Source: Verrucomicrobia bacterium Tous-C9LFEB (GTDB lineage: Bacteria > Acidobacteriota > Terriglobia > Terriglobales > Acidobacteriaceae). Taken from it: DNA of 64,000 nucleotides. This document shows, piece by piece, positions 1-64,000 of this stretch. The notes beneath the pieces are model-generated. The model worked only from the letters and a program-made list of their open reading frames with translations, had not been told where the DNA came from and did no database searches. Within the stretch, counting starts at the first letter, position 1, and each line of letters starts with the position of its first letter. The position numbers were made by a program, and so were the translations under genes. The stretch lies in contig CAJCIP010000082.1 in the NCBI GenBank assembly GCA_903970445.1, positions 1 to 64,000 of the forward strand, written 5' to 3'.

Positions 1-1871
1 TGACTCGTGCCGGTGTAGATCGGCTTGGTGTTGTCCTCGGTGAGGATAGACGAACGCACGATATGTGGGATCAGCAGGAAAACGATCTCATCCGACTGCT
101 GTTCTTTTCCCTGGGTGGAGAAGAAGTACTTGAGGAACGGGATCTCGCCGAGGCCGGGTGTGCCGTTGACCGACTTCGTATCCTGCTTCTGCAGAATGCC
201 CGCGAGGATGGATGGTTCGCCTTCGCGGAGCTGAATGACCTGCTCGATGGTCCGCTGAGAGATGATGGGCTCTGTGACGCCGGTGATGGTGACGCTGCCG
301 TTCTGCGCGGAGACCTCAATTTTCAGCTTGAGAGAGATTTCGCGGTCATAGTGAACGGTTGGAGTCATGTCGATGTTGACGCCGACATCGAGATATTGGA
401 ACTGGGTCTGGACGCCAAGCGAGGCCGTCGTAATGGCGGCGCCGGCAGAGTAAGAGCCGGTGGCGACTGGGATTTTAGACCCGATTTTCAACGTGGCGCG
501 TTGGCCGTCCGTCGCGCGGATGCGCGGGTTCTGGAGAATGCGGGTGTCGGAGTCTGAGAGGAGAGCGTTGACGGTGCCGCCGGTGAGAGAGACCGAGAAG
601 TTGGTGGCGTTCAGATTGCCAAGCGTGTTCAAGCTGATCGTCGAGGCTGTGGTGCCGGTTGTTGTGGTTCCGCTGCTCGTACTCGTGCCGGATGTGGACG
701 TGGTGCTGCTGCTGGTATTCGCATTCGAAAGCTGCGGCGTAAGACCGAAGCTGGTAGGAAGCGTAATGCCGAGGTTGCGGATCTTGTCGCGGCTGACTTC
801 GAGCACGGCGACATCCACGACCACTTCGGAGCGTGTGCGATCGAGGTCGTTGATGAGCTTTTCAGCGAGGATGAGCTGATCAGGTGTTGCGCGGAGAACG
901 ATAGCGTTCTGGCTGGCGACGAGGTAAATCTTGACGCTTGGGTCGAGCAGATTACGGAGAGCGATCAGGACTTCGTTGGCGTCGTTCTGCTGGGAGACAT
1001 TCGTCAGGTAGAAGGTTTGGACCGCAAGGTCTTCGAGATCGGTGCGCTTCTGACGGTTGTTCTGAGCGACGAAGAGCGTGTTCGAAGTGATCGGCTTCCA
1101 GAACGTGTTGCTCATCGTGCCGACAATGCGGAGCGCGTCCCAGAGCGTTACGCTGGTCAGGTCGATTGGGATGCGCTTCGACGTGTAATCGGGATCGAAA
1201 ATGACATTCAGGCCCGCGAGTTTGCCGATGGACTGGTAAATGACCTTGGTGTCTTCCACCATGTGCAGCGTGATCGGATCGTTGGAAACCGGCTGCAGTT
1301 CCACCGGCGACGCCATGGATTGAATTTCGCGCTGCACCTGACGCTGGTGAGGCGTCTGTTCTTCGCCACCGGGGCCGACGACCTTTGGCGAAGTGGGCGT
1401 GGTGAGTCCATTGGGCGTAGCGGCCGCCGCTGCCGAACCGGGACTGTTTCCCGGAGGCGCAGGCATCGTGATCTGTAATTCCTGTGCTGCCGATTGATTG
1501 CCGGGGTCGATCTCGAGGGCACGGGTGAATTCGGTGACCGCTCCGCCGCTGTCGCCGGACTGGCGAAGAACGCGGCCGCGATCGACGTGTGTGGCAGCGG
1601 CCAGGAAGCGGAGGCGCTCATAGCGCTCTTTGTAGCGAAGGTCGCTGGGCTTCTTGAGGTGCGCCTGGCGGTAGGCTTCGTAGGCGGTGTCATAGTCTTC
1701 GCGATTTTCTGCGGCGAGGCCGCGCCGATTCCAGCTGGAGGCGGACTGACTATGCGCGAGTGGCGCCGCAGAGATAAAGACGGCGCAGAACAACAGCATG
1801 GAGGCGGCGAGGTGCAGTTTGTTCTTGTTCAAGAGTGATTTGGTACGCCTGAGAAAACGACCTGACTGCAT
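1..1871 (-). CDS. TPR-containing secretin (GspD/PilQ family), 3' end cut by window edge
   Basis: Outer-membrane secretin of a type II secretion or type IV pilus system. 623 codons are visible and the gene runs off the left edge. The ATG at 1871 gives a basic start followed by a hydrophobic stretch ending AHSQS, a good signal peptide. Residues about 60-140 look like one or two TPR units (ending TRALEIDPGN). After an Ala/Pro/Gly linker comes an STN/N0-like domain (about 195-260), an N1-like secretin domain (FYLTNVSQQNDANEVLIALRN region, about 280-340), then the secretin core with a Ser/Thr-rich loop, LQNPRIRATDGQRATLKIGS, and the late motif GTPGLGEIPFLKYFFS followed by EIVFLLIPHIV. The N-terminal TPR ahead of the secretin domains is an arrangement I associate with acidobacteria. 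No gspE, gspF or pilM is in view, so type II versus type IV cannot be decided. Family call is firm. Confidence 0.9.
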   Translation of the reverse strand, partial: MQSGRFLRRTKSLLNKNKLHLAASMLLFCAVFISAAPLAHSQSASSWNRRGLAAENREDYDTAYEAYRQAHLKKPSDLRYKERYERLRFLAAATHVDRGRVLRQSGDSGGAVTEFTRALEIDPGNQSAAQELQITMPAPPGNSPGSAAAAATPNGLTTPTSPKVVGPGGEEQTPHQRQVQREIQSMASPVELQPVSNDPITLHMVEDTKVIYQSIGKLAGLNVIFDPDYTSKRIPIDLTSVTLWDALRIVGTMSNTFWKPITSNTLFVAQNNRQKRTDLEDLAVQTFYLTNVSQQNDANEVLIALRNLLDPSVKIYLVASQNAIVLRATPDQLILAEKLINDLDRTRSEVVVDVAVLEVSRDKIRNLGITLPTSFGLTPQLSNANTSSSTTSTSGTSTSSGTTTTGTTASTISLNTLGNLNATNFSVSLTGGTVNALLSDSDTRILQNPRIRATDGQRATLKIGSKIPVATGSYSAGAAITTASLGVQTQFQYLDVGVNIDMTPTVHYDREISLKLKIEVSAQNGSVTITGVTEPIISQRTIEQVIQLREGEPSILAGILQKQDTKSVNGTPGLGEIPFLKYFFSTQGKEQQSDEIVFLLIPHIVRSSILTEDNTKPIYTGTS

Positions 1872-2194
1872 GCGTGCGACCCGCTCCACGAAGCGCCGGA
1901 CACTGAACTCGCGCCTCAGCGGAAGTGCACCATAGGCAGGGCAGGACACCTGCTGATTTTCGGGGCTTTCCGTGGTTTCGAGCGGCTGTTCGGGCTGCCT
2001 CGATAATACCATCCGTGTCACTGACTCTCTCCGAAGAACGGGTGCTTCCGAGGCATCGTCCGCGGAGTGCTGAAGGCGCACTCTCGCAGCAATTTCGGGG
2101 TTTGATCACCACCATGCCGCTGCTCATTCTTCCGATTGCGGCGAATCTGGTCTGCTAGCATCTGATACTTCTGGCACGGCTGCGTAGAGATGCG
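1872..2194. other. Divergent intergenic region, no gene supported
   Basis: This 323-base stretch separates the divergently read secretin and smpB genes and must hold both promoters. Short open frames exist on both strands but have no recognisable family motifs or ribosome sites. A weak 6-bp inverted repeat (GAGTGC at 2065-2070 and GCACTC at 2078-2083) is present. I see no convincing -35/-10 pair, riboswitch or RNA gene. Confidence 0.5.
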
Positions 2195-2767
2195 TTGCGA
2201 CCGTTCCACAGAGGCTTTGACGTTCCAGTGCCGCGTTCGCTATCCAACCCGACTGTTCCGGCCGTAACAAAAGTTGCAACGAAGGCAAAGGACCGCGATC
2301 CGGTCGCTGCGGGTCAGCGCGATGCGTCGTTCAATCGCTCCGCGAGCTTCAACTATTTCTTGAGCGATCGTGTCGAGGCCGGTGTCGCGTTGCGCGGCAC
2401 AGAAGTGAAGAGCATTCGCGAGGGCAAAGCGAATCTGAAGGATGCATACGGGCTGCTGAAAGACGGCGAGGCGTTTCTGCTCAATGCGCACATCGGACCG
2501 TTTTCACACGGGAACGCGATGAATCATGAGGCGCTGCGCACGCGGAAACTGTTGCTGCATCGCAAGGAGATTGCCAAACTGACAGCGGCAACGAATCAGA
2601 AGGGCTACACACTGATTCCGGTGCGGCTCTACTTCAAGAATGGCCGCGTGAAGTGCGAACTGGCGCTGGCCAAAGGCAAGCAGGACTGGGACAAGCGCGA
2701 AACGGAACGCAAGCGTGAAGCGGACAAAGAGACCAAGGCCGCTATCGCTCGCTCACAGCGGCGCTGA
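2195..2767 (+). CDS. smpB: SsrA-binding protein SmpB
   Basis: tmRNA-binding protein needed for rescue of stalled ribosomes by trans-translation. The conserved core begins at NRSASFNYFLSDRVEAGVAL and includes GTEVKSIREGKANLKDAY, the residues around HIGPFSH, and the basic tail GKQDWDKRETERKRE that enters the ribosomal A site. No ATG precedes the core, so the start is non-ATG: TTG at 2195 gives 190 residues, GTG at 2228 gives 179. The GTG has AGAGG about 13 bases upstream. The family is usually about 150-165 residues, so the N-terminal 30-40 residues are an extension whichever start is used. The ssrA gene itself is not in the window. Confidence 0.95.
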   Translation: MRPFHRGFDVPVPRSLSNPTVPAVTKVATKAKDRDPVAAGQRDASFNRSASFNYFLSDRVEAGVALRGTEVKSIREGKANLKDAYGLLKDGEAFLLNAHIGPFSHGNAMNHEALRTRKLLLHRKEIAKLTAATNQKGYTLIPVRLYFKNGRVKCELALAKGKQDWDKRETERKREADKETKAAIARSQRR

Positions 2768-2829
2768 TGTTGCGAAGGATTCGAGGCACTGCCGGTCTTG
2801 CCGGATGATCGATGCATTTACGATGAGAA

Positions 2830-4377
2830 GTGATGCGAACCGAGCTCCTGTTTCAAGACCCCTCTACTTTGAGTACTCCGCTGCTGGCCGTTTTTGCCGC
2901 TGATATTTCCACGGGCAAGGATGCTGCGGCGTCGCCCGCGCTGCTCACAACTTCCGATGTGCTGGGGAATGCCGCTGCAAAATGGTTGTCGTCGGGCGAG
3001 TTCAAGGCGAGCCTCGGTGAAACGTTGCTGTTGCACTCGCCGGAGGGATGCAGGGCAGACCGGCTGCTAGTGATTGGGCTGGGCAAAGCCAAGACCCTGA
3101 CCGCGCATGACGTTCGGAAGGGTGCCGGGGTTGCGGTTCGCTTTGCCAAGCCGCGCGGTCTTCGCGACGTCGCGATCAGCTTTCCAGAAGATAAGGCGCT
3201 GGCGGATGAACACATGGAGTCGCTGCAGTGTTCGCTGGCGGCGCGCGCGATTGCTGAAGGAGCACTGCTGGCGGATTTTGAGATCGATACCTATCGCAGC
3301 GATCGCAAAGACCAGAGCGTGCATGCGGTGACTCTGATCGCGAATGAGCATGACGGCAAGAGCAAAGACGAAGTTCAGCATGGATGGAATGAAGGAATCG
3401 TCTTTGGGGACTCGCAGAACTTTGCACGGACGCTGGTGAATGAGCCGGGCAATGTGCTGACGCCGACGGAGCTCGGGCGGCGGGCAGCGGCGATGGCCCA
3501 AGAAGTCGGCCTAAGTTGCGAGGTTCATTCGACGGACAAGCTGCACGAGTTGAAGATGGGCGCGTTTGCGGCGGTCGCACAGGGTTCTGTTGAACCGCCC
3601 GCGCTTATTGTGCTTCGTTATGAGCCAGAAAAGAGCCCGGCGGAAGATGCTCCTGTGTTGGGGCTGGTCGGCAAGGGGATCACTTTCGATACGGGCGGCA
3701 TCTCCATCAAGCCGGCCGACAACATGGACAAGATGAAGTACGACATGGGCGGAGCCGCTGCCATGCTCGGCGCCATGCGTGCGATCGCGCTGCTGAAGCC
3801 TGCGATGCGCGTGATCTGCGTGGTGTGCTCGGCAGAAAACATGCCGGATGGAAAGGCGTACAAGCCGGGTGATGTGCTCACGGCAATGTCCGGCAAGACC
3901 ATCGAGGTGTTGAATACCGATGCTGAAGGACGGCTCGTGCTCGCCGATGGCCTGCACTATGCTCAGCAGCTTGGCGCGACGAGGCTGATCAATGCGGCGA
4001 CGCTGACAGGAGCGATTGGCGTAGCGCTGGGGCTGCTGAATGCCGGATTGTTTTCCAACGATGACGAGACGTCGAACAAGTTCCTGGGCGTGCTTGCAAC
4101 ATCCGGCGAGAAATTCTGGCGCATGCCCTGCACCGAGGACTATCGCGAGCAAATCAAGAGTTCTATCGCGGACATTATGAACACGGGCGGATCGCGATAC
4201 GGCGGAGCGATCACAGCCGCGATGTTCCTGAAGGAGTTTGTGGGAGAGACGCCGTGGATTCACCTGGATATCGCGGGGACGACCTGGGCGGATGATGCCA
4301 AGCCCTGGCTCTCGAAGGGACCGACGGGTATGGGCGTGCGAAGCATTGCGGAATGGGTGAGAAGCTACGCGAGCTAG
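2830..4377 (+). CDS. pepA: Leucyl aminopeptidase (M17)
   Basis: Cytosolic dimetal aminopeptidase that removes N-terminal residues from peptides; hexameric in known members. At 515 residues it has the usual family length. The catalytic half carries GLVGKGITFDTGG (metal-binding Lys and Asp), KMKYDMGGAAAM (Asp ligand) and the signature NTDAEGRLVLAD (Asp/Glu ligands and the active-site Arg). The end (PWIHLDIAGTTW) is also typical. GTG at 2830 is followed directly by ATG at 2833, so either could be used and the difference is one residue. It lies 62 bases after smpB in the same direction and may share a transcript. Confidence 0.96.
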   Translation: MMRTELLFQDPSTLSTPLLAVFAADISTGKDAAASPALLTTSDVLGNAAAKWLSSGEFKASLGETLLLHSPEGCRADRLLVIGLGKAKTLTAHDVRKGAGVAVRFAKPRGLRDVAISFPEDKALADEHMESLQCSLAARAIAEGALLADFEIDTYRSDRKDQSVHAVTLIANEHDGKSKDEVQHGWNEGIVFGDSQNFARTLVNEPGNVLTPTELGRRAAAMAQEVGLSCEVHSTDKLHELKMGAFAAVAQGSVEPPALIVLRYEPEKSPAEDAPVLGLVGKGITFDTGGISIKPADNMDKMKYDMGGAAAMLGAMRAIALLKPAMRVICVVCSAENMPDGKAYKPGDVLTAMSGKTIEVLNTDAEGRLVLADGLHYAQQLGATRLINAATLTGAIGVALGLLNAGLFSNDDETSNKFLGVLATSGEKFWRMPCTEDYREQIKSSIADIMNTGGSRYGGAITAAMFLKEFVGETPWIHLDIAGTTWADDAKPWLSKGPTGMGVRSIAEWVRSYAS

Positions 4378-4890
4378 CGGGTCGCTCCCTCATGACGCAT
4401 ATAGGTCGCGCCTTCAGCGCTTGAAGGTTTCGCCACTGGTACCCAGCCCTTCGGGCTGGGCTGAAATGAATCAGGCCTTTGGCCCTCGAAAGCGGAGGGT
4501 CCTTCGAGGATGATGACTTGCTTCTTGCCTGCGTATCCGGCCAACCGAGTGTGTCGTTTCCGATGTGGTTTGCCACAAATTGGCCGGGAAGGAACGTGAG
4601 CGAGCGCTTTGTTTCCATGCACCGCGTTCAGCGCTTTGAATGCAGCGGTGGCGCAGATGGTGCTGCGGGTGCAAGTGCAAGCGGATGGAGAATGGCTGGG
4701 CCGCACGCCGATGTCAGTGAAGCTGGTGCCAAACGCGTTGCGATTGCTTGTTCCAGACATTGAGTAAACTTGCTCGCGCTGCGCGCGCGCGTCTGCAAAA
4801 TACAGGGGTCTCTCCGCTGCGCGCTCTTCGAGCGCTCCGGTCGAGATGACACCTTTCAAAAGACAGAGTGTGCGGGGTATGAAAGTTACG
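4378..4890. repeat. REP-like intergenic repeat region
   Basis: 513 bases between convergent pepA and argS with no credible gene. It contains a perfect UUCG-capped hairpin at 4443-4461 (CCCAGCCC, TTCG, GGCTGGG), a small GGCC-TTT-GGCC hairpin near 4474, a GGTCCTTCGAGGATGATGAC block near 4499-4518, and a second block at about 4806-4850 with the hairpin GCGCTC-TTC-GAGCGC (4821-4835) followed by CCGGTCGAGATGAC. The two blocks look like degenerate versions of one motif. Frames across it read as strings such as RAKGLIHFSPARRAG, which I recall as spurious proteins repeated in Terriglobia genomes; that recollection is unverified. The UUCG hairpin lacks a T-run, so it is not an obvious intrinsic terminator. 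Confidence 0.6.
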
Positions 4891-6873
4891 CTACATCGCG
4901 GCAGGAACGCGGATGCCGAGCCAGCCTAAGACTCGCACGAGTTCTCGTCTTGCGACGGCTGCGGTGGCTAGAAGCAACATCTTGCGTTCCGGGTCTTGTT
5001 CTTTGAGGATGTGGTGACGGTGATAGAAGTTGTTGAAGCTTTGCGCCAACGTGAAGGCGTATTTCGCGAGGATGGCGGGTTCGGCAGCGGCAATGGCCTG
5101 TTCCAAGACGCTGCTGAGGCGGGAGGCGATGAGCCAGAGTTCCCAGATGTCTGTGTCGGCGGCTAGTAGTGCGGTGAGGTCGGCGTTCTCGATTGCTTTG
5201 AGCGCAGCGGCAGGGTCCACTCCAGCTTTGTGAAAGATGTTTGCGGCCCGGACGGCGGCATATTGCGCGTAGGGTCCGGTCTCGCCGTCGAAGGCAAGCG
5301 CGTCGCGAAAGTCGAAGGCGATGACGGTGTTGCGCGTGAAACGCAGCATGAAGAACCGTAGTGCACCAATGCCGATCGCATCCGCAATGTCCGCGCGCTC
5401 CGATTCGTCGAGCTCTGGATGGCGCGCGTCTACCTCGGCTCGTGCGGCACCGATCATGCGATCGATGAGATCGTCGGCCTTTACGCCGAAGCCTTTGCGT
5501 CCACTGACTTCAATGTAGGAGCGTTCCTTGTCTTCGTCGCTGAGCTTGTAGCCGAGATCAGCGGCGCAGCGTGGAGTTAGCGCGACCATCGCGTAATTCA
5601 AGTGCACGTAGTGTTCGGCTTCCGCCGTAAACCCCAATGCGCGCAGAGCTTCCTTCACCTGGGTTTGCGGATCATCCTGGCGTGAGTCGATGACGTTGTA
5701 GATGGCGCTCGCCTGAGCGAAGCTGGGGTGAGGATCTTCGCCGGTTAAAGCAGATGTCCAACACACGTGATCTGGATACTCGTGGAATTTGGTGTAGCCG
5801 AAATCCTTGCCAAGCAGACCGAACTTCCAAAGGTGATACGCGATGTCTTTGCCGACATAGGTGACGGTGCCATTGGAGCGAATGATGATCTTCGCATCCT
5901 CATCGACCGTGCTCTCTGTCAAAGGCTCCGCACCGGCGCGACGCATCACCCAGGCACCCGCGTTCTTCCCTGCAGTTTCGAGATAGAGCACGCCGCGCTC
6001 AACCATGAGTCGCCGTGCTGTTTCCCAAAATTGCAGATGGAGGATTTCGCTTTCGCGCGGAAGGAAGTCGTATTCGATTCCAAGGCGCTGCATGGTCTGA
6101 AGATGACGGCGAAGGATGCCAATAGAGACGAGCTCGGCGATCTCAGCCGTTTCGTTCTCGCCAACCTCAAGCTCATGCAGTGTGTTCAGGCGTAGTTGCT
6201 TGCGCGCGGCTGTTTGGGAAGGATCAGCCTCGTACCATTGCGAGATTTCCGCGTAGAGATCCCAGCAAGCGTAGTCGAGTCGCACGTTGCTCTCGAGCAT
6301 CTCGGTCAGCCACTCGCGCGTCTGGTAGAGGTTCATTCGCTTCAGCTCGCGAACGGCTACAACAATGTCTGCAACCTGGACGCCGGTGTTGTCGATGTAG
6401 TTCTGCACACCCACGGGATAGCCAGGCTTGAACTCATCTTTGCGCAACATGCGAGCAAACGTGTCGCCAAGAATCGCGTTGCGCAGATGGCCGACGTGGG
6501 CGGCCTTGTTGGGGTTGATGCTCGTGTGTTCGACGAGTTGAAAGCCATCACCGCCAACGGAAGCGTGCTCATCCTTTGCAATGCGATGAACAGTCGCGGA
6601 GCGGTCAAGCTTAAGATTCAGATAGCCGGCTCCGGCAATTTCTACCGATGCGATTCCTGGAATCTCCGCGAGCGCAGACTGCAGCTCCTGTGCAATGGCG
6701 CGCGGTGCTTTTTTGAGCCGCTTCGCCAACTCGAACGCAACGGGAAGAGCCATCTCACCAAACTCGATCTTCGGCGGAAGTTCAATGGCCACGCTTGGGA
6801 GCTGCATGTCATAGCGCTCGTACAAAAGCGTTTGGATGCGTGCCTGAATGTCTTGCTGCAGGGTGCGGTACAT
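4891..6873 (-). CDS. argS: Arginyl-tRNA synthetase
   Basis: Class I aminoacyl-tRNA synthetase charging tRNA-Arg with arginine in the cytosol. The 660 residues carry the N-terminal Add1-like domain (about 1-95), the HIGH-type signature as NPNKAAHVGHLRNAILGD, the Rossmann catalytic domain, and a C-terminal DALR anticodon-binding domain (GPYAQYAAVRAANIF onward, ending near RVLGWLGI). The KMSKS position reads SGRKGFGVKADDL; many ArgRS lack the canonical KMSK, so this is a known variant style rather than a defect. It is longer than the roughly 550-580 residues usual for the family. The ATG at 6873 fits the conserved N terminus. It is read convergently with pepA. Confidence 0.96.
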   Translation of the reverse strand: MYRTLQQDIQARIQTLLYERYDMQLPSVAIELPPKIEFGEMALPVAFELAKRLKKAPRAIAQELQSALAEIPGIASVEIAGAGYLNLKLDRSATVHRIAKDEHASVGGDGFQLVEHTSINPNKAAHVGHLRNAILGDTFARMLRKDEFKPGYPVGVQNYIDNTGVQVADIVVAVRELKRMNLYQTREWLTEMLESNVRLDYACWDLYAEISQWYEADPSQTAARKQLRLNTLHELEVGENETAEIAELVSIGILRRHLQTMQRLGIEYDFLPRESEILHLQFWETARRLMVERGVLYLETAGKNAGAWVMRRAGAEPLTESTVDEDAKIIIRSNGTVTYVGKDIAYHLWKFGLLGKDFGYTKFHEYPDHVCWTSALTGEDPHPSFAQASAIYNVIDSRQDDPQTQVKEALRALGFTAEAEHYVHLNYAMVALTPRCAADLGYKLSDEDKERSYIEVSGRKGFGVKADDLIDRMIGAARAEVDARHPELDESERADIADAIGIGALRFFMLRFTRNTVIAFDFRDALAFDGETGPYAQYAAVRAANIFHKAGVDPAAALKAIENADLTALLAADTDIWELWLIASRLSSVLEQAIAAAEPAILAKYAFTLAQSFNNFYHRHHILKEQDPERKMLLLATAAVARRELVRVLGWLGIRVPAAM

Positions 6874-6911
6874 AGGGAGACTCGCGAGTAATTTGTTGTT
6901 CGTGCAGAGCG

Positions 6912-7916
6912 TTACGGCAGGCGTGCTGGAAGCGTATCCATCTCTTCCAGCAGCGGCTTTCGTTGATTCATGTGGAGACGATGCTGGAGGAACATGGCGC
7001 CGCCAACGCCGGTGATGCTAATGAGCAGCCAAGCGTGGATGAGCAGGCCGAAGACGCCACTCGCTGCTGGGCCCGCGCCGTGATTGATCAACGTGCTCTT
7101 GCAGGCCCACTCGAACGGCCCGATGCCGCCGGGAGAGCTGGGTATGAGGAATGAAAGATTTGCGACGGCAACTGTCTGCCATGGTGCAGCCCAGTCGCCA
7201 GGCAGCGCGATGAGACGCATTGCTGATAAGTAGAGCAGCGCTTCGCATGTCCACGCGACCATGCTGAGAACGAAGATCCAGAGCATGCCCGCGATGCCGA
7301 TGTGCCGTACAGCCTCCATGGCAAGCAGGAGCCAATGCTCGACCTTGGCTAACTTCGCGGGCAGTTTTGCGAAGAGCGCCTGGATAGGGCGTTCCATCGT
7401 ACGGGCCCCGGCGGTGAGCAGAATCAGACCTCCGGCGGAGACGATGAAGAGCGTCTTCACAAGAACGCGGGTGTGCGCCGAAACGCCCTTGCCGGTATGA
7501 ATCGTCATCGCGACGAAAAGCACAAGGGAAAAGATGTCGAACAGCTTTTCGAGAATGACAGTACTGAGAACGACGGAGGGCGACGCGTTCAAATCCGGAG
7601 CGTAGGTAAAGATGCGCATGACATCGCCGATGCGCAGCGGAAGAATGTTGTTTGCGGCGAGCGAAGTCATAAAGATGCGGGCGCAAGCCGAAAACTTCGC
7701 ATTCACGCTGCGCAACATGCTCCACCAACGGAAGCAGCGCACGGTGTAGCCGGCGACGCTGAAGAACAAAATGCCGAGAATCCAGACAGGAGCAGTAAGC
7801 CGGATTTGCTGGAACTCGGAAAGATGTAATCCGCGGAACGTGTACCAAAGAAAGAAAGCGCTAATCAGAAGCCCGGGCACGGTTTTCAGCAGACGCATCT
7901 GCGATTCGCGGTTCAC
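6912..7916 (-). CDS. UPF0104 / lysylphosphatidylglycerol-synthase-like membrane protein
   Basis: Integral membrane protein with about eight hydrophobic segments across 334 residues. It matches the MprF-flippase-type (COG0392, LPG_synthase_TM) family: an early LLISAFFLWYTFRGL helix, the RCFRWWSML loop, LAANNILPLRIGDVMRIF, and late SSPGGIGPFEWA, which is the characteristic PGGxGxxE motif of this family. Members act on lipids or lipid-linked sugars, but the substrate cannot be read here. The GTG start at 7916 has GGAG seven bases upstream and is preferred over the ATG six codons inside. It sits 38 bases downstream side of argS, same strand, and probably is transcribed before argS. Confidence 0.85.
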   Translation of the reverse strand: MNRESQMRLLKTVPGLLISAFFLWYTFRGLHLSEFQQIRLTAPVWILGILFFSVAGYTVRCFRWWSMLRSVNAKFSACARIFMTSLAANNILPLRIGDVMRIFTYAPDLNASPSVVLSTVILEKLFDIFSLVLFVAMTIHTGKGVSAHTRVLVKTLFIVSAGGLILLTAGARTMERPIQALFAKLPAKLAKVEHWLLLAMEAVRHIGIAGMLWIFVLSMVAWTCEALLYLSAMRLIALPGDWAAPWQTVAVANLSFLIPSSPGGIGPFEWACKSTLINHGAGPAASGVFGLLIHAWLLISITGVGGAMFLQHRLHMNQRKPLLEEMDTLPARLP

Positions 7917-8071
7917 AGAGAGACTCCGGCTACTGTGCAGGACACTGGGATCAGGATGGAAAGACTGACGTAAGGCACCATCCCGATTGTACCGTTACAG
8001 TGCAGCCGGTCGCTGGCTTCGCTACTCTACGGACAGTGCCGCATTGAGCGGAGAAGGAATTCCTGTAGCCC

Positions 8072-9649
8072 TTGGACTACCGAAGTTTGTTGCAAAGAAG
8101 TACTGCACGTTTGGATGTTTACGGCTGCATTGCGTTCCTGACGGTAACTGTTCTCGCTGCGCACGGATTCCATCCGGCGGCGGAGGATGGCGGGATTTAT
8201 ATAGCGGGCATTTATCTCAGGCTGAATCCAGGCCTGTTTCCGCATGATGCGGAATTCGTCCGTGCTCCGATGGCTTATTCGAGCTTCGCCGCGATGATGG
8301 CTGGCGCTAGCCGCATACTGCACCTTCCAGCGGACTGGACCATCTTCTGGGCGCACCTTCTCACCATCGCGCTGACACTCTGTGCTGCGAAACGCGTGAG
8401 CGAGAAATGTGGCCACAACGCGGCGGAGCAGCTTGGTGCGATAGCGCTTCTCGCTGCGTGGTGGACGATGCCCGTTGCCGGGACGTCGCTCAACATCGGT
8501 GATCCATACGTGACTGCACGCAGCTTCTCGACGCCGCTGTCGCTTCTTGCCGTGTCGTTTGCACTTGAGCCTTGGCATGATGAGAGTAAGCGGTGGCTGT
8601 GGCGGCCGCTCTTGCTGTGCCTGCTGTATCTCGTATCGACGGCGTTTATGCACGAGCTGATGTTTGGCTTCGCAGTCACGTTCATCGTTCTGTTGCGGGC
8701 GAAGATGTCGCACAGATGGCGACCCTTATTGGCTATACTCACGCTGCTGGCGATCGGGCTTGGCTTTGTGTTGTCTATGACAGCGCGACCCGAGTCAACA
8801 GCCTTCGTGCGGGCAGAGCTGAGTAGAGAGTACTGGTTTCTTTCCCAATGGAGCTGGTACGAGGTATGTGGGCTGCTGGCTCCGCTACTGCTCTTTGGAG
8901 CGCTGATGAAGATGGAGCGGAGCAAGGTCTCTACGGACCTGCTCAGCGCCTCTCTTGTGGCCGGGTTGGCCTCACTCCTGGTTGCGGTGTTGTTCGCGCG
9001 GGAGAGATTCGCAGAGCATCTTGTGGCGCGCTTGCAGCCTTTGCGCATGTTTACTCTGCTCTATGCGGTTTTGACGATTTACCTTGGCGCGCACATCGTG
9101 CGATACAGCCGTACATTCCTGGATCGAAGCAGACTCGTGTGGAGCAAGCGTTTGTTCCTGATGGCTCCGACAGCCCTCTTCATCTTGTCAGCATGCGCCA
9201 TGTTTATCGTTCAGAAGGTCCAATTCTCATCATCGCCGCACATAGAGCTGCCGGCGAGTGCTGATACCACGCGGAACCCGTGGGTTGCGGCGTTCCGGTG
9301 GATTCGACAGAACACTGCGGAGGATGCGCTGTTTGCGATCGATGCCGAATACATCCACCAGCCGCATAACGACGCGCAGACGTTTCGTGCAACTGCGTTG
9401 CGCAGCGTCCTGCCGGATCAATCCAAAGATGGTGGAGAAGCGGCAGTTGATTCTGCCCTGGCTGACCAATGGCAGATCGGCACGGACGCACAAACGAATC
9501 TGAACACGTTGGATGATGCCGACAGAGAAGCTCGGCTGCGTCCGCTCGGGGCCACTTGGATCGTTCTGACAGCGCGATCACCGACGAGCTTTCCATGTCC
9601 CTACAACAATGGTGAGGTCAAAGTTTGCCGCTTGAACCCGCGGAGTTAG
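8072..9649 (+). CDS. Unrecognised polytopic membrane protein
   Basis: I do not recognise a named family. The 525-residue product has about ten hydrophobic segments between residues 15 and 395 (for example VYGCIAFLTVTVLAAHGF, LLLCLLYLVSTAFMHELMFG, LLAILTLLAIGLGFVLSM) and a soluble C-terminal part of about 125 residues with PWVAAFRWIRQNTAEDALFA. That layout, with an N-terminal ...AAEDGGIYIAGIYLR loop, resembles large bacterial membrane glycosyltransferase-like proteins, where a helix-WIRxNTP segment follows the membrane part; that is inference only. The start is TTG at 8072 with GAGAAGGA about 13 bases upstream; no ATG is available nearby. Its end overlaps the end of the convergent DUF3857 gene by four bases. 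Confidence 0.75.
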   Translation: MDYRSLLQRSTARLDVYGCIAFLTVTVLAAHGFHPAAEDGGIYIAGIYLRLNPGLFPHDAEFVRAPMAYSSFAAMMAGASRILHLPADWTIFWAHLLTIALTLCAAKRVSEKCGHNAAEQLGAIALLAAWWTMPVAGTSLNIGDPYVTARSFSTPLSLLAVSFALEPWHDESKRWLWRPLLLCLLYLVSTAFMHELMFGFAVTFIVLLRAKMSHRWRPLLAILTLLAIGLGFVLSMTARPESTAFVRAELSREYWFLSQWSWYEVCGLLAPLLLFGALMKMERSKVSTDLLSASLVAGLASLLVAVLFARERFAEHLVARLQPLRMFTLLYAVLTIYLGAHIVRYSRTFLDRSRLVWSKRLFLMAPTALFILSACAMFIVQKVQFSSSPHIELPASADTTRNPWVAAFRWIRQNTAEDALFAIDAEYIHQPHNDAQTFRATALRSVLPDQSKDGGEAAVDSALADQWQIGTDAQTNLNTLDDADREARLRPLGATWIVLTARSPTSFPCPYNNGEVKVCRLNPRS

Positions 9650-11691
9650 TTCCCTGCCGGCGCAGTCATCGATGTTTGGACCGGCGCTGTTTTCAGAACC
9701 ATGCTGTCCTTGTCTTTCGCTTCAAACTTCGAATAGAAGCTCCGCAGGTCACCGTAGTCCTTCGCTAAAACGACCACGTCGTTCAGCAGGAAAGTGCGCC
9801 GAACGGTTACATTCGTCGGCGTAGATTCGACCGTGAGCGCGTAAAGACCTTCCTGATTGAAAGGAATTTTGGAGGCGTCCGGAATCGCTTCAATCGAGAC
9901 GTTCTTTGGCAAGTTGATGCGAAGAGCATCGACGACCGATTCCGGGTAGTGGAAGTACACGGGTGTTTCTCGCTTTTCGTGGGTGAAGGTTGCCGTTTCG
10001 CCGGTTAGAAAAAGGTCGACGGGAAGCACTAGCCGCTTGCCGGTAACAGTGCTCATGGAGCCTTTGACACTGTAGGTCACAGCGAGCGGTTTTTCGTAGT
10101 CATCCAGATTCTGGATGTTCGTGACCTTGACTTCCATCGATCCAGGAATCATCTCCTCCAGCTCTTTCTCGAGGCTGTGATGAATGCTTTCCGTGTCTCC
10201 TTCAAGAGCAGCGTGCCGCCAGCGCAGGGCCGGCGCACCAAGGAAGCTGAGATCTATTTTCCCGGTGACTTCGCCATGCTCATCCATGGTGAGATTGGCC
10301 ACGCGGGCGGTCTTGTTTGCAGCGTAGTTTGCGGAGCCGCTTTGGGCGAAGTCGGTTCCGCTATCTGTTTGGCGAAGACCCTTGACGATGGTGTGCTGCC
10401 AAGCGAGTTGGCCATACGGACAGTAGCGATCTCCGGGATCGAAGAAGCGATCCTTTCCATCCACTGTGACAATCGCGATCTCGTCATCGAACTGATCTAT
10501 GTTTAGCCACATCGGCACAAAGATGTTTCGGGAGCGATCCGGTACAAGCATGGCATATGCCTTCAATCCAGCGCCGCGGGCGAGTCCGATGAAGGCGTCG
10601 GTCAACTGAGTGGGAGTGCCGCGCTTGTTGGCAAGCACGTCGGAAGCGTTGTTCACTTTCTCTTCTTTCTTGCCGCGTTGCCGTGTGAATTCAGTGTTTT
10701 CCATGCTCATGACGACGGCGTAGATCTTTTTGAGTTTGTCGTCTTCGGTTGTTGCTCCTGCAGTGATCTCGTCGGCAGCTTTTTTCATGTTCGAGCTGGA
10801 GCCGATGAAGCTATCGGTGTGCTTCGACCACTGCTTTCCTTCGGACTTCCAGTATTCGTCCGCGGTGCGATAAGAGGTGTAGTTAAAGAGCACCCGGTAG
10901 GTAAAGTTTTCGAGCGGCGGCATGTGCTCTTCTTTGGGCTCGGGCGGAACGTCCTTCACGGATACTTCGTAGAGGACGCCGCTAGAGTCAGAGGAAGACG
11001 TTCGAGGACTCTCCGTTCGTTTTATCGTCACCCCTGCCGGCAGAAGCGGGAACCAGGAGATGGAGTTTACCGGACGTCCCTGAGCGTCCTGCATCACCTG
11101 GGCGGTTGGATACCAGGTGTAGCGAGCAGATTTCACGAACAGGTCGTTCTGGATGAACCAGGAAGGCGCTTCGTAGAAGCGATCGCTGAAACGCTTGGCG
11201 TATCTGTACTCGATGATGCTGCCCACGGTTACGTCCGGGAGCGTGAACATCTTTTGCTGGAACTTTGCGTCGCTTCCCTTCTCGATGACCTTGAGGTACG
11301 GCTTGCCGGTAAAGGGAATGATGGAGCCGTCCGGGTGTATCGTGCGCCCGACAATGTCGCCGACCATTGTCTCATCGCTCTGATAGTCAAAGCCGCCGTG
11401 AGCGGTAAAGAAGCGCAGCTCTACGTTGGCGTATTTCTTACCCTCTTCGGTGAGAATCTTAATTCTTTCGTAATGCTGAACGACGTGCAGATCGTCCTTC
11501 GTCTGCTCTTCCTTGTAGAGCACGACCGCAGCCGCACCCGGGTACCCAGGAAGCGATGTCATGGCGAGCTCTTCCTGCGTCGGTTTCATGAAGAGATCTG
11601 ACGCGTGCAGTTTCGTCGTGGAAGAGAGCGCCAAGACAAGCAGTCCGAAATGCAGGCTAGGAAGAACTCTACGAATGAACAGGGCGTGCAT
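9646..11691 (-). CDS. DUF3857 protein with degenerate transglutaminase domain
   Basis: Exported 681-residue protein with signal peptide (MHALFIRRVLPSLHFGLLVL...LHA), an N-terminal DUF3857 beta domain (about 30-250, with YERIKILTEEGKKYANVEL), a transglutaminase-like domain (about 300-460) and a C-terminal beta-rich part. In its neighbour the catalytic site reads YGDCKDKATLL; here the same place reads RGTPTQLTDAF, so the nucleophilic Cys is gone. The usual FNH motif is QFDDEIAIV, so the His also appears lost, while the Asp of FFDPGD remains. It is therefore probably a non-catalytic binding protein. The ATG at 11691 is chosen because it starts the signal peptide and has GAGGAGAGA ten bases upstream; a longer reading frame starts at 11736. 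It follows its paralogue by 47 bases, likely in one operon. Confidence 0.85.
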   Translation of the reverse strand: MHALFIRRVLPSLHFGLLVLALSSTTKLHASDLFMKPTQEELAMTSLPGYPGAAAVVLYKEEQTKDDLHVVQHYERIKILTEEGKKYANVELRFFTAHGGFDYQSDETMVGDIVGRTIHPDGSIIPFTGKPYLKVIEKGSDAKFQQKMFTLPDVTVGSIIEYRYAKRFSDRFYEAPSWFIQNDLFVKSARYTWYPTAQVMQDAQGRPVNSISWFPLLPAGVTIKRTESPRTSSSDSSGVLYEVSVKDVPPEPKEEHMPPLENFTYRVLFNYTSYRTADEYWKSEGKQWSKHTDSFIGSSSNMKKAADEITAGATTEDDKLKKIYAVVMSMENTEFTRQRGKKEEKVNNASDVLANKRGTPTQLTDAFIGLARGAGLKAYAMLVPDRSRNIFVPMWLNIDQFDDEIAIVTVDGKDRFFDPGDRYCPYGQLAWQHTIVKGLRQTDSGTDFAQSGSANYAANKTARVANLTMDEHGEVTGKIDLSFLGAPALRWRHAALEGDTESIHHSLEKELEEMIPGSMEVKVTNIQNLDDYEKPLAVTYSVKGSMSTVTGKRLVLPVDLFLTGETATFTHEKRETPVYFHYPESVVDALRINLPKNVSIEAIPDASKIPFNQEGLYALTVESTPTNVTVRRTFLLNDVVVLAKDYGDLRSFYSKFEAKDKDSMVLKTAPVQTSMTAPAGN

Positions 11692-11738
11692 AAGGAATGA
11701 ATCTCTCCTCGGGAAGTTTGAACAGGAAGCAGACATTG

Positions 11739-13742
11739 CTAGTTAGCTCGTTTCAGAATGGCGCGGCCTTCCTCATCCGCTCCAATGACTCCAGCCAGGC
11801 GCTGAAGGTCCGGATACTTTGCCGCAGGGAGCGTTACTTGACGCAGCGTGTAAACGCGTTTGTAGTGCAGACTTTGTCCGTGAACTTCAGTAGAACTTTC
11901 ATAGCTTGCAAAGCCATAATCGACCTTCACCGGGTCCGGAAGCTCGTCGACAATGTAGCCGGTCGGTAACTGGATCTCGAAGTCGTCAGTGTCCTGCATC
12001 GTTTGCTCGAGATCGATGTCGACTTTTCTCGGCTTGTGATCGACCGGAAGCCAAACCGTCCCCAGAACGCGGGGACGGACCATGAGCAGAGGTCCGGTGG
12101 TGCTCGCATAATGATCGGCGGAGAGTAGATAAGTGGTGGTCAAATCCTTGTTGAGCGACTGAACGTTCTCCACTTTGAGGTCAGTCAGGGAAGGAGCCGC
12201 GAGATCCTGCCCGGCAACTCTGTCCATGAACTCCTGCTGCTGCTTTCCAGTGTTCCGTTGGAAGATCTTGCGGCGATCTTCGGCAAGGTCTCCGAAGCGC
12301 TTGTCCGTTACGCTGCCCTTGAGGCCGCCATCGGCGCTGAGTTGGAAGCGGGCGCTGCGTGTGACGGTATTCAATTCTGGGCCGAGAACAGGCAATTGAA
12401 TCACCTGGCTCTCCTGGTTTTCCAGAAGGACGCCATAGCTCGCCTGAAGATTGCTTTCCAGTTGGCCGAACGGCGTGAGTTCCCAGGTCGGATCAAAGAT
12501 CAGATATCGCTTGCCTGTTTTTGCGATGACCACGCTGCGCAGCTTCGGCGATTCGTACGCTTGAGGGATCTCAATAGCCTCTATCATGTGATTGCCGATC
12601 ACTGAGGGAGCGTCGGGGTCGATGACGCCGCGCTGCGTATCAACCATCAGCAATGCGCCATGGATGCCGACGCTCGACAACATAGCTGAAAGCAGTGTCG
12701 CCTTGTCTTTGCAATCGCCGTATCGGCCCTTGTAGATATCTGCCGCGCTGTGTGGCTGAAAACCACCGACGCCGATTTCGACAGCAACGTAGCGTATGTC
12801 ATGCTGAACGAACTCACCGATCGCTTCGGCTTTGTCGTAGAAGTCCTTCTTGCCGCTCGTAAGCTCGGCTGCCTTTGCGGCAATCTCTGGCGTAGCGACG
12901 GTGCGGTCATGAGAGAGTCCGTCGTACCACTCGCCAATGCCCTTCCACGTGCCTTCCTGCGGCACGGCAAGTCCTGGTCCCGAGTAGTGGACAGTCATAC
13001 GGGCGGCGAGTGAGCTAGGTGACGGCGACATGGGCACGCGGTCGAGATCGATGCCGGGCTGATTGTTCATGTCCCAGCGGTAGTGATGGTTTTCAAGATC
13101 GGCAGCTTCGAGCTTCGGGTGGTGTGCCCACGTGGTGTTGTAGGTAAAGCCTTGCGGAAGCACCAGCGTAAAGCTTTGAGTGAGGTGCGGGATTTCTTCC
13201 TGAAAGACCCAGTTTGTCTCGGCCAGATAGGGGCGCTCGCGCCGCTCGTACTCGTAAGCGACGATGCCGCCGGGATCACGGCCGGGAGGATCAGCGACGC
13301 GTGCCCTCTCGTCGTTGTAAAGCTCGCCACTTCCGCCCGGAATGCCGAAGTCACTGATCTCGCTGTCCTTCATGGCATATTCGTGACCGGTCGCGTCGAT
13401 GCTCCAGACGTGCATCGAAAGAATCTTCGAATCTTTGTCAAAGTAGACAACCGGATAGCCGTAGTTGCGCCCCTGCGGCCGAAGGATCTTTACGACCTTT
13501 CGAACGTGCTCCACAGCCTGGCCTTTGGAGTCGACGGTGTAGGTGGTCTCTTCGAGGAGCACGACAGCCTTTGTGCTCACAGGCATTTCGGGCATCGTTT
13601 GCTGTGCGGCGGTCCTGACCCAGTCGGGTACGCTGTTCGAGGCTCCTGCAACGACCGGCAGACCAAACAGCATCATGACGGTCACGCAGGAATTGAGAAC
13701 ACGTCCAACGTTCGCGCAGACTTGCCGGGCCCATGACATCAT
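11739..13742 (-). CDS. DUF3857 and transglutaminase domain protein (intact triad)
   Basis: Exported protein of 667 residues: signal peptide, DUF3857 domain (about 30-240), transglutaminase-like domain (about 290-420) and a C-terminal beta-rich region. Triad candidates are visible: Cys in YGDCKDKATLLSAML, His in GNHMIEAIEIP and Asp in YLIFDPTWELTP. Substrate is unknown for this family; roles in periplasmic peptide or protein cleavage and cross-linking have been proposed. The ATG at 13742 is chosen because GGAG lies six bases upstream (GTGGAGCTTTTG); an in-frame upstream extension to 13793 is possible. First gene of a two-gene operon with the degenerate paralogue downstream. No link to the adjacent cellulose genes is apparent, as a terminator separates them. 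Confidence 0.88.
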   Translation of the reverse strand: MMSWARQVCANVGRVLNSCVTVMMLFGLPVVAGASNSVPDWVRTAAQQTMPEMPVSTKAVVLLEETTYTVDSKGQAVEHVRKVVKILRPQGRNYGYPVVYFDKDSKILSMHVWSIDATGHEYAMKDSEISDFGIPGGSGELYNDERARVADPPGRDPGGIVAYEYERRERPYLAETNWVFQEEIPHLTQSFTLVLPQGFTYNTTWAHHPKLEAADLENHHYRWDMNNQPGIDLDRVPMSPSPSSLAARMTVHYSGPGLAVPQEGTWKGIGEWYDGLSHDRTVATPEIAAKAAELTSGKKDFYDKAEAIGEFVQHDIRYVAVEIGVGGFQPHSAADIYKGRYGDCKDKATLLSAMLSSVGIHGALLMVDTQRGVIDPDAPSVIGNHMIEAIEIPQAYESPKLRSVVIAKTGKRYLIFDPTWELTPFGQLESNLQASYGVLLENQESQVIQLPVLGPELNTVTRSARFQLSADGGLKGSVTDKRFGDLAEDRRKIFQRNTGKQQQEFMDRVAGQDLAAPSLTDLKVENVQSLNKDLTTTYLLSADHYASTTGPLLMVRPRVLGTVWLPVDHKPRKVDIDLEQTMQDTDDFEIQLPTGYIVDELPDPVKVDYGFASYESSTEVHGQSLHYKRVYTLRQVTLPAAKYPDLQRLAGVIGADEEGRAILKRAN

Positions 13743-13887
13743 CAAAAGCTCCACGACGCGGGTGCGCATAGGTTTGCGGCACGAGCGAGACAATTAGGAA
13801 TGGTGCATGAGTTATACGTGCGGAACAGAGAAGGATGCAAGCAGCAATTACGTGACACGACGAAACACGTCCAAAGTCCAGCGAGAA

Positions 13888-13917
13888 GAAAAAGAGGGCG
13901 GAATCTGCCCTCTTTTT
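13888..13917 (-). terminator. Intrinsic terminator after bcsC (probably bidirectional)
   Basis: A 9-bp perfect stem, AAAGAGGGC at 13891-13899 and GCCCTCTTT at 13907-13915, with a seven-base loop, flanked by A/T runs. It begins about 20 bases past the bcsC stop codon. Read on the minus strand the stem is followed by TTTTTCTTC, as an intrinsic terminator should be; read on the plus strand it is followed by TTTTTA, so it could work both ways. Confidence 0.85.
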
Positions 13918-13935
13918 ACTTGACTATAAGCACGA

Positions 13936-16900
13936 CTACGGAACCTGGAGCGGCCGGAATCCTTCGATTGGGAAGAGACCGGTTGGGTATTCCGGCGAGG
14001 CTACCTGCGGGCGGAACATGTAGCGGAAGCTGAAGCCGCCAGTGACGCTATCGTAGTTGTTGGTGTTGTTGGCGCTCAGGAATCCGTTGAGGAACCAATG
14101 ATCGCTGAAGCGGTAGGACACAGCGGTGTCGAGCGCGTAGTTGAATCCAGTATCGGAGTTCACCGGCTGCTGCCCGCAGTTGCGATTGATCAGCGGAACA
14201 ATGCTGCCAGTCTGGTTGACGCATGCTGTAAAAGCATTCGTCTGTAAAGCGGGGTCCAAGGGGAAGTAATTGCCGTTATCTTCGGCAAAAGTCTGCACAC
14301 CAATGGTTGAGTTGATGGTGTAGTGCAGATTTGAGCCGTAATGACCGCTGAACGTGACCGGCACAGCGGCGAGGAAATACGCCTCAGGGCTGAAGTAGCC
14401 GCCTAAGCCGTACGTGTTGGCACGTTCGTTGTGCTGGAAGTGCGAACCGTAGATGAGACCGCCGACGTTCAGCGTGCCATAGTCAGCCCAGTTCCCGACA
14501 CGGAAATAGGCGCCCATGGTGCCGTCGAACTTGATGTTGTCGAGGACATGAAAGCCGGTGAGGTAAGCACCGTCGCCCTGGATGTAGAGGCCTGACCGCT
14601 CATTGCCTGCGTCGAAGCGCACGCCGCCGCCGGTAGCGACAACACCGCCCCACACGTTTCCGCTGTACGTGAGCGTTGCACTTGCCGGGTCGCGCAAACC
14701 TGCATAAGAAAGCTGGGTCTCTTTGACGGCGTCACGTCCGCCAAAGAGCAGGACATGACTGTTGCCCGGCCGCCACTGGCCGCGACCGATGATGTTGCTG
14801 ACGAGAAATTCCCAGGGAGTTGTGCCGACTGCGACGGCAAAGGTGTTTGTAACAAGCTGCACCTCGCCGCCGACGCCGCTGGCAAATTGCTGGGCAGGAT
14901 TGAAGATGGCTGTGCCGTCAAGAGAGCCAACTATGGGAGTAACTCCCTGCGTTCCACCGGCGGTATCAAGTTGACCGTTCGTAAGAAAGACGGCTCTAGG
15001 AATTATCGAAAGGCGCACTTCCCTGCCAGCGACAAGCGAGACTTCTACAGGTATCTCAAGTGCAGCGAGTCGATCCACACCCGCGCGCCCGCTACGATAG
15101 TGGCCGACCGCCGAAGCTCCGGCCCACCCGCTATAGGTGCCGTCTATCGTCGCAAGAGCGAGCTCCGCTTGTTGGCGCGGTGTGAGAGGTGCGCGCTCCT
15201 CTACCCGCGGATCGAAGTAGCCACGCAGAGGAGGCAGATTGCGCTGCTGCAACTCGTAATCGGAAGGCGGTGTACCAAGCGGATAGGGCTGACCCACCTG
15301 CGGGTAGTCAGTATTCTCAAGCGGCTGACCAGGCACCGGATAGCTCATCGGCTGAGTTGCAGCGGGGACAGGTTGAGGAGCCGGTTCCGGCTGAACGACT
15401 TTCTTTGCGACGTGCTTGCGTGGGATGTACCGGTTTGCTCCAGATGAGCCCGGTTGTGGATACTGCTGATCGGAAGGTGCGACCGAACCGCCTGATGGCA
15501 ACGCAGGCAAGGATTGCTGCTGTGGTGCGTAGCTCGATGTTGCGGGGCGGCTGGTGGGTTGTGGCACCTGACCGGCGGGTATTTGTGACGGGCCTGAGAT
15601 TTGTGTGGAGTACTGTGCATTGCTCAACGTTGGGGCGGCTACCTGCGAGGAGGAATAATCCTCGACTGGTGGATGGCTCTGTCCGCTGATCGGAACGTTT
15701 GCGGCTCCGTTCTGGTTGGCGCGTATCGCAGCGGCCTTTGCACGAACATCCGCACTCTGCCGCGGGGCACGCGTGTTCACGTTCGGACGCGACGGCGGAA
15801 TGTAGGAGACAGATGGCGTTCCATCCGAGGACTGTTGTGGCTGCGCCTGCTGGAACGCGCTCTGCACCATCTTCGCTGTCACGATCTTGCCGGAAGTGGA
15901 GGCTGCGACGAGTACGCCATCTCCCAGTTCAGTTGGCGCATTGGTAAAACGCGGCGCACCGACAGAGGGATCGAAAGGGATATAGGGACCGTATTTCGCT
16001 TCCATCTCGTGGGAAGGATGCAGATGCAAAATGGCTTGCTCCGGAACGCTCTCGTTTTTCAACGAGGGAATCGCGACGCGCGAGTGCGGTGTGTAGTCCC
16101 GAAGCGATGGTTGGGTCGGGGGATTCGGGGGCAATCCAGAGGCCGGAGTTCCATAGCCGGGAGAAAAGCCGGGCTGCGGCATCGAGTTGCCGAAACCGGG
16201 ATCAATGGTTGCGGGAGCATACCCGTTCATCGGTACAGGCACGTTCGTCATTGGAGCGTTGTAGCTGGGCAGGTATGGCTTCTGCGCTGCCTGCTCCATC
16301 TGCATGCGCCGGCGGCCACTGTCAGGCTCTGCGAGGAGTGTTGCGAGGTCTTGACTTCCGTTGGCACTCGGAAGAGGCGCAGGTTGAGCAGGGGCCGGCC
16401 GGCTCAGTTCCGAAGCAAGCTGCGATCCTGAGTCAACGGGCGGCAAAGCAGATAGCGTCGCGCGGTAAAAATCAGCCGCGCGATTTGCGTCGCCGCGGGA
16501 TTGCTCGAATTTCGCGGCAAGAATGAGAAGCTGCGCATCCCTGGGGTACTGCGCTAGACCAAAACGGAGCCAGAGTTCCGCATCGCGCTGGTCGCTGGCC
16601 GCGAGAGCCGCACCGATGGCAGCGCGGTAGTCGGAAGCGCTTGCTGTGTTGAGGTTTTGCGTTCTGAATATCGCAACTGCCTCCTTCGGCATTCCGGCGC
16701 TTGCATAGCCGCTGGCGAGCGCCTTAATGACCGTCGGATTGCCGGGAAAAGACTTCGCGGTGGCGTTCAGGATCGCGATCGCACGGCGAGAGTCACCTGC
16801 GGCCACGTTCTGGGTGGCACGACGCACCGCCCAACTGGTCCAGATGGTTTGGACCGTGAGGCGCTGCTGATTGGTGAGATCCTGGCGCCCGCCAAGCATC

Positions 16901-19176
16901 ATGAGCTGGCCGTAGAGCGCGCGGTCAGCACCGCTGTTGTAGAGCAGCCATGCCTGCTGAATCTGCACATCGGCAGGAGGCGCTAGATGCTGACCTGCGT
17001 AGTATTGCTGCACGCGGTTGAAGAAGACACCTGCCTGCTGATTGTCTCCGAGGCCACTGTAGATCGAGCCGACGACCTGCAGGTAGGTGGGATCACTTTC
17101 GAGGTTGCGGCGCGTTGCGGGAGGAATCTGCTGGATCTGCGCGAGCGCATCCTGATCGTGATCGGTGGAATGCAGTGAAGACAGAACGCCCACCCAGGCG
17201 TCGGTGCGATCCGGACTCGTTGCAAGGATGGATTGATAGAGCTTGTACGCCTGCGCCGAGTTGCCACGGCGAACATAGATCGCGGCAAGCTGAATCTCGG
17301 CGGGCACAAAGGGCTTCTTGCCATCGGCGGCCTGCTTTGCGAGCAGCTTTTCAAGCACATCCTGGGCGAGGTCGTCGCGGTTTACGCCTTCGTCAATCGC
17401 CGCGACGCTGCTTTGGAAGCCGGCTTCCTGCATGGCTGCGGCAAAGATTTGCGGCGGCATCGACTGTAAGAGCTGGAAGGCCTCGGTATCATGACCGAGC
17501 TGATGCTCAACCTGTATTAGACCGACCCAGGCGTTTGTATTCGCTGGATCAGCCTGGAGCACCTGCTGATACAGTCCCGCAGCTTGCTCGCGGCGACCGA
17601 CCGTCGCCAGGAGCGCCGCGTACTGCATCTGAGTGTCGATCTTAAGTCCACGTCCGCCGTTCGGGAATGGCAGATTGAGGGCTTGCTGAAACACACGTTG
17701 TGCATCCCCTTCACGACCAACGGCGACATACACCGAACCGAGTGTGCGCAGGTAATCGGGGTCTTTCATGAGCGCTGCTTTGACGGGCGGTGGAAGGCGC
17801 CGCTCGGTGGCCAGGGCTTCGTTGTATTTTGTGGCGCCGTATTCCGCCATGATCAAGCCCCGCCATGCGCGCATGTCTCCTGGAGAATGCTTGACGTAGG
17901 TCTCGAATATGCTTATCGCCTGCTCGGGCTGCTGCGCCTTCAGCATCGTCCCGCCAAGACCGAGGAGTGCGGAAGAATCACCGGGCCGCAACTGCAAAGC
18001 GAGCTCGAATTGCTTCTGAGCCGTGAACAGGTCGTTGTCGTTTAGGGCTGTTGTGGCCACCGCGGTGGTGTAGAAGAAGCGTGAGTCATGCAGCGAGCGC
18101 TCGATCGCCGGATCTTTGCAGCCGTCCTGTTCTGCCTGTTCCAGAAAGCTGATTGCGCCCGCGAAGTTCGACTGACTCATACGCACGTATCCGAGCCCAG
18201 TCAGCGCCTGGCAGCTTTGGGCGTTCCTAGAGAGAATCGTGCTGAAGCGATCGTCCGCGAGCTTATAGTTGTGCGCATTCAGCGCCGCGTAGGCAGCACG
18301 CTCTTCGGCGTTGCGTGCCGAGGTGGCCGCGTTTGCCTCGCGCTGCGCTGAACTAGCTGCACCGCTACTGCCGCGACCGTAGTGACGACCCTGACTGGCC
18401 TGGGCCAGATCGTTTGCAAGTTCCGGATCGTTGTGCGTGGAGAGGTAGGCGCGGATGGAAGCGCCTGCCGCGGGATTCTGCACATCCCATTTCAGAGAAT
18501 CGCGCAGGCCCTGCACCGAGCTTGCGTCGTAGGGGTATTTTTCAAGCAGACGGCGGCCTTCCGGGCGGGTGCGGGGGTTGTATGTGAGCACCTTGCCGAG
18601 CGCGATCTCGTATCTGGGTTCCTGGGGAAAGCGAGCCACGAGCGAACGCAGGCCTGCGACAGCCTTTGCGCGTTCCTGGGGGATGCCCGCCTCGGTTTCG
18701 TAATACCCCAACGCTGCTTCGCCGGGCGGAGGATTGTTGCCATAGACCTGACGCTGAATCTCCATGGCTCTTGCCGATTGCCCGGATTGAGCAAGGCGCC
18801 CGGCAGCCTGAAGCTGGTTCGCGTTCGCCTGTGCCGAGCTCATGGTCTCGACGCGGCCGATGTTGGGGTCGTTCGGGTTTACGGCGGAGAGTTTTTGAAG
18901 ATATTCGGCTGCCTCGCGCTGATTGCCTTCCGACTTCGCAGCACGCGCCAATCCTGCCAAGGCGTCGGTATTGTTGGGATCGATGAGCAAAACCTGCTTC
19001 CAGGCGTCTTTGGCCATGTCCATGCGGCCACGAACTTCGAGCGCGTGCGCTTTGTTGAGCAGTTGCGCGGTGTCGACGCCGCCCTGAGCAGCAGCGGAAG
19101 CACCAATTCCTGTGCAGACAAGCGCACCCAACAGCAGGCACGCGGTCCCGAAACGTCTCGGAAACCCTCTTCTCAT
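13936..19176 (-). CDS. bcsC: Cellulose synthase operon protein C (TPR scaffold and outer-membrane export barrel)
   Basis: Periplasmic and outer-membrane export component for cellulose. The 1746-residue product has a signal peptide (ending ASAAAQ), a long solenoid of TPR units from about 40 to 910 (repeats such as NTDALAGLARAAKSEGNQREAA and TNAWVGLIQVEHQLGHDTEAF), a Pro/Gln/Ser-rich low-complexity linker from about 912 to 1345, and a C-terminal BCSC barrel of about 400 residues beginning YSGWAGASAVGHYRSGRAG and ending with the aromatic strand FRYMF. It is longer than E. coli BcsC (about 1150 residues), mainly through the linker and extra TPRs. The ATG at 19176 is preferred since AGAAGAGA lies just upstream and a signal peptide starts there. 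Last gene of the bcs set; a terminator follows. Confidence 0.95.
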   Translation of the reverse strand: MRRGFPRRFGTACLLLGALVCTGIGASAAAQGGVDTAQLLNKAHALEVRGRMDMAKDAWKQVLLIDPNNTDALAGLARAAKSEGNQREAAEYLQKLSAVNPNDPNIGRVETMSSAQANANQLQAAGRLAQSGQSARAMEIQRQVYGNNPPPGEAALGYYETEAGIPQERAKAVAGLRSLVARFPQEPRYEIALGKVLTYNPRTRPEGRRLLEKYPYDASSVQGLRDSLKWDVQNPAAGASIRAYLSTHNDPELANDLAQASQGRHYGRGSSGAASSAQREANAATSARNAEERAAYAALNAHNYKLADDRFSTILSRNAQSCQALTGLGYVRMSQSNFAGAISFLEQAEQDGCKDPAIERSLHDSRFFYTTAVATTALNDNDLFTAQKQFELALQLRPGDSSALLGLGGTMLKAQQPEQAISIFETYVKHSPGDMRAWRGLIMAEYGATKYNEALATERRLPPPVKAALMKDPDYLRTLGSVYVAVGREGDAQRVFQQALNLPFPNGGRGLKIDTQMQYAALLATVGRREQAAGLYQQVLQADPANTNAWVGLIQVEHQLGHDTEAFQLLQSMPPQIFAAAMQEAGFQSSVAAIDEGVNRDDLAQDVLEKLLAKQAADGKKPFVPAEIQLAAIYVRRGNSAQAYKLYQSILATSPDRTDAWVGVLSSLHSTDHDQDALAQIQQIPPATRRNLESDPTYLQVVGSIYSGLGDNQQAGVFFNRVQQYYAGQHLAPPADVQIQQAWLLYNSGADRALYGQLMMLGGRQDLTNQQRLTVQTIWTSWAVRRATQNVAAGDSRRAIAILNATAKSFPGNPTVIKALASGYASAGMPKEAVAIFRTQNLNTASASDYRAAIGAALAASDQRDAELWLRFGLAQYPRDAQLLILAAKFEQSRGDANRAADFYRATLSALPPVDSGSQLASELSRPAPAQPAPLPSANGSQDLATLLAEPDSGRRRMQMEQAAQKPYLPSYNAPMTNVPVPMNGYAPATIDPGFGNSMPQPGFSPGYGTPASGLPPNPPTQPSLRDYTPHSRVAIPSLKNESVPEQAILHLHPSHEMEAKYGPYIPFDPSVGAPRFTNAPTELGDGVLVAASTSGKIVTAKMVQSAFQQAQPQQSSDGTPSVSYIPPSRPNVNTRAPRQSADVRAKAAAIRANQNGAANVPISGQSHPPVEDYSSSQVAAPTLSNAQYSTQISGPSQIPAGQVPQPTSRPATSSYAPQQQSLPALPSGGSVAPSDQQYPQPGSSGANRYIPRKHVAKKVVQPEPAPQPVPAATQPMSYPVPGQPLENTDYPQVGQPYPLGTPPSDYELQQRNLPPLRGYFDPRVEERAPLTPRQQAELALATIDGTYSGWAGASAVGHYRSGRAGVDRLAALEIPVEVSLVAGREVRLSIIPRAVFLTNGQLDTAGGTQGVTPIVGSLDGTAIFNPAQQFASGVGGEVQLVTNTFAVAVGTTPWEFLVSNIIGRGQWRPGNSHVLLFGGRDAVKETQLSYAGLRDPASATLTYSGNVWGGVVATGGGVRFDAGNERSGLYIQGDGAYLTGFHVLDNIKFDGTMGAYFRVGNWADYGTLNVGGLIYGSHFQHNERANTYGLGGYFSPEAYFLAAVPVTFSGHYGSNLHYTINSTIGVQTFAEDNGNYFPLDPALQTNAFTACVNQTGSIVPLINRNCGQQPVNSDTGFNYALDTAVSYRFSDHWFLNGFLSANNTNNYDSVTGGFSFRYMFRPQVASPEYPTGLFPIEGFRPLQVP

Positions 19177-19208
19177 CGCATCTCTTCTGTCGCCAGAGCG
19201 AACGGACA

Positions 19209-19214
19209 ATTGTA
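19209..19214 (-). promoter_or_regulatory. Possible -10 element for bcsC
   Basis: On the minus strand TACAAT lies about 33 bases upstream of the bcsC ATG, inside the 153-base gap after bcsZ, which is unusually A/T-rich for this window. No good -35 hexamer sits 17 bases further up (TAAGCT or similar), so this is only a candidate for a separate bcsC promoter. Confidence 0.25.
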
Positions 19215-19329
19215 GTAAGTGCGTTTCCTGAAGCTTATCTCGTTTTGTCACGTCTGTTCCTGCTTTTTTCGTATTTTTGGCGCATGGAAGTCATCGTTTT
19301 TTTGGGCGGAATCGCCGGCGCAAAGCCGA

Positions 19330-20523
19330 TCATTCCCGCCCTACCTTCCACTTCACGCGGAGCCGCCCGTCCGCTTCAAACTGGAAGCGATGTTCCGTCC
19401 ATCCGGTCGCAAACATTGCAAGATTCTGATCGTAGTAGTCGCCACTGTGGCCGTATAGACCAGATTTACTGTCGAGCGTGGCTGCGAGGCGATCCATCTG
19501 CTGCTTCTCCTGATCTTTCATGCCGAGTGCATGCAGGAACGGGATGACTGCAGCTGAAAAACCGGCAGGGGCGTTTGGGTCTGTAACGTTGCCGGTTGCG
19601 TCTACCCGAAGCGGCGGAGTCACATGCGACTTGAGGTATTCGGACATGCCTGTCATGCGACCGAGACATTCGTGTACTGCCGGGGTATGGGGGTCCGCTA
19701 AGCCCACCCAAAGGTATAAACGGATCGCGTCGTAACTGCCGACAATCGTTGCGTTGGGCTTGTCTTCCTGAGCGGCCGCCGGCGCGGGGGATGCGACCAG
19801 CATTTTGCCATCGGCTTTCATCCAGTCCATGACGAAGCCGTTCTTCGCTACCCCAACAGCAGGCAGACTGCTGGCCACACGCGTCCACGTTGCACCTGAT
19901 CTGCGATGGGCGAAGTAGGCCAGGAGCTGTGGCGGCATGTAGCTGGGATTGATGAACCAGGTTTTGTCGTCAGGGTGGAAGCCCTTCGCTCCAGGAAGCA
20001 AAGTGACGCCTACTCCGGGAATCGTAACGATCTCCTGCTCAGCTACACGATCGGCAATGATGCTGCCGAGTTTCGCGTACCGCTCATTTTGCCAAAGGCG
20101 TCCGGCTTCATCGAGCGCATAGGCCATCCAGAGGTCCGCGTCGGCGGCAGGATTTGCGTCCAGGACGTGCCAACTGCCGTCCTGAGCTTTGCCCCATTCC
20201 CACGCGGGGAGATGCAGCGTGAGGTCCCCTTGAGCCATATTGACCTCTGTCCACTCGACGAGCTTGTCGAAGTGTTCTCGGTCGTTGGCGACAAGGGCGA
20301 AGAACATGGCGTACGCCTGGCCCTCGGTTGTGCTGCGATCCTCGGCGCCGTGTTCAATGACACGGCCCTGTGCGTCGAGAAATTTGTTCGTATAGCTGTC
20401 CCACAGCGGCCAGTTCTTCTGGGCGGGACAGCTCGGCCCCGCGCAAAAAGACGCCAGAATGATGCACGTGAGGAGAATACTCTGCGCCAGAGCATTTCCG
20501 ACACATCCTGACCCTAGCTTCAT
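19330..20523 (-). CDS. bcsZ: Periplasmic endo-1,4-beta-glucanase (GH8) of the cellulose operon
   Basis: GH8 cellulase that trims nascent cellulose in the periplasm and is needed for normal cellulose output in characterised operons. The 397-residue product has a signal peptide (ILLTCIILASFCAGPSCPA), the general-acid region RSTTEGQAYAMFFALV, the DADLWMAYAL motif with the conserved Asp, NPSYMPPQLL, and a late GYDQN-like stretch (HSGDYYDQNLAMFATGW). Length matches the family. The ATG at 20523 is favoured over TTG at 20529; GGAG lies about ten bases upstream. It is 69 bases after bcsAB and 153 bases before bcsC on the same strand. Confidence 0.93.
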   Translation of the reverse strand: MKLGSGCVGNALAQSILLTCIILASFCAGPSCPAQKNWPLWDSYTNKFLDAQGRVIEHGAEDRSTTEGQAYAMFFALVANDREHFDKLVEWTEVNMAQGDLTLHLPAWEWGKAQDGSWHVLDANPAADADLWMAYALDEAGRLWQNERYAKLGSIIADRVAEQEIVTIPGVGVTLLPGAKGFHPDDKTWFINPSYMPPQLLAYFAHRRSGATWTRVASSLPAVGVAKNGFVMDWMKADGKMLVASPAPAAAQEDKPNATIVGSYDAIRLYLWVGLADPHTPAVHECLGRMTGMSEYLKSHVTPPLRVDATGNVTDPNAPAGFSAAVIPFLHALGMKDQEKQQMDRLAATLDSKSGLYGHSGDYYDQNLAMFATGWTEHRFQFEADGRLRVKWKVGRE

Positions 20524-20592
20524 CCTCAACAGCTGCTCCGGTTCTAGATGGCGACAGAGCCTTCAAGCAGGCTTCCGTCGCTGATGAGTCTC

Positions 20593-23500
20593 TTAGATCG
20601 CCTGCAGACGGCGGCGAGCCTGACGGCGTAGAACCGCGCGCAGCAGGACAGCTATCAACAAGCATGCGAGCAGCGCTGCCGCTACGAGCATCCACGGGTA
20701 CTGCGCGAAGAAGAGGCGCACACGAATGATGAAGCCCAACGAACCGACATGATAGTAGTCGTTGCCGAGGCGATAGCTGGCGAAACGATTGCCCGTCATG
20801 ACACTGACAGATTGCCGGATGTCCGACGATTGCGAGTTCTTGAGGAACAATTGCGTAAAGTTCGGAATGACTGACTTATCGCGCATCACCAGTAGAACAA
20901 CGGACCGTCCGTGGTTCATGGGTGATTCGAGACCCTCAATGATGGCGTCTGGTATTCCGCCGGCTGTTTCGAGGCTGCCGGTTTCGATGCGATCAGAACT
21001 GCGAACCTTCCACCAGGCGTGCTGTTGTTGGTCGAAGAAGCCGCGCGTGTCCTGAATGCGTAGTGTGTTCTCGCCGATGCGGACCGGAAGATGATCGTTC
21101 AGCTTGTTGATGGCCGGCGTATCGCCTACTGTGCCCATGACGAAGTAATCTTTGTCGCCTGTCATGCCGGCGGCGTCGGTCACGGTGACGTTGAGCACCG
21201 GAAAGCCGGTCTGCGCGCCGAAGTGGCCCATCATAGCCAGATACATTTCGATCTCTTCCGGCTCCGGATTGTCAGGGAGAACAACGGCAGTGTCAGAAAG
21301 ATCGGCGCGTCGCGTGAACGGATAGCCTGCGTTTGCAAATATTTCAAGGTTTGGAAGCTGCGCCCAGTGGGGGATGTCGCGCAGGTCTAGATAGGAGTCT
21401 TTGCGGATGGATCCCTGGAGATTCATCGGAGCGGTGTCCTGACAGAAGCCTTTTTTGGCGATCTGGAAGACGAACTTTGCATTGGTCGTGTTGGAGAACG
21501 GTCGCATGTCGACGACCGGAACTGGCACGACAGTGTACAAATCCGCTGATGCCTTGTCCGTGTGCGGCATGGGCGTCGAACTCACGTAAGCGCCGTTCTG
21601 GTAGAGCTGCAGAGTGCTTTCGTTCGCCAGTGGGATTCCGTTGTAGCGGTAGTACAAATGCAAAGCAAGGTTCTGGCGGTCGCCGTAGAAAAGATCGGGC
21701 GGGATGCGCGAGTAGATACCGACAGGAACAGTGCCATCCCCTTGCAGGTCTCCCTGCTGAGACAAATCGCCGATCGTGGTGATGCGGTCAGTCTTGAGCC
21801 AGCGCGGCGCGTCATCCGGATCACGCGGTTTTGGCCGGCCGTCCAGGCTGACGTGCGCGACTTCGCCGGCAAGATGATCAAACTGCTGAGTCAATGCCTG
21901 CGCGGCGGTGACCAATTCGTCAGGCGAATCTCCGCTTACAACGAGCACTTTCGCGTAAGGGTCGGCGGGGTTGGTCCGCATGGCAATGCTTGGACCGCCG
22001 CCGGCGCCGGCAGCCATGTTTGCAGGGAGTTCCGCAGTGTTTTCGCTGATCAAGATCGCGTTTCCTTGCGGAATGGAGCCAAACGTTACGGGAAATTGCA
22101 CTGGGTGATAGTCGGTAAGAATGCCGAACCACGAGGCGACGATGCCGGCGGCCTGAAGAGCCTTCTTCGAGGGCTGAGAGAGAAAGACTATAGGTATTGA
22201 GGGATGCAGATTGACCGCGACGTCATAGAACGGCAGCGGAAGGAGCTTCAAGTCATTCTGCAGCGGAAGTAGATCGCCGGCGAGCTCGATCGAGCTATTC
22301 GAATCAACGTGAGACCACAGAGTCGAGTGTGATGGGTCTTCACACTTGTAGGTGTAATGACCAACGAACTCGAACGTAAGCTCATTGTTATGGACCAGCA
22401 TGTCTGACGGGATCGTGAGGTTCGCCGTGAGCAAAGCACCGGTCTCAACGCGCGTGTTCAGCAAAGCACGTTGCGAGTCGAGTTTCTCTTGCGGAGAAAG
22501 ATCGTTCTCCATTGATGCTTCAACGGCCGGGCGGCTGGTGACGGGCAGCGTGGCGAAGAGTGTTCCGTTAAGACTCACCTTGAGGTGGCTGATCATCGGA
22601 AGCAGACCCGGCGAGAAGTGGTAGTACAGCTTCATCGTCGCGGTGCGGACGTTTTGTGTCTGAGGCACCGCGAAGTAGACGGAGTGATACGAATCCACGC
22701 CACGCATCACAATCGTTTCCGACGATGACACGTCGGCGATCGTGAAAATGTTGTCGAATTTTCCGGGAGCAACGGGACGCTGGGGAAGGCCAGAGTCGCC
22801 GGGTCCGGCAGGTCCGGACATGCGCATGCCGGTAGGCAGCGATTGGCCGGAGTAGGGGCCGGTCTGATACCCCGGCGCGATGTTTTGCTGTCCCCCCGCA
22901 GGAGACATGGGCGCATTCATGATGCGCTTCTGCGCCGACGCGGTAAGACCAAGACCAAGCAGCGTGAGAAAGATGATGGAAGCGGTGCGGGCCACCTTGG
23001 CCTTTGCAGGAGTGCGCTTGAACGCGCCGCTGACGGCGTGCCGGATGCCAAAAATAGCAAGCTGGAAAATGCGGTAAAGGCTTCGAACAGGCTGGTCGGC
23101 GTCGCGCGCCTCGCCCCATCCGAGCCACGTATCCGCGCGTGAGTAGAGAACCATCGTTAGAGCTTCCTCTTCCTGAATACTGAGCGGCGCAAAGTACGCG
23201 CGCACATACTTTGAGTCACTGGAAATAATCGTCGCGGGCAGGGTAGCATCACCATCCAACACAGGGAAAACGAAGCGAACAGCTTCACCCGGATTCACGT
23301 TTACACGCTGCTGCACCTTCAACATCACACCGCCGTTCGAGATATCTTCTGTTTCGCCCTGGTACACGGTTCCATCAGGAAGCAAGACGCCGGCCGGAAC
23401 GGTCATCGCCACACGAACAGTTTGGCGTCGCTGCTGGCTTTCCCACGCGACTGCGGTAGCGACGCTCAGAATGACCAGGTTGAACAGTGTCCAGATGACG

Positions 23501-25194
23501 TTCATCATGATCGTTCCTGGGTGAAGACTGTCATTCATGTTTGCCAAAATGTTGAGAGGAAATGGTCCACCCCGTCCTGGAAATTGGAGGTAGCGAGGAA
23601 CCGCGCAAAGCAAACCAACGATATTCAAGAACAACAGCACAATGAACGGCTGCGCGATACGCGCATCGAAAAAGCTGCGATTGACCACGCCGCCCTTCGC
23701 TGTCACATTGAAGCTGCCAAATTTCGGATTGACCAGCGCCAACATCGTAGGCAGGAAGATGTACGGCGCAAGTACGGTCTCGTAGATTTCATTCCAAAAC
23801 GAATGGCGATGCTGCCCCTGAATGCGCGAATTGGTGATGTTAGAGAGCGCCAAGTGTGGAAACGCGTATGCGAAGATCGCTGCCCAGAACCCCGGTACGT
23901 TCGTGTGGCCGAGGATCAGATAGATCAACGGCGCAGTGAGGAAGATAAGCCGCGGCAGCGCATAGAGGAAGTGCGTCATCGCGTTCAAATAGCAGAGACG
24001 CTGCGCCGGGGTGAGACCGGGAACAAGGAGCGGATTGTCCATGCGCAGAATCTGGACCATGCCGCGTGCCCAGCGAATCCGCTGCTTCACGTGTCCGCTG
24101 AGACGCTCGGTAGCGAGACCTGCTGCTTGCGGAATGTTGATGTAGGCCGTGTTCCAGCCACGTATCTGCATTCGAAGAGAGGTGTGAGCGTCTTCCGTTA
24201 CGGTTTCGACTGCGATGCCGCCAACTTCATCTAGCGCGGAGCGGCGAATCACCGCACAGGAACCGCAGAAGAAGGTTGCGTTCCAGAAGTCGTTGCCGTC
24301 CTGCACGACACCGTAGAAGAGTTCACCTTCATTGGGAATCACGCGGAACTGATTCAGGTTTCTCTCAAACGGGTCAGGCGAATAGAAGTGATGCGGCGTC
24401 TGCAGGAGACCCAGCTTCGCGTCACGCCCGAACCAGCCCATCGTTAATTGCAGAAAGCTGCGCGTGGGAACGTGGTCAGAATCGAAGATAGCGACAAATG
24501 GAGCACTCAGGCGATGCAGGGCCTGGTTGATGTTCCCCGCTTTCGCGTGCTTGTTGTCATCGCGGGTCATGTAACCGATGCCGGCTTCTTCGGCAAAGGC
24601 ACGAAACTCCTCACGGCGACCATCGTCCAGGATGTACACGTTTAGCTTGTCAGCGGGCCAGTCGATGTTCATCGCGGCAAGAGCGGTGTATCTGACGACG
24701 TTCAGGGGCTCGTTGTAGGTGGGAATGAGCAGATCGACTTCCGGCCAGAGATCCGTGTCTTCGGGTAAGGGCACTGGCGTGCGGCGCAGCGGCCACAGGG
24801 TTTGCAGGTATCCGAGGAAGAGGATTGTGAAGGCGTAGCACTCGGCCAAGACCAGCATCCAGATGAAGAAGGCGTCAAGCGCTGTCCAGTTCGTGCCGGG
24901 GTCGTGAAAGAAAGCGATGACGGTAGAAACGCGCCAGTACCCATAGCGGAAAGTCGAAAAGCACGACAACAGCATGAGCGTGAGAGTGACGAGGTAGGAG
25001 GAGGAACTGCGATCGATCCAGATAGCGAGTAGAACCAGCAGAAGTCCGAGCACCGCCTGTTGTGGCCATGTGAGATCAATGATGCCGGCGAAGAGAAGGA
25101 AGACAATTCCGCCAATCAAAATAATCCAACGGAGAAGCACGAGCAGGAAGTTATCGCCGGACTCAAACTCTCTCCAAAGCGGAGACCTCGTCAT
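20593..25194 (-). CDS. bcsA: Cellulose synthase BcsA-BcsB fusion
   Basis: One 1533-residue polypeptide contains both halves of the cellulose synthase core. Residues 1-about 735 are BcsA: N-terminal membrane helices, GT2 domain with DDG at 190-192, DSD at 238-240, TED at 333-335 and QRIRW at 371-375, further helices, then a PilZ domain with RRQTVR near 588 and DISNGG near 616 for c-di-GMP binding. A hydrophobic segment near 736-756 (ending LTASAQ) resembles the BcsB signal sequence and acts as the junction. Residues about 757-1533 are BcsB (GVDSYHSVYFAVPQ; carbohydrate-binding and flavodoxin-like modules), ending in a membrane anchor (WMLVAAALLACLLIAVLL). Its ATG overlaps the bcsQ stop as ATGA, so translation is probably coupled. 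A frameshift-free junction is plain in the sequence. Confidence 0.96.
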   Translation of the reverse strand: MTRSPLWREFESGDNFLLVLLRWIILIGGIVFLLFAGIIDLTWPQQAVLGLLLVLLAIWIDRSSSSYLVTLTLMLLSCFSTFRYGYWRVSTVIAFFHDPGTNWTALDAFFIWMLVLAECYAFTILFLGYLQTLWPLRRTPVPLPEDTDLWPEVDLLIPTYNEPLNVVRYTALAAMNIDWPADKLNVYILDDGRREEFRAFAEEAGIGYMTRDDNKHAKAGNINQALHRLSAPFVAIFDSDHVPTRSFLQLTMGWFGRDAKLGLLQTPHHFYSPDPFERNLNQFRVIPNEGELFYGVVQDGNDFWNATFFCGSCAVIRRSALDEVGGIAVETVTEDAHTSLRMQIRGWNTAYINIPQAAGLATERLSGHVKQRIRWARGMVQILRMDNPLLVPGLTPAQRLCYLNAMTHFLYALPRLIFLTAPLIYLILGHTNVPGFWAAIFAYAFPHLALSNITNSRIQGQHRHSFWNEIYETVLAPYIFLPTMLALVNPKFGSFNVTAKGGVVNRSFFDARIAQPFIVLLFLNIVGLLCAVPRYLQFPGRGGPFPLNILANMNDSLHPGTIMMNVIWTLFNLVILSVATAVAWESQQRRQTVRVAMTVPAGVLLPDGTVYQGETEDISNGGVMLKVQQRVNVNPGEAVRFVFPVLDGDATLPATIISSDSKYVRAYFAPLSIQEEEALTMVLYSRADTWLGWGEARDADQPVRSLYRIFQLAIFGIRHAVSGAFKRTPAKAKVARTASIIFLTLLGLGLTASAQKRIMNAPMSPAGGQQNIAPGYQTGPYSGQSLPTGMRMSGPAGPGDSGLPQRPVAPGKFDNIFTIADVSSSETIVMRGVDSYHSVYFAVPQTQNVRTATMKLYYHFSPGLLPMISHLKVSLNGTLFATLPVTSRPAVEASMENDLSPQEKLDSQRALLNTRVETGALLTANLTIPSDMLVHNNELTFEFVGHYTYKCEDPSHSTLWSHVDSNSSIELAGDLLPLQNDLKLLPLPFYDVAVNLHPSIPIVFLSQPSKKALQAAGIVASWFGILTDYHPVQFPVTFGSIPQGNAILISENTAELPANMAAGAGGGPSIAMRTNPADPYAKVLVVSGDSPDELVTAAQALTQQFDHLAGEVAHVSLDGRPKPRDPDDAPRWLKTDRITTIGDLSQQGDLQGDGTVPVGIYSRIPPDLFYGDRQNLALHLYYRYNGIPLANESTLQLYQNGAYVSSTPMPHTDKASADLYTVVPVPVVDMRPFSNTTNAKFVFQIAKKGFCQDTAPMNLQGSIRKDSYLDLRDIPHWAQLPNLEIFANAGYPFTRRADLSDTAVVLPDNPEPEEIEMYLAMMGHFGAQTGFPVLNVTVTDAAGMTGDKDYFVMGTVGDTPAINKLNDHLPVRIGENTLRIQDTRGFFDQQQHAWWKVRSSDRIETGSLETAGGIPDAIIEGLESPMNHGRSVVLLVMRDKSVIPNFTQLFLKNSQSSDIRQSVSVMTGNRFASYRLGNDYYHVGSLGFIIRVRLFFAQYPWMLVAAALLACLLIAVLLRAVLRRQARRRLQAI

Positions 25195-27221
25195 CGTTCA
25201 CTCCATCGAGCTTTGTTTTCCTCACTCGCATGTTGTGAGGATTGTGTTCGCAGCCAGTTGGCCAAATTCAAGTAATCGCCGGCAACGGCTGAATCCGGGG
25301 CGTAGTCGATTACGGTCATGCCCTCAGCCAGCGACTCTGCCATCGCCGGAGATCGGCGGATGACGAAGGGCAGGAGGCGGTCTCCCAATTGCTGATTCAT
25401 GACTTCGCGAACATCCAGATGGAGAGGCAAGGAAGCATCGAATTGGTTGAGCAAATAGAAGGGCAGAATCGGGTGTCCATCAGCGTCCGTGATGTTCGCG
25501 AAAAACTTTTCGACGGGACCCAGGCTGATGACGGAGTTCATGTCCGGCGAAACGGGAACGAGAATGACTAAATTCATGCGCGCCAGCCTTCGCATGACCC
25601 AGGGCGTGGCAGCGGAAAGGTCCACGAGAACACGCTGAACGTGGCTCGCGTTGCGCTCCAGGTTCGAGATAAAACGTTCCTGCGCCTCAACGTCGTGGCT
25701 CCCCTCGGTAACGTCAAAACCGACCAGAGCCAAGGGGGCACCGCTGTGGCCGGAGGGCGGTGAGAACGTTCTGACTACGTTCGGGCGCAGCTCGCTCGCG
25801 CCGAAATAGTACGGCAGCAGACCATGCGAGGTGGTGTCTGCAAGCAAGACCTGCTGCCCCTGGGCGGACAGAGCGCGCCCGAGGGTGGCTACCATACTCG
25901 TCTTTCCTACCCCACCCGCGATGGAGAACACCGCAACAACTGGGGTGCGGCTATCGGTCAACCGCGCGTGCATCGTTTCCGGGTGCATTTCCTGCACACC
26001 CTGGTCGAATATGCCTTTGAGCGCGAACCACCGGGCCGCGACACGCTCGCGCGAGTGATGGAGAGTGTCTGCGACCGGCGGCGGCAGCGGGCGGAGCCGC
26101 GGCTCGAGAGGGGGACGCTCGTCATCCGGCGCATCGAGCCATTGGGGAACGGCGCCTTCGACCGGGCGCGGCTCACTGGACGCAACTTTCTCTCCCGGAT
26201 AGGCGGGGCGCGATCCGCTTGATTCATCCGGCTGATAGCCTCGAGGCGATATGTTGACCGGCGCGGGAGCTTCCTCTACCACCCTCTGGTAGAACTCAGG
26301 GGCAGCTTCAACCGCCGGAGCTTCGCTGAACCGCGTGTAATGCGCATATTGATCGACGGCAGCTACTTTCTCCTGCGAATCAGGCTCGTAGTAGTAGTTC
26401 ACCGGGGCAAGCGGAATGTCCTGAGCGAGGCTTTCGGGTTCAGCTTCGTCCTTTGCCTCCGTAGCCAGACTTTGCCAGTACTCGTGGTCGGCTCGTATTG
26501 CTGCTGAATCCTCCGGTTGAGGAACAGTAAAGCGCTCCTCTCGGGTCTTGGGGAGGCGTCCAGCCTTCATATCGTCGGCAATTAGAGTCGGCTGCTTGTA
26601 GAGGCGTTCTGGACGAGGAGGAGGCGCGGGCTCCGTATATGGATCCGTGATGGCCCCGTGCACTGTTGGTTCGGGTTGAGGTCCGGCGAGCGCCCGGCGG
26701 ACGCTTTCTGATTCCGCGTACCGCTGTGCCTGTCGCTCTGCGGAAGCGCGGGCTTCCGACATTTCACGTGCTTCGCGACGCGCTGCTGCTTCAGCCGCTG
26801 CAACGGCCTCTGCCCGCCTTGCCACTTCCATCCGTTCCGCAGCGGCGCGACGGCTTAGCTCGGAGGCATGCTGAATTGCTCGCGCGCGCGCCTGCTGCTC
26901 TACCTGCGAGTCATGCGGTCGCAATTCGTCGACGGCCTTGCGGGCCGCACTTTCATGGAAACGCGCAGCTTCTTCCGCCTCATGCGCAGCACGCTCCGCC
27001 GCCGCCGCTGAGGCTTCCGCTTCCGTTTTCGCGCGGAGTTCTTCTTCGCGCTGGGCCTCTGCAGCCCGCTTTCTCATTTGCGCGCGATACTCCCGGCGTG
27101 CCGCCGAAAAGTCGCGATATTTAGCCCCCTGCAGGTTCGCCCAAGAGTAAAGGACGGCTACATCCTCAGGCGTTTCCGCGTGCAAGCGTTCGTCGATTTC
27201 CTCAGGTTTCTGGGTATCCAT
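25191..27221 (-). CDS. bcsQ: BcsQ/YhjQ ParA-like ATPase with BcsR-like N terminus and coiled-coil arm
   Basis: 676-residue MinD/ParA-type protein at the head of the cellulose operon. Residues about 15-45 (PEDVAVLYSWANLQGAKYRD) resemble the short BcsR/BcsP regulator. Residues about 45-200 are Ala/Glu/Arg-rich and predicted coiled coil, followed by a Pro-rich linker to about 420. The C-terminal ATPase starts with FSIAGGVGKTSMVATLG near 430; the signature Lys of the ParA deviant Walker A (KGGVGKT) is replaced by Ala here while the second Lys is kept. LLADTTSHGLLPYYFG replaces the usual DLDPQ region. BcsQ is known to support cellulose secretion and, in E. coli, polar placement. The ATG at 27221 is chosen; TTG at 27239 is an alternative. 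Overlaps bcsAB by four bases. Confidence 0.85.
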   Translation of the reverse strand: MDTQKPEEIDERLHAETPEDVAVLYSWANLQGAKYRDFSAARREYRAQMRKRAAEAQREEELRAKTEAEASAAAAERAAHEAEEAARFHESAARKAVDELRPHDSQVEQQARARAIQHASELSRRAAAERMEVARRAEAVAAAEAAARREAREMSEARASAERQAQRYAESESVRRALAGPQPEPTVHGAITDPYTEPAPPPRPERLYKQPTLIADDMKAGRLPKTREERFTVPQPEDSAAIRADHEYWQSLATEAKDEAEPESLAQDIPLAPVNYYYEPDSQEKVAAVDQYAHYTRFSEAPAVEAAPEFYQRVVEEAPAPVNISPRGYQPDESSGSRPAYPGEKVASSEPRPVEGAVPQWLDAPDDERPPLEPRLRPLPPPVADTLHHSRERVAARWFALKGIFDQGVQEMHPETMHARLTDSRTPVVAVFSIAGGVGKTSMVATLGRALSAQGQQVLLADTTSHGLLPYYFGASELRPNVVRTFSPPSGHSGAPLALVGFDVTEGSHDVEAQERFISNLERNASHVQRVLVDLSAATPWVMRRLARMNLVILVPVSPDMNSVISLGPVEKFFANITDADGHPILPFYLLNQFDASLPLHLDVREVMNQQLGDRLLPFVIRRSPAMAESLAEGMTVIDYAPDSAVAGDYLNLANWLRTQSSQHASEENKARWSER

Positions 27222-27479
27222 TCCTGTCTCTTGGTCCAAAGAAAGTCTTGCCCTCTCTCAGAACTTGCGTTGAGAAGCACGAAAAGTTTGCATGTCTGTC
27301 GTACCGGAAGGCTACTTGGCTTGTCCCACCAAGTCAATTGATTCCGGCGAAAGTTGTAGCCTCGATCGGGTACCAAGTCCGGTACCAGGCGAATCTATTT
27401 TGGTGTGTTCCCAACGCTGCATCGGAATACCACTGCGCTCCCAAATGATGGCCGTACCGTGCTAACTTAGCTGAGGAGA
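27222..27479. other. Intergenic region upstream of bcs operon and tRNA-Lys
   Basis: 258 bases that should hold the bcs promoter (minus) and the tRNA promoter (plus). Visible features are two copies of GGTACC at 27369-27374 and 27381-27386, spaced so that GGTACCA repeats every 12 bases, and an imperfect CTTGG/CCAAG inverted repeat near 27315-27333. None matches a regulator site I can name. Confidence 0.35.
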
Positions 27480-27555
27480 GAGCGGGTAGCTCAGTTGGTA
27501 GAGCATCGCCCTTTTAAGGCGTTGGTCCTGGGTTCGAGCCCCAGCCCGCTCACCA
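27480..27555 (+). tRNA. tRNA-Lys (anticodon UUU)
   Basis: 76 bases fold as a cloverleaf: acceptor GAGCGGG (27480-27486) with CCCGCTC (27545-27551), D arm GCTC/GAGC, anticodon loop CTTTTAA at 27511-27517 with TTT at 27513-27515, T arm CTGGG-TTCGAGC-CCCAG, discriminator A and an encoded CCA at 27553-27555. The outermost pair of the anticodon stem is T-T; the other four pairs are Watson-Crick. Confidence 0.97.
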
Positions 27556-27574
27556 CTCTTCCCCTGCCATGGTG

Positions 27575-28789
27575 TCAGGATGTTGGCTTCGCCGGGGCGT
27601 CCATGCGGGCATAGAAATCGCGGAGAAACCGTTCCCCGTATTCGCGCAAGAGATCCTCTACACGCTCCGCTGACCTGGAGCGCACGATTAGGCCCGCATG
27701 ATGATGTTTGTTCAGCCGATAGACGATCTCCGGGTCGTTGTAGGCCGAAGTGTCAGGATGCTCCTGGCGCGCAAGGCAAATGACGCTTCCGGCATAGTCG
27801 TGGCGCAGTTCGGGCAAGTGATAGTCGGCCTTCTTCAGGGCTGAGACCTCGATGCGAGCCCACTCCACCCAGGGGTTCAGATTGCTCTCGTACTCGACGA
27901 CTTCTGCGATGAAGGCACCCCCAACTCGCGCGGCCGTTTCGAGGAAGTAGAACCGACCGTCCGCGTGCGCGCGGATGAATTCGCTGTGGGTGACGCCTGC
28001 CTGCATGCCGAGCGCCCGAAGCACTGCAGCGTGGATGCGAGTCAGCGATTTCGTCTCTTTGTCAGCCCGGTCAAGAGTGCGGGTGGTAAACACGCCGCCC
28101 TGGTGCATGGTTTGCATGGGCGGCTGGCCATATCTATGCGGCGAAGTGAACAGGAGCCGGCCGTTCCAAGTGATGCCTTCGACATGAAAGATGTCGCCCG
28201 GCACGAAACGCTCCAGAAGGTGGTCAGTAGCGCTATCGCCAAGCTCCTCAAGCAGGGGCCATATGCCATCCGGGCTCAGTACCTTCTTTATTCCGATTGC
28301 TGATGCGCTCCAGCGAGGTTTCAGCAGCCAAGGACCCTGCGTGCTCTGCAGGAATCGCCAGACGTCGTCGTGGTTCGCTACAGCGGAAAATTCCGGCACA
28401 GCAATACCTGCGGCGAGTGCCTGCACCCGCATGGCGAGCTTGTCGCGGAAGAATCGCGTCGCGCTCTGCCCCATACCGGGTAGGCGCAGGTGTTCGCGAA
28501 GCAGCGCGGCACTTTCCAAATCGAATTCATCCAACGCCACCACGCGATCGATCGGAAGATGCCCTGCCATGCGCATCACGAAACGTAGCACTTGCTCCGG
28601 TGTCAGGTTCTCGTACATGGTGTGGAAACCGGCGAGCGCATCTTTCGGCCAGTCTGCGTTCGCCAGCTTGCCGACGGTAAGAAGATGCACGTCACAGCCC
28701 AGTGCTGCCGCTTCCCGAAGAAACGCCTGCCCCTTCTCATACGTGCTGATACAAAACAGTGTCGGTCTACTCGCGCTTCCCTCTGCCAT
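27575..28789 (-). CDS. ATP-grasp domain protein
   Basis: Cytosolic 404-residue protein of the ATP-grasp superfamily, which forms amide or similar bonds using an acyl-phosphate. Seen: an N-terminal Rossmann-like part (TLFCISTYEKGQAFLREAAALG), the middle segment FRDKLAMRVQALAAGIAVPEF, the ATP-binding WLLKPRWSASAIGIKKV, ERFVPGDIFHVEGI, and the metal-binding late region GVTHSEFI...FYFLETAARVGGAF. The substrate cannot be told; similar proteins are annotated as carbamoyl-phosphate-synthase-like or amino-acid ligases. The ATG at 28789 has GGAGG four to five bases upstream and begins MAEGSASRPTLF; an in-frame upstream codon at 28813 exists. It is divergent from the DUF4254 gene. Confidence 0.8.
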   Translation of the reverse strand: MAEGSASRPTLFCISTYEKGQAFLREAAALGCDVHLLTVGKLANADWPKDALAGFHTMYENLTPEQVLRFVMRMAGHLPIDRVVALDEFDLESAALLREHLRLPGMGQSATRFFRDKLAMRVQALAAGIAVPEFSAVANHDDVWRFLQSTQGPWLLKPRWSASAIGIKKVLSPDGIWPLLEELGDSATDHLLERFVPGDIFHVEGITWNGRLLFTSPHRYGQPPMQTMHQGGVFTTRTLDRADKETKSLTRIHAAVLRALGMQAGVTHSEFIRAHADGRFYFLETAARVGGAFIAEVVEYESNLNPWVEWARIEVSALKKADYHLPELRHDYAGSVICLARQEHPDTSAYNDPEIVYRLNKHHHAGLIVRSRSAERVEDLLREYGERFLRDFYARMDAPAKPTS

Positions 28790-28871
28790 GGCACCTCCGG
28801 ATGCGAGCGACACAGCTCGCGGGTTTACTCCTCATGTTGTACTGCAAGTTGCCTGATACATTTCTTGGAGC

Positions 28872-29468
28872 ATGATCGAAGCCGGAGCCATAGTTGAGTT
28901 GCACGATGGATGGAACGCTGCTGGTCATGGCGATCGCAGGGCAGTCGTGCAGCCTAAATCCTCTTTGGAAGAGATCATCCTTCTCCAGCACCAGGCTAAC
29001 TTTGACTTATGGCATGAAGAGGATCGCGCCAGAGACCCGGATGCTCCCCCCGCCACTATCGCCGCGGTAAAACACTCCATCGACGCGCTCAATCAGAGCC
29101 GAAATGATCTAGTCGAGCAGATCGATGCTGCGTTATACCAGGCTGCGGCGCAAAACCCTACTGCAGTACTGCATTCGGAAACGCCTGGGCTCATCATCGA
29201 TCGCCTCTCGATCATTTCGCTCAAGATCTTCCACAGCTGCGAAGAAAGCCGTCGCCGGGATGCGTCCGAAAGCCACAGACTGCGCAATCAGGAAAGGTCC
29301 GACCTCCTCACAGAACAACGGGACGATCTTGCGGGCGCACTGGATGAATTGTGGAGAGCCGTTCTTGCAGGTGAACGCCGCTTCAAGCTCTACAAGCAAA
29401 TGAAAATGTACAACGACCCGAGCCTGAATCCTGTTCTCTACCGTCGCGCCGGAACTGGTCACAAGTGA
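28872..29468 (+). CDS. DUF4254 domain protein
   Basis: A 198-residue, mostly helical, soluble protein matching DUF4254, whose best sign is the stretch ETPGLIIDRLSIISLKIFHS at about 101-120, preceded by IILLQHQANFDLWHEEDRAR. The function is not known; I recall members near lipopolysaccharide or glycosyltransferase genes, which is not the case here. ATG at 28872 has GGAG immediately upstream, rather close, so the true start could be slightly inside. It is divergent from the ATP-grasp gene with 82 bases between them. Confidence 0.8.
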   Translation: MIEAGAIVELHDGWNAAGHGDRRAVVQPKSSLEEIILLQHQANFDLWHEEDRARDPDAPPATIAAVKHSIDALNQSRNDLVEQIDAALYQAAAQNPTAVLHSETPGLIIDRLSIISLKIFHSCEESRRRDASESHRLRNQERSDLLTEQRDDLAGALDELWRAVLAGERRFKLYKQMKMYNDPSLNPVLYRRAGTGHK

Positions 29469-29584
29469 GAGCGGGCCTCGCCAGTTGACCCGAATGGTGT
29501 CAGACTCGTATAAAACCCCCATCGCCCCGCGCAATGATCCACGTCGTGGGATTCTTCGCCGAGCACCGCAGTCTCAGGAACGCT

Positions 29585-30178
29585 ATGCCAATCAAAACGG
29601 TAACGCCCAGCACGAACACTACCGATTCCAGCCACTCGAAAACTAAAATGAAGCGCATGCCGCGGACGATCGCGGGAGTCATTCCTGCGCCACTGGACAA
29701 GGCCAGGCAGGAAACGCTCTCGCTGTATGAAAGCGCCCTGAGGCTGATGCAATCCGGCAAGTACGAGAAGGCGCATGACGCTTTCAATAAAATGCTGGCG
29801 ACTGCCCCCCATGATCTGGCCGACCGCATTCGCATGTACATCTCAGCGTGCGTGAGTCACATCACCAAAGGCACATCAGACTTCAAGAGTCATGAAGAGC
29901 GATATGACTACGCCATCTCACTGCTGAATCATGGCAATTACGAAGACGCTCGCGAACATTTCGAGACAATTCTCCTGGACCATTCCAGTGCGGATTATGC
30001 GTTTTACGGTTTGGCGCTGCTTTCCAGCATGACGGGAAATACACAGAAGTGCATTGAGCACCTGACTCAAGCCATCCGATTGAACGCGCAAAACCGGTTT
30101 CAGGCGAGACTCGACTCAGATTTCTCCGGCGTATCGGACGATCCCCGCTTCACGGAACTGCTTTATCCCGAAGCCTAA
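29585..30178 (+). CDS. Small TPR-repeat protein
   Basis: 197-residue soluble protein with at least three TPR-like units from about residue 45: LSLYESALRLMQSGKYEKAHDAF, YDYAISLLNHGNYEDAREHF and AFYGLALLSSMTGNTQKCIEHL. The N-terminal 40 residues are Thr/Ser/Lys-rich and look disordered, with no signal peptide. It is likely a protein-binding scaffold; partners are unknown. The ATG at 29585 has AGGA five bases upstream and is preferred over an upstream in-frame ATG at 29534. It lies between the DUF4254 gene and yvcK in the same direction. Confidence 0.75.
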   Translation: MPIKTVTPSTNTTDSSHSKTKMKRMPRTIAGVIPAPLDKARQETLSLYESALRLMQSGKYEKAHDAFNKMLATAPHDLADRIRMYISACVSHITKGTSDFKSHEERYDYAISLLNHGNYEDAREHFETILLDHSSADYAFYGLALLSSMTGNTQKCIEHLTQAIRLNAQNRFQARLDSDFSGVSDDPRFTELLYPEA

Positions 30179-30228
30179 GCGCCGTGGAGGTTCATTGCTG
30201 AGATGGCGATCTAACGTGGAGCCGAAGC

Positions 30229-31287
30229 ATGGCCGGCTCTGATCGCAAGCAATTGAAGGTCGTGGCGATTGGCGGCGGTACCGGCCTTTCGACACTTCTC
30301 CGTGGATTGAAGCATTTCGTCGCGGCACCGGGCGCACCGGGTGCTCTGGAAAGACGTTCCAGCTTCCGAGGGAGCCCGCCTGGCCAACCCGCGCAGTCCG
30401 CCAGCTTGATTCGCGAGTTGTCCGCAGTAGTCACGGTCACGGATGACGGCGGATCTTCTGGCCGACTACGCGAAGACTTGAACATGCTGCCGCCGGGTGA
30501 CATCCGCAATTGCATGGTTGCCCTGTCGGAGGACGAGCACCTACTAAGTCAGCTGTTCAAGCACCGCTTCTCCCACGGTGGTCTGCAAGGCCATAACTTC
30601 GGGAATCTTTTTCTGGCGGCGCTGACTGAGATTTCGGGTGACTTTGCTCAGGCGGTTCAGACAAGTTCGCAGATTTTGGCAACACGCGGGCGAATCTATC
30701 CGTCCACTACTGAAAATGCGACGCTTGCCGCACAAATGGATGACGGCACTATCGTTCGCGGCGAAACGCGAATCAGCGCTTCGAAACGTACGATCGTCGA
30801 GCTTATGCTGGAGCCGGCAAACGCCGGCCCGCTACCGCAGACCATTGAGGCTATCGCCGGTGCGGACCTCATCACACTCGGCCCGGGATCCTTGTACACA
30901 TCAGTCATTTGCAACCTGCTGGTGAAAGGTGTCCCGGAAGCGATGGCGCGGGCCGCGGGTACACGCGTATACGTGTGCAACCTGATGACGCAGGCCAACG
31001 AGTCTCTGGGCCTAACGGCTTCTCAGCACGTCGAGAAGATTCTCAATCACGCTGGGGAAAAGATCCTGGACTATGCGCTGATTAATACGGGTCCGATTCA
31101 AAGCATCACTCTGGAGCAGTATGCACGCGAAGGTCAGGCGCCGATCGAAGCTGACCTGAGTCGCATTCGCGCCCTTGGCGTAGAGCCCATCGTCGGAAAC
31201 TTTGTTCACGAGGGCGATGTGCTGCGACACGACTATGAGATCGTAGCGGCGCGAGTCCTCGAGCTTGCAGGAGCAAGTCTGAACTAG
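30229..31287 (+). CDS. yvcK: YvcK/CofD-family gluconeogenesis factor
   Basis: 352-residue cytosolic protein of the YvcK family, which binds UDP-sugars and influences cell-wall and carbon metabolism in Bacillus. Seen: N-terminal VVAIGGGTGLSTLLRGLK, VVTVTDDGGSSGRLREDLNMLPPGDIRN, HNFGNLFLAALTEI and ADLITLGPGSLYTSVICNLLVKG. A 20-25 residue insertion rich in Pro, Gly and Ser (about residues 36-62) lies between the first strand and the TDDGGSSGR motif. ATG at 30229 is preceded by GGAG. Its stop overlaps the end of the convergent rlmN by four bases. Confidence 0.95.
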   Translation: MAGSDRKQLKVVAIGGGTGLSTLLRGLKHFVAAPGAPGALERRSSFRGSPPGQPAQSASLIRELSAVVTVTDDGGSSGRLREDLNMLPPGDIRNCMVALSEDEHLLSQLFKHRFSHGGLQGHNFGNLFLAALTEISGDFAQAVQTSSQILATRGRIYPSTTENATLAAQMDDGTIVRGETRISASKRTIVELMLEPANAGPLPQTIEAIAGADLITLGPGSLYTSVICNLLVKGVPEAMARAAGTRVYVCNLMTQANESLGLTASQHVEKILNHAGEKILDYALINTGPIQSITLEQYAREGQAPIEADLSRIRALGVEPIVGNFVHEGDVLRHDYEIVAARVLELAGASLN

Positions 31288-32615
31288 AAGGCCGCCGCGC
31301 CGATCTCGACGAGGTGTGGCCTTTCTTCAACAACGGTGCGCTTGAGCTGTCCACACGCCGCGTAGATGTCTCGCCCGCGCGGACGCCGGATGTACGTGGG
31401 CATGCCGCCTTCGATGAGGAGCGACTGGAATTGTGCAGCAGCCTCAGCTGATGGCTGCTTGTAGTCAATCCCTGGTCCTGGATTCCAGACAATCAAGTTG
31501 ACCTTCGCCCTCATTCCCTTCAGCAGCGTGAGCACTTCCCTTGCGTGTTCAGGCTGATCGTTCACTCCGCCGAGCAGGACATACTCAAACGTGACCCACT
31601 CACGGTTGCGCAGCGGTATGGCACGGCACGCGTCGAGAAGCTGCGCGATTTTCCATTTGCGCGTTATCGGCATCACTCGCTCGCGAACGATGTCATTGGA
31701 AGCGTTCAGGCTGAGCGCGAGTTTTGGCCGCACAGACTCTCGAGCGAACGCTTCGATGCCGGGCAGGATGCCGGAAGTTGAAACAGTCATGCGCGATTCA
31801 GGAATGCCAATGCCTTCGACAAGGAGGAGCACACTCTTCATGAAGTGTTCGTAATTAAGAAACGGCTCACCCATGCCCATGAAGACGAGGTTGATGCGGT
31901 CTTTGCCAATTTGAATGTTGTGCCGATTGAGAACAGCAGCAACCTGTCCGGCAATCTCGCCGGCAGTAAGGTTGCGACGGATGCCGAACTTGGCTGTGAG
32001 ACAGAACTGGCAATTCACGGCGCAGCCGACCTGACTGGAGATGCAGATCGTCGCGCGCCGGAAACCTGTTTCAGCGAGTGTTCCGAAATTGCGAATATCG
32101 CGACCCTCGCCTCGCCGCGACCAGTACCCGCCATCAACTCTGGCTGTACTGGACCGCATAAAGGCAGTCTCGCTTGCAGCGGCATCTGCGGCTGCAACGG
32201 CCTCCTTCGCCTCTTCTTCCGCGGCTTCACTGCCGTCGCCGCGCTCCCCACCGTCGCCATCGGGCATCCAGACGGTTTCCACCGTCTCACCGTCTGCCAT
32301 GCGAATCAGGTAGCGCTCCGTGCCGTCGACAGACGTTGCCGTTTGCAGGATTTGCGGCATGGCAATCTGCCAGCCGGCGGCGGTAAGCTTTTCGCGCAGC
32401 TGCTGCGACAGTGTGGTGACGCCCTCGACGGAGGTAACGCGCTGCTCGTAAAGTGCTTCATACAGCTGCTTCGCGCGGTACGGCTTCTCTCCAAGAGCTG
32501 CAGCGACCTGCCCAAGCTCTTCTAGATTCATTCCGAACAGAGCTCGTCCCGCAGGCATCGGCAAGGCTGCTTCTGCATCCATCCCGCTTTGAGTCTTCGC
32601 GTCCGTCATCCTCAT
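31284..32615 (-). CDS. rlmN: Dual-specificity 23S rRNA/tRNA C2-methyltransferase RlmN with insertion
   Basis: Radical SAM enzyme that methylates C2 of adenosine in 23S rRNA and tRNAs. The cluster-binding CxxxCxxC is CAVNCQFC with Cys at 208, 212 and 215. The second catalytic Cys that carries the methyl group in RlmN is present near the end in DIYAACGQLKRT. LVFMGMGEPFLNYEHFM and RMTVSTSGILPGI are also typical. Residues about 122-188, just before the cluster, are an Ala/Glu-rich then Arg/Gly-rich insertion of about 65 residues not found in typical RlmN, where the WMPD-type segment leads almost directly to the cluster. ATG at 32615, 32609 or 32582 could each be the start. Confidence 0.93.
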   Translation of the reverse strand: MRMTDAKTQSGMDAEAALPMPAGRALFGMNLEELGQVAAALGEKPYRAKQLYEALYEQRVTSVEGVTTLSQQLREKLTAAGWQIAMPQILQTATSVDGTERYLIRMADGETVETVWMPDGDGGERGDGSEAAEEEAKEAVAAADAAASETAFMRSSTARVDGGYWSRRGEGRDIRNFGTLAETGFRRATICISSQVGCAVNCQFCLTAKFGIRRNLTAGEIAGQVAAVLNRHNIQIGKDRINLVFMGMGEPFLNYEHFMKSVLLLVEGIGIPESRMTVSTSGILPGIEAFARESVRPKLALSLNASNDIVRERVMPITRKWKIAQLLDACRAIPLRNREWVTFEYVLLGGVNDQPEHAREVLTLLKGMRAKVNLIVWNPGPGIDYKQPSAEAAAQFQSLLIEGGMPTYIRRPRGRDIYAACGQLKRTVVEERPHLVEIGAAAF

Positions 32616-32682
32616 CCAGTTTAGATGGGAGCAGCTTTCTCGCCGCTCCGGCTATGAAACAATAGTTCCTGCAAGGAGCCCA

Positions 32683-34008
32683 ATGTCCGTAATTCTGGCG
32701 GAAAACGCCTCGTCCGTCTCCCCTTCCGCCGAACATCTTCGCGACATACGCACCACGACCCTGCCGAATGGCCTGCTTGTTCTTACAGAGCAGATGCCGC
32801 ACATGCGATCCGTATCCATGGGCGTCTGGCTTGACTGTGGTGCACGCGATGAATCGGCTGAGAGGAACGGCATCTCTCATTTCCTAGAGCACATGGTGTT
32901 CAAGGGAACGACCACGCGCTCGGCGCAACAGTTCGCGCGTGAAGTGGATTCCATTGGCGGAAATCTGGACGCATTCACGGGCAAGGAGACGGTCTGCTTC
33001 AGCATGAAAGTGTTGGATGAGAACATGCCTGCCGCTTTGGACCTTCTCTCCGATTTAGTGCTGCATCCCACGTTTGCGCCTGAGGACATCAGCAAGGAGC
33101 AGGGTGTCATTCTGGAAGAGATCAAGATGGATGAGGACAATCCTGACTATCTTGTTCATGAACTCTTCAGCCTGAACTTCTGGAAGGGAAATGCCCTGGG
33201 CCGGCCGATTCTTGGCACGGCGAAGACGGTATCGAGCTTCGATCAGGAAGTTGTCCTTGACGAATATGCGCGGCGATTCACCCCGGCAAACCTTGTATTC
33301 ACGGCTGCGGGAAATCTGGAACACGACAGCTTTATTGCTCAGGTAGAAACCGCCTTCGCTTCACTCTCAGCGAACTCGAAGACGAAGCTCGCGCGCGCGA
33401 GTGCACCCAAGGCGTTTCCGCACATCACGCTCAAGAACAAGAACGCTCTTGAGCAAACGCAGTTCTGTCTTGCTGTGCCGTCATTTCCAGTAGCGCACCC
33501 TGATCGGTATGCAGCGTTTCTTCTTAATTCGATTTTGGGCGGCGGCATGAGTTCGCGGCTCTTCCAATCGATTCGCGAAGAGCGCGGCCTCGCTTACTCG
33601 ATTTATTCGGAGATGAACCCATTCCGTGACACGGGCTCACTGGCCGTGTACGCCGGTTGTGCGGCAGAGAACGCGCGAGAGGTACTGGATCTCACGCTGG
33701 CTGAGTTCACCCGATTGAAGGCAGAACTTGTATCCGCGGAGGAGTTGAAGCGCGCCAAGGACCAGATCAAGGGAAACATGGTGCTCGGTCTGGAGAGCTC
33801 TTCGTCACGCATGTCCAACCTGGCGCGGCAACAGATGTACCACGGGCGATTTTTCTCAATGGACGAGATCATCGCCGAGGTCAGCCGGGTGGAAGCGGCA
33901 GATCTGCAGCGCGTTGCGAGGGAGCTGCTGCAAACGGAGCGAATGGCGCTCACCCTGCTCGGAAATCTGGGAGATATGCAGATTGAGCGCCGGGAACTGT
34001 CCTGCTGA
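32683..34008 (+). CDS. M16 family zinc peptidase (processing-peptidase-like)
   Basis: 441-residue M16B peptidase. The inverted zinc motif HFLEH is seen in GISHFLEHMVFKGT, with the downstream zinc Glu in ILEEIKMDEDNPD. The C-terminal domain keeps the Arg/Tyr pair of active single-chain members in ERGLAYSIYS. There is no clear signal peptide, so it may be cytosolic or membrane-associated. Unlike many M16 loci there is no second inactive subunit beside it; homodimers with both motifs in one chain are known. ATG at 32683 begins MSVILAENASS, with AAGGAG just upstream. Divergent from rlmN with 67 bases between. Confidence 0.93.
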   Translation: MSVILAENASSVSPSAEHLRDIRTTTLPNGLLVLTEQMPHMRSVSMGVWLDCGARDESAERNGISHFLEHMVFKGTTTRSAQQFAREVDSIGGNLDAFTGKETVCFSMKVLDENMPAALDLLSDLVLHPTFAPEDISKEQGVILEEIKMDEDNPDYLVHELFSLNFWKGNALGRPILGTAKTVSSFDQEVVLDEYARRFTPANLVFTAAGNLEHDSFIAQVETAFASLSANSKTKLARASAPKAFPHITLKNKNALEQTQFCLAVPSFPVAHPDRYAAFLLNSILGGGMSSRLFQSIREERGLAYSIYSEMNPFRDTGSLAVYAGCAAENAREVLDLTLAEFTRLKAELVSAEELKRAKDQIKGNMVLGLESSSSRMSNLARQQMYHGRFFSMDEIIAEVSRVEAADLQRVARELLQTERMALTLLGNLGDMQIERRELSC

Positions 34009-34115
34009 GTTGGATGATGCTGCGTAGGTAATGTACTGTGGCTACATTCTCGGCGGTCGCACGTCTATACTTGGAGCGACACAGCGCGACCACGCGCTTT
34101 CCGAGGCACTGGACC

Positions 34116-34634
34116 ATGAACTCTGTATGTAAGCGGAACAATTCCAGTTCGAACGAGGCTGGCTTCACCCTTGTCGAATTGCTGATCGTGATGTCCGTCA
34201 TTTTGATTATTGCCACACTCGCGCTGCCGAAGTTGATGGGCGTTCTGAGGACGGCGAATGAGACGTCTGCGATCAATTCATTACGCACGCTGACCTCGAT
34301 GGAAGGTCAGTACAATTCCACGTATCCCACGCATGGCTTTGCGTGCTCGCTTGCGGAACTAGGTGGCAAGCCGGGTTCAGGAACGCCTGGGCCTGAGGCG
34401 GCGCAGCTCATCAATGAGGATTTGGCGGGCGGAAGTAAGTCGGGATATAGCTTCAAGATCACATGCGGCGACAAGAACACAATCAACAATCAGGACCAAT
34501 ACAACTCCTATGCGATAACGGCTGTTCCGAATTCAGTTGGACGGACTGGTAATCGGGGCTTCTGTACGGACCAGGATGCACAGATTCACTACGATCCGAA
34601 GGGTGGCACCAACTGTACCGACTTGCTTCAGTAG
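34116..34634 (+). CDS. Type IV pilin/pseudopilin-like protein
   Basis: 172-residue protein with a class III (prepilin) signal: a hydrophilic leader ending in Gly followed by FTLVELLIVMSVILIIATLA, where Glu at mature position 5 is present. Prepilin peptidase would cut before Phe. The mature part is a short globular domain with several Cys (ACSLAEL, FKITCGD, GFCTDQD, GTNCTDL), which may form disulfides. It may be a minor pilin or a type II pseudopilin. The ATG at 34116 has GAGG about nine bases upstream; an upstream in-frame start at 34038 would place 26 extra residues before the leader. The secretin at the left edge belongs to the same type of system. Confidence 0.88.
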   Translation: MNSVCKRNNSSSNEAGFTLVELLIVMSVILIIATLALPKLMGVLRTANETSAINSLRTLTSMEGQYNSTYPTHGFACSLAELGGKPGSGTPGPEAAQLINEDLAGGSKSGYSFKITCGDKNTINNQDQYNSYAITAVPNSVGRTGNRGFCTDQDAQIHYDPKGGTNCTDLLQ

Positions 34635-34656
34635 GGCTGCATGGCGCTCGTCGCAG

Positions 34657-34676
34657 AGGCCGCCTCTTGGCGGCCT
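34657..34676 (+). other. Hairpin between pilin gene and LolA-like gene
   Basis: Perfect 8-bp stem AGGCCGCC (34657-34664), loop TCTT, GGCGGCCT (34669-34676). It lies 22 bases after the pilin stop and covers the presumed ribosome site and TTG start of the next gene. There is no T-run after it, so it might act on translation of the next gene rather than as a terminator. Confidence 0.5.
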
Positions 34677-35302
34677 TCTACATTCTGTGGGTCTCCTTAG
34701 CGAGGGGCGCACAGGCGCAGCAGGTCTCAGCGACCGCGTTGGCTAAAGTTGTGGATGCTCATTACAACCACCTTAAGTCGCTTCAGGCGCGGTATAGGGA
34801 GCGCTTTCAGGGGATGGGAATGGACCGGAGCGAGAGCGGCCTCCTGACCTTGCGCAAGCCCGGCAAAATGCGATGGGCGTACGACCAGCCCGCTGGCAAG
34901 GTGTTCGTCCTGGACGGGCACGACGCCTACTCCTACACGCCCGGCGATGCGCAGGCGCAACGCATTCCGGCGAAGCAGCTGGATGACCTGCGCTCTCCGC
35001 TTCGCTTTCTGCTGGGACACACAGAGTTACAAAAGGAGCTTGACGGCCTGACGTTAGCGCGCGATGGCTCAGATTACGTGTTGTCGGGCGTTCCTAAAGG
35101 GATGTCACAGCGAGTGCATTCTCTCGCTGTGACAGTGGACGGCTCCGGCCGGATTCAGGCTCTTCGACTGGAGGAGATGGACGGAGCATTGACGACGTTC
35201 AGCTTCACTGAGCTTCATGAGGATGTTCCTACGCGTGAGTCTGATTTCATCTTCACGGCACCTCGCGGGGTCGCCGTAGTGACTGGGACACCGCCCGTCT
35301 AG
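34667..35302 (+). CDS. LolA-like outer-membrane lipoprotein carrier
   Basis: 211-residue exported protein with the LolA fold pattern: ALAKVVDAHYNHLKSLQARYRERFQ, GLLTLRKPGKMRWAYDQPAGKVFVLDG, then DYVLSGVP and LRLEEMDGALTTFSFTELHED. LolA carries lipoproteins across the periplasm to LolB. The start is unclear: TTG at 34667 has AGAGG seven bases upstream but yields a signal peptide without basic residues, whereas the in-frame codons just upstream read a basic segment (GARRRGRL) that would complete a normal signal peptide but have no ATG, GTG or TTG. An ATG at 34641 is in another frame and opens only 19 codons. Function call is moderately sure. Confidence 0.82.
   Translation: MAAFYILWVSLARGAQAQQVSATALAKVVDAHYNHLKSLQARYRERFQGMGMDRSESGLLTLRKPGKMRWAYDQPAGKVFVLDGHDAYSYTPGDAQAQRIPAKQLDDLRSPLRFLLGHTELQKELDGLTLARDGSDYVLSGVPKGMSQRVHSLAVTVDGSGRIQALRLEEMDGALTTFSFTELHEDVPTRESDFIFTAPRGVAVVTGTPPV
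35103..35134 (+). repeat. Perfect 12-bp inverted repeat inside the LolA-like gene
   Basis: TGTCACAGCGAG at 35103-35114 is followed by an eight-base loop (TGCATTCT) and its exact complement CTCGCTGTGACA at 35123-35134. It lies within codons for about residues 146-156. Confidence 0.8.
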
Positions 35303-35829
35303 ACAGTGATGTGACCGGACTCGCCCACAGGGATCGAGCCGCCGCTTGCAGCCGCCAAAGCGTATTTCGCCATGACGACGAGCTTGCTGCTCGATGCCTC
35401 CCAGTAGTCGGCTGTGCGTACGTCAACTCGCATGGCGGCGATGTCGGGGTCGTCTTCGCCATCGGGAAACCATGCCTTGTACATCGGGCTCCAAAGCTCC
35501 TTGATCTTAGCTCGGTCACCGCTCACTGTCGCCGTTCCCTTGAGCGTGATGTACTTGGAATCTTTAGGTTCAGCGAAGGTCAGCGTCACATGCCGGTCTC
35601 CTTCGACCTCGGCGACCTTTTCGGAACTGCCCCGCGTAAGGAACCATAGAGATCCGTCGAATGGCTTGCCCTGGACACCCATCGGGCGGCTGTCCATGGA
35701 GCCGTCCTTGGCGACAGTGGTCATCATGCAGATGTGAATGCCTTTGACGAGTTCTTCAATCTTTTTGTGGCCTTCCGCACCGCTGAGTTCGTGGTAGTTC
35801 TTCGCGTGCTTGTCGTTCTTTTCGCTCAT
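35299..35829 (-). CDS. Pyridoxamine 5'-phosphate oxidase family / general stress protein 26-like
   Basis: 176-residue soluble protein of the split-barrel flavin-binding fold. Seen: CMMTTVAKDGSMDSRPMGVQ, GSLWFLTRGSSEKVAEVEGD, VTLTFAEPKDSKYITLKGTATV and ELWSPMYKAWFPDGEDDPDI, all features of the general stress protein 26 type. Members bind FMN or F420-type flavins or haem; the cofactor cannot be told here. ATG at 35829 has GGAG eight bases upstream. It is convergent with the LolA-like gene (four-base overlap) and divergent from the GH20 gene. Confidence 0.9.
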   Translation of the reverse strand: MSEKNDKHAKNYHELSGAEGHKKIEELVKGIHICMMTTVAKDGSMDSRPMGVQGKPFDGSLWFLTRGSSEKVAEVEGDRHVTLTFAEPKDSKYITLKGTATVSGDRAKIKELWSPMYKAWFPDGEDDPDIAAMRVDVRTADYWEASSSKLVVMAKYALAAASGGSIPVGESGHITV

Positions 35830-35934
35830 TGAATCGCTCCTTCATTCCGTTTGGATGCACTCTACTCGCTTGCGGAGAGTCCAGGCACCGTCTTGGCACT
35901 TTCGGCGGGCTTCTACGGCGTGTACCGTACGTTC

Positions 35935-38058
35935 ATGCGTTTCTGTTCGATAGCTGCCCTTGCCTGCTTTGCTGTACCGGCCATTGCCCAATCCGCGTTG
36001 CACCTCATACCCATGCCACGGGAGGTCGTGACCAAAGCTGATCGCCCTCTGCCGGATGGCGTGACGATCGAGTGCGCGGGCTGTGACCTTGAAGACCAGT
36101 TCGCGGCGGACGACTTGAAGAAGACCCTGGGAGAACGCGGCCTCAGCACGTCGCTTCCACGAGGTCTCAGGATTGTTTTTCGCCGAGTTGGCAGTGGAGC
36201 GGACTCTCGTTTCACTGACGCGATGCGGGCAGAAGGCTACACGATCTCCAGCAGCGCGGATGCGCTGACACTTTCAGGCGCGTCAGCCTCCGGCGTCTTC
36301 TACGCCGCCCAGACGGTGAAGCAGATGCTCGAACGCAGACCTGACGGGACGTGGGTGCTGGATGGGGCAGACATCCGCGACTGGCCAGCCATGAAGTATC
36401 GTGGCCTGCATGACGACCTCTCGCGTGGCCCGGTGGATACGCTTGAGTTCCAGAAGAAGATGATTCGCACCCTGGCGGCTTATAAGGCAAACCTCTATTC
36501 GCCGTATTTCGAGCACACACAGCAATATGCCGCCAACCCCTTCGTAGCGCCGCCGGACGCTAGCATTTCTCCCGCCGATGCGCGTGAGCTGACAGCGTAC
36601 GCGGCGAAGTATCACGTCATTGTCGTACCCGAGCAGGAAGCGTTCGGGCACCTCCGTCACACACTCATGTGGGAAAAGTTCGTCGACATCGTGGAGACTC
36701 CGCACGGTGCATTGATCTCGCCCGGTCAGCCCGGTTCGCTGGCTTTTATTCACCAGATGTTCAGTGAGCTCGCGACGATGTATCCGGGACCCTTCCTGCA
36801 TGTCGGCGGAGATGAGACAAGCGACCTTGGCTTAGGACGGACTCGCGCGGACGTAGACAGCCGGGGGCTTGCGCCGGTCTATCTCGACTTTATGCAGCGG
36901 ATCGTAACGGACCTGCAGCCGCTGCACCGGAAGATTCTCTTTTGGGGCGACGTTGCGCAAGACGCGCCGGCGCAGGTAAAAGCTCTGCCGCAATCCTTCA
37001 AAGACAACACCATCGCGATCGCCTGGGGCTATACACCGCGACCTGAAGGTTTCTCAAAAGCGATCAAGCCATTCTCGGATGCGGGGCTCGAGATGTGGGT
37101 CGCGCCTTCGATCAATAACTATCGCCAGGTCTATCCGAATCAGCAGTTGGGGCTCGATGACATTCAGGAGTTCACGCGCGACGGGCAGAGCCTCGGAGCG
37201 ACGGGGCAGCTAAACACCCTTTGGGATGATGATGGAGAGTCGCTCGCGAACTGCAACTGGTATGGGATTCTGTTTGGCGCCACAGCCGCGTGGCAGCATG
37301 GTGAAAGCTCCATACCAGCGTTCCAAACGAGTTACGGGCCTGTGTTTCACGGTGACAACAGCGGCCTGCTGAACGAAGCTGAAAACGAACTCACAGCGGC
37401 GATGACGCTGCTCACCAACACAAAGGTGATTGGCGCTACGGAAGGCTCCGATGGCTTGTTCTGGGTTGATCCGTGGTCGAAGGACGGACAAGGCTTTGCG
37501 GAGAAGATGCGTCCCATCAGCTCCCCTCTGAGACTCCACGCGGAGCGCGCGCTCACTCTGGTTGCGCAGGCACGCGCGGGAAACACGAACCTTCGCGAGA
37601 CCGAAGCGATGGAAGCGATGGAGTTCGGTGCGCGCCGCATCGATTTCCTCGGGCTCAAGTTTCAGTTGGCGGATGAGATGGCAAGTGGCTATGCGCAGGC
37701 TTATACCGAATCATCAATACCGATGCAGACGCTCAAGCACATTCATCCCGGCCCTGCGGCGCTGCTGTCAGACATCAACGGAGTTAATGGTCGTCTGCAG
37801 GACCTGATCGATGGCTACGCGCAGCTACGCGACTTGTATGAGAAGCAATGGCTGAGCACCTATCGGCCCGGCGGTCTGCGACCTGTGCTGGAGCGATACG
37901 ACTTCGCGATAGCGACTTGGCTTACTCGAGTGGATGCCGTGAGAAGCGCACAGCGCCAGTGGTCTTCTTCGCGCTCACTGCCAACGGCCGTCAGCGTCGG
38001 CATTGCGCCGCCCGCTGCACCCGTGGTGGTGCCCCAACCAAGCCCTGTGACGCGGTAA
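35935..38058 (+). CDS. GH20 beta-N-acetylhexosaminidase, exported
   Basis: 707-residue secreted glycosidase that removes terminal GlcNAc or GalNAc from glycans. After the signal peptide (FCSIAALACFAVPAIAQ) comes the GH20b-like domain (HLIPMPREV...GFYAAQT-like GVFYAAQTVKQML) and the (beta/alpha)8 barrel beginning RGLHDDLSRGP. The catalytic pair is the Asp-Glu of HVGGDETSDLG near residue 295, where Asp positions the substrate acetamido group. IPEQEAFGHL-like VVPEQEAFGHLRH is also typical. The ATG at 35935 is chosen as it begins the signal peptide; no strong ribosome site precedes it. It is followed after five bases by nagA, so the two are one operon and the substrate probably yields GlcNAc. Confidence 0.92.
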   Translation: MRFCSIAALACFAVPAIAQSALHLIPMPREVVTKADRPLPDGVTIECAGCDLEDQFAADDLKKTLGERGLSTSLPRGLRIVFRRVGSGADSRFTDAMRAEGYTISSSADALTLSGASASGVFYAAQTVKQMLERRPDGTWVLDGADIRDWPAMKYRGLHDDLSRGPVDTLEFQKKMIRTLAAYKANLYSPYFEHTQQYAANPFVAPPDASISPADARELTAYAAKYHVIVVPEQEAFGHLRHTLMWEKFVDIVETPHGALISPGQPGSLAFIHQMFSELATMYPGPFLHVGGDETSDLGLGRTRADVDSRGLAPVYLDFMQRIVTDLQPLHRKILFWGDVAQDAPAQVKALPQSFKDNTIAIAWGYTPRPEGFSKAIKPFSDAGLEMWVAPSINNYRQVYPNQQLGLDDIQEFTRDGQSLGATGQLNTLWDDDGESLANCNWYGILFGATAAWQHGESSIPAFQTSYGPVFHGDNSGLLNEAENELTAAMTLLTNTKVIGATEGSDGLFWVDPWSKDGQGFAEKMRPISSPLRLHAERALTLVAQARAGNTNLRETEAMEAMEFGARRIDFLGLKFQLADEMASGYAQAYTESSIPMQTLKHIHPGPAALLSDINGVNGRLQDLIDGYAQLRDLYEKQWLSTYRPGGLRPVLERYDFAIATWLTRVDAVRSAQRQWSSSRSLPTAVSVGIAPPAAPVVVPQPSPVTR

Positions 38059-38063
38059 GACGA

Positions 38064-39266
38064 ATGACGATCACGGCACGCAGACTTTACACGGATATCG
38101 GATCTATTGAGTTCCCCGTTATTACGGTTGGTGAGGACGGGACGATAGCCGACATCAACTCCGACCCGGTGGCATTGGTTCAAGAGCAGGACACGCTGAC
38201 GGCGGCTTTTGTCGACATCCACACCCATGGCGCGGTCGGCCACGATGTCATGTCTGCATCGGCGGCTGACTTGAGCGCGATGCAGCGATTCATCGCATCA
38301 AGGGGAGTGGCGCAGTACCTGCCTACAACAGTAACGGCTCCAATCAGTGCGACCCTTCGTTCGCTCGAAGCTCTGGCAGATGCGATTGAGCGCTCACCGG
38401 AAGAGGGCGAGGCGCAACCGATCGGCATACACCTCGAAGGACCGTTTCTTTCGCACGCGAAGCGGGGCGTACATCCAACCGAGGAGCTGCAGCCACCGAG
38501 TATCGAGCTGTTCGAGCGCTTTCAGCAGGCCGCGTACGGCCACATTCGCCTCGTGACCATCGCCCCAGAGCCCGCAGCCATTCCTGAAGGTGCGGGCTCG
38601 ATGATGCCGGACATCTATCGACGCTCGTCGGCATACGAACTCATCGAGCACTGCGCGAAGGCAGGCGTGAGGGTGTCACTGGGACATACCAACGCAAGTG
38701 CGAGCGAGACGCTCATCGCCATCAAGAGTGGAGCCACCAGCGCAACACACAGCTTCAATGCGATGCGGGCGCTCAATCACCGGGAGCCGGGAGTTCTCGG
38801 AGTCGTCTTCGATGAAGACAATATCTATGCAGAGTTGATCTGTGACGGTGTTCATGTGGCACCCGCCATGGTGCGACTGTGGTGGAAAGCCAAAGGACGA
38901 GATCGCGGCATACTCGTGACCGATTCCATGTCCGCCGCAGGAATGCGGGACGGAGAGTACATGCTCGGGCAATTCCCTGTTGTTGTCGCCGATGGCCGGG
39001 CTTTGCTTGCGGAAGATCTGGCGCGAGGCAAGGAGACTCTGGCTGGCTCGGTTCTCACGATGGACAGGGCAGTTGCAATGTTTCAGCAGTTCACTGGAGC
39101 AGACCTGAGCGATGCCACGAGGCTTGCGTCGCACAACCCTGCAGCTATGCTCGGTCTGCGAGAGCGAACCCGTCTTGCGGTCGGTTCCCCGGCGAACATC
39201 AATCGATTCGATGGCGAAGGCAGGCTGATACAAACATACCTGCGAGGCAGGCGCGTCAGGATGTAG
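38064..39266 (+). CDS. nagA: N-acetylglucosamine-6-phosphate deacetylase
   Basis: Cytosolic amidohydrolase converting GlcNAc-6-phosphate to glucosamine-6-phosphate and acetate. The 400-residue protein has FVDIHTHGAVGHDVM (HxH), GIHLEGPFLS (metal Glu), VSLGHTNAS and SATHSFNAM (His ligands) and ILVTDSMSAAGM (catalytic Asp). The reading frame is open upstream, but the ATG at 38064 lies five bases past the GH20 stop and begins the conserved sequence. Its 3' end overlaps the convergent kinase gene by 11 bases. Confidence 0.94.
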   Translation: MTITARRLYTDIGSIEFPVITVGEDGTIADINSDPVALVQEQDTLTAAFVDIHTHGAVGHDVMSASAADLSAMQRFIASRGVAQYLPTTVTAPISATLRSLEALADAIERSPEEGEAQPIGIHLEGPFLSHAKRGVHPTEELQPPSIELFERFQQAAYGHIRLVTIAPEPAAIPEGAGSMMPDIYRRSSAYELIEHCAKAGVRVSLGHTNASASETLIAIKSGATSATHSFNAMRALNHREPGVLGVVFDEDNIYAELICDGVHVAPAMVRLWWKAKGRDRGILVTDSMSAAGMRDGEYMLGQFPVVVADGRALLAEDLARGKETLAGSVLTMDRAVAMFQQFTGADLSDATRLASHNPAAMLGLRERTRLAVGSPANINRFDGEGRLIQTYLRGRRVRM

Positions 39267-40176
39267 CGCCGCCACGTGCGAGCCACATAGCGCCTTCCAA
39301 CGGCTCGACCGCTTGTTCGGCAATCTGCAGGTCAGGATGGCGTGCGTGCAGATAGGTTCGCATGGCTTCCCGAACCTCTACCAAGTGGCTAATGACGGAG
39401 CCAGTGAAGGCTACTCTGCGGGAATCACCAATGGCGCATCCACAGGCTTGCATTTTGATCATCACAAGTTCAACCTGCTCGCCGAGATCGCGGCCTGCCT
39501 GCCGCAGCACCTCGCGAGCGACCTCGTCGCCCTCAGCCGCGCACTCCGCAACGGTAAGTGTCAGCGCTGCGAAGTCCGGCCGACGGTTGGCGTTCGCTTT
39601 TGCGATCAACTCACCAACGCTACGCAGGTCCCATGCTGAGCAGATGCGATCCAGCAGCAGCGTCTTCTTCCCGCGGTCGTACGCTTTGAAAGCCGCTCTG
39701 ATGGCGTTCAGGCCAATCCACGAGCCTGCGCCTTCATCGCCCACCACAGGACCCCAGCCGCCAGCGGTAACGTAGGTGCCATCCGAGCAACGCCCAGCTA
39801 TGTACGATCCAGTACCTGAGATGGCCAGCACACCGGGGCCGCCGCGGAAAGCAGCATCGAGCGCAATGGCCTCATCGCCATGAAGCAGAAACTCACCAGG
39901 AACGAGCTTTCGAACTGAGTCGTTGGCCCACTGACGTACGGCCTCGATGGAAACTCCGGCGATGCCCATGCAGGTGCATTTCACACCGTCGAGTCTGACG
40001 CCGGCATTCTCCGCAGCAGCCTTGATCACTTCATGGAGACGTTGTGTGGCAACTTCTTCACTGACGTTCATCAGCTTCACCGTGCCTGTGGCAGCTCGAC
40101 CGAGGACGCGCTCTTCATCGCCGATCCAGCATTCCGTTTTTGTTCCCCCGGCATCGAGCGCCAGAAAATACGGCAT
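39256..40176 (-). CDS. BadF/BadG-type N-acetylglucosamine or N-acetylmuramic acid kinase
   Basis: 306-residue actin-fold sugar kinase of the BadF/BadG/BcrA/BcrD ATPase group, the same group as eukaryotic NAGK and the clostridial MurK that phosphorylates both GlcNAc and MurNAc. Seen: phosphate-1 motif LALDAGGTKTECWIGD, ACMGIAG-like CTCMGIAGVSIEAV, GVLAISGTGSYIAGRC (phosphate-2) and GGWGPVVGDEGAGSWIG. Neighbours (GH20, nagA and the NamZ fusion) strongly point to amino sugars. Whether GlcNAc, MurNAc or glucosamine is the real substrate is not decided. ATG at 40176 has GGGAG nine bases upstream. It is divergent from the fusion gene, with 110 bases between. Confidence 0.88.
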   Translation of the reverse strand: MPYFLALDAGGTKTECWIGDEERVLGRAATGTVKLMNVSEEVATQRLHEVIKAAAENAGVRLDGVKCTCMGIAGVSIEAVRQWANDSVRKLVPGEFLLHGDEAIALDAAFRGGPGVLAISGTGSYIAGRCSDGTYVTAGGWGPVVGDEGAGSWIGLNAIRAAFKAYDRGKKTLLLDRICSAWDLRSVGELIAKANANRRPDFAALTLTVAECAAEGDEVAREVLRQAGRDLGEQVELVMIKMQACGCAIGDSRRVAFTGSVISHLVEVREAMRTYLHARHPDLQIAEQAVEPLEGAMWLARGGATS

Positions 40177-40286
40177 CTACTTCGACTCCCATGCGAATGC
40201 TTACGGCAATCACGCACTAAGCCCGATACTATAACCTGCAACACGGTCATACGTCGCTTCGCGACCTCCGCAGGAGAACGCCCGCC

Positions 40287-43200
40287 TTGCTCATTTCAGC
40301 CGCGCTGTATGCATCGGCCTCAGCTACTGGAAAGCTGAGTTCCATTGACCTCGTGTTGATCGCGTTTTACCTGCTCGGTATTACGCTGTTCGGACTACGC
40401 TTCCGCAAGAGCAGCAAAGGCGCTGGAGCAGACCGCTCGCTGAAGAGCTACTTTCTAGCAAACAACACGACTCCATGGTGGGCGATTGCGCTGTCTATCG
40501 TGTCCGCGGAGACGTCAACACTAACGATCATCTCCATTCCTGGAATTGCGTTCGCGGGAAACTTTGGATTTCTTCAAGTCGTTCTGGGTTATCTGCTTGG
40601 CCGAGTGATCGTAGCTGCCCTGTTTCTGCCGCGCTACATGAAGGGCGAGATGCTGACGGCATATCAACTGATTGATCGCCGCTTCGGCCCCGTGCTACAC
40701 AAGGTGACGGCCGGCCTATTCCTGTTAACACGCGCTGCCGCCGAGGGAGTTCGTGTTTTTGCGGTGAGCATTGTTGTCGGTGTAGCGATTGGCACACGCG
40801 ACGTGCTTTCGATCGCAATCATCTCCGCGCTGACGCTGCTGTACACATTTGAGGGTGGCATGGCTGCGGTCATCTGGACTGATGTCGTGCAAATGGTGAT
40901 TTACGTCGGCGGCACCATCGTGGCCGTGTTCACGCTGGGCTCGCATGTGCCGGGTGGATGGCAGCACATCGATGCGGTCGCTTCTGCGGCGGGCAAGTTT
41001 CACATCTTCAATTTTGCCCTAAATCTGACGACGACTTACACATTCTGGGCCGGCGTGCTTGGCGGCACATTCCTCACCATGGCTTCGCACGGGACAGATC
41101 AGTTGATGGTGCAGCGGCTGCTCGCTGCTCGAAACTTGCGTGAGTCGCGGTTGGCACTGCTGAGTTCGGGTGTTGTCATCCTGATTCAGTTCACTCTATT
41201 TTTGCTCATTGGTGCGGGGTTGTACGTGTTCTACGGTGCACAGGCAGGTGCGACGTTCCGAACCAACGACTACATCTTTCCGACCTTCATCGTTCGAGAG
41301 ATGCCTATTGGTGTGGCGGGCCTGCTGATCGCTGCTATTCTGGCGGCCGCCATGTCGAACCTTTCGGCGGCGCTTAATTCGTTGTCTTCGACAACGGTGG
41401 TGGACTTCTATATGCGGCTTCGTCCCAAGGCAGATGATCGCGAACGCGGAATCATCTCGAAGTCGTCGACGATTGTCTGGGCGTTGGTGCTCTTCGCGAT
41501 CGCGGTGTATTCCGTCAGCGTCGGAGGCAAGGGTCACGTTGTTGAAGTCGGTCTTTCCATTGCTTCGGTGGCGTATGGCTGTCTGCTGGGTGTGTTTCTT
41601 CTCGGCACGTTGACGAAATACGCAAATCAGATAGGAGCCACAATAGGTATGGTCTGCGGCTTTGCATTGAACATCTGGCTCTGGCAGGGACACTTCCCTT
41701 TTCATCTCGGTGCAGTAACAGTGCCGCACATTGCGTGGACCTGGTACGTGCTGATCGGGTCAGCGGCAACATATGTGATTGGCTCTGCCGCCAGCCTGGT
41801 CTTTAGGCCTTCGCGGAAGGTCTTTGTAACGGCGGCCGTCGCACTCGCTTTCGTTGCTTGCACGCTGAGCTCGAGCGCGCAGACATCCACCCCTGCTGCG
41901 GCTCCGGATTTTTCAGCAGTTTCTAAACTAGTCACGGACGCGATTGCGGCGCACAAGCTACCGGGAGCCGTCGTCGTCATCGGACACGGCGGCGAGGTGG
42001 TGTTTAACCAGGCATACGGCAATCGCAAAGTTGAAGGAGAGCCTGGTCTGAACGGCCAGCCGTCGGCAGCAGAGCCGATGACGGAAGACACGATCTTCGA
42101 CATGGCTTCTCTGACGAAAGACCTTGCAACGGCGACGGCAGTGATGCAGCTCTACGAACAAGGCAAGCTGCAGTTCGATGATCCAGTGCAGAAGCACCTG
42201 CCAGAGTTCAACGTTTTAAACGATGCGCAGCGCGCACAGGTGACTCTGCGCATGCTGCTCACGCACACCTCTGGTGAGGCTGCCGACATCAGCCTCAAGG
42301 ATCCCTGGGGAATCACGTCCTCGGATAAAGCAGAGGGCATCCGGCGCGCATTGACGAACCCGCTGCAGTCCTCGCCCGGCGAAATCTTCCGCTACTCCGA
42401 TATCAATTTCCTTCTGCTCGGTGCACTGATCGAAAAGCTTACCGATCAACCTGAAGACGTGTATGTTCAGGAGCATGTTTTTGCACCACTTGGGATGAAG
42501 GACACGCGGTATTTGCCTGCGTTTAAAGCTTGCGAGCCGCACGCGATGGTGGGAGTTGCGGTGGCGTGGGCGCCTAAGCCGCCAGGAAGGATGCTGTTCA
42601 CTTGCCCTGCCGGAACGTGGAGTACATCGCTGCTGGAGCGCATCGCGCCTACAGCGCACGATGACGAAGCGAAGGACACAAATCCTGATTACGACCATCT
42701 GCTGCGCGGGACAGTGCATGACCCGACGACTCGCCGCATGGGAGGCGTTGCTGGGCACGCAGGGGTCTTCTCCACGGCACATGATGTGAGCTTGTACGCG
42801 CAAGGCCTGCTCGACGCGCTCGCTGGGCGACCGACGCAATTTCCGTTGAAGCAGGCCACGCTACAGTTGATGACAGTGCCTGAACAACCCGGGCATAATG
42901 TGAGCCAGCTTACTGCTGCGAATGCCGCGCAGGCGGCTGCGATTGCAGCGGGTCTAAAGGGTACCGAGTCCGGCTTGGCGCCAAGCTACCCGGCTGTCAA
43001 AGGACAGAATCTTCGCGGCTTCGGATGGGATATCGATACTGCCTTCTCGAAGCCGCGCGGTATAGTCTTTCTGATTGGCAGCTTCGGGCACACGGGGTTT
43101 ACAGGCACATCGCTGTGGATGGACCCAGGGTCGGACACGTATGTCATTCTGCTCGCGAATGCGATTCATCCGCGCGGCGGCGCGCCGATCTCCAATCTTC

Positions 43201-44570
43201 GCGGAGAAGTTGCGACGGCGGCTGCCACGGCACTCGGGCTCTATGGCTGTGCAGGAAAGCCATGCGGAGCAGCGATCGATGCCTCCACTTCAATCACTGC
43301 TGCCTCTCCAAATGGAACAACTACACAGACTGGGATCGATGTTCTCGAGAACGATCATTTTGCTGAGCTGAAGGCTCTGGAAGCGGAGCATGGAAGCACC
43401 CTCAGGGTCGGCTTGCTCACGAATCAATCCGGCTTGGACGCGCATGGCCAGCGCACCATTGATGTGTTTGCGAGAAGTCTCAGAAACGCCGTGCCCGGAG
43501 CAACACTGAGCGCGCTCTTTTCGCCTGAGCATGGCGTTACAGGCAAGCAGGACAGCACGAACATCGTTGCCGAAACGGATGCTACTACAGGCCTTCCTGT
43601 GATCTCACTCTACGGCCCACACGACAGCGACAAGCGGCCCTCGCACGAGCAGTTGAAGGATCTTGATGCAGTTGTGATTGATCTGCAGGACGCAGGTGTG
43701 CATTTCTGGACTTACGAATCTGTGCTCGGGTATTTTCTGGAGGCGGCTTCCAAAGAACAAATCGACTTTCAGCACCGGATTGAGATCGTCGTGCTGGATC
43801 GACCCAATCCGATCAATGGCGTTGACCTGCAAGGCCCAATGGTTGATCCGGACAGAACGTCGTACGTGGGTTACATGCCGCTTCCGGTGAGGCATGGCCT
43901 CACCTATGGTGAGCTCGCGCGATACATCAACGGCGAGAAGCACCTGAGCGCGTCGTTGAGCGTCGTCGCCATGCATGGCTGGAAGCGCGACGAGTATTTC
44001 GACCAGACCGGCCTGCGCTGGACGAATCCAAGTCCCAACCTGCGTTCTCCCGAGGCAAACATTCTGTACCCCGCACTGGGATTGATCGAAACGACCAACA
44101 TCTCTGTAGGTCGTGGCACGGATGCTCCGTTCTCCTTCTTTGGCGCAGGCGTTCCGCAAGTCGACAAAAAAACCGGTAGGCAAGATCCGGCCTGGTTTCA
44201 TGCGGACGAGGTGGTTGCATATCTGAGGGCGAGAAAGATAAGCGGAATCAGTTTCGCGGCGACTAAGATGCAGATCGCGGAGGACGCCAACCACTATCCT
44301 TTTCACGGTCAAAATATCGATGCTGTTGCGGTAAAGGTAACGGATCGTGCTGCGCTTGACTCTCCTCAACTTGGCATTGAGATTCTTGCCGCTCTGCATC
44401 ATCTGTATCCCGGCACATTCCATCTCGATAGAGCGATGACGCTCGTCGCTAACCAACAGACGATGGATGCACTGCAACGAGGCGACGATCCGAAAGCAAT
44501 CGCAGATTCCTTAGCAAAGCCTCTTAGCGCGTTTCGCGCAAAGCGAGCTCAGTATCTGCTCTACCCATGA
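40287..44570 (+). CDS. Sodium:solute symporter - AmiE-like serine hydrolase - NamZ (DUF1343) fusion
   Basis: A single uninterrupted frame of 1427 residues with three parts. Residues about 15-500: SSS-family symporter with about 13-14 membrane helices (IALSIVSAETSTLTIISIPG, FEGGMAAVIWTDVVQM, AAILAAAMSNLSAALNSLSS). Residues about 510-535: a hydrophobic segment ending SSSAQ, like an internal signal peptide. Residues about 540-1000: penicillin-binding/beta-lactamase-fold hydrolase with SxxK (Ser608, Lys611, in ASLTK), YSD, and HTG (FGHTGFTG). Residues about 1038-1427: DUF1343/NamZ with Glu1081 in FSPEHG, VIDLQDAGVHFWTY, LDRPNPINGVDLQGP and RHGLTYGEL. In Bacillus, AmiE removes peptide and NamZ removes terminal MurNAc from peptidoglycan. 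Start is TTG at 40287 with AGGAG ten bases upstream. Neighbours fit amino-sugar salvage. Sugar specificity of the symporter part is inferred. Confidence 0.93.
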   Translation: MLISAALYASASATGKLSSIDLVLIAFYLLGITLFGLRFRKSSKGAGADRSLKSYFLANNTTPWWAIALSIVSAETSTLTIISIPGIAFAGNFGFLQVVLGYLLGRVIVAALFLPRYMKGEMLTAYQLIDRRFGPVLHKVTAGLFLLTRAAAEGVRVFAVSIVVGVAIGTRDVLSIAIISALTLLYTFEGGMAAVIWTDVVQMVIYVGGTIVAVFTLGSHVPGGWQHIDAVASAAGKFHIFNFALNLTTTYTFWAGVLGGTFLTMASHGTDQLMVQRLLAARNLRESRLALLSSGVVILIQFTLFLLIGAGLYVFYGAQAGATFRTNDYIFPTFIVREMPIGVAGLLIAAILAAAMSNLSAALNSLSSTTVVDFYMRLRPKADDRERGIISKSSTIVWALVLFAIAVYSVSVGGKGHVVEVGLSIASVAYGCLLGVFLLGTLTKYANQIGATIGMVCGFALNIWLWQGHFPFHLGAVTVPHIAWTWYVLIGSAATYVIGSAASLVFRPSRKVFVTAAVALAFVACTLSSSAQTSTPAAAPDFSAVSKLVTDAIAAHKLPGAVVVIGHGGEVVFNQAYGNRKVEGEPGLNGQPSAAEPMTEDTIFDMASLTKDLATATAVMQLYEQGKLQFDDPVQKHLPEFNVLNDAQRAQVTLRMLLTHTSGEAADISLKDPWGITSSDKAEGIRRALTNPLQSSPGEIFRYSDINFLLLGALIEKLTDQPEDVYVQEHVFAPLGMKDTRYLPAFKACEPHAMVGVAVAWAPKPPGRMLFTCPAGTWSTSLLERIAPTAHDDEAKDTNPDYDHLLRGTVHDPTTRRMGGVAGHAGVFSTAHDVSLYAQGLLDALAGRPTQFPLKQATLQLMTVPEQPGHNVSQLTAANAAQAAAIAAGLKGTESGLAPSYPAVKGQNLRGFGWDIDTAFSKPRGIVFLIGSFGHTGFTGTSLWMDPGSDTYVILLANAIHPRGGAPISNLRGEVATAAATALGLYGCAGKPCGAAIDASTSITAASPNGTTTQTGIDVLENDHFAELKALEAEHGSTLRVGLLTNQSGLDAHGQRTIDVFARSLRNAVPGATLSALFSPEHGVTGKQDSTNIVAETDATTGLPVISLYGPHDSDKRPSHEQLKDLDAVVIDLQDAGVHFWTYESVLGYFLEAASKEQIDFQHRIEIVVLDRPNPINGVDLQGPMVDPDRTSYVGYMPLPVRHGLTYGELARYINGEKHLSASLSVVAMHGWKRDEYFDQTGLRWTNPSPNLRSPEANILYPALGLIETTNISVGRGTDAPFSFFGAGVPQVDKKTGRQDPAWFHADEVVAYLRARKISGISFAATKMQIAEDANHYPFHGQNIDAVAVKVTDRAALDSPQLGIEILAALHHLYPGTFHLDRAMTLVANQQTMDALQRGDDPKAIADSLAKPLSAFRAKRAQYLLYP

Positions 44571-44626
44571 CCCACTACGCCTATTAACATTCGTTTGTCG
44601 TTAGCTGCGTTACCCTTAATAACGGC

Positions 44627-46876
44627 ATGGCCGCGTCGAAACATACCTCCGGTAAGACCCCAACAAAACACTCGGCCGCGTCGCGTATCAACGCGAAGAA
44701 CGATGGCGTTCGCTCTGATCACCGCTTCATCAATCGTGATGAAAGCTGGCTGTTGTTCAATCGCCGCGTGCTGGAGGAAGCGGAAGATGCAAGCAATCCC
44801 CTTCTAGAACGGGTCAAGTTTCTTGCCATCACTGCCAGCAATCTTGACGAGTTCATCGAGATTCGTGTCGCGGGCGTGCTGCAGCAGTTCGAGCAGAATT
44901 ATGATCTGCCGCAGGTGCCCGATGAGGGTGGATGTACCCCTCAGCAACGGATTGACCGGCTGCGTGATGCGCTGCATTCCTTTGCTACCGATCAGGACCG
45001 CACGTGGCAGGAGCACATACGGCCGGCTTTGAACCAGAGAAACATTCGCTTTCTGCCTTGGAAAAAGCTACGTGCCGATCAGATTGAGTTTGCTTCGAAG
45101 TTCTTCTATGAGCAGGTTGATCCGCTGCTCACTCCGGTAACACTCGACCCTTCGCATCCCTTTCCTCGAGTGCTGAACAAAGCGCTGTCGGTTGCTCTGC
45201 TGTTGCGGCACAAACGCAAGCCGCAGGGCGGAGGGCGGCAGACGCGTGCCTTGGGTGTAATTACCATACCGCGCTCTCTGCCTAATATGATTTGCCTGCC
45301 GTCCGACGATGGCTACCGCGATTTCCTTCTTCTCGATGACCTCGTGGAAGCTCATGCGGAGCGCATGTTCCGTGGATATGAGGTTGTGAATCGCGCAACG
45401 TTTCGCGTCACACGCAACAGCAATCTCTACATGGTGGAAGAAGAAAGCCGTTCCGTTCTGGAAAGTGTTCGTGAAGAGTTGCACAATCGCCGCAAGGGCG
45501 ATGTCGTTCGACTGGAGATCGAGGCATCCGTCTCTGATGTCATCGCGGAACGTTTGCGCGTCAACTTCGAACTGGAGGAGTGGCAAATATTTCGCACGAC
45601 CGCCCCAGTGAATCTTTCTCGGCTGATGACGTTGCATAGTGAAATCAAAGACCCGAGCATGAAGTTTGCTGAGTTTCATGGACGCAGGCTCCAGCTTCCG
45701 GCGCAGAAGACGATGTTCGATGAGATCCGCGAGCACGATATCCTTTTGCATCATCCTTTCGACAGCTACAACACTGTGGAACAGTTCGTGGAGTCAGCAA
45801 CGTCAGACCCTCGTGTGGTTTCGATCAAGCAGACCCTCTACCGAACAAGCGCGGATTCGCCGCTTTTTCGCGCGCTCACCGAAGCCGCTCACGAGCAGAC
45901 GAAGGACGTTACAGTTGTGGTGGAATTGATGGCTCGCTTTGATGAGGCCTCGAACATTCGCTGGGCGAGAGAGCTGGAGGATGCAGGCGTTCAGGTGTTC
46001 CACGGCATCATCGGACTGAAGACGCACTGCAAGCTGGCTTTGCTGGTAAGAAAAGACGCCGACAACGTCATTCGTCGTTACGCACATCTGGGAACTGGCA
46101 ACTACAACCCGATCACGGCGCGCTTCTACACCGATATCAGCCTGTTGACTGCACGTCCGGAAATTACTGAGGCTGTGCAACGTGTATTCGACTATCTGAC
46201 GGCCGGTTGGCAAGCGGAGGTGGACGTCTACCGGCCGTTGCAGGTCGCACCGCTGACGCTTGCGACAGACATTCTGGACCTGATTAGGCGTGAAGCAGAG
46301 CACGCCCGGAAGAAACGCCCTGCGCGCATCATTGCGAAGATGAATGCCCTTCTCGATAACAAAACAATCGAAGCGCTATATGCGTCGTCCCAGGCCGGGG
46401 TCGAAATCGATCTGATTATCCGCGGTATGTGTGCTCTCCGGCCGGGTGTTGACGGTCTCAGCGAGCGCATTCGCGTTCGCTCGATTGTGGGGCGCTTCTT
46501 GGAACATAGCCGCATCTTCTGGTTTGACAACGGAGGAAGCGAAGAAGTTTTCGCAGGTAGTGCGGACTGGATGTCTCGTAACCTCTACGAGCGCTGTGAA
46601 GTGATTTACCCGATAACTGACTCCGCAGCAAAGCGCCGTCTACGTGATGAGATTCTCGAGGCGTATTTACGAGATTCCGTGAAGGCACGCCTCATGCAGC
46701 CGGACGGATTCTACACACGAGCACCAAAGTCGGGACCGGGCCTCAGCGCTCAGGATTGGTTAATGCAGCTCTCCCAGGCCGCGCCAGTGCCAACGACTCA
46801 AGAAGAGCCAAGCGGGCAACCGCTTTTCAGGCCGCGCACTACGGCAAAGAAAGCACCTAGCATCAAGAAGTCTTAG
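44627..46876 (+). CDS. ppk1: Polyphosphate kinase
   Basis: Makes polyphosphate from ATP, reversibly. 749 residues with an N-terminal basic, disordered 35-residue stretch, then the PPK1 N domain (FINRDESWLLFNRRVLEEA), head domain, and two PLD-like C-terminal catalytic domains. The phospho-accepting His lies in GLKTHCKLALLVRKD, followed by RRYAHLGTGNYN; TLYRTSADSP and WFDNGGSEEVFAGSADWMSRNLYERCE are further signatures. Catalytic residues appear intact. ATG at 44627 is 56 bases after the fusion gene, same direction; a functional link is not implied. Its stop is two bases from the end of the convergent sedolisin gene. Confidence 0.96.
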   Translation: MAASKHTSGKTPTKHSAASRINAKNDGVRSDHRFINRDESWLLFNRRVLEEAEDASNPLLERVKFLAITASNLDEFIEIRVAGVLQQFEQNYDLPQVPDEGGCTPQQRIDRLRDALHSFATDQDRTWQEHIRPALNQRNIRFLPWKKLRADQIEFASKFFYEQVDPLLTPVTLDPSHPFPRVLNKALSVALLLRHKRKPQGGGRQTRALGVITIPRSLPNMICLPSDDGYRDFLLLDDLVEAHAERMFRGYEVVNRATFRVTRNSNLYMVEEESRSVLESVREELHNRRKGDVVRLEIEASVSDVIAERLRVNFELEEWQIFRTTAPVNLSRLMTLHSEIKDPSMKFAEFHGRRLQLPAQKTMFDEIREHDILLHHPFDSYNTVEQFVESATSDPRVVSIKQTLYRTSADSPLFRALTEAAHEQTKDVTVVVELMARFDEASNIRWARELEDAGVQVFHGIIGLKTHCKLALLVRKDADNVIRRYAHLGTGNYNPITARFYTDISLLTARPEITEAVQRVFDYLTAGWQAEVDVYRPLQVAPLTLATDILDLIRREAEHARKKRPARIIAKMNALLDNKTIEALYASSQAGVEIDLIIRGMCALRPGVDGLSERIRVRSIVGRFLEHSRIFWFDNGGSEEVFAGSADWMSRNLYERCEVIYPITDSAAKRRLRDEILEAYLRDSVKARLMQPDGFYTRAPKSGPGLSAQDWLMQLSQAAPVPTTQEEPSGQPLFRPRTTAKKAPSIKKS

Positions 46877-46878
46877 CG

Positions 46879-49617
46879 TCATTGCACAACAAGGGTGATC
46901 GTGGAGCTGTGAACGATCGAGACCCCGTTGACCGTTGCGCTTGCTGTAACGACTACAGGATAGGATCCGGGTTTTGCAGGAGTGTTCCCAGCCACCGGCG
47001 CGTTTGCAGAGCTTGCGCATCCGCTTAGTCCCACGGTAAGGATGAAGACGAAAGAGGCGACCAGTAGTGGAAGTTTTCGGCGTCGCAACGTCGCGAAACA
47101 GCAAAACGAGGCGAATGCTAAAGATAGCTTCCACCGCGTGGAGCGTGCTGTCGGCTTATTGCTTGAGAACTGCATGTTCTGGTGCCGACTTTGTGGAGCG
47201 CCGGTATATCCAAACAGGATTAAGGTGGAGTTGCCGGAGATTGTAGAGGTTAGATCAATCGGATTTACGCTGAAGGAGTGTTCGGCATTCAGTCCTGTGG
47301 GTGCGCTGGCTGTGAGCTCGATTGTTTCGTTGAACCCGTTAAGAGATGTTGCGGTCAGCACAATTCCTGGCGCGACCTGCCCCGCGGTAACTGTCACTGT
47401 CGCGACTGGTGGAGTAAAGCTGAAATCTGGCGCGTTAGCGGAGCTGACGTTCAGGACAAAGGCGGCTCTCGAACCGATGAAGGTGGCATCGCCCAGATAC
47501 GTGGCTTGTACCTTCTCCGTTCCGGCGGAGAGGTTTGTCGTGTCAAGCAGGAAGGTGGCCGCGCCCGACAGAAGCGTCACTGGCGAACCGACGGGCATGC
47601 TGTTGACGGTGAATTGCACGTTGCCGGTTGGCGTGGCGGTCGATCCCGCTGATGCTGATGCTACCGAGACAGTGAAGTAAACCGCAGTTCCGGCGCGGAC
47701 GTTGTTTGCGTTCCCAGCAACGTTGGTGGACGTCGGCAAAGTACCGGTGGTCACAACGATTGGAGTCACCGAAGACCAATGTGTGACCAGTTGAAAAGCG
47801 TCAACTGAGCCCAAGCCGGTAGCTAGGTCGTAGCCAGCGTTTGCCGAAAAGCCAATAGTGCCGCTTGAACAGTCTGTCGTGCCCACGGTGCACGGACTGG
47901 CATTGCTGCCGGAAGTGATGTCGTGGAACGCCAATGGGCCGTAGGTGCTGTTCGCTAGTGGATACAGGACGGAGTTCGCGTTACCGAGACGATCTCCTGT
48001 TTGTTGCACTACAAGAGCGAGCAGACCCGCGAAGGAGGGTGGTCCCACCGATGTGCCGCCGACGTATTCCACTGCGCCGGAGGAGTCGAGAAAGCCATTC
48101 GAGCAATGACCTTCTGTGCAGATGAGATAAGGATCGTGGTTGGGCGAGGCGTTCAACGAGACATCAGGCACGTCACGCGCAAAGTCGTTTGGCACACCTT
48201 CCCCGACCTGCCATGCGGGCTTTGCGAAGTAGGCGCTTCGTCCTCCACCCGCGGCGTCGATTCCGCCGAGTGCATCGTCGTTCCATACGACCTCGGGAAT
48301 GTAGGACAACGCCGACCCACCGCCGCTTACATTCGCAGGACCGAAATAGGTTCCAGCTGATTCATTGAAGCTCGTTCCACCAACCCCGGTAACTTGAGGC
48401 GAGGAGGCCGGAAAATCCACAGCAAAACCATGTGACGCGCTGACGACGTTCGGATCGCAGTCGGTGGCTCCAGCGTCACCAGCAGGCGCGACCACTGTCA
48501 TCCCCTGGGCGCTGGCTTGCTGCAACAACTGACTGTAATATGCCAAGGACGCGGCTCCGAGATCAGCTTCGCAGTCGCCATAGCTGAGCGAGATGATCGG
48601 CGCCAGGTTCTTGTCAATCGCCTCGGTGAGCGAACCATCCACGACGCTGGTCGAGTTGACGTAGAGGATGGTAGCTCCGGGCGCTGAGCCTCCCGCCCAC
48701 TCGATGTCAAGTTCTGATTCGAGGAGATCAGCTGTTGATGGAAAACCCGGATCGCTGCCATAAAGAATTACCGTTGGAGCAGTGGCGCTCAAAGCAGAAG
48801 CCGCCCGGAAGGCCGCGATGTCGGATAGGTTGATGTCGGACTGGCCTACGACAGCAACCGTGACGCCAGAACCGGTTGTTCCACTAGAGAGCAGCGCATT
48901 CTCGTCATAGATGGTGTGAAAGTCGTTCGGAGAAAGGTAATGCGTTCCATTGCTGATTGTGTATTGCGGCCCGACGACAAGGTTCTTCGCTGCCGAATGT
49001 AGTAATGCCGTGCCTATAACGTGACGTGGCTTAGGCGAGAAGTCATCAAGACCGGTAATGGCCATGGTCAATGCTGCCAATTCTGGTGGCAACCTGGCTG
49101 GTGTCACATTCGCGAAATGACTCTCATCATGCAGCGTGACGCGGTGCAATTCGGTGGCAAACGCACTCTCCGCCTGGCCGGCTGTGCCTGAGAAGCGGAC
49201 GAAGGAACCGCCCTGGCCGTCTTCTATGTTCCGGAAGCCTTGAGCCTGCAGCCATCGAGAAACTTTCGCTACATCTGCTCTAGCGAGGCCGAAACGTCTC
49301 TGGAATTCCTCTGGCGTCAACCATTGGTGGAAGCGGGGTGAAGTTGCATTCTGCTGATCGAGCAAAAGCTGGTCGAGATCCTGCTGCTGTTTTCGCGTTC
49401 TTGAAAATCGCAGCGACAGGTTGTTGAGGGAGGTTTGTGCAGGAACTCGACCGTAATCCATTGCGTGCAACGCCCGCGGTGAAATGCTACCTTCGATCTC
49501 AGAAGCTGACGGTTGCTGAATCTCGCGGGTGAGCCTCGGAGCCTGTCCACGCATTGCAAGTCCAGCCGCAAGAACTACGCAAATGGATTGCAGTCGAACG
49601 ACAGAAAAGAGGCCCAT
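46879..49617 (-). CDS. Sedolisin-type (S53) secreted peptidase with Ig-like and membrane C-terminal part
   Basis: 912-residue pro-kumamolisin-type acid serine peptidase. Signal peptide (ICVVLAAGLAMRGQA), activation prodomain about 30-200 (FHQWLTPEEFQRRFG; ITGLDDF), catalytic domain about 215-640. Catalytic Glu300 and Asp304 lie in ESELDIEWAGGSAPG; the nucleophile Ser523 in YVGGTSVGPPSFAGL; the oxyanion Asp in APAGDAGATDC; DVSLNA precedes the nucleophile. An Ig-like domain follows (about 660-760, ending YLGDATFIGSRA), then a beta region interrupted by two hydrophobic segments around RRRK, a GC lipobox-like LTVGLSGCAS, and a final beta strand ending LVVQ. ATG at 49617 with AGAAGGA upstream. It is transcribed downstream of a degenerate paralogue. 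Confidence 0.93.
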   Translation of the reverse strand: MGLFSVVRLQSICVVLAAGLAMRGQAPRLTREIQQPSASEIEGSISPRALHAMDYGRVPAQTSLNNLSLRFSRTRKQQQDLDQLLLDQQNATSPRFHQWLTPEEFQRRFGLARADVAKVSRWLQAQGFRNIEDGQGGSFVRFSGTAGQAESAFATELHRVTLHDESHFANVTPARLPPELAALTMAITGLDDFSPKPRHVIGTALLHSAAKNLVVGPQYTISNGTHYLSPNDFHTIYDENALLSSGTTGSGVTVAVVGQSDINLSDIAAFRAASALSATAPTVILYGSDPGFPSTADLLESELDIEWAGGSAPGATILYVNSTSVVDGSLTEAIDKNLAPIISLSYGDCEADLGAASLAYYSQLLQQASAQGMTVVAPAGDAGATDCDPNVVSASHGFAVDFPASSPQVTGVGGTSFNESAGTYFGPANVSGGGSALSYIPEVVWNDDALGGIDAAGGGRSAYFAKPAWQVGEGVPNDFARDVPDVSLNASPNHDPYLICTEGHCSNGFLDSSGAVEYVGGTSVGPPSFAGLLALVVQQTGDRLGNANSVLYPLANSTYGPLAFHDITSGSNASPCTVGTTDCSSGTIGFSANAGYDLATGLGSVDAFQLVTHWSSVTPIVVTTGTLPTSTNVAGNANNVRAGTAVYFTVSVASASAGSTATPTGNVQFTVNSMPVGSPVTLLSGAATFLLDTTNLSAGTEKVQATYLGDATFIGSRAAFVLNVSSANAPDFSFTPPVATVTVTAGQVAPGIVLTATSLNGFNETIELTASAPTGLNAEHSFSVNPIDLTSTISGNSTLILFGYTGAPQSRHQNMQFSSNKPTARSTRWKLSLAFASFCCFATLRRRKLPLLVASFVFILTVGLSGCASSANAPVAGNTPAKPGSYPVVVTASATVNGVSIVHSSTITLVVQ

Positions 49618-49681
49618 ACGATCCTTCTAACACTATTTTCGGCCTGAACTACTTGCCAACGTAATCGGTGGTCAAACGAAT

Positions 49682-52600
49682 CTACTGCACGGTCACCTGA
49701 AACTGTTGTGTATGTGTTGTGCTCGTCTTGCCATCCGAAGCGGTTGCAGTCACGGTGAGGTACTGCGTGCCGCTTGGTGTGCCGCTGGTGAGCTGCTGCC
49801 CGTTTGCGCCATTGATGATGTTCGTGCAACCAACACTGCCAAGTAACCCGATCGTGACCAGGCAGGCCAGCAGCAGAGGACGCCGCCCTCGAGAGCTTGG
49901 CAGGCAGAGAGCAAGAAACAATCCAGCGAAGGCGACGCCACCAGCTGCCTTGCCGAAGTTGATCTTCTGATTGTCCGCATGCTGCGCGGTCGTGATAACG
50001 GTCAGAACGGATGTTCCAGAGTTCGTAAGCGTCGATGGATTGAAGCTGCAGGTAATCCCGGTTCCCGCGGGCGGCACGCAGGCGAGGGTTACTTGTCCTG
50101 TAAATCCGGCGTAAGCCGTCACGGTCGCAGTCGTTGCAGCACTCGAGCCTGCAGTTAGCGAGATGCTCGCCGGTGAGAACGTCAAGTCTGCATCTGTGAT
50201 GGAAATAGTCAACGCCACAGATGTCGAAGTGGAATAGCTGCTGTTTCCGGAATACACGGCTGTGATGACATGCGTTCCACGTTTCAAGCCGGTGGTACTG
50301 ATTTGGGCGTAGCCCGCTCCGGGCCCGTTCGAACTGACGCCGATTGTGCCGAGCGTTGTGCTTTGGCTGTTGTACAGATCCTGGAAGGTCACGCTGCCAG
50401 AAAGCGCAGAACCACTGGTGCCGGCTGTCGCCTGAGCGATGGTCGCAGTCAACACAATATTCGCTCCGACAAGAGCGGAGGATGTGCTGCTCGTCAGTGT
50501 TGTTACACTACCGGTTCCAGTCGTAGTTGAGGTTGAGTTGAAGCTGAGTGTCGGTGACGTGCTTGCTGCCCAGTTTCCATCGCCGGAGTACATTGCGTAC
50601 ACCGTTGTGGCCGCGCTACCGAGCGTCGCTGTATATGTGGCCTGGCCATTAGTGATGGTGGGAGAGCCCACGGCTGTGCCATTTACGTAGAACGCCACGG
50701 CACCAGTAAACGGGAATGCCGTCGCCGAGCCATTGGTGTTCTTTACTGTGGCCGTGTAGGTTACGGATTGCCCGGCAGTTGGGCTCGACGGGGTCGCTGC
50801 AATGGTAGTGGTGGTTGTACCGCTGACAACCTCAACAGAAGCGTACTGCGATCCGCTGGTACTGGATGCGAAGTGCGTGTCACCACTGTAGTTGGCTTCA
50901 ATGGGGCTATACGCGCCCCGAGCGCCCAACGTAGCCGTGCAAGTGGCAATGCCGTTTGCAAGCGTCCCCGTGCAGAGCGTGGTCGTGCCGATAACAAAGC
51001 TGACGGAGCCGCCGATTGCATTCGCAGAAGTCTGGTTCGGGCTAACTGTGGCGGTCAACGTCACCTGGCCACCCACCGGCACACTATTTGGCGTGGCGTT
51101 TACGACCGTCGTCGTTGGAATGGTTCCACTGGTGACCGTGGTTGTGGATGAGTTGCTGTTGTAGTTGTTGTCGCCACCGTAGCTTGCGGAGAAATTGTTG
51201 CCGGAGGCAGAGTACGCGTAGGCATTCGTCGTAAGCGTTGCCACACCACCGGAGACAGTGCCGGCACCGAAGATGGCACCGTTGTTCAGAAAATTCACAT
51301 TGCCAGTCGGTGAGGCAGCATTGTTGCCGGCAGCGGCAATCGCCGCCTGGAATGCGACTGTGTCGCCGCTGTTCGGTGAAGTTGGCGAATAGGTAAGCGT
51401 CACGGCGGGCGTCGCCTTAAGGAAGTTTGCTGTAACGCGCTGGGTGGGACATGTGAAACTTGGATCGGTGCCATCGCAGCTGATGAGGAAGACATCGCTA
51501 CCGGCCTGCACGCCCGGAACGAGCACCTGAGCAACCGCCGTTCCTCCTGAGCCACTTAGCGTACCGGTGTAGGTGTTGGTGTCAGACGTTCCGGAAGGAA
51601 TGACGTTCACCTTGCCCGTCGGCGTGCCTACGCCTGAAGCCGACTTCACCGTCACGGCCAGCGTGGCATCGCTGCCGATAGGGACGGCAGCAGCCTCGGT
51701 GGCGCTCAAGGTTGCGCTCTCAGGCTCAATCGTGAAGTTGTCGGTGACTGTGCTTGTCTTGGCTGCGTAGGTAGCGTCCCCGCTGTAACTGGCGGTGACG
51801 GTGTACGCTCCGCCCGGCAGCACATTGGTGGTGTACGTGGCGGTACCGTTGTTCAAAGTCGCAGGTCCAAGAGCGCCGTATGGCTTCACATTGAAGGTGA
51901 CTGTGCCGGATGGAACGGCCCCATTCCCCTGGCCGGAGATGTCTTTTACCACTGTGGTGAAGGTGATATTCGAGCCGTGCGTTTGTGAATAGTTGTCGAG
52001 CGAGATCGATACGTCTGTCGCTAGCGAGCCGCGTGGATAGAATTTTGCCAGCTTGTCGAGGTCGACTAATCCGAGGCCGGTATTTTCTTCCCAGGTGCCT
52101 GCGGCTGCATGATCCGGTTGCGTATACAAGCCGGGCATCGGGCCGAGATTGTAGAGGGTCGTGTTGATGTTGCCGAGCCGTGCAGGAGAGCCATCTGCGT
52201 TCGCCGGCATTGTTGCGAGGATCGAACTGATCGTCTTCACAAACGCCGCAAGGTCCGTTGCGGTGAGATCCGGCTCATGACGAAAGTCGTCCGCGGACAG
52301 CCCGGGTGCGTGCTGCCAAGAGGGCCGAAGTTCCGTCAAAGAAGCACTTACTGGAGAAGCCAAACCCGGTTTGAGTGCCACCGAGGTAACTTCACTCAGG
52401 GATGCCGGGAACGATGAGGAGCCGGCTACACCACAACCGCTGGACGCCAGCACCGTGATGCCTTGAGCACTTGCTTGCTGCAAGGCAAGTTGCGTAGCTG
52501 CTTGCGTCGCGGCGTCCGAGTCACCTGCGCACGTTGTGCTGGTCATGGAAACGACGCGGCTGCTGTTGGCAGCGACGATAGAGGTCAGCTCGCTCAGCGG

Positions 52601-53212
52601 ATCGATCGCGAGGATTGTTCCTGCCGAAGTGCCAAAGGCCACTGCATGGGAGCTTGGTAGGGTGCTGAGTCCGCCGAGCGCAAGGACGTCCGTCGCAACG
52701 CTGGAAGAGATTGCTGGGGCGGCGGTATTGGCAATGTATTGCGTACCCGCGATCGCGACGCTGTGCAAGCCCGTCGAAATCGCTGTTTCTACCTGTGACG
52801 CGGTTCCTACGACTGTGACACTTAGGCCGGAAGAAGAGCCAGAGCTGACGGTGAGACCATTGGCGGCAGCCCAGGTGTTGATTCGCGCTATCTGCTCGCT
52901 CGTAGCACCAAACTGCTGGCCAAATTGCTCGGGCGTCAGCCAAACGTGATACGCGGGATTTCCTGTAGTTTGAACAGCCGAAAGGTAGGCTTTCAAGGCC
53001 GTCAGCCGGTCGGCAGTGGGCTGAACATAAACCGTGAATTGCACCGGCGCGGTACCGGGGATCGCGCCTTGATCGACCGACCCCGCGGGCAGCACAGGAA
53101 CCTGAACGTGTAACGTGGCGCGTTGGGCGATCGATCCCATGACGAGACAAGACAGGCCCAGGAAAATCGCGGCGCAACGGCGTACGCAGAATCGCAAGGA
53201 ATCGGTGTGCAT
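49682..53212 (-). CDS. Degenerate sedolisin-like protein with five Ig-like repeats
   Basis: 1176-residue exported protein. Signal peptide (RRCAAIFLGLSCLVMGSIA), then a clear kumamolisin prodomain (YHVWLTPEQFGQQFGATSEQI). The following S53-type region is shortened and lacks the Glu-x-x-x-Asp pair and the GTSxxxP nucleophile; remains such as SARLGNINTTLYNLG-like PARLGNINTTLYNLGP are left. It is probably inactive as a peptidase. From about 415 on come repeated Ig-like domains with the recurring ending Y-S-G-D (SYSGDATYAAKTS, SYGGDNNYNSNSS, NYSGDTHFASSTS, MYSGDGNWAASTS, VYSGNSSYSTSTS). The end has two hydrophobic segments flanking RGRR, the lipobox-like LLGSVGCTN, and a last strand ending VTVQ, as in the neighbouring sedolisin. 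ATG at 53212 begins the signal peptide. May be an adhesin or binding protein. Confidence 0.85.
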   Translation of the reverse strand: MHTDSLRFCVRRCAAIFLGLSCLVMGSIAQRATLHVQVPVLPAGSVDQGAIPGTAPVQFTVYVQPTADRLTALKAYLSAVQTTGNPAYHVWLTPEQFGQQFGATSEQIARINTWAAANGLTVSSGSSSGLSVTVVGTASQVETAISTGLHSVAIAGTQYIANTAAPAISSSVATDVLALGGLSTLPSSHAVAFGTSAGTILAIDPLSELTSIVAANSSRVVSMTSTTCAGDSDAATQAATQLALQQASAQGITVLASSGCGVAGSSSFPASLSEVTSVALKPGLASPVSASLTELRPSWQHAPGLSADDFRHEPDLTATDLAAFVKTISSILATMPANADGSPARLGNINTTLYNLGPMPGLYTQPDHAAAGTWEENTGLGLVDLDKLAKFYPRGSLATDVSISLDNYSQTHGSNITFTTVVKDISGQGNGAVPSGTVTFNVKPYGALGPATLNNGTATYTTNVLPGGAYTVTASYSGDATYAAKTSTVTDNFTIEPESATLSATEAAAVPIGSDATLAVTVKSASGVGTPTGKVNVIPSGTSDTNTYTGTLSGSGGTAVAQVLVPGVQAGSDVFLISCDGTDPSFTCPTQRVTANFLKATPAVTLTYSPTSPNSGDTVAFQAAIAAAGNNAASPTGNVNFLNNGAIFGAGTVSGGVATLTTNAYAYSASGNNFSASYGGDNNYNSNSSTTTVTSGTIPTTTVVNATPNSVPVGGQVTLTATVSPNQTSANAIGGSVSFVIGTTTLCTGTLANGIATCTATLGARGAYSPIEANYSGDTHFASSTSGSQYASVEVVSGTTTTTIAATPSSPTAGQSVTYTATVKNTNGSATAFPFTGAVAFYVNGTAVGSPTITNGQATYTATLGSAATTVYAMYSGDGNWAASTSPTLSFNSTSTTTGTGSVTTLTSSTSSALVGANIVLTATIAQATAGTSGSALSGSVTFQDLYNSQSTTLGTIGVSSNGPGAGYAQISTTGLKRGTHVITAVYSGNSSYSTSTSVALTISITDADLTFSPASISLTAGSSAATTATVTAYAGFTGQVTLACVPPAGTGITCSFNPSTLTNSGTSVLTVITTAQHADNQKINFGKAAGGVAFAGLFLALCLPSSRGRRPLLLACLVTIGLLGSVGCTNIINGANGQQLTSGTPSGTQYLTVTATASDGKTSTTHTQQFQVTVQ

Positions 53213-53340
53213 AAAGTTAGAAGGATTGTTTCTCACCCGCGCTGAAAATAGCAAGAACCAGGGTGATTCGTGTTCCGTACCAAGCGTGCCCTAAGCGGTC
53301 CCCCAGGCATTTTGTAAAAGCTCTGCGGTAACATCACCGA

Positions 53341-54588
53341 ATGCCTCCCCTCGATGCAGACGAGCGAAGCCGCTTTTACAGCAGCTCGGGCTTATCCTGG
53401 CCCGCTGATCTTTATCTTGGCTATTTGGCGTGCTGGATTGTCCTCGTCGACCTTCACTATTATCGGATGCGAAGTGCTTGGATATACGGGTCGTGGCTGA
53501 TTAACTACCGCGGAGGGTTTGTTCGCCGCGGACTTTCAGGTGAGATATTCCTAGATCTCAAACGCTTACTGCATGTTCCACTTCTCGCGGAGGTTCTTGT
53601 CTTCCAGCTTTCCTGCTTCGCGCTGATACTCTTAGTTGTCCGGCAACTCCTACGTAGCCGATCCCATCCAGTTTGGGTTTGGGCACTAGTTGTATCACCG
53701 GCAACCTTCGCGTTTCCCATATTCGATTCTTCAGTCGCGTTCCGCCAGGAGATTCTCCTTTTTGCCCTGCTCGCCGTTTTAGTTTTGATCTTCAGGAAGC
53801 ATAGCTCCGCTCGAACCGACATAGTTCAGCTTTCCGACGGAACCCTCTCGCTTTGCTTAGCCACCGCTTGCCCCGCAATTATTCTTTGTCATGAAGGCCT
53901 CGTCTGCTACTTTCCTTACGTTGCCGTTGCTATGTTCCTGGGATTCAAAGGAATCAAGCGGACAGCTAAGGTACTCGCAATTCCGACCGTGCTTGTGTGT
54001 GTAGCTCTTTACCAAACAATGACGCATACCGGAAACGCGATTGTCGCTAGCCGTGTCTGCCAGGCTCTCCGCGATCCAGCAGCGGATGCGATGAACAATG
54101 GAATTTGCAGTGGATCAATTTATTTTCTGCAGCAATCAAGAAACATTTACAGGCAGCAGGTGATCAGTCTCGTTCACGACCGCGACGCCCTTCTCCTGTA
54201 CAGCATCGCAACCATATTATGCTTCCTTCCAATCCTCCTCGGATTGTTTGACGTAGGGCGTCGTGGGTGCCAACCCTGGAAGCTTTCAGCGTTTGCGAGC
54301 GCAACGCTACTATCGATGGCGGCATCCTCAATCCTCTTCATCAATGCTCTCGATTGGGGACGTTGGATCTACACACACGTCCTCTGCGTCAGCCTGCTGC
54401 TTTTTTGGCTTCATGCTGACCTGCCTCTTCGGCGGGATGCGGCTGGTCTGCAACACCACGAAGGGCTGAATACTTGGGTAATGCGCTCGGCGCTTTTTCT
54501 CTACGCAACCTGCTGGAACTTGCCCTTCTTCCCAGCAAAACACTTTATGGGATACGCCGGCGTTGCGTCGCGCTTCTTAGGATCGTGA
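53341..54588 (+). CDS. Unrecognised polytopic membrane protein
   Basis: 415 residues with about nine to ten hydrophobic segments and no family I can name. Notable: an early loop WLINYRGGFVRRGLSGEIF, several pairs of Arg near membrane edges, and HEGLVCYFPYVAVAM in the middle. The GFVRRGL loop occurs in other unnamed bacterial membrane proteins that I associate with surface polysaccharide loci; this is a recollection only. The codon use and base composition look poorer in G+C than the flanking genes, which could mean acquisition or relaxed selection. ATG at 53341 is divergent from the degenerate sedolisin. No catalytic motif is visible. Confidence 0.7.
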   Translation: MPPLDADERSRFYSSSGLSWPADLYLGYLACWIVLVDLHYYRMRSAWIYGSWLINYRGGFVRRGLSGEIFLDLKRLLHVPLLAEVLVFQLSCFALILLVVRQLLRSRSHPVWVWALVVSPATFAFPIFDSSVAFRQEILLFALLAVLVLIFRKHSSARTDIVQLSDGTLSLCLATACPAIILCHEGLVCYFPYVAVAMFLGFKGIKRTAKVLAIPTVLVCVALYQTMTHTGNAIVASRVCQALRDPAADAMNNGICSGSIYFLQQSRNIYRQQVISLVHDRDALLLYSIATILCFLPILLGLFDVGRRGCQPWKLSAFASATLLSMAASSILFINALDWGRWIYTHVLCVSLLLFWLHADLPLRRDAAGLQHHEGLNTWVMRSALFLYATCWNLPFFPAKHFMGYAGVASRFLGS

Positions 54589-54770
54589 CATACACACGCA
54601 TAGGAGGCTGCGGAACGCTAAGTGACAAGCTCGCATCGTGTCGACGTTCGAGAAGATCCGTGGCTAGTCGTCAGTCCAAGGCTGTGCGCTGAACGGACAC
54701 CTCTGGCCAGGCTAGCTGATAAACTTAGCTTGCGGAGCAGAGCGCATGCGCTCGTGCCGAAGGGACTTCG

Positions 54771-55724
54771 ATGGCACACATAAGCAATGGAAATGGAAAC
54801 GGTTCTGCTATAAATCTGCGTCTGAAGACCGGACTCGCCGAGATGCTTAAAGGTGGCGTCATCATGGACGTCATGAGTGTTGAGCAGGCACGGATTGCGG
54901 AAGAAGCTGGCGCAGTTTCCGTGATGGCGTTGGAGCGAGTGCCTGCCATGATCCGTGCTGAAGGCGGCGTCGCGCGCATGGCGAATCCCAAGCTGATCAA
55001 GGAGATCATCAGTGCGGTGTCATTGCCAGTTATGGCGAAGGCCCGTATCGGACACTTTGCCGAGGCGCAGGTGCTTCAGGAACTCGGCGTGGATTTTATC
55101 GACGAGTCCGAAGTGCTGACTCCGGCGGACGAAGCCCACCACATCGACAAGCATGCTTTCAAGACTCCTTTCGTTTGTGGCGCGAGAAATCTGGGTGAAG
55201 CGCTTCGTCGCATCTCGGAAGGCGCGGCGTTGATTCGCACCAAAGGCGAACCGGGCACCGGAGATGTTGTGCACGCGGTGCAGCACATGCGGCAGATCAC
55301 TAAGGAGATCAAGCAGCTCACGGTGCTTGGCGAGGAAGAGCTGTATGCGGCAGCCAAGAACCTGCAGGCCCCTTATGAGTTGGTGCGCATGGTGGCGAGA
55401 GCAGGCAAGTTGCCGGTGCCAAACTTCTCAGCCGGCGGAATCGCTACCCCTGCCGATGCTTCGCTGCTGATGCAGCTTGGCGCCGAGACGGTCTTTGTTG
55501 GCTCAGGCATTTTCATGAAGGATGGCGCGATTCCGCTGAACCTCAACAACGATACCGAGCGCGCGGAAGCTGTTTCTCGGGCACGCGCGATCGTCATTGC
55601 GGCGACTCACTACAACGATCCGAAGATAGTGGCCGAAGCAAGTGAGGCTGTGACGGGAACAATGAAGGGTCTGGCTGCCGCTGCGCTGGAAGACTCGCAA
55701 CGCATGCAGACCCGCGGATGGTAG
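54771..55724 (+). CDS. pdxS: Pyridoxal 5'-phosphate synthase, PdxS subunit
   Basis: Makes PLP from ribose-5-phosphate, glyceraldehyde-3-phosphate and ammonia supplied by PdxT. 317 residues, with [31 protein letters not shown], the catalytic Lys in [22 protein letters not shown], the second catalytic Lys in [17 protein letters not shown] and [17 protein letters not shown] 15-residue Asn/Gly-rich lead precedes the conserved start. ATG at 54771 has AAGGGA six bases upstream. It is followed by pdxT after 43 bases. Confidence 0.97.
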
Positions 55725-55767
55725 ATCACTTCGGTCGCGCGCAAACACATTTCGTCGGCCTGACAAG

Positions 55768-56355
55768 ATGAAGATCGCGCCCTCCATCGGCGTGCTCGCG
55801 TTACAGGGCGCTTTCGATGTCCATGCAAAACGGCTTGCGGAGCTTGGTGCGGAAACATGTCTCGTTCGAAAGCCTGCAGACCTCGATGGTCTGGACGGCC
55901 TCGTTATTCCTGGCGGGGAGTCGAGCGCCTTTTTGTGGCATCTGGAACGCGCCAATTTCTACGAGGCCCTCGAAGCGTTCGTGACCACGAAGCCGGTTTT
56001 CGGAACCTGTGCCGGTTGCATTCTCCTTGCGAAAGAAGTGTCGAATCCACCGCAACGTTCGTTCGGGGTCTTCGACATCTCGGTAGAGCGAAACGCATAT
56101 GGCCGCCAGAACGACTCGGTCATTCTCCACGCAGAGACAAGTCTCGCCGGCGGAGACATGGAAATGGTGTTCATTCGCGCTCCGCGGGTCACGCGGACTG
56201 GTGACGGCGTCGAGGTGCTGGCGAAACGAAATGGCGATCCCGTTCTCCTTCGGCAAGGCCGACTTCTAGCCGCAACCTTCCATCCAGAGCTCAGTGAAGA
56301 CCGCCGCGTTCACGATTTGTTCCTGAAGATCGTGCAGCAAACGGCGGTCGACTAG
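55768..56355 (+). CDS. pdxT: Pyridoxal 5'-phosphate synthase glutaminase, PdxT subunit
   Basis: Class I glutaminase giving ammonia to PdxS. 195 residues with IGVLALQGAFDVH, GLVIPGGESSAF, nucleophile Cys in FGTCAGCILLA, and the His-Glu of AATFHPELSED. All three catalytic residues are present. Same strand as pdxS; the pair forms the synthase complex. The upstream ribosome site is weak. Confidence 0.96.
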   Translation: MKIAPSIGVLALQGAFDVHAKRLAELGAETCLVRKPADLDGLDGLVIPGGESSAFLWHLERANFYEALEAFVTTKPVFGTCAGCILLAKEVSNPPQRSFGVFDISVERNAYGRQNDSVILHAETSLAGGDMEMVFIRAPRVTRTGDGVEVLAKRNGDPVLLRQGRLLAATFHPELSEDRRVHDLFLKIVQQTAVD

Positions 56356-56394
56356 TTCCCTGTTTCGCGCACTCACTACAATAAGGGTGTGCAG

Positions 56395-57162
56395 GTGCAA
56401 CAAAGCAGCGCTGGCGTGTCGTACTTTTGGCATCTGCCTGCCAATGCTTCTGCTCACGGTTTGGCGCTCGACAATCATCTGAAATTGAATCTTTGGATTG
56501 CGTTCAGCCTTCTCGCACTTTTGCATGTCCTGCTTATGGTCGGCCTAATTGCTCGTCGTCGAGCAATTAGGCCTGTGCACAAGCTCACGCTCGAATACAT
56601 TCCGCTCATCGCCTTCACAGCTTTGTTCGGCACGCTTGCCTTCCAAGCGCAGCGGCTGTGGGCGCTTGAGCGCTATACAGGCGCAGACCCGGGTGCCATG
56701 CAAGTCGAGGTCACGGGAATGCAATTCGCGTGGTACTTTCGCTATCCGGGCGCGGACGGCACGTTCGGCAACACGTCACTGTCCCTCATCGCGCCGGGCG
56801 AAGGCAATCCGGTTGGTCTTGATCCGAAGGACAGCTATGGTCGCGACGACATCGTAAGCAGCCAGCTCGTTCTTCCCGCGGACCATGAGGTGGATCTTGC
56901 TTTGCGTGCCGTTGATGTTATTCATGGCTTCGCGATACCTGAGCTGCGGCTGAAACAAAACGCCGTGCCCGGTCAAGCAGTACACGTACACTTCACGCCC
57001 ACTGCGCCGGGAACATACGCCATTCTCTGCACACAGGTTTGCGGGTCGGGCCACTATCGCATGCAGGCTACGCTGCGGGTCCTCTCTCAGGCGGAGTTTG
57101 ACGCGTGGCTTTCCGCCGAAGAACGCAAAGCGCACGACGCTGCGGTGGGTGCGGGTCGATGA
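56395..57162 (+). CDS. coxB: Cytochrome c oxidase subunit II
   Basis: Electron-entry subunit with the CuA centre. About 255 residues: two N-terminal membrane helices (LKLNLWIAFSLLALLHVLLMVGL and LEYIPLIAFTALFGTLAFQ) and a periplasmic cupredoxin domain. CuA ligands are His in VDVIHGFAIPEL and Cys-Cys-His-Met in CTQVCGSGHYRM; Gln replaces the usual Glu, which binds through its backbone. No fused haem c domain. GTG at 56395 has AAGGG seven bases upstream and is preferred over GTG at 56389. A perfect 14-bp palindrome lies inside the gene. Stop overlaps the coxA start as ATGA. Confidence 0.94.
   Translation: MQQSSAGVSYFWHLPANASAHGLALDNHLKLNLWIAFSLLALLHVLLMVGLIARRRAIRPVHKLTLEYIPLIAFTALFGTLAFQAQRLWALERYTGADPGAMQVEVTGMQFAWYFRYPGADGTFGNTSLSLIAPGEGNPVGLDPKDSYGRDDIVSSQLVLPADHEVDLALRAVDVIHGFAIPELRLKQNAVPGQAVHVHFTPTAPGTYAILCTQVCGSGHYRMQATLRVLSQAEFDAWLSAEERKAHDAAVGAGR
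56542..56573 (+). repeat. Perfect 14-bp inverted repeat inside coxB
   Basis: GGCCTAATTGCTCG (56542-56555), loop TCGT, then the exact complement CGAGCAATTAGGCC (56560-56573). The left arm starts on a codon boundary, at residue 50, and the hairpin encodes GLIARRRAIRP just after the first membrane helix. Confidence 0.9.
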
Positions 57163-58868
57163 AGATGCAGCCGACGCGAGCAAAGCCCGAGCACTCCCGG
57201 ATCACGCATCACCGCACGGTAGGCTTCGGATACCTCGCGATCTCGCTGAGCGCGGTTGCTGCCGGAACGGTGCTTTCGCTCGCGATGCGTTTGCACTTAG
57301 CGTGGCCGGGATGGTCGCTTCCTCTTCATGGCCCCATCCTTCCGGAAGAGTACCTGGCACTCGTTACGATGCACGGCACGCTGATGCTCTTCTTTGTGCT
57401 CACGGTCGCGCCGCAAAACGGCTTCGGCAATTTGATTTTGCCGGCTCAGATCGGCGCCTCTCGCATGGCGTTTCCGCGATTGAATCTTCTCTCGATGGCG
57501 GTAACTGCGGTCGCTCTTTTTGTTTTGTTCAGTGCATTCATCGTACCCGGCGGCGCACCCATTTCCGGGTGGACAGCGTATCCTCCGCTTTCCACCTCGT
57601 CCCTTGCCGGACCCGGCCAAGGATGGGGTATGGATGCGTGGCTCGCCAGCATCGCCCTGTTCAGCATCGGTAGCACTCTCGCAGCCGTGAACACACTTAC
57701 AACCATCGTCAAGCTACGCTGCGATGGAATGACATGGGAACGACTTCCTCTGACTGTCTGGAGTTGGTTCACGGCTGCGCTCCTGAGCGTGATTGCTTTC
57801 AGTGTGCTTTTGGCAGCGCTGCTTCTATTGTTCTGCGACCGGCATCTAGGGACCGCATTTTTCCTGCCGCATACGGAATGGATGAATGGTGTGCTGCGCC
57901 AACATGGCGGCGACGGCTCTCCGCTCCTGTGGCTGCACCTGTTCTGGTTTTTCGGCCACCCCGAGGTCTACATTGCCATCCTGCCGGGCATGGGCCTGAC
58001 TTCGATGGTCATCGCGAACTTTGCGCGTCGCCGAGTGTTCGCGTACAGGTTGATGATCGCAACAACGCTGCTCATCGGCTTATTGGGCATTGTTGTTTGG
58101 GGACATCACATGTTTGTCGCCGGGCTCAATCCATTCGCCGGATCGGCGTTCGCGCTTTCCTCCATGGCCATTGCCATTCCTGCGACTGCCGAGGTACTCA
58201 GTTGGCTGGCAATGGTCTGGCGGTCGCGTCCGCAGCTTACAACGGCGATGGTGTTTGCTTTGGGATTCGTTTCCCTGTTTGTCGCTGGCGGGCTGACCGG
58301 ACCGATTCTCGCGCAGCCGGTACTCGATGAATACCTGCACAACACGTTCTTCGTCGTCGGGCATTTCCATCTCATTATGGCGATGGCCGGGGTCTTCGGA
58401 CTGTTCTGCGCGACGTACTATTGGTTTCCGTTGATGTTTGGCCGCGCGCTTTCGGAGCGCATTGGCAAGGTTCATTTCTGGGGAACGATCGTTTTCGCGT
58501 ACAGCACCTTTTTGCCGATGCACTTCACCGGGTTAGCTGGTGAACCAAGACACTACGCACAGCTCACAGGAATTCCGGGACCCACAGGCACCTTGCTCGC
58601 AGCGACGATGCCGCTACAGCGGCACATCACAGTCTCTGCGCTTTGCCTTGGTTTGGCTCAGCTTCCGTTTCTGCTGAACCTTCTGCTATCGGTACTCAGG
58701 CCGGTGCGGACTACGAAGAACCTTTGGAACGCCACCACGATGGAGTGGGCGCCAAAGACGGATAAACTCCCCGCGGCGTACCGTGGACCTTGCCATTACT
58801 CACAAGACGGCAACGAATTTGCGCCACAGTGGGAAGAACCATCATCCACAGCCGACGGCGGCGCGTGA
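57159..58868 (+). CDS. coxA: Cytochrome c oxidase subunit I
   Basis: Haem-copper oxidase catalytic subunit with about 12-13 helices in 569 residues. Ligands seen: low-spin haem His in TMHGTLMLFF, CuB His and the cross-linking Tyr in FFGHPEVYIAILPG, the His pair in VVWGHHMFV, and the haem a3/a His in VVGHFHLIMAM. The Glu of HPEVY, which marks A1-type oxidases, is present. ATG at 57159 overlaps the coxB stop. Electron donor and haem type cannot be read from the sequence. Confidence 0.96.
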   Translation: MKMQPTRAKPEHSRITHHRTVGFGYLAISLSAVAAGTVLSLAMRLHLAWPGWSLPLHGPILPEEYLALVTMHGTLMLFFVLTVAPQNGFGNLILPAQIGASRMAFPRLNLLSMAVTAVALFVLFSAFIVPGGAPISGWTAYPPLSTSSLAGPGQGWGMDAWLASIALFSIGSTLAAVNTLTTIVKLRCDGMTWERLPLTVWSWFTAALLSVIAFSVLLAALLLLFCDRHLGTAFFLPHTEWMNGVLRQHGGDGSPLLWLHLFWFFGHPEVYIAILPGMGLTSMVIANFARRRVFAYRLMIATTLLIGLLGIVVWGHHMFVAGLNPFAGSAFALSSMAIAIPATAEVLSWLAMVWRSRPQLTTAMVFALGFVSLFVAGGLTGPILAQPVLDEYLHNTFFVVGHFHLIMAMAGVFGLFCATYYWFPLMFGRALSERIGKVHFWGTIVFAYSTFLPMHFTGLAGEPRHYAQLTGIPGPTGTLLAATMPLQRHITVSALCLGLAQLPFLLNLLLSVLRPVRTTKNLWNATTMEWAPKTDKLPAAYRGPCHYSQDGNEFAPQWEEPSSTADGGA

Positions 58869-58913
58869 AAAGCCATTCCAGCGTACTCTGATGATGTAAG
58901 CCACTGACGATCC

Positions 58914-59693
58914 ATGCCGTCAACTATTACACCGCCTGACATCGACCGACCCCGCCGCCCTGATTTCATTGAGGGTGACAACGGCTCAGGCCGCAAGCCG
59001 CCCACCGACAAACGCACCGGCGGCAACGGTGACAACGATGGCGACGGCTGGAGCAATCGCCCACAAGGGAAACGCGGACCCCGCGAACGCCTGTTACGTG
59101 CCCGCACAGGCTTATTCTTTGCGCTGTTCGGCGATCTGATGTTCTTCATCGCTCTCGTCAGCGTCTTCTTCGTGACGAAGGCTTCGGGCCACTTCGATGC
59201 CTACAACCGCTACATCAATGAGTGGCTTCCGACGGCCATTCCGTCAATCCTTTGGCTAAATACGGCCGTCCTTCTTCTTAGCTCTGTAAGTGCGGAAGTT
59301 GCCCGCCGCGCCATGTTTCACGAAATCGATGTAATGGACGAGTGGTTCGGCTTTGGCCGACCTACGTCAAAGCGTGCCGGCATTTGGCTCTGGGTCACGC
59401 TGCTGCTCGGAGCAATGTTCCTCGCTGGACAATGGGTGGCGTGGGGTCAGCTTTCCACCCACCACGCGTTTCTTCGTGCAAATCCAAGCAGCCATTTCTT
59501 CTACATCATCACGATCTCGCATGCCGTTCACTTGTTCCTTGGGATTGCTGCTCTCATTGCGGCGCTGGTTACCTTGAAGCACTCCAGAGTGATGGCTACG
59601 CGACAGGTGCTGGTAGATGGAACGGTTTGGTACTGGCACGCCATGGGTGTGCTCTGGATCTTCCTCTTCGCTTTGCTGGAATACGGCCAATGA
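58914..59693 (+). CDS. coxC: Cytochrome c oxidase subunit III
   Basis: 259 residues. The first about 65 are hydrophilic, Gly/Asp/Arg-rich and disordered, an extension beyond the usual family start. Then come five hydrophobic segments: LFFALFGDLMFFIALVSVFF, AIPSILWLNTAVLLLSSV, IWLWVTLLLGAMFLAGQWVAW, ITISHAVHLFLGIAALIA and VWYWHAMGVLWIFLFALL. The ISHAVHLFLG and WYWHAMGVLW stretches are typical. Stop overlaps the next small gene as ATGA. Confidence 0.92.
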   Translation: MPSTITPPDIDRPRRPDFIEGDNGSGRKPPTDKRTGGNGDNDGDGWSNRPQGKRGPRERLLRARTGLFFALFGDLMFFIALVSVFFVTKASGHFDAYNRYINEWLPTAIPSILWLNTAVLLLSSVSAEVARRAMFHEIDVMDEWFGFGRPTSKRAGIWLWVTLLLGAMFLAGQWVAWGQLSTHHAFLRANPSSHFFYIITISHAVHLFLGIAALIAALVTLKHSRVMATRQVLVDGTVWYWHAMGVLWIFLFALLEYGQ

Positions 59694-59911
59694 ACTGCAT
59701 ACGTGCTCTGCGCGGGATCGCACTCATTGCGATCCTGGCAATCGCTAGTACAACGCGGTCTTACGCGCAGGGCTGCGCGCAATGTCTCGACAGCACACGT
59801 GCGACCCCACCGGCTGTGCAGGCTGCGTACAGACACGCGATCTATTTGCTTGGCGGTGCGGGCGTTGCGGTCTTCGTCGCCGGCGCATTGCTGCTGTGGA
59901 GCGATCCATAA
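59690..59911 (+). CDS. Small CxxC membrane protein in the cox cluster
   Basis: 73 residues, not recognised. The ATG at 59690 overlaps the coxC stop codon, so it is translationally coupled. It has a signal peptide-like start (ALRGIALIAILAIASTTRSYA), then QGCAQCLDSTRA with a CxxC motif, and one membrane helix (AIYLLGGAGVAVFVAGALLLW). The position suggests a role in oxidase assembly, copper or redox handling, or a small subunit; that is inference from location. No other gene starts here in frame. Confidence 0.7.
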   Translation: MNCIRALRGIALIAILAIASTTRSYAQGCAQCLDSTRATPPAVQAAYRHAIYLLGGAGVAVFVAGALLLWSDP

Positions 59912-59921
59912 ATGATCGCTT

Positions 59922-61022
59922 CTATGGCTTGAACACAATCTTCATCGAGTCTGGTTGGGGATTCGAGGCGAGGTGGATGGCATCAGCAGCATCGTCCAAT
60001 GAGAACCTATGCGATATAAGCTGCGTTAGATCGAGCTTGGCTGAACGGTAACCCTCAAACACAAGGTCGATGCCCTCCTGCTGGATCGCTACGGAAGCGG
60101 AGTAAGAACCCATGAGCGTCTTCTCATCCATGCACACCGCAGCGGGATCGAATGGAGCGGTGCCGTGTTGGGTGCTTGCGAAGAGCATCACGCGGCCACC
60201 GGGCCGGATGGCATCCATGGCTTGCTGGATCAGTTTGTCAGATCCCACAGCGACGAGCGCAACATCCGCTCCGCGTCCGTCCGTGGCGTCCTTCATCGCG
60301 CCAACGACATCGCCGCGCGCGTCAAGCGGATGGTCGAGACCAAACTTCGCCGCAATCTGATGCCGCTCCGGATACATGTCAGAGGTGTACACGGCAGCAC
60401 CCATTTGTTTCGCAAGTGCAGCGAGAAGAATGCCAATGCTTCCCTGCCCTATTACCAAGACAGTGTCGTCTGACTGTAGATTTAACAGCTTGATGGCCTT
60501 GAAGCACGTGTTCACTGGTTCGATGAACGCGGCCTGCTCGAACGGAATGTCTTCTGGGATTTTTATCAGGCCAGCGGGTGTCAGGCCATCACCGACAATC
60601 CAATCCATTACTCGGATGTACTGTGCGAATCCTCCGCCCGCCGCCGCTCCCACGCCCGCAGTTGTGCCCACCAGCTTGTATCGCTCGCATTGCGCAAAGG
60701 TCTGCTTGCGGCAATAGAAGCACTGTCCGCATGGGATGTGATGAAAGGCCATGACACGATCGCCCAAGGCGAAGCCTCGAACATTCTCGCCGACGGCTGC
60801 GATTGTGCCCGCCATCTCATGACCAAAAATCCGTGGCGCGGAGTGTGAACCAGTGTGGATCTTCTTGAGATCAGTGCCGCAGACGCCGCACGCGTCAATG
60901 CGGACAAGTACCTCACCTGCGCCGATGTCTGGAATGGGAACGTCTTCCGTGCGCACGTCATCAACTCCGCGGTAGACGGCGGCTTTCATAGTCTTTGGAT
61001 TTGCAAAGCTCATCATCCCCAT
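59922..61022 (-). CDS. Zinc-dependent alcohol dehydrogenase-like oxidoreductase
   Basis: 366-residue medium-chain dehydrogenase. Catalytic zinc ligands: Cys in DACGVCGTDL, His-Glu in IFGHEMAG. Four structural-zinc Cys in IPCGQCFYCRKQTFAQCE. The cofactor fold has LVIGQGSIGILLAALAKQMGA (GxGxxG). Closest style is threonine/sorbitol dehydrogenase-like. The substrate is not clear. ATG at 61022, with further ATGs at 61016 and 61013. It begins 41 bases after hpnG on the same strand, so it may be in the hopanoid operon. Confidence 0.9.
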   Translation of the reverse strand: MGMMSFANPKTMKAAVYRGVDDVRTEDVPIPDIGAGEVLVRIDACGVCGTDLKKIHTGSHSAPRIFGHEMAGTIAAVGENVRGFALGDRVMAFHHIPCGQCFYCRKQTFAQCERYKLVGTTAGVGAAAGGGFAQYIRVMDWIVGDGLTPAGLIKIPEDIPFEQAAFIEPVNTCFKAIKLLNLQSDDTVLVIGQGSIGILLAALAKQMGAAVYTSDMYPERHQIAAKFGLDHPLDARGDVVGAMKDATDGRGADVALVAVGSDKLIQQAMDAIRPGGRVMLFASTQHGTAPFDPAAVCMDEKTLMGSYSASVAIQQEGIDLVFEGYRSAKLDLTQLISHRFSLDDAADAIHLASNPQPDSMKIVFKP

Positions 61023-61063
61023 TTTAACTTTTCTGCAACATCAGCAAAAGCTCACGACCAGTG

Positions 61064-61738
61064 CTACTGCGGGTCGATGAGGGGAAGAAGTGCTTCAGTC
61101 AACGATCTGAGAGCAGTAGTACTGTTGCGGCCGAGTTGGAGCGCTGCGCCCCAGGTACGCGGGCGAATGGCTGTGTACGCCGCGAACTTCAATGTCTGAA
61201 ACTGGCCTTTTGCGCCAGCAAAACGGGCAAGCGACGCCAACTCGAAATCATACGCATCCGAGATGCCTTTGATCGCCTGAAATGGGAGTCCCCGTGCACA
61301 CGCAAATCTTGCGACGGTCGCAGCCTCCATGTCAACCATGGAAGCTCTGTAGCTCTCATGCAAGCGAAACTTCTCGCGCGTGGAAGCGATTTGATCTGTA
61401 CTGACCAGCACTGCTGTTTCGCCCTCGCCCGCAGTATTGAAGCGCTCGCCTGACATTTCATCAATCACTACGCCTGCACGAAGAAGCGTTCCGGCCTTCA
61501 CGGATGCCTTGCAAGATCCGGCAAGGCCGACAGAGATCAGCGCATGTACCTGCCCGGTTTGAAGCGCCGCTTCCACAGCCAGTGTGACGCGAGCTGCCCC
61601 CATACCACCTGCGACGATTACTGCATCAGCGACCCTATGAAGAAAGATCCCCCGTGCTTGCAGCGTCTTGTCGGGCTTTGTTCCGCGCACCAGGGCAGCA
61701 ATCTCGCGCGGTAGCGCTGCCACGATCGCGATGCTCAT
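61064..61738 (-). CDS. hpnG: HpnG-type nucleosidase/phosphorylase (adenosylhopane cleavage)
   Basis: 224-residue member of the purine nucleoside phosphorylase-like/MTA-SAH nucleosidase fold. In hopanoid synthesis HpnG removes adenine from adenosylhopane to leave ribosylhopane. Seen: SIAIVAALPREIAALV at the start, ALISVGLAGSCKASVKAGTLL, and ASMVDMEAATVARFA where Met and Glu bind the ribose, followed by GISDAYDF with the Asp. The ATG at 61738 overlaps the hpnA stop (ATGA); an upstream in-frame reading from 61789 lies within hpnA and is less likely. Function assignment rests on fold and neighbours. Confidence 0.85.
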   Translation of the reverse strand: MSIAIVAALPREIAALVRGTKPDKTLQARGIFLHRVADAVIVAGGMGAARVTLAVEAALQTGQVHALISVGLAGSCKASVKAGTLLRAGVVIDEMSGERFNTAGEGETAVLVSTDQIASTREKFRLHESYRASMVDMEAATVARFACARGLPFQAIKGISDAYDFELASLARFAGAKGQFQTLKFAAYTAIRPRTWGAALQLGRNSTTALRSLTEALLPLIDPQ

Positions 61739-62739
61739 GCGGCCTTTGGTGTCGCTGGGGCGTAGCCGTTCGCGATGAACCAGCAACATGCCTCTCGCAG
61801 CGCGTCGTCAGTTCCGAGAACCTGAAACCCAAGCTCGCGCTCCGCCTTTGCGGAACTAGCAAACATCATCTTCGTCCCCATGCGAACGGCTTCGACTGTT
61901 GCTCGTGGTTCCTTGCCACGCAGCTTGCCGGTGATTGTCTGGTCGAAGTAGGCGAACGCCATGGCCACCGCGTGCGGTACCTTCGCCTTCGGCGACGGCA
62001 ATCCGGTGATCACAGCAAGCCTGTCCAGGATCTGCTTAAGAGTCAGATTTTCTCCGCCAAGAATGTACCGCTCGCCAGGAGATCCGGCTTCCAGCGCTAC
62101 TAAATGCATGCGCGCTACCTCGCGCACATCCACTAGGTTGAGACCAGTCTCGACATACGCGGGAAAGTTCTTCTTCAGGAAATCAACGATGATCCGGCCC
62201 GTGGGCGTGGGCTTTGTGTCGAACGCTCCGATCGGAGTTGTCGGGTTCAGAATGACGACATGCTGGGCTGAGCGCGCCGCCTCGATTGCGACCTGCTCGG
62301 CCTGCCATTTGGACCGCTTGTAATGGCCTATCATGTCGCTTTCGCTAACAGGCGTATCCTCGTTCACGATTGTGCCGTCACGCTTGAATCCCATGGTGGC
62401 AACGGAACTCGTATATACGACACGAGAGACATTGGCTTCGCGCGCAAGCCGCAGTAGCTCGCGAGTGCCCTCTACATTCGCCTTGTACATTTCCGCTGGA
62501 TCAGGAACCCACAGACGGTAGTCAGCCGCGACATGGATAACGGCATCACACCCCTGCAACGCAGAAGCGAAAGCCTGTGGATTGCGCAGATCGCCGTCCA
62601 CCACATCGGCTGAGATGGGCAGATGCTTCCGGTTAGAAGTGCTTCGGCTAAGCAGCCGGAGCTTCGCGCCTTGCTCTGCAGCGAGTCCTGCAACATGCGA
62701 ACCCACAAAACCCGTCGCGCCGGTAATGAAGAGCCGCAT
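61735..62739 (-). CDS. hpnA: Hopanoid-associated sugar epimerase HpnA
   Basis: 334-residue NAD(P)-dependent epimerase/dehydratase of the extended SDR type. It starts MRLFITGATGFVGSHVA (GxxGxxG), with the active-site YTSSVATMG (Ser) and YKRSKWQAE (Tyr/Lys, YxxxK), and a NPTTPIGAFD segment. Similar to the HpnA class found in hopanoid operons, whose reaction is unproven. ATG at 62739 gives the Rossmann start directly. It is nine bases after the 156-residue gene. Confidence 0.9.
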   Translation of the reverse strand: MRLFITGATGFVGSHVAGLAAEQGAKLRLLSRSTSNRKHLPISADVVDGDLRNPQAFASALQGCDAVIHVAADYRLWVPDPAEMYKANVEGTRELLRLAREANVSRVVYTSSVATMGFKRDGTIVNEDTPVSESDMIGHYKRSKWQAEQVAIEAARSAQHVVILNPTTPIGAFDTKPTPTGRIIVDFLKKNFPAYVETGLNLVDVREVARMHLVALEAGSPGERYILGGENLTLKQILDRLAVITGLPSPKAKVPHAVAMAFAYFDQTITGKLRGKEPRATVEAVRMGTKMMFASSAKAERELGFQVLGTDDALREACCWFIANGYAPATPKAA

Positions 62740-62748
62740 TCTTGGCGC

Positions 62749-63219
62749 TTAGTCCAGCTTTTCCGGCGCGATTTGGATGTTAGTTTCGCCGGCGGCTTTC
62801 TTTTCCCAGTACTTCTTCACCCAGGCCTCAAAGCTCTTTCCAGCTGCCGTGTCACGGCCGGAGAACTTGAGCGCAGCGATGTCGCTGTAAGGAATATTCA
62901 GGCGAACAAGTGCGGTATTCGCCGGAGAGCTCTTTGGAGGGGTCGGCATCAAACGCACCACGGAGTCGTCGAGGGTTCTCCCGCTGCGGCGATCGTAAAG
63001 ATAGCCTTCAACGGTCGTCCCGTCCTTCCGCGTGATCGTTACGTCGCCGCGGTAGTCAAAAGCCTTCTCCAAGGCTTCGCGAATCTCGGCCTCCGTTGCG
63101 AGCGCTGGTATCCAGCCCTCAAGGTTTTCCCGTTCCCGTCCCGCGGCAACCTCAAGCTCATCCGGCGTGGCATGTTGCAGTTGCTCGATCTTCAGATGTT
63201 CCTGTTGGGTGGTCGCCAT
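62749..63219 (-). CDS. Unknown 156-residue protein in hopanoid operon
   Basis: No family recognised. Soluble, without signal peptide. Helical first half (TPDELEVAAGRERENLEGWIP, EAEIREALEKAFDYRG), then a beta-rich portion VTITRKDGTTVEGYLYDRR ... DDSVVRLMP ... IPYSDIAALKFSGRDTAAGKSF, which resembles a small five-strand Sm-like barrel (speculative). It is packed between hpnH (4 bases) and hpnA (9 bases), so it is co-translated with them and probably works in the same pathway or regulates it. ATG at 63219. Confidence 0.7.
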   Translation of the reverse strand: MATTQQEHLKIEQLQHATPDELEVAAGRERENLEGWIPALATEAEIREALEKAFDYRGDVTITRKDGTTVEGYLYDRRSGRTLDDSVVRLMPTPPKSSPANTALVRLNIPYSDIAALKFSGRDTAAGKSFEAWVKKYWEKKAAGETNIQIAPEKLD

Positions 63220-63223
63220 GGCT

Positions 63224-64000
63224 CTAGCTCCTCACCGTGCTGCCGACACGCTGGTTCACCGATGTTGTCACAACTACCGGCGTCGAAGGCCCAGCGTTGA
63301 TCTGCACGAGTGGTCCATGCGATGGTGACTCCCATTTGTTGAGCAGGTCCTGCGCACCAGCATCTTCATATTTGCTGAAGAATATCGCCTTCGCGGTTTG
63401 CAGCAGACCTTTCAATGAGCCGAACGTGTAATTCACTCCGCTGGCTTCATAGCCGGAATGAACCATGCAGTTCGCGCAGCGCGGATTGCCGCTCTCGGTT
63501 CCGTAATTCGACCACTCCACTTCCTCCATCAACTCCTGGAAGGAGTCCGCATACCCATCCTGCAGCAAGTAGCAAGGCTTTTGCCAACCGAACACAGAGT
63601 AGGTGGGCATGCCCCATGGGGTGCACGTCAGCTCTTTTTTACCCATTAGGAATTCCATGAACATAGGCGAAGCATTGAAGCGCCAGGAATTCTTCCGGTT
63701 GGAAAGAATGGTCCGGAACAGCTTCTTGCTCTTTGCACGGCCCAGAAAATGCTGCTGGTCTGGAGCTTTGTCGTACGTGTAGCCGGGGCTCACCATCATC
63801 GACTCAACTCCCGCTTCCATGAGCTGATCGAAGTGGCGCCGTACAGAGTTTGGGTCGGCTCCGTCGAATAGCGTGGTATTCGTCGTCACCCGGAAACCGG
63901 CGTCGACGGCAGCACGAACGCCTTCCATCGCTATATCGTATCCGCCTTCACGGCAGACGCTGAAGTCGTGATGCTCCTTCTCACCATCTACGTGAACGGA
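63224..64000 (-). CDS. hpnH: Adenosyl-hopene transferase HpnH (radical SAM), 5' end beyond window
   Basis: C-terminal 258 residues of HpnH, which joins a 5'-deoxyadenosyl group to diploptene. The gene starts to the right of the window, so the radical SAM cluster motif is not visible. Seen: VHVDGEKEHHDFSVCREGGYD at the edge, VTTNTTLFDGADP, MMVSPGYTYDKAPDQQHFLGR, WRFNASPMFMEFLMGKKELTCTPWGMPTYSVFGWQKPCYLL and CANCMVHSGYE. These are typical of the family. It is first in the visible operon with the 156-residue gene, hpnA and hpnG. Confidence 0.94.
   Translation of the reverse strand, partial: SVHVDGEKEHHDFSVCREGGYDIAMEGVRAAVDAGFRVTTNTTLFDGADPNSVRRHFDQLMEAGVESMMVSPGYTYDKAPDQQHFLGRAKSKKLFRTILSNRKNSWRFNASPMFMEFLMGKKELTCTPWGMPTYSVFGWQKPCYLLQDGYADSFQELMEEVEWSNYGTESGNPRCANCMVHSGYEASGVNYTFGSLKGLLQTAKAIFFSKYEDAGAQDLLNKWESPSHGPLVQINAGPSTPVVVTTSVNQRVGSTVRS

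Follow-up and report, generated by a model that had tools for sequence, protein, structure and literature searches.

The window, i.e., the whole 64,000-nucleotide stretch of DNA analyzed here, contains a single open frame at 40287..44570 (+) that comprises 1427 codons (1427 aa), starts with TTG, and is preceded by an AGGAG motif (40272-40276) 10 nt upstream of this start. From the N- to the C-terminus, it encodes an SSS symporter, a predicted internal signal peptide, a serine hydrolase, and a NamZ region. The Pfam matches of these domains all exceed the gathering score: the SSF (sodium:solute symporter) domain covers residues 55-458 (40449..41660, +; 5.9e-43), the Beta-lactamase domain of the serine hydrolase residues 546-962 (41922..43172, +; 2.6e-60), and NamZ_N and NamZ_C of the exo-beta-N-acetylmuramidase (DUF1343) domain (43407..44564, +) residues 1041-1255 (2.4e-69) and 1259-1426 (4.3e-31), respectively. 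The last transporter helix (residues 482-506; 41730..41804, +) was assigned by eye and is followed by the signal-peptide-like segment (residues 507-531; 41805..41879, +). A first-pass annotation of this DNA had described such a triple fusion, which is confirmed by the Pfam domains and by the same frame in relatives, and all motifs it quoted are found in the frame: ASLTK (607), YSD (703), and HTG (935) in the hydrolase, SPEHG (1079) and RHGLTYGEL (1202) in NamZ, and SSSAQ at the end of the hydrophobic segment (512-532).

Domain families and a setting of amino sugar salvage

With 147.7 bits against 22.8 for PF00474 (whole domain, 1-406 of 406) and 215.5 against a cut-off of 184 for TIGR00813, the symporter part is assigned to the SSS/SSF family, with putative sodium coupling. 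In the hydrolase alignment, which includes 63 of the 64 mycobacterial loci (L036 is cut short and was left out), S608, K611, Y703, S704, and D705 are invariant in all 122 rows, and position 935 is H in 99, N in 19, A in 3, and a gap in 1, with N and A exclusively mycobacterial. The motif set SxxK (Ser608, Lys611), YxN/YSD (Tyr703), and HTG/KTG is present, and by these active-site motifs the hydrolase appears to be AmiE/PBP4B-like. It is related to PBP4B but no member of that family, as it scores 138.2 bits (whole protein) and 143.5 bits (domain) against the cut-off of 385 of the NF002968 equivalog. As for NamZ, a family that we take to be GH171, both NamZ_N and NamZ_C are present, and the Glu of SPEHG (residue 1081), presumably catalytic, is kept in 12 of 12 aligned fusions; this part is a putative exo-beta-N-acetylmuramidase that would release MurNAc. 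An AlphaFold2 model of the hydrolase-NamZ half, based on a 12-row alignment, was set aside (mean pLDDT 53, pTM 0.37).

The adjoining genes agree with the salvage setting suggested in the first-pass annotation. A BadF/BadG-family kinase gene (39256..40176, -) is divergently oriented; its product scores 120.6 bits for PF01869, has the MurNAc/GlcNAc kinase 8zo3 as best PDB match (E 3.4e-33), ranking ahead of hexokinase and NagK, and reaches 95.9 with the NagK equivalog, below the cut-off of 370. It is preceded by a gene for NagA, the GlcNAc-6-phosphate deacetylase (37848..39266, +; TIGR00221 above cut-off), whose match begins at residue 115 of the listed frame, so that the true start is probably downstream, and by a gene for a GH20-family beta-hexosaminidase-like protein with an N-terminal part that is signal-like by eye (35851..38058, +). 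MurQ is found twice over cut-off in the genome, away from the fusion locus. Of the 22 fused loci whose available upstream DNA measures about 3 kb or more, 20 carry at least one of GH20, NagA, or kinase in that DNA. This gene content supports MurNAc/GlcNAc salvage as the likely role of the locus, and MurNAc is the presumed substrate.

It is nevertheless possible, albeit unlikely, that the importer of an otherwise identical architecture carries GlcNAc, MurNAc-peptide, or another acidic sugar. The nearest PDB chain to the symporter by sequence is 5nv9, a putative sodium:solute symporter that we take to be the sialic acid transporter SiaT, and sugar specificity is not readable from the alignment with it; NagA and GH20 would also suit GlcNAc. 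MurNAc, on the other hand, is what NamZ and AmiE-like enzymes release, and it is favored by the best PDB match of the neighboring kinase and by the two MurQ copies. In addition, MurT-MurK-MurQ of Tannerella is described as a MurNAc uptake route (PMC10465942).

The junction and probable maturation of the gene product

The junction consists of a basic n-region (RPSRK, residues 507-511), an h-region with a 16-residue core (512-527), and SSSA, with a putative cut site between Ala531 at -1 and Gln532 at +1. The basic n-region, the short h-region, and SSA/Q, in which position -3 is small and position -1 is Ala, are features of signal peptidase I substrates, and cleavage by this enzyme is predicted from them. 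When encoded alone, the symporters of this phylum extend no more than about 20 residues past the last helix, whereas hydrolase-NamZ proteins encoded alone start with a signal peptide (by eye; L146 is ambiguous). The internal segment matches this signal peptide, in line with its first description as signal-like. In mean hydrophobicity over 19 residues, it is on a par with standalone signal peptides (1.78 versus 1.79) and less hydrophobic than the last transporter helix (2.17). As judged from these comparisons, the hydrophobic segment corresponds to the signal peptide of the hydrolase gene downstream, internalized by loss of the preceding stop codon. The hydrophobic stretch of the junction is long enough to remain as an anchor.

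Loci repeating an already counted genome were excluded before counting, and identical junctions were counted once, which reduced 56 fused frames to 39 distinct junctions, or 47 after more loci had been added. Within 20 residues of the hydrophobic core, 41 of the 47 contain Ala-[Gln/Glu]; among the other six, L070 and L097 have Ala followed by Lys or Asp. Shuffled junctions contain the motif in 14.2 +/- 3.0 of 47 cases (maximum 27 in 5000), and after thinning to <45% identity, 22 of 27 junctions keep it, against 8.6 +/- 2.4 in shuffles, of which 0 of 3000 were as high; as junction sequences are related and not independent, these shuffle counts overstate the significance. The Ala at -1 is encoded by all four Ala codons across the junctions. 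Since 14 of 18 standalone signal peptides have the motif, a similar rate, its retention could partly be inheritance, but the low median identity of the junctions argues against this (0.25 versus 0.77 for the symporter; 250 random pairs).

In our judgment, the open frame rather probably encodes a polyprotein that is matured by signal peptidase into an importer and a soluble periplasmic hydrolase. Once the stop codon that separated two adjacent genes of the same frame had been lost, the SSS symporter would be made first, and the old signal peptide would then act as an internal Sec signal by which the hydrolase-NamZ part is carried across the inner membrane. Cleavage by signal peptidase I after Ala531 would yield a symporter of about 531 residues that keeps the signal remnant as an additional helix, and a soluble periplasmic bifunctional enzyme of about 896 residues in equal number. 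The serine hydrolase may strip the peptide from MurNAc in an AmiE-like manner, NamZ may free MurNAc from chain ends, and GH20 may take GlcNAc; the freed amino sugar would be imported by the symporter and channeled into metabolism by kinase, MurQ, and NagA.

The first-pass annotation had raised both cutting after synthesis and a tethered machine, and the junction evidence favors the former. In the latter, the segment would be an extra membrane helix, the hydrolases would stay on the importer, and the sugar would be handed over directly. The open frame in many genomes, a hydrophobic core of 17 uncharged residues on average, which could cross the membrane, and the few junctions with no good cutting motif (L107, L110, L194, L198) would fit such an arrangement. 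However, Ala-[Gln/Glu] would be dispensable in an anchor that stays uncut, and most junctions nevertheless keep it while the remaining segment drifts; the hydrophobicity is at the level of signal peptides, and in L118/L119 the same part looks like a normal signal peptide at the N-terminus of a separately encoded protein. We therefore regard permanent tethering as a less likely reading than the cut polyprotein, and as rather improbable overall.

Initiation of the hydrolase also inside the frame, at its old start codon, is very improbable. Of the 39 distinct junctions, 12 have an in-frame ATG upstream of the hydrophobic core or at it, and 21 have ATG, GTG, or TTG there; relatives with an in-frame stop appear to start at this place, after the stop. 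However, 18 of 39 junctions, including that of the window, have none of these codons there, and a Shine-Dalgarno-like tetramer is present in only 3 of 39.

Distribution and origin of the fusion

Within the same family (Acidobacteriaceae), 28 of 44 genomes encode symporter and hydrolase as a single frame, and the fusion is thus no error. Sixteen non-mycobacterial loci were compared, 15 from acidobacterial records and one from a MAG that bears only the title 'bacterium', and 12 of them carry the three domains in a single uninterrupted frame. In the remaining four, the frame is broken inside NamZ in two MAGs (L006, L009), contains a run of N inside NamZ (L018), or begins inside the gene at a contig edge (L037). 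Although the broken frames in some MAG relatives (L006, L009, L018) could suggest that assembly or sequencing errors joined separate genes, such an artefact is refuted by the open fused frame in isolates, such as Granulicella mallensis, G. paludicola, and Edaphobacter modestus, and in the single-contig genomes G217 and G297, and we consider it practically excluded. Among further long frames, none of those in G478, G553, and G493 (same family) or in G331 and G175 (other families) is a fusion; in G516, no symporter was found up to the end of the contig, where the stretch read stops. It had been considered that homologues might always be encoded as three genes; many are the same single gene, and the non-fused homologues read are two genes (symporter and hydrolase-NamZ), sometimes directly adjacent in one frame. 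The pairing of serine hydrolase and NamZ is frequent in the Acidobacteriota genomes compared.

A symporter gene, a single in-frame stop, and then a same-frame hydrolase-NamZ gene are found in L142, L201, L203, L207, L208, L210, and L212, with ATG directly after the stop in L201, L207, and L210. In L211, the two genes adjoin in different frames, so a shared frame of the neighboring genes is not universal. In quick trees calculated without bootstraps, a single fused clade was not rejected with 58 rows (p-AU 0.189), but was rejected in a second symporter tree with 66 rows from more genomes, which omits five symporters from other families and L122 (p-AU 1.9e-5; 0.0027 without L206). The rejection depends on L118/L119, a lineage in which the gene is split by an inserted TIGR03435-family gene, and on L206, a single MAG with 42% of columns filled that groups within the in-frame-stop genes. 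Together with L118/L119, the remaining fused rows fall to one side of a branch whose support is 76.9 (unstarred). The hydrolase tree used 12 of 63 mycobacterial rows, and L211 and L212, found after the trees, are in none. These trees suggest that the fusion was gained at least once, possibly a second time in L206, and was split at least once; many independent fusions are not claimed.

Known systems and implications

In Bacillus subtilis, the MurNAc salvage operon comprises MurQ, MurP, AmiE, NagZ, and NamZ. The locus resembles this system in having NamZ and an AmiE-like serine hydrolase that would act outside the cell, a dedicated importer, and MurQ inside, but it has an SSS symporter and a separate kinase in place of a phosphorylating PTS importer, and importer and both hydrolases are in one gene instead of separate genes. 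Tannerella forsythia has the MurNAc importer MurT, the ATP-using kinase MurK, and MurQ (PMC10465942; PMC5790795). The putative MurNAc importer, the kinase, and MurQ of the present genome parallel this set, and NamZ enzymes occur there too (PMC10465942), but in Tannerella the genes are separate in one operon. The pairing of serine hydrolase and NamZ, in that case with no symporter, appears as one entry, a DDPept-DUF1343 two-domain protein, in a table of a 2008 serine protease survey (PMC2605481).

Among the matches listed, titles and abstract starts contained no description of the triple fusion, with subscription papers mostly outside the coverage. As to the mode of maturation, the cytochrome b/c1 polyprotein FbcH of Bradyrhizobium has an internal signal peptide behind its multi-pass part, and signal peptidase cuts there; it differs in serving a respiratory complex and not uptake. 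In the cellulose synthase AcsAB of Gluconacetobacter, a single gene encodes a membrane protein together with its partner, and the product is subsequently split by proteolysis; it is hence a precedent for splitting a fused membrane and periplasmic protein, in an unrelated pathway (PMC4877109). The components of the fusion are already known, and the splitting of a fused protein has its precedent in AcsAB.

A second gene of the same build, BcsA-BcsB, is present in the window. We tentatively propose, as an idea that may well prove too broad, that Acidobacteriaceae convert in-frame neighbors, a membrane protein followed by a secreted one, into polyprotein genes by stop-codon loss while the inner signal peptide is kept, so that signal peptidase would yield 1:1 products at the same membrane spot; importer-hydrolase-NamZ and BcsA-BcsB could then be two cases of a general, largely unrecognized bacterial protein maturation. 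One gene unites the importer with the enzymes by which its substrate is probably released, and the relatives show each step, from separate genes via in-frame adjacency with one stop to the fusion with a buried signal peptide. The locus thus offers a case in which bacterial polyprotein maturation can be tested, here in the salvage of cell-wall sugars by Granulicella-related soil bacteria that belong to a family with little-studied physiology.

Architecture and distribution of the fused gene

The first-pass annotation had read a sodium:solute symporter (SSS), a serine hydrolase and NamZ in one polypeptide, and this single open frame is real: it comprises 1427 codons (40287-44570, + strand), and Pfam recovers an entire sodium:solute symporter and both NamZ halves, with a hydrolase of the serine beta-lactamase family between them, all well above cut-off. 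The frame starts with TTG, 10 nt downstream of AGGAG. The closest NCBIfam model to the hydrolase is PBP4B, with a score far under its cut-off. The hydrolase active-site Ser, Lys and Tyr are invariant in 122 of 122 aligned domains, and the Glu of the NamZ SPEHG motif is invariant in all 12 aligned fusions. A second fusion copy is absent from the genome (assembly 94% complete), which has just four weak single-domain matches.

We sampled 396 genomes across Acidobacteriota, 44 of them from Acidobacteriaceae, the family of the window. When frames were read, symporter and hydrolase shared one frame in 28 of the 44 family genomes, were separate or split in 12 and had no match in 4; NamZ was in the same frame in 27 of the 28, and the remaining genome, G195, has an N run before NamZ. 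Among the matches listed from other families, no frame held both symporter and hydrolase, and the usual form in the rest of the phylum was a hydrolase-NamZ protein of ~800-900 residues with a separate symporter of ~500 residues. Of these listed matches, genome G009 comes closest to the fusion, with symporter, one stop and hydrolase, all in one frame. When another 200 family members were sampled, 23 fused genomes were counted, spread over 7 of 79 genera, with fusion in 7/7 sampled genomes of the window's genus and 7/7 of genus g4. Long frames in G478, G553 and G493 were ruled out as further fusions by their reading frames. In a pattern scan of species genomes, in which the best 80 of 406 relatives were examined, the fusion occurred in Acidobacteriota records only, plus one MAG titled 'bacterium'. 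The hydrolase-NamZ pairing was listed for a single protein in 2008 (in a table of PMC2605481); for the triple fusion, no description was found among the best-ranked, mainly open-access matches of the literature searched.

Probable origin by loss of a stop codon

Standalone symporters end at most ~20 residues past the last helix, and standalone hydrolase-NamZ proteins begin with a Sec signal peptide, as judged by eye. Fused junctions run from the symporter end through basic residues and a hydrophobic core to an Ala-x-Ala-like site, followed by a linker and the hydrolase. In seven family genomes (G139, G407, G453, G496, G531, G544 and G553), the two genes are in-frame neighbours separated by just one stop codon, the loss of which would give the fused gene. 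At loci L201, L207 and L210, the hydrolase-NamZ start codon immediately follows the symporter stop, and in G478 the adjacent genes lie in different frames. L118 and L119, from two genomes that fall within the main fused clade, have the pair split by an inserted TIGR03435-family gene (L118:4203-5021; L119 carries a 94% identical copy at the corresponding position). Their hydrolase part starts once more with an ordinary-looking signal peptide. The fused gene L206, from the single MAG G511, is nested in the tree among genera with the in-frame stop and is possibly a second, independent stop-codon loss.

Two further observations bear on a possible wider reading, in which Acidobacteriaceae in-frame neighbours encoding a membrane and then a secreted protein become polyproteins by stop loss and keep the inner signal peptide. 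The first is the window's cellulose synthase gene, a 1533-codon frame (20593-25194, - strand) in which a BcsA-like membrane part that includes PilZ is followed by a signal-like inner segment, ending in TASA and then Q (Ala754), and by BcsB. Of 80 sampled family genomes, 19 had a match. Both parts were in one frame at 21 of 23 family loci read, a count that includes the window and repeats of one genome; by eye, most of these have a comparable basic-hydrophobic-AxA segment.

The second observation concerns Mycobacterium and Mycolicibacterium, in which the hydrolase domain is a separate protein (64 loci among L007-L083, e.g., L017:5836-7383) with 64-76% identity to the window's domain. In a quick tree that took in 12 of 63 usable mycobacterial rows, it was nested within Granulicella fusions, with the window's domain as its sister (support 99). 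This placement suggests that the hydrolase domain was transferred by itself from one phylum to another.

The inner segment as a putative cleavage site

SSS transporters of the PutP/SiaT type have their C-terminal end in the cytoplasm, so the hydrophobic stretch that follows, flanked by basic residues, would exit to the periplasm like a signal peptide. As this segment would lead hydrolase-NamZ outward, signal peptidase I probably cuts after Ala531, which would yield an importer and a soluble enzyme. Cutting and topology, like the substrate, are our inferences. Gluconacetobacter AcsAB is described in PMC4877109 as a single polypeptide that undergoes proteolytic processing.

Median identity among fused proteins (250 random pairs) was 77% for the symporter and 25% over the initial 35 residues of the junction. 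An Ala with Gln or Glu after it nevertheless stands just beyond the hydrophobic core in 41 of 47 distinct junctions (exceptions: L070, L097, L107, L110, L194 and L198), versus 14.2 +/- 3.0 in shuffles of the same residues (maximum 27 in 5000); after thinning to <45% identity, it was present in 22 of 27 junctions (shuffles 8.6 +/- 2.4, 0/3000 as high), and as junction sequences are related, these shuffle figures serve as a guide and not as a probability. All four Ala codons are represented at position -1. The same motif occurs in 14 of 18 standalone signal peptides, and the hydrophobicity of the fused inner segment (1.78) equals that of standalone signal peptides (1.79), with 2.17 for the last transporter helix. 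That the protein stays uncut, with the hydrolase part tethered to the importer, we consider rather unlikely: a tethered form would have no use for a cutting motif, and its conservation is then harder to account for. Internal translation starts are ruled out as a general explanation, as 18 of 39 distinct junctions, the window's among them, contain no candidate start codon.

Gene neighbourhood and MurNAc/GlcNAc salvage

Within the window, GH20 and NagA genes lie upstream of the fusion on the same strand, and a divergent BadF/BadG kinase gene, whose top PDB match is a MurNAc/GlcNAc kinase, lies upstream across a gap of ~110 bp. Judged from translation alone, the stretch at 46879-53254 (- strand) encodes two large proteins of 912 and 1190 aa that appear to be secreted; the first contains kumamolisin-like sequence, and there are repeats resembling Ig. 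At least one of GH20, NagA and the kinase was found upstream in 20 of the 22 fused loci with ~3 kb or more of upstream sequence, and none of the three in the other two (L031 and L139). Two MurQ genes above cut-off are located elsewhere in the genome, with no salvage genes recognised within ~1.5 kb on either side. A MurNAc importer-kinase-MurQ set is described for Tannerella forsythia in PMC10465942. On paper, the parts of the fusion, its neighbours and MurQ make up a complete MurNAc/GlcNAc salvage route.
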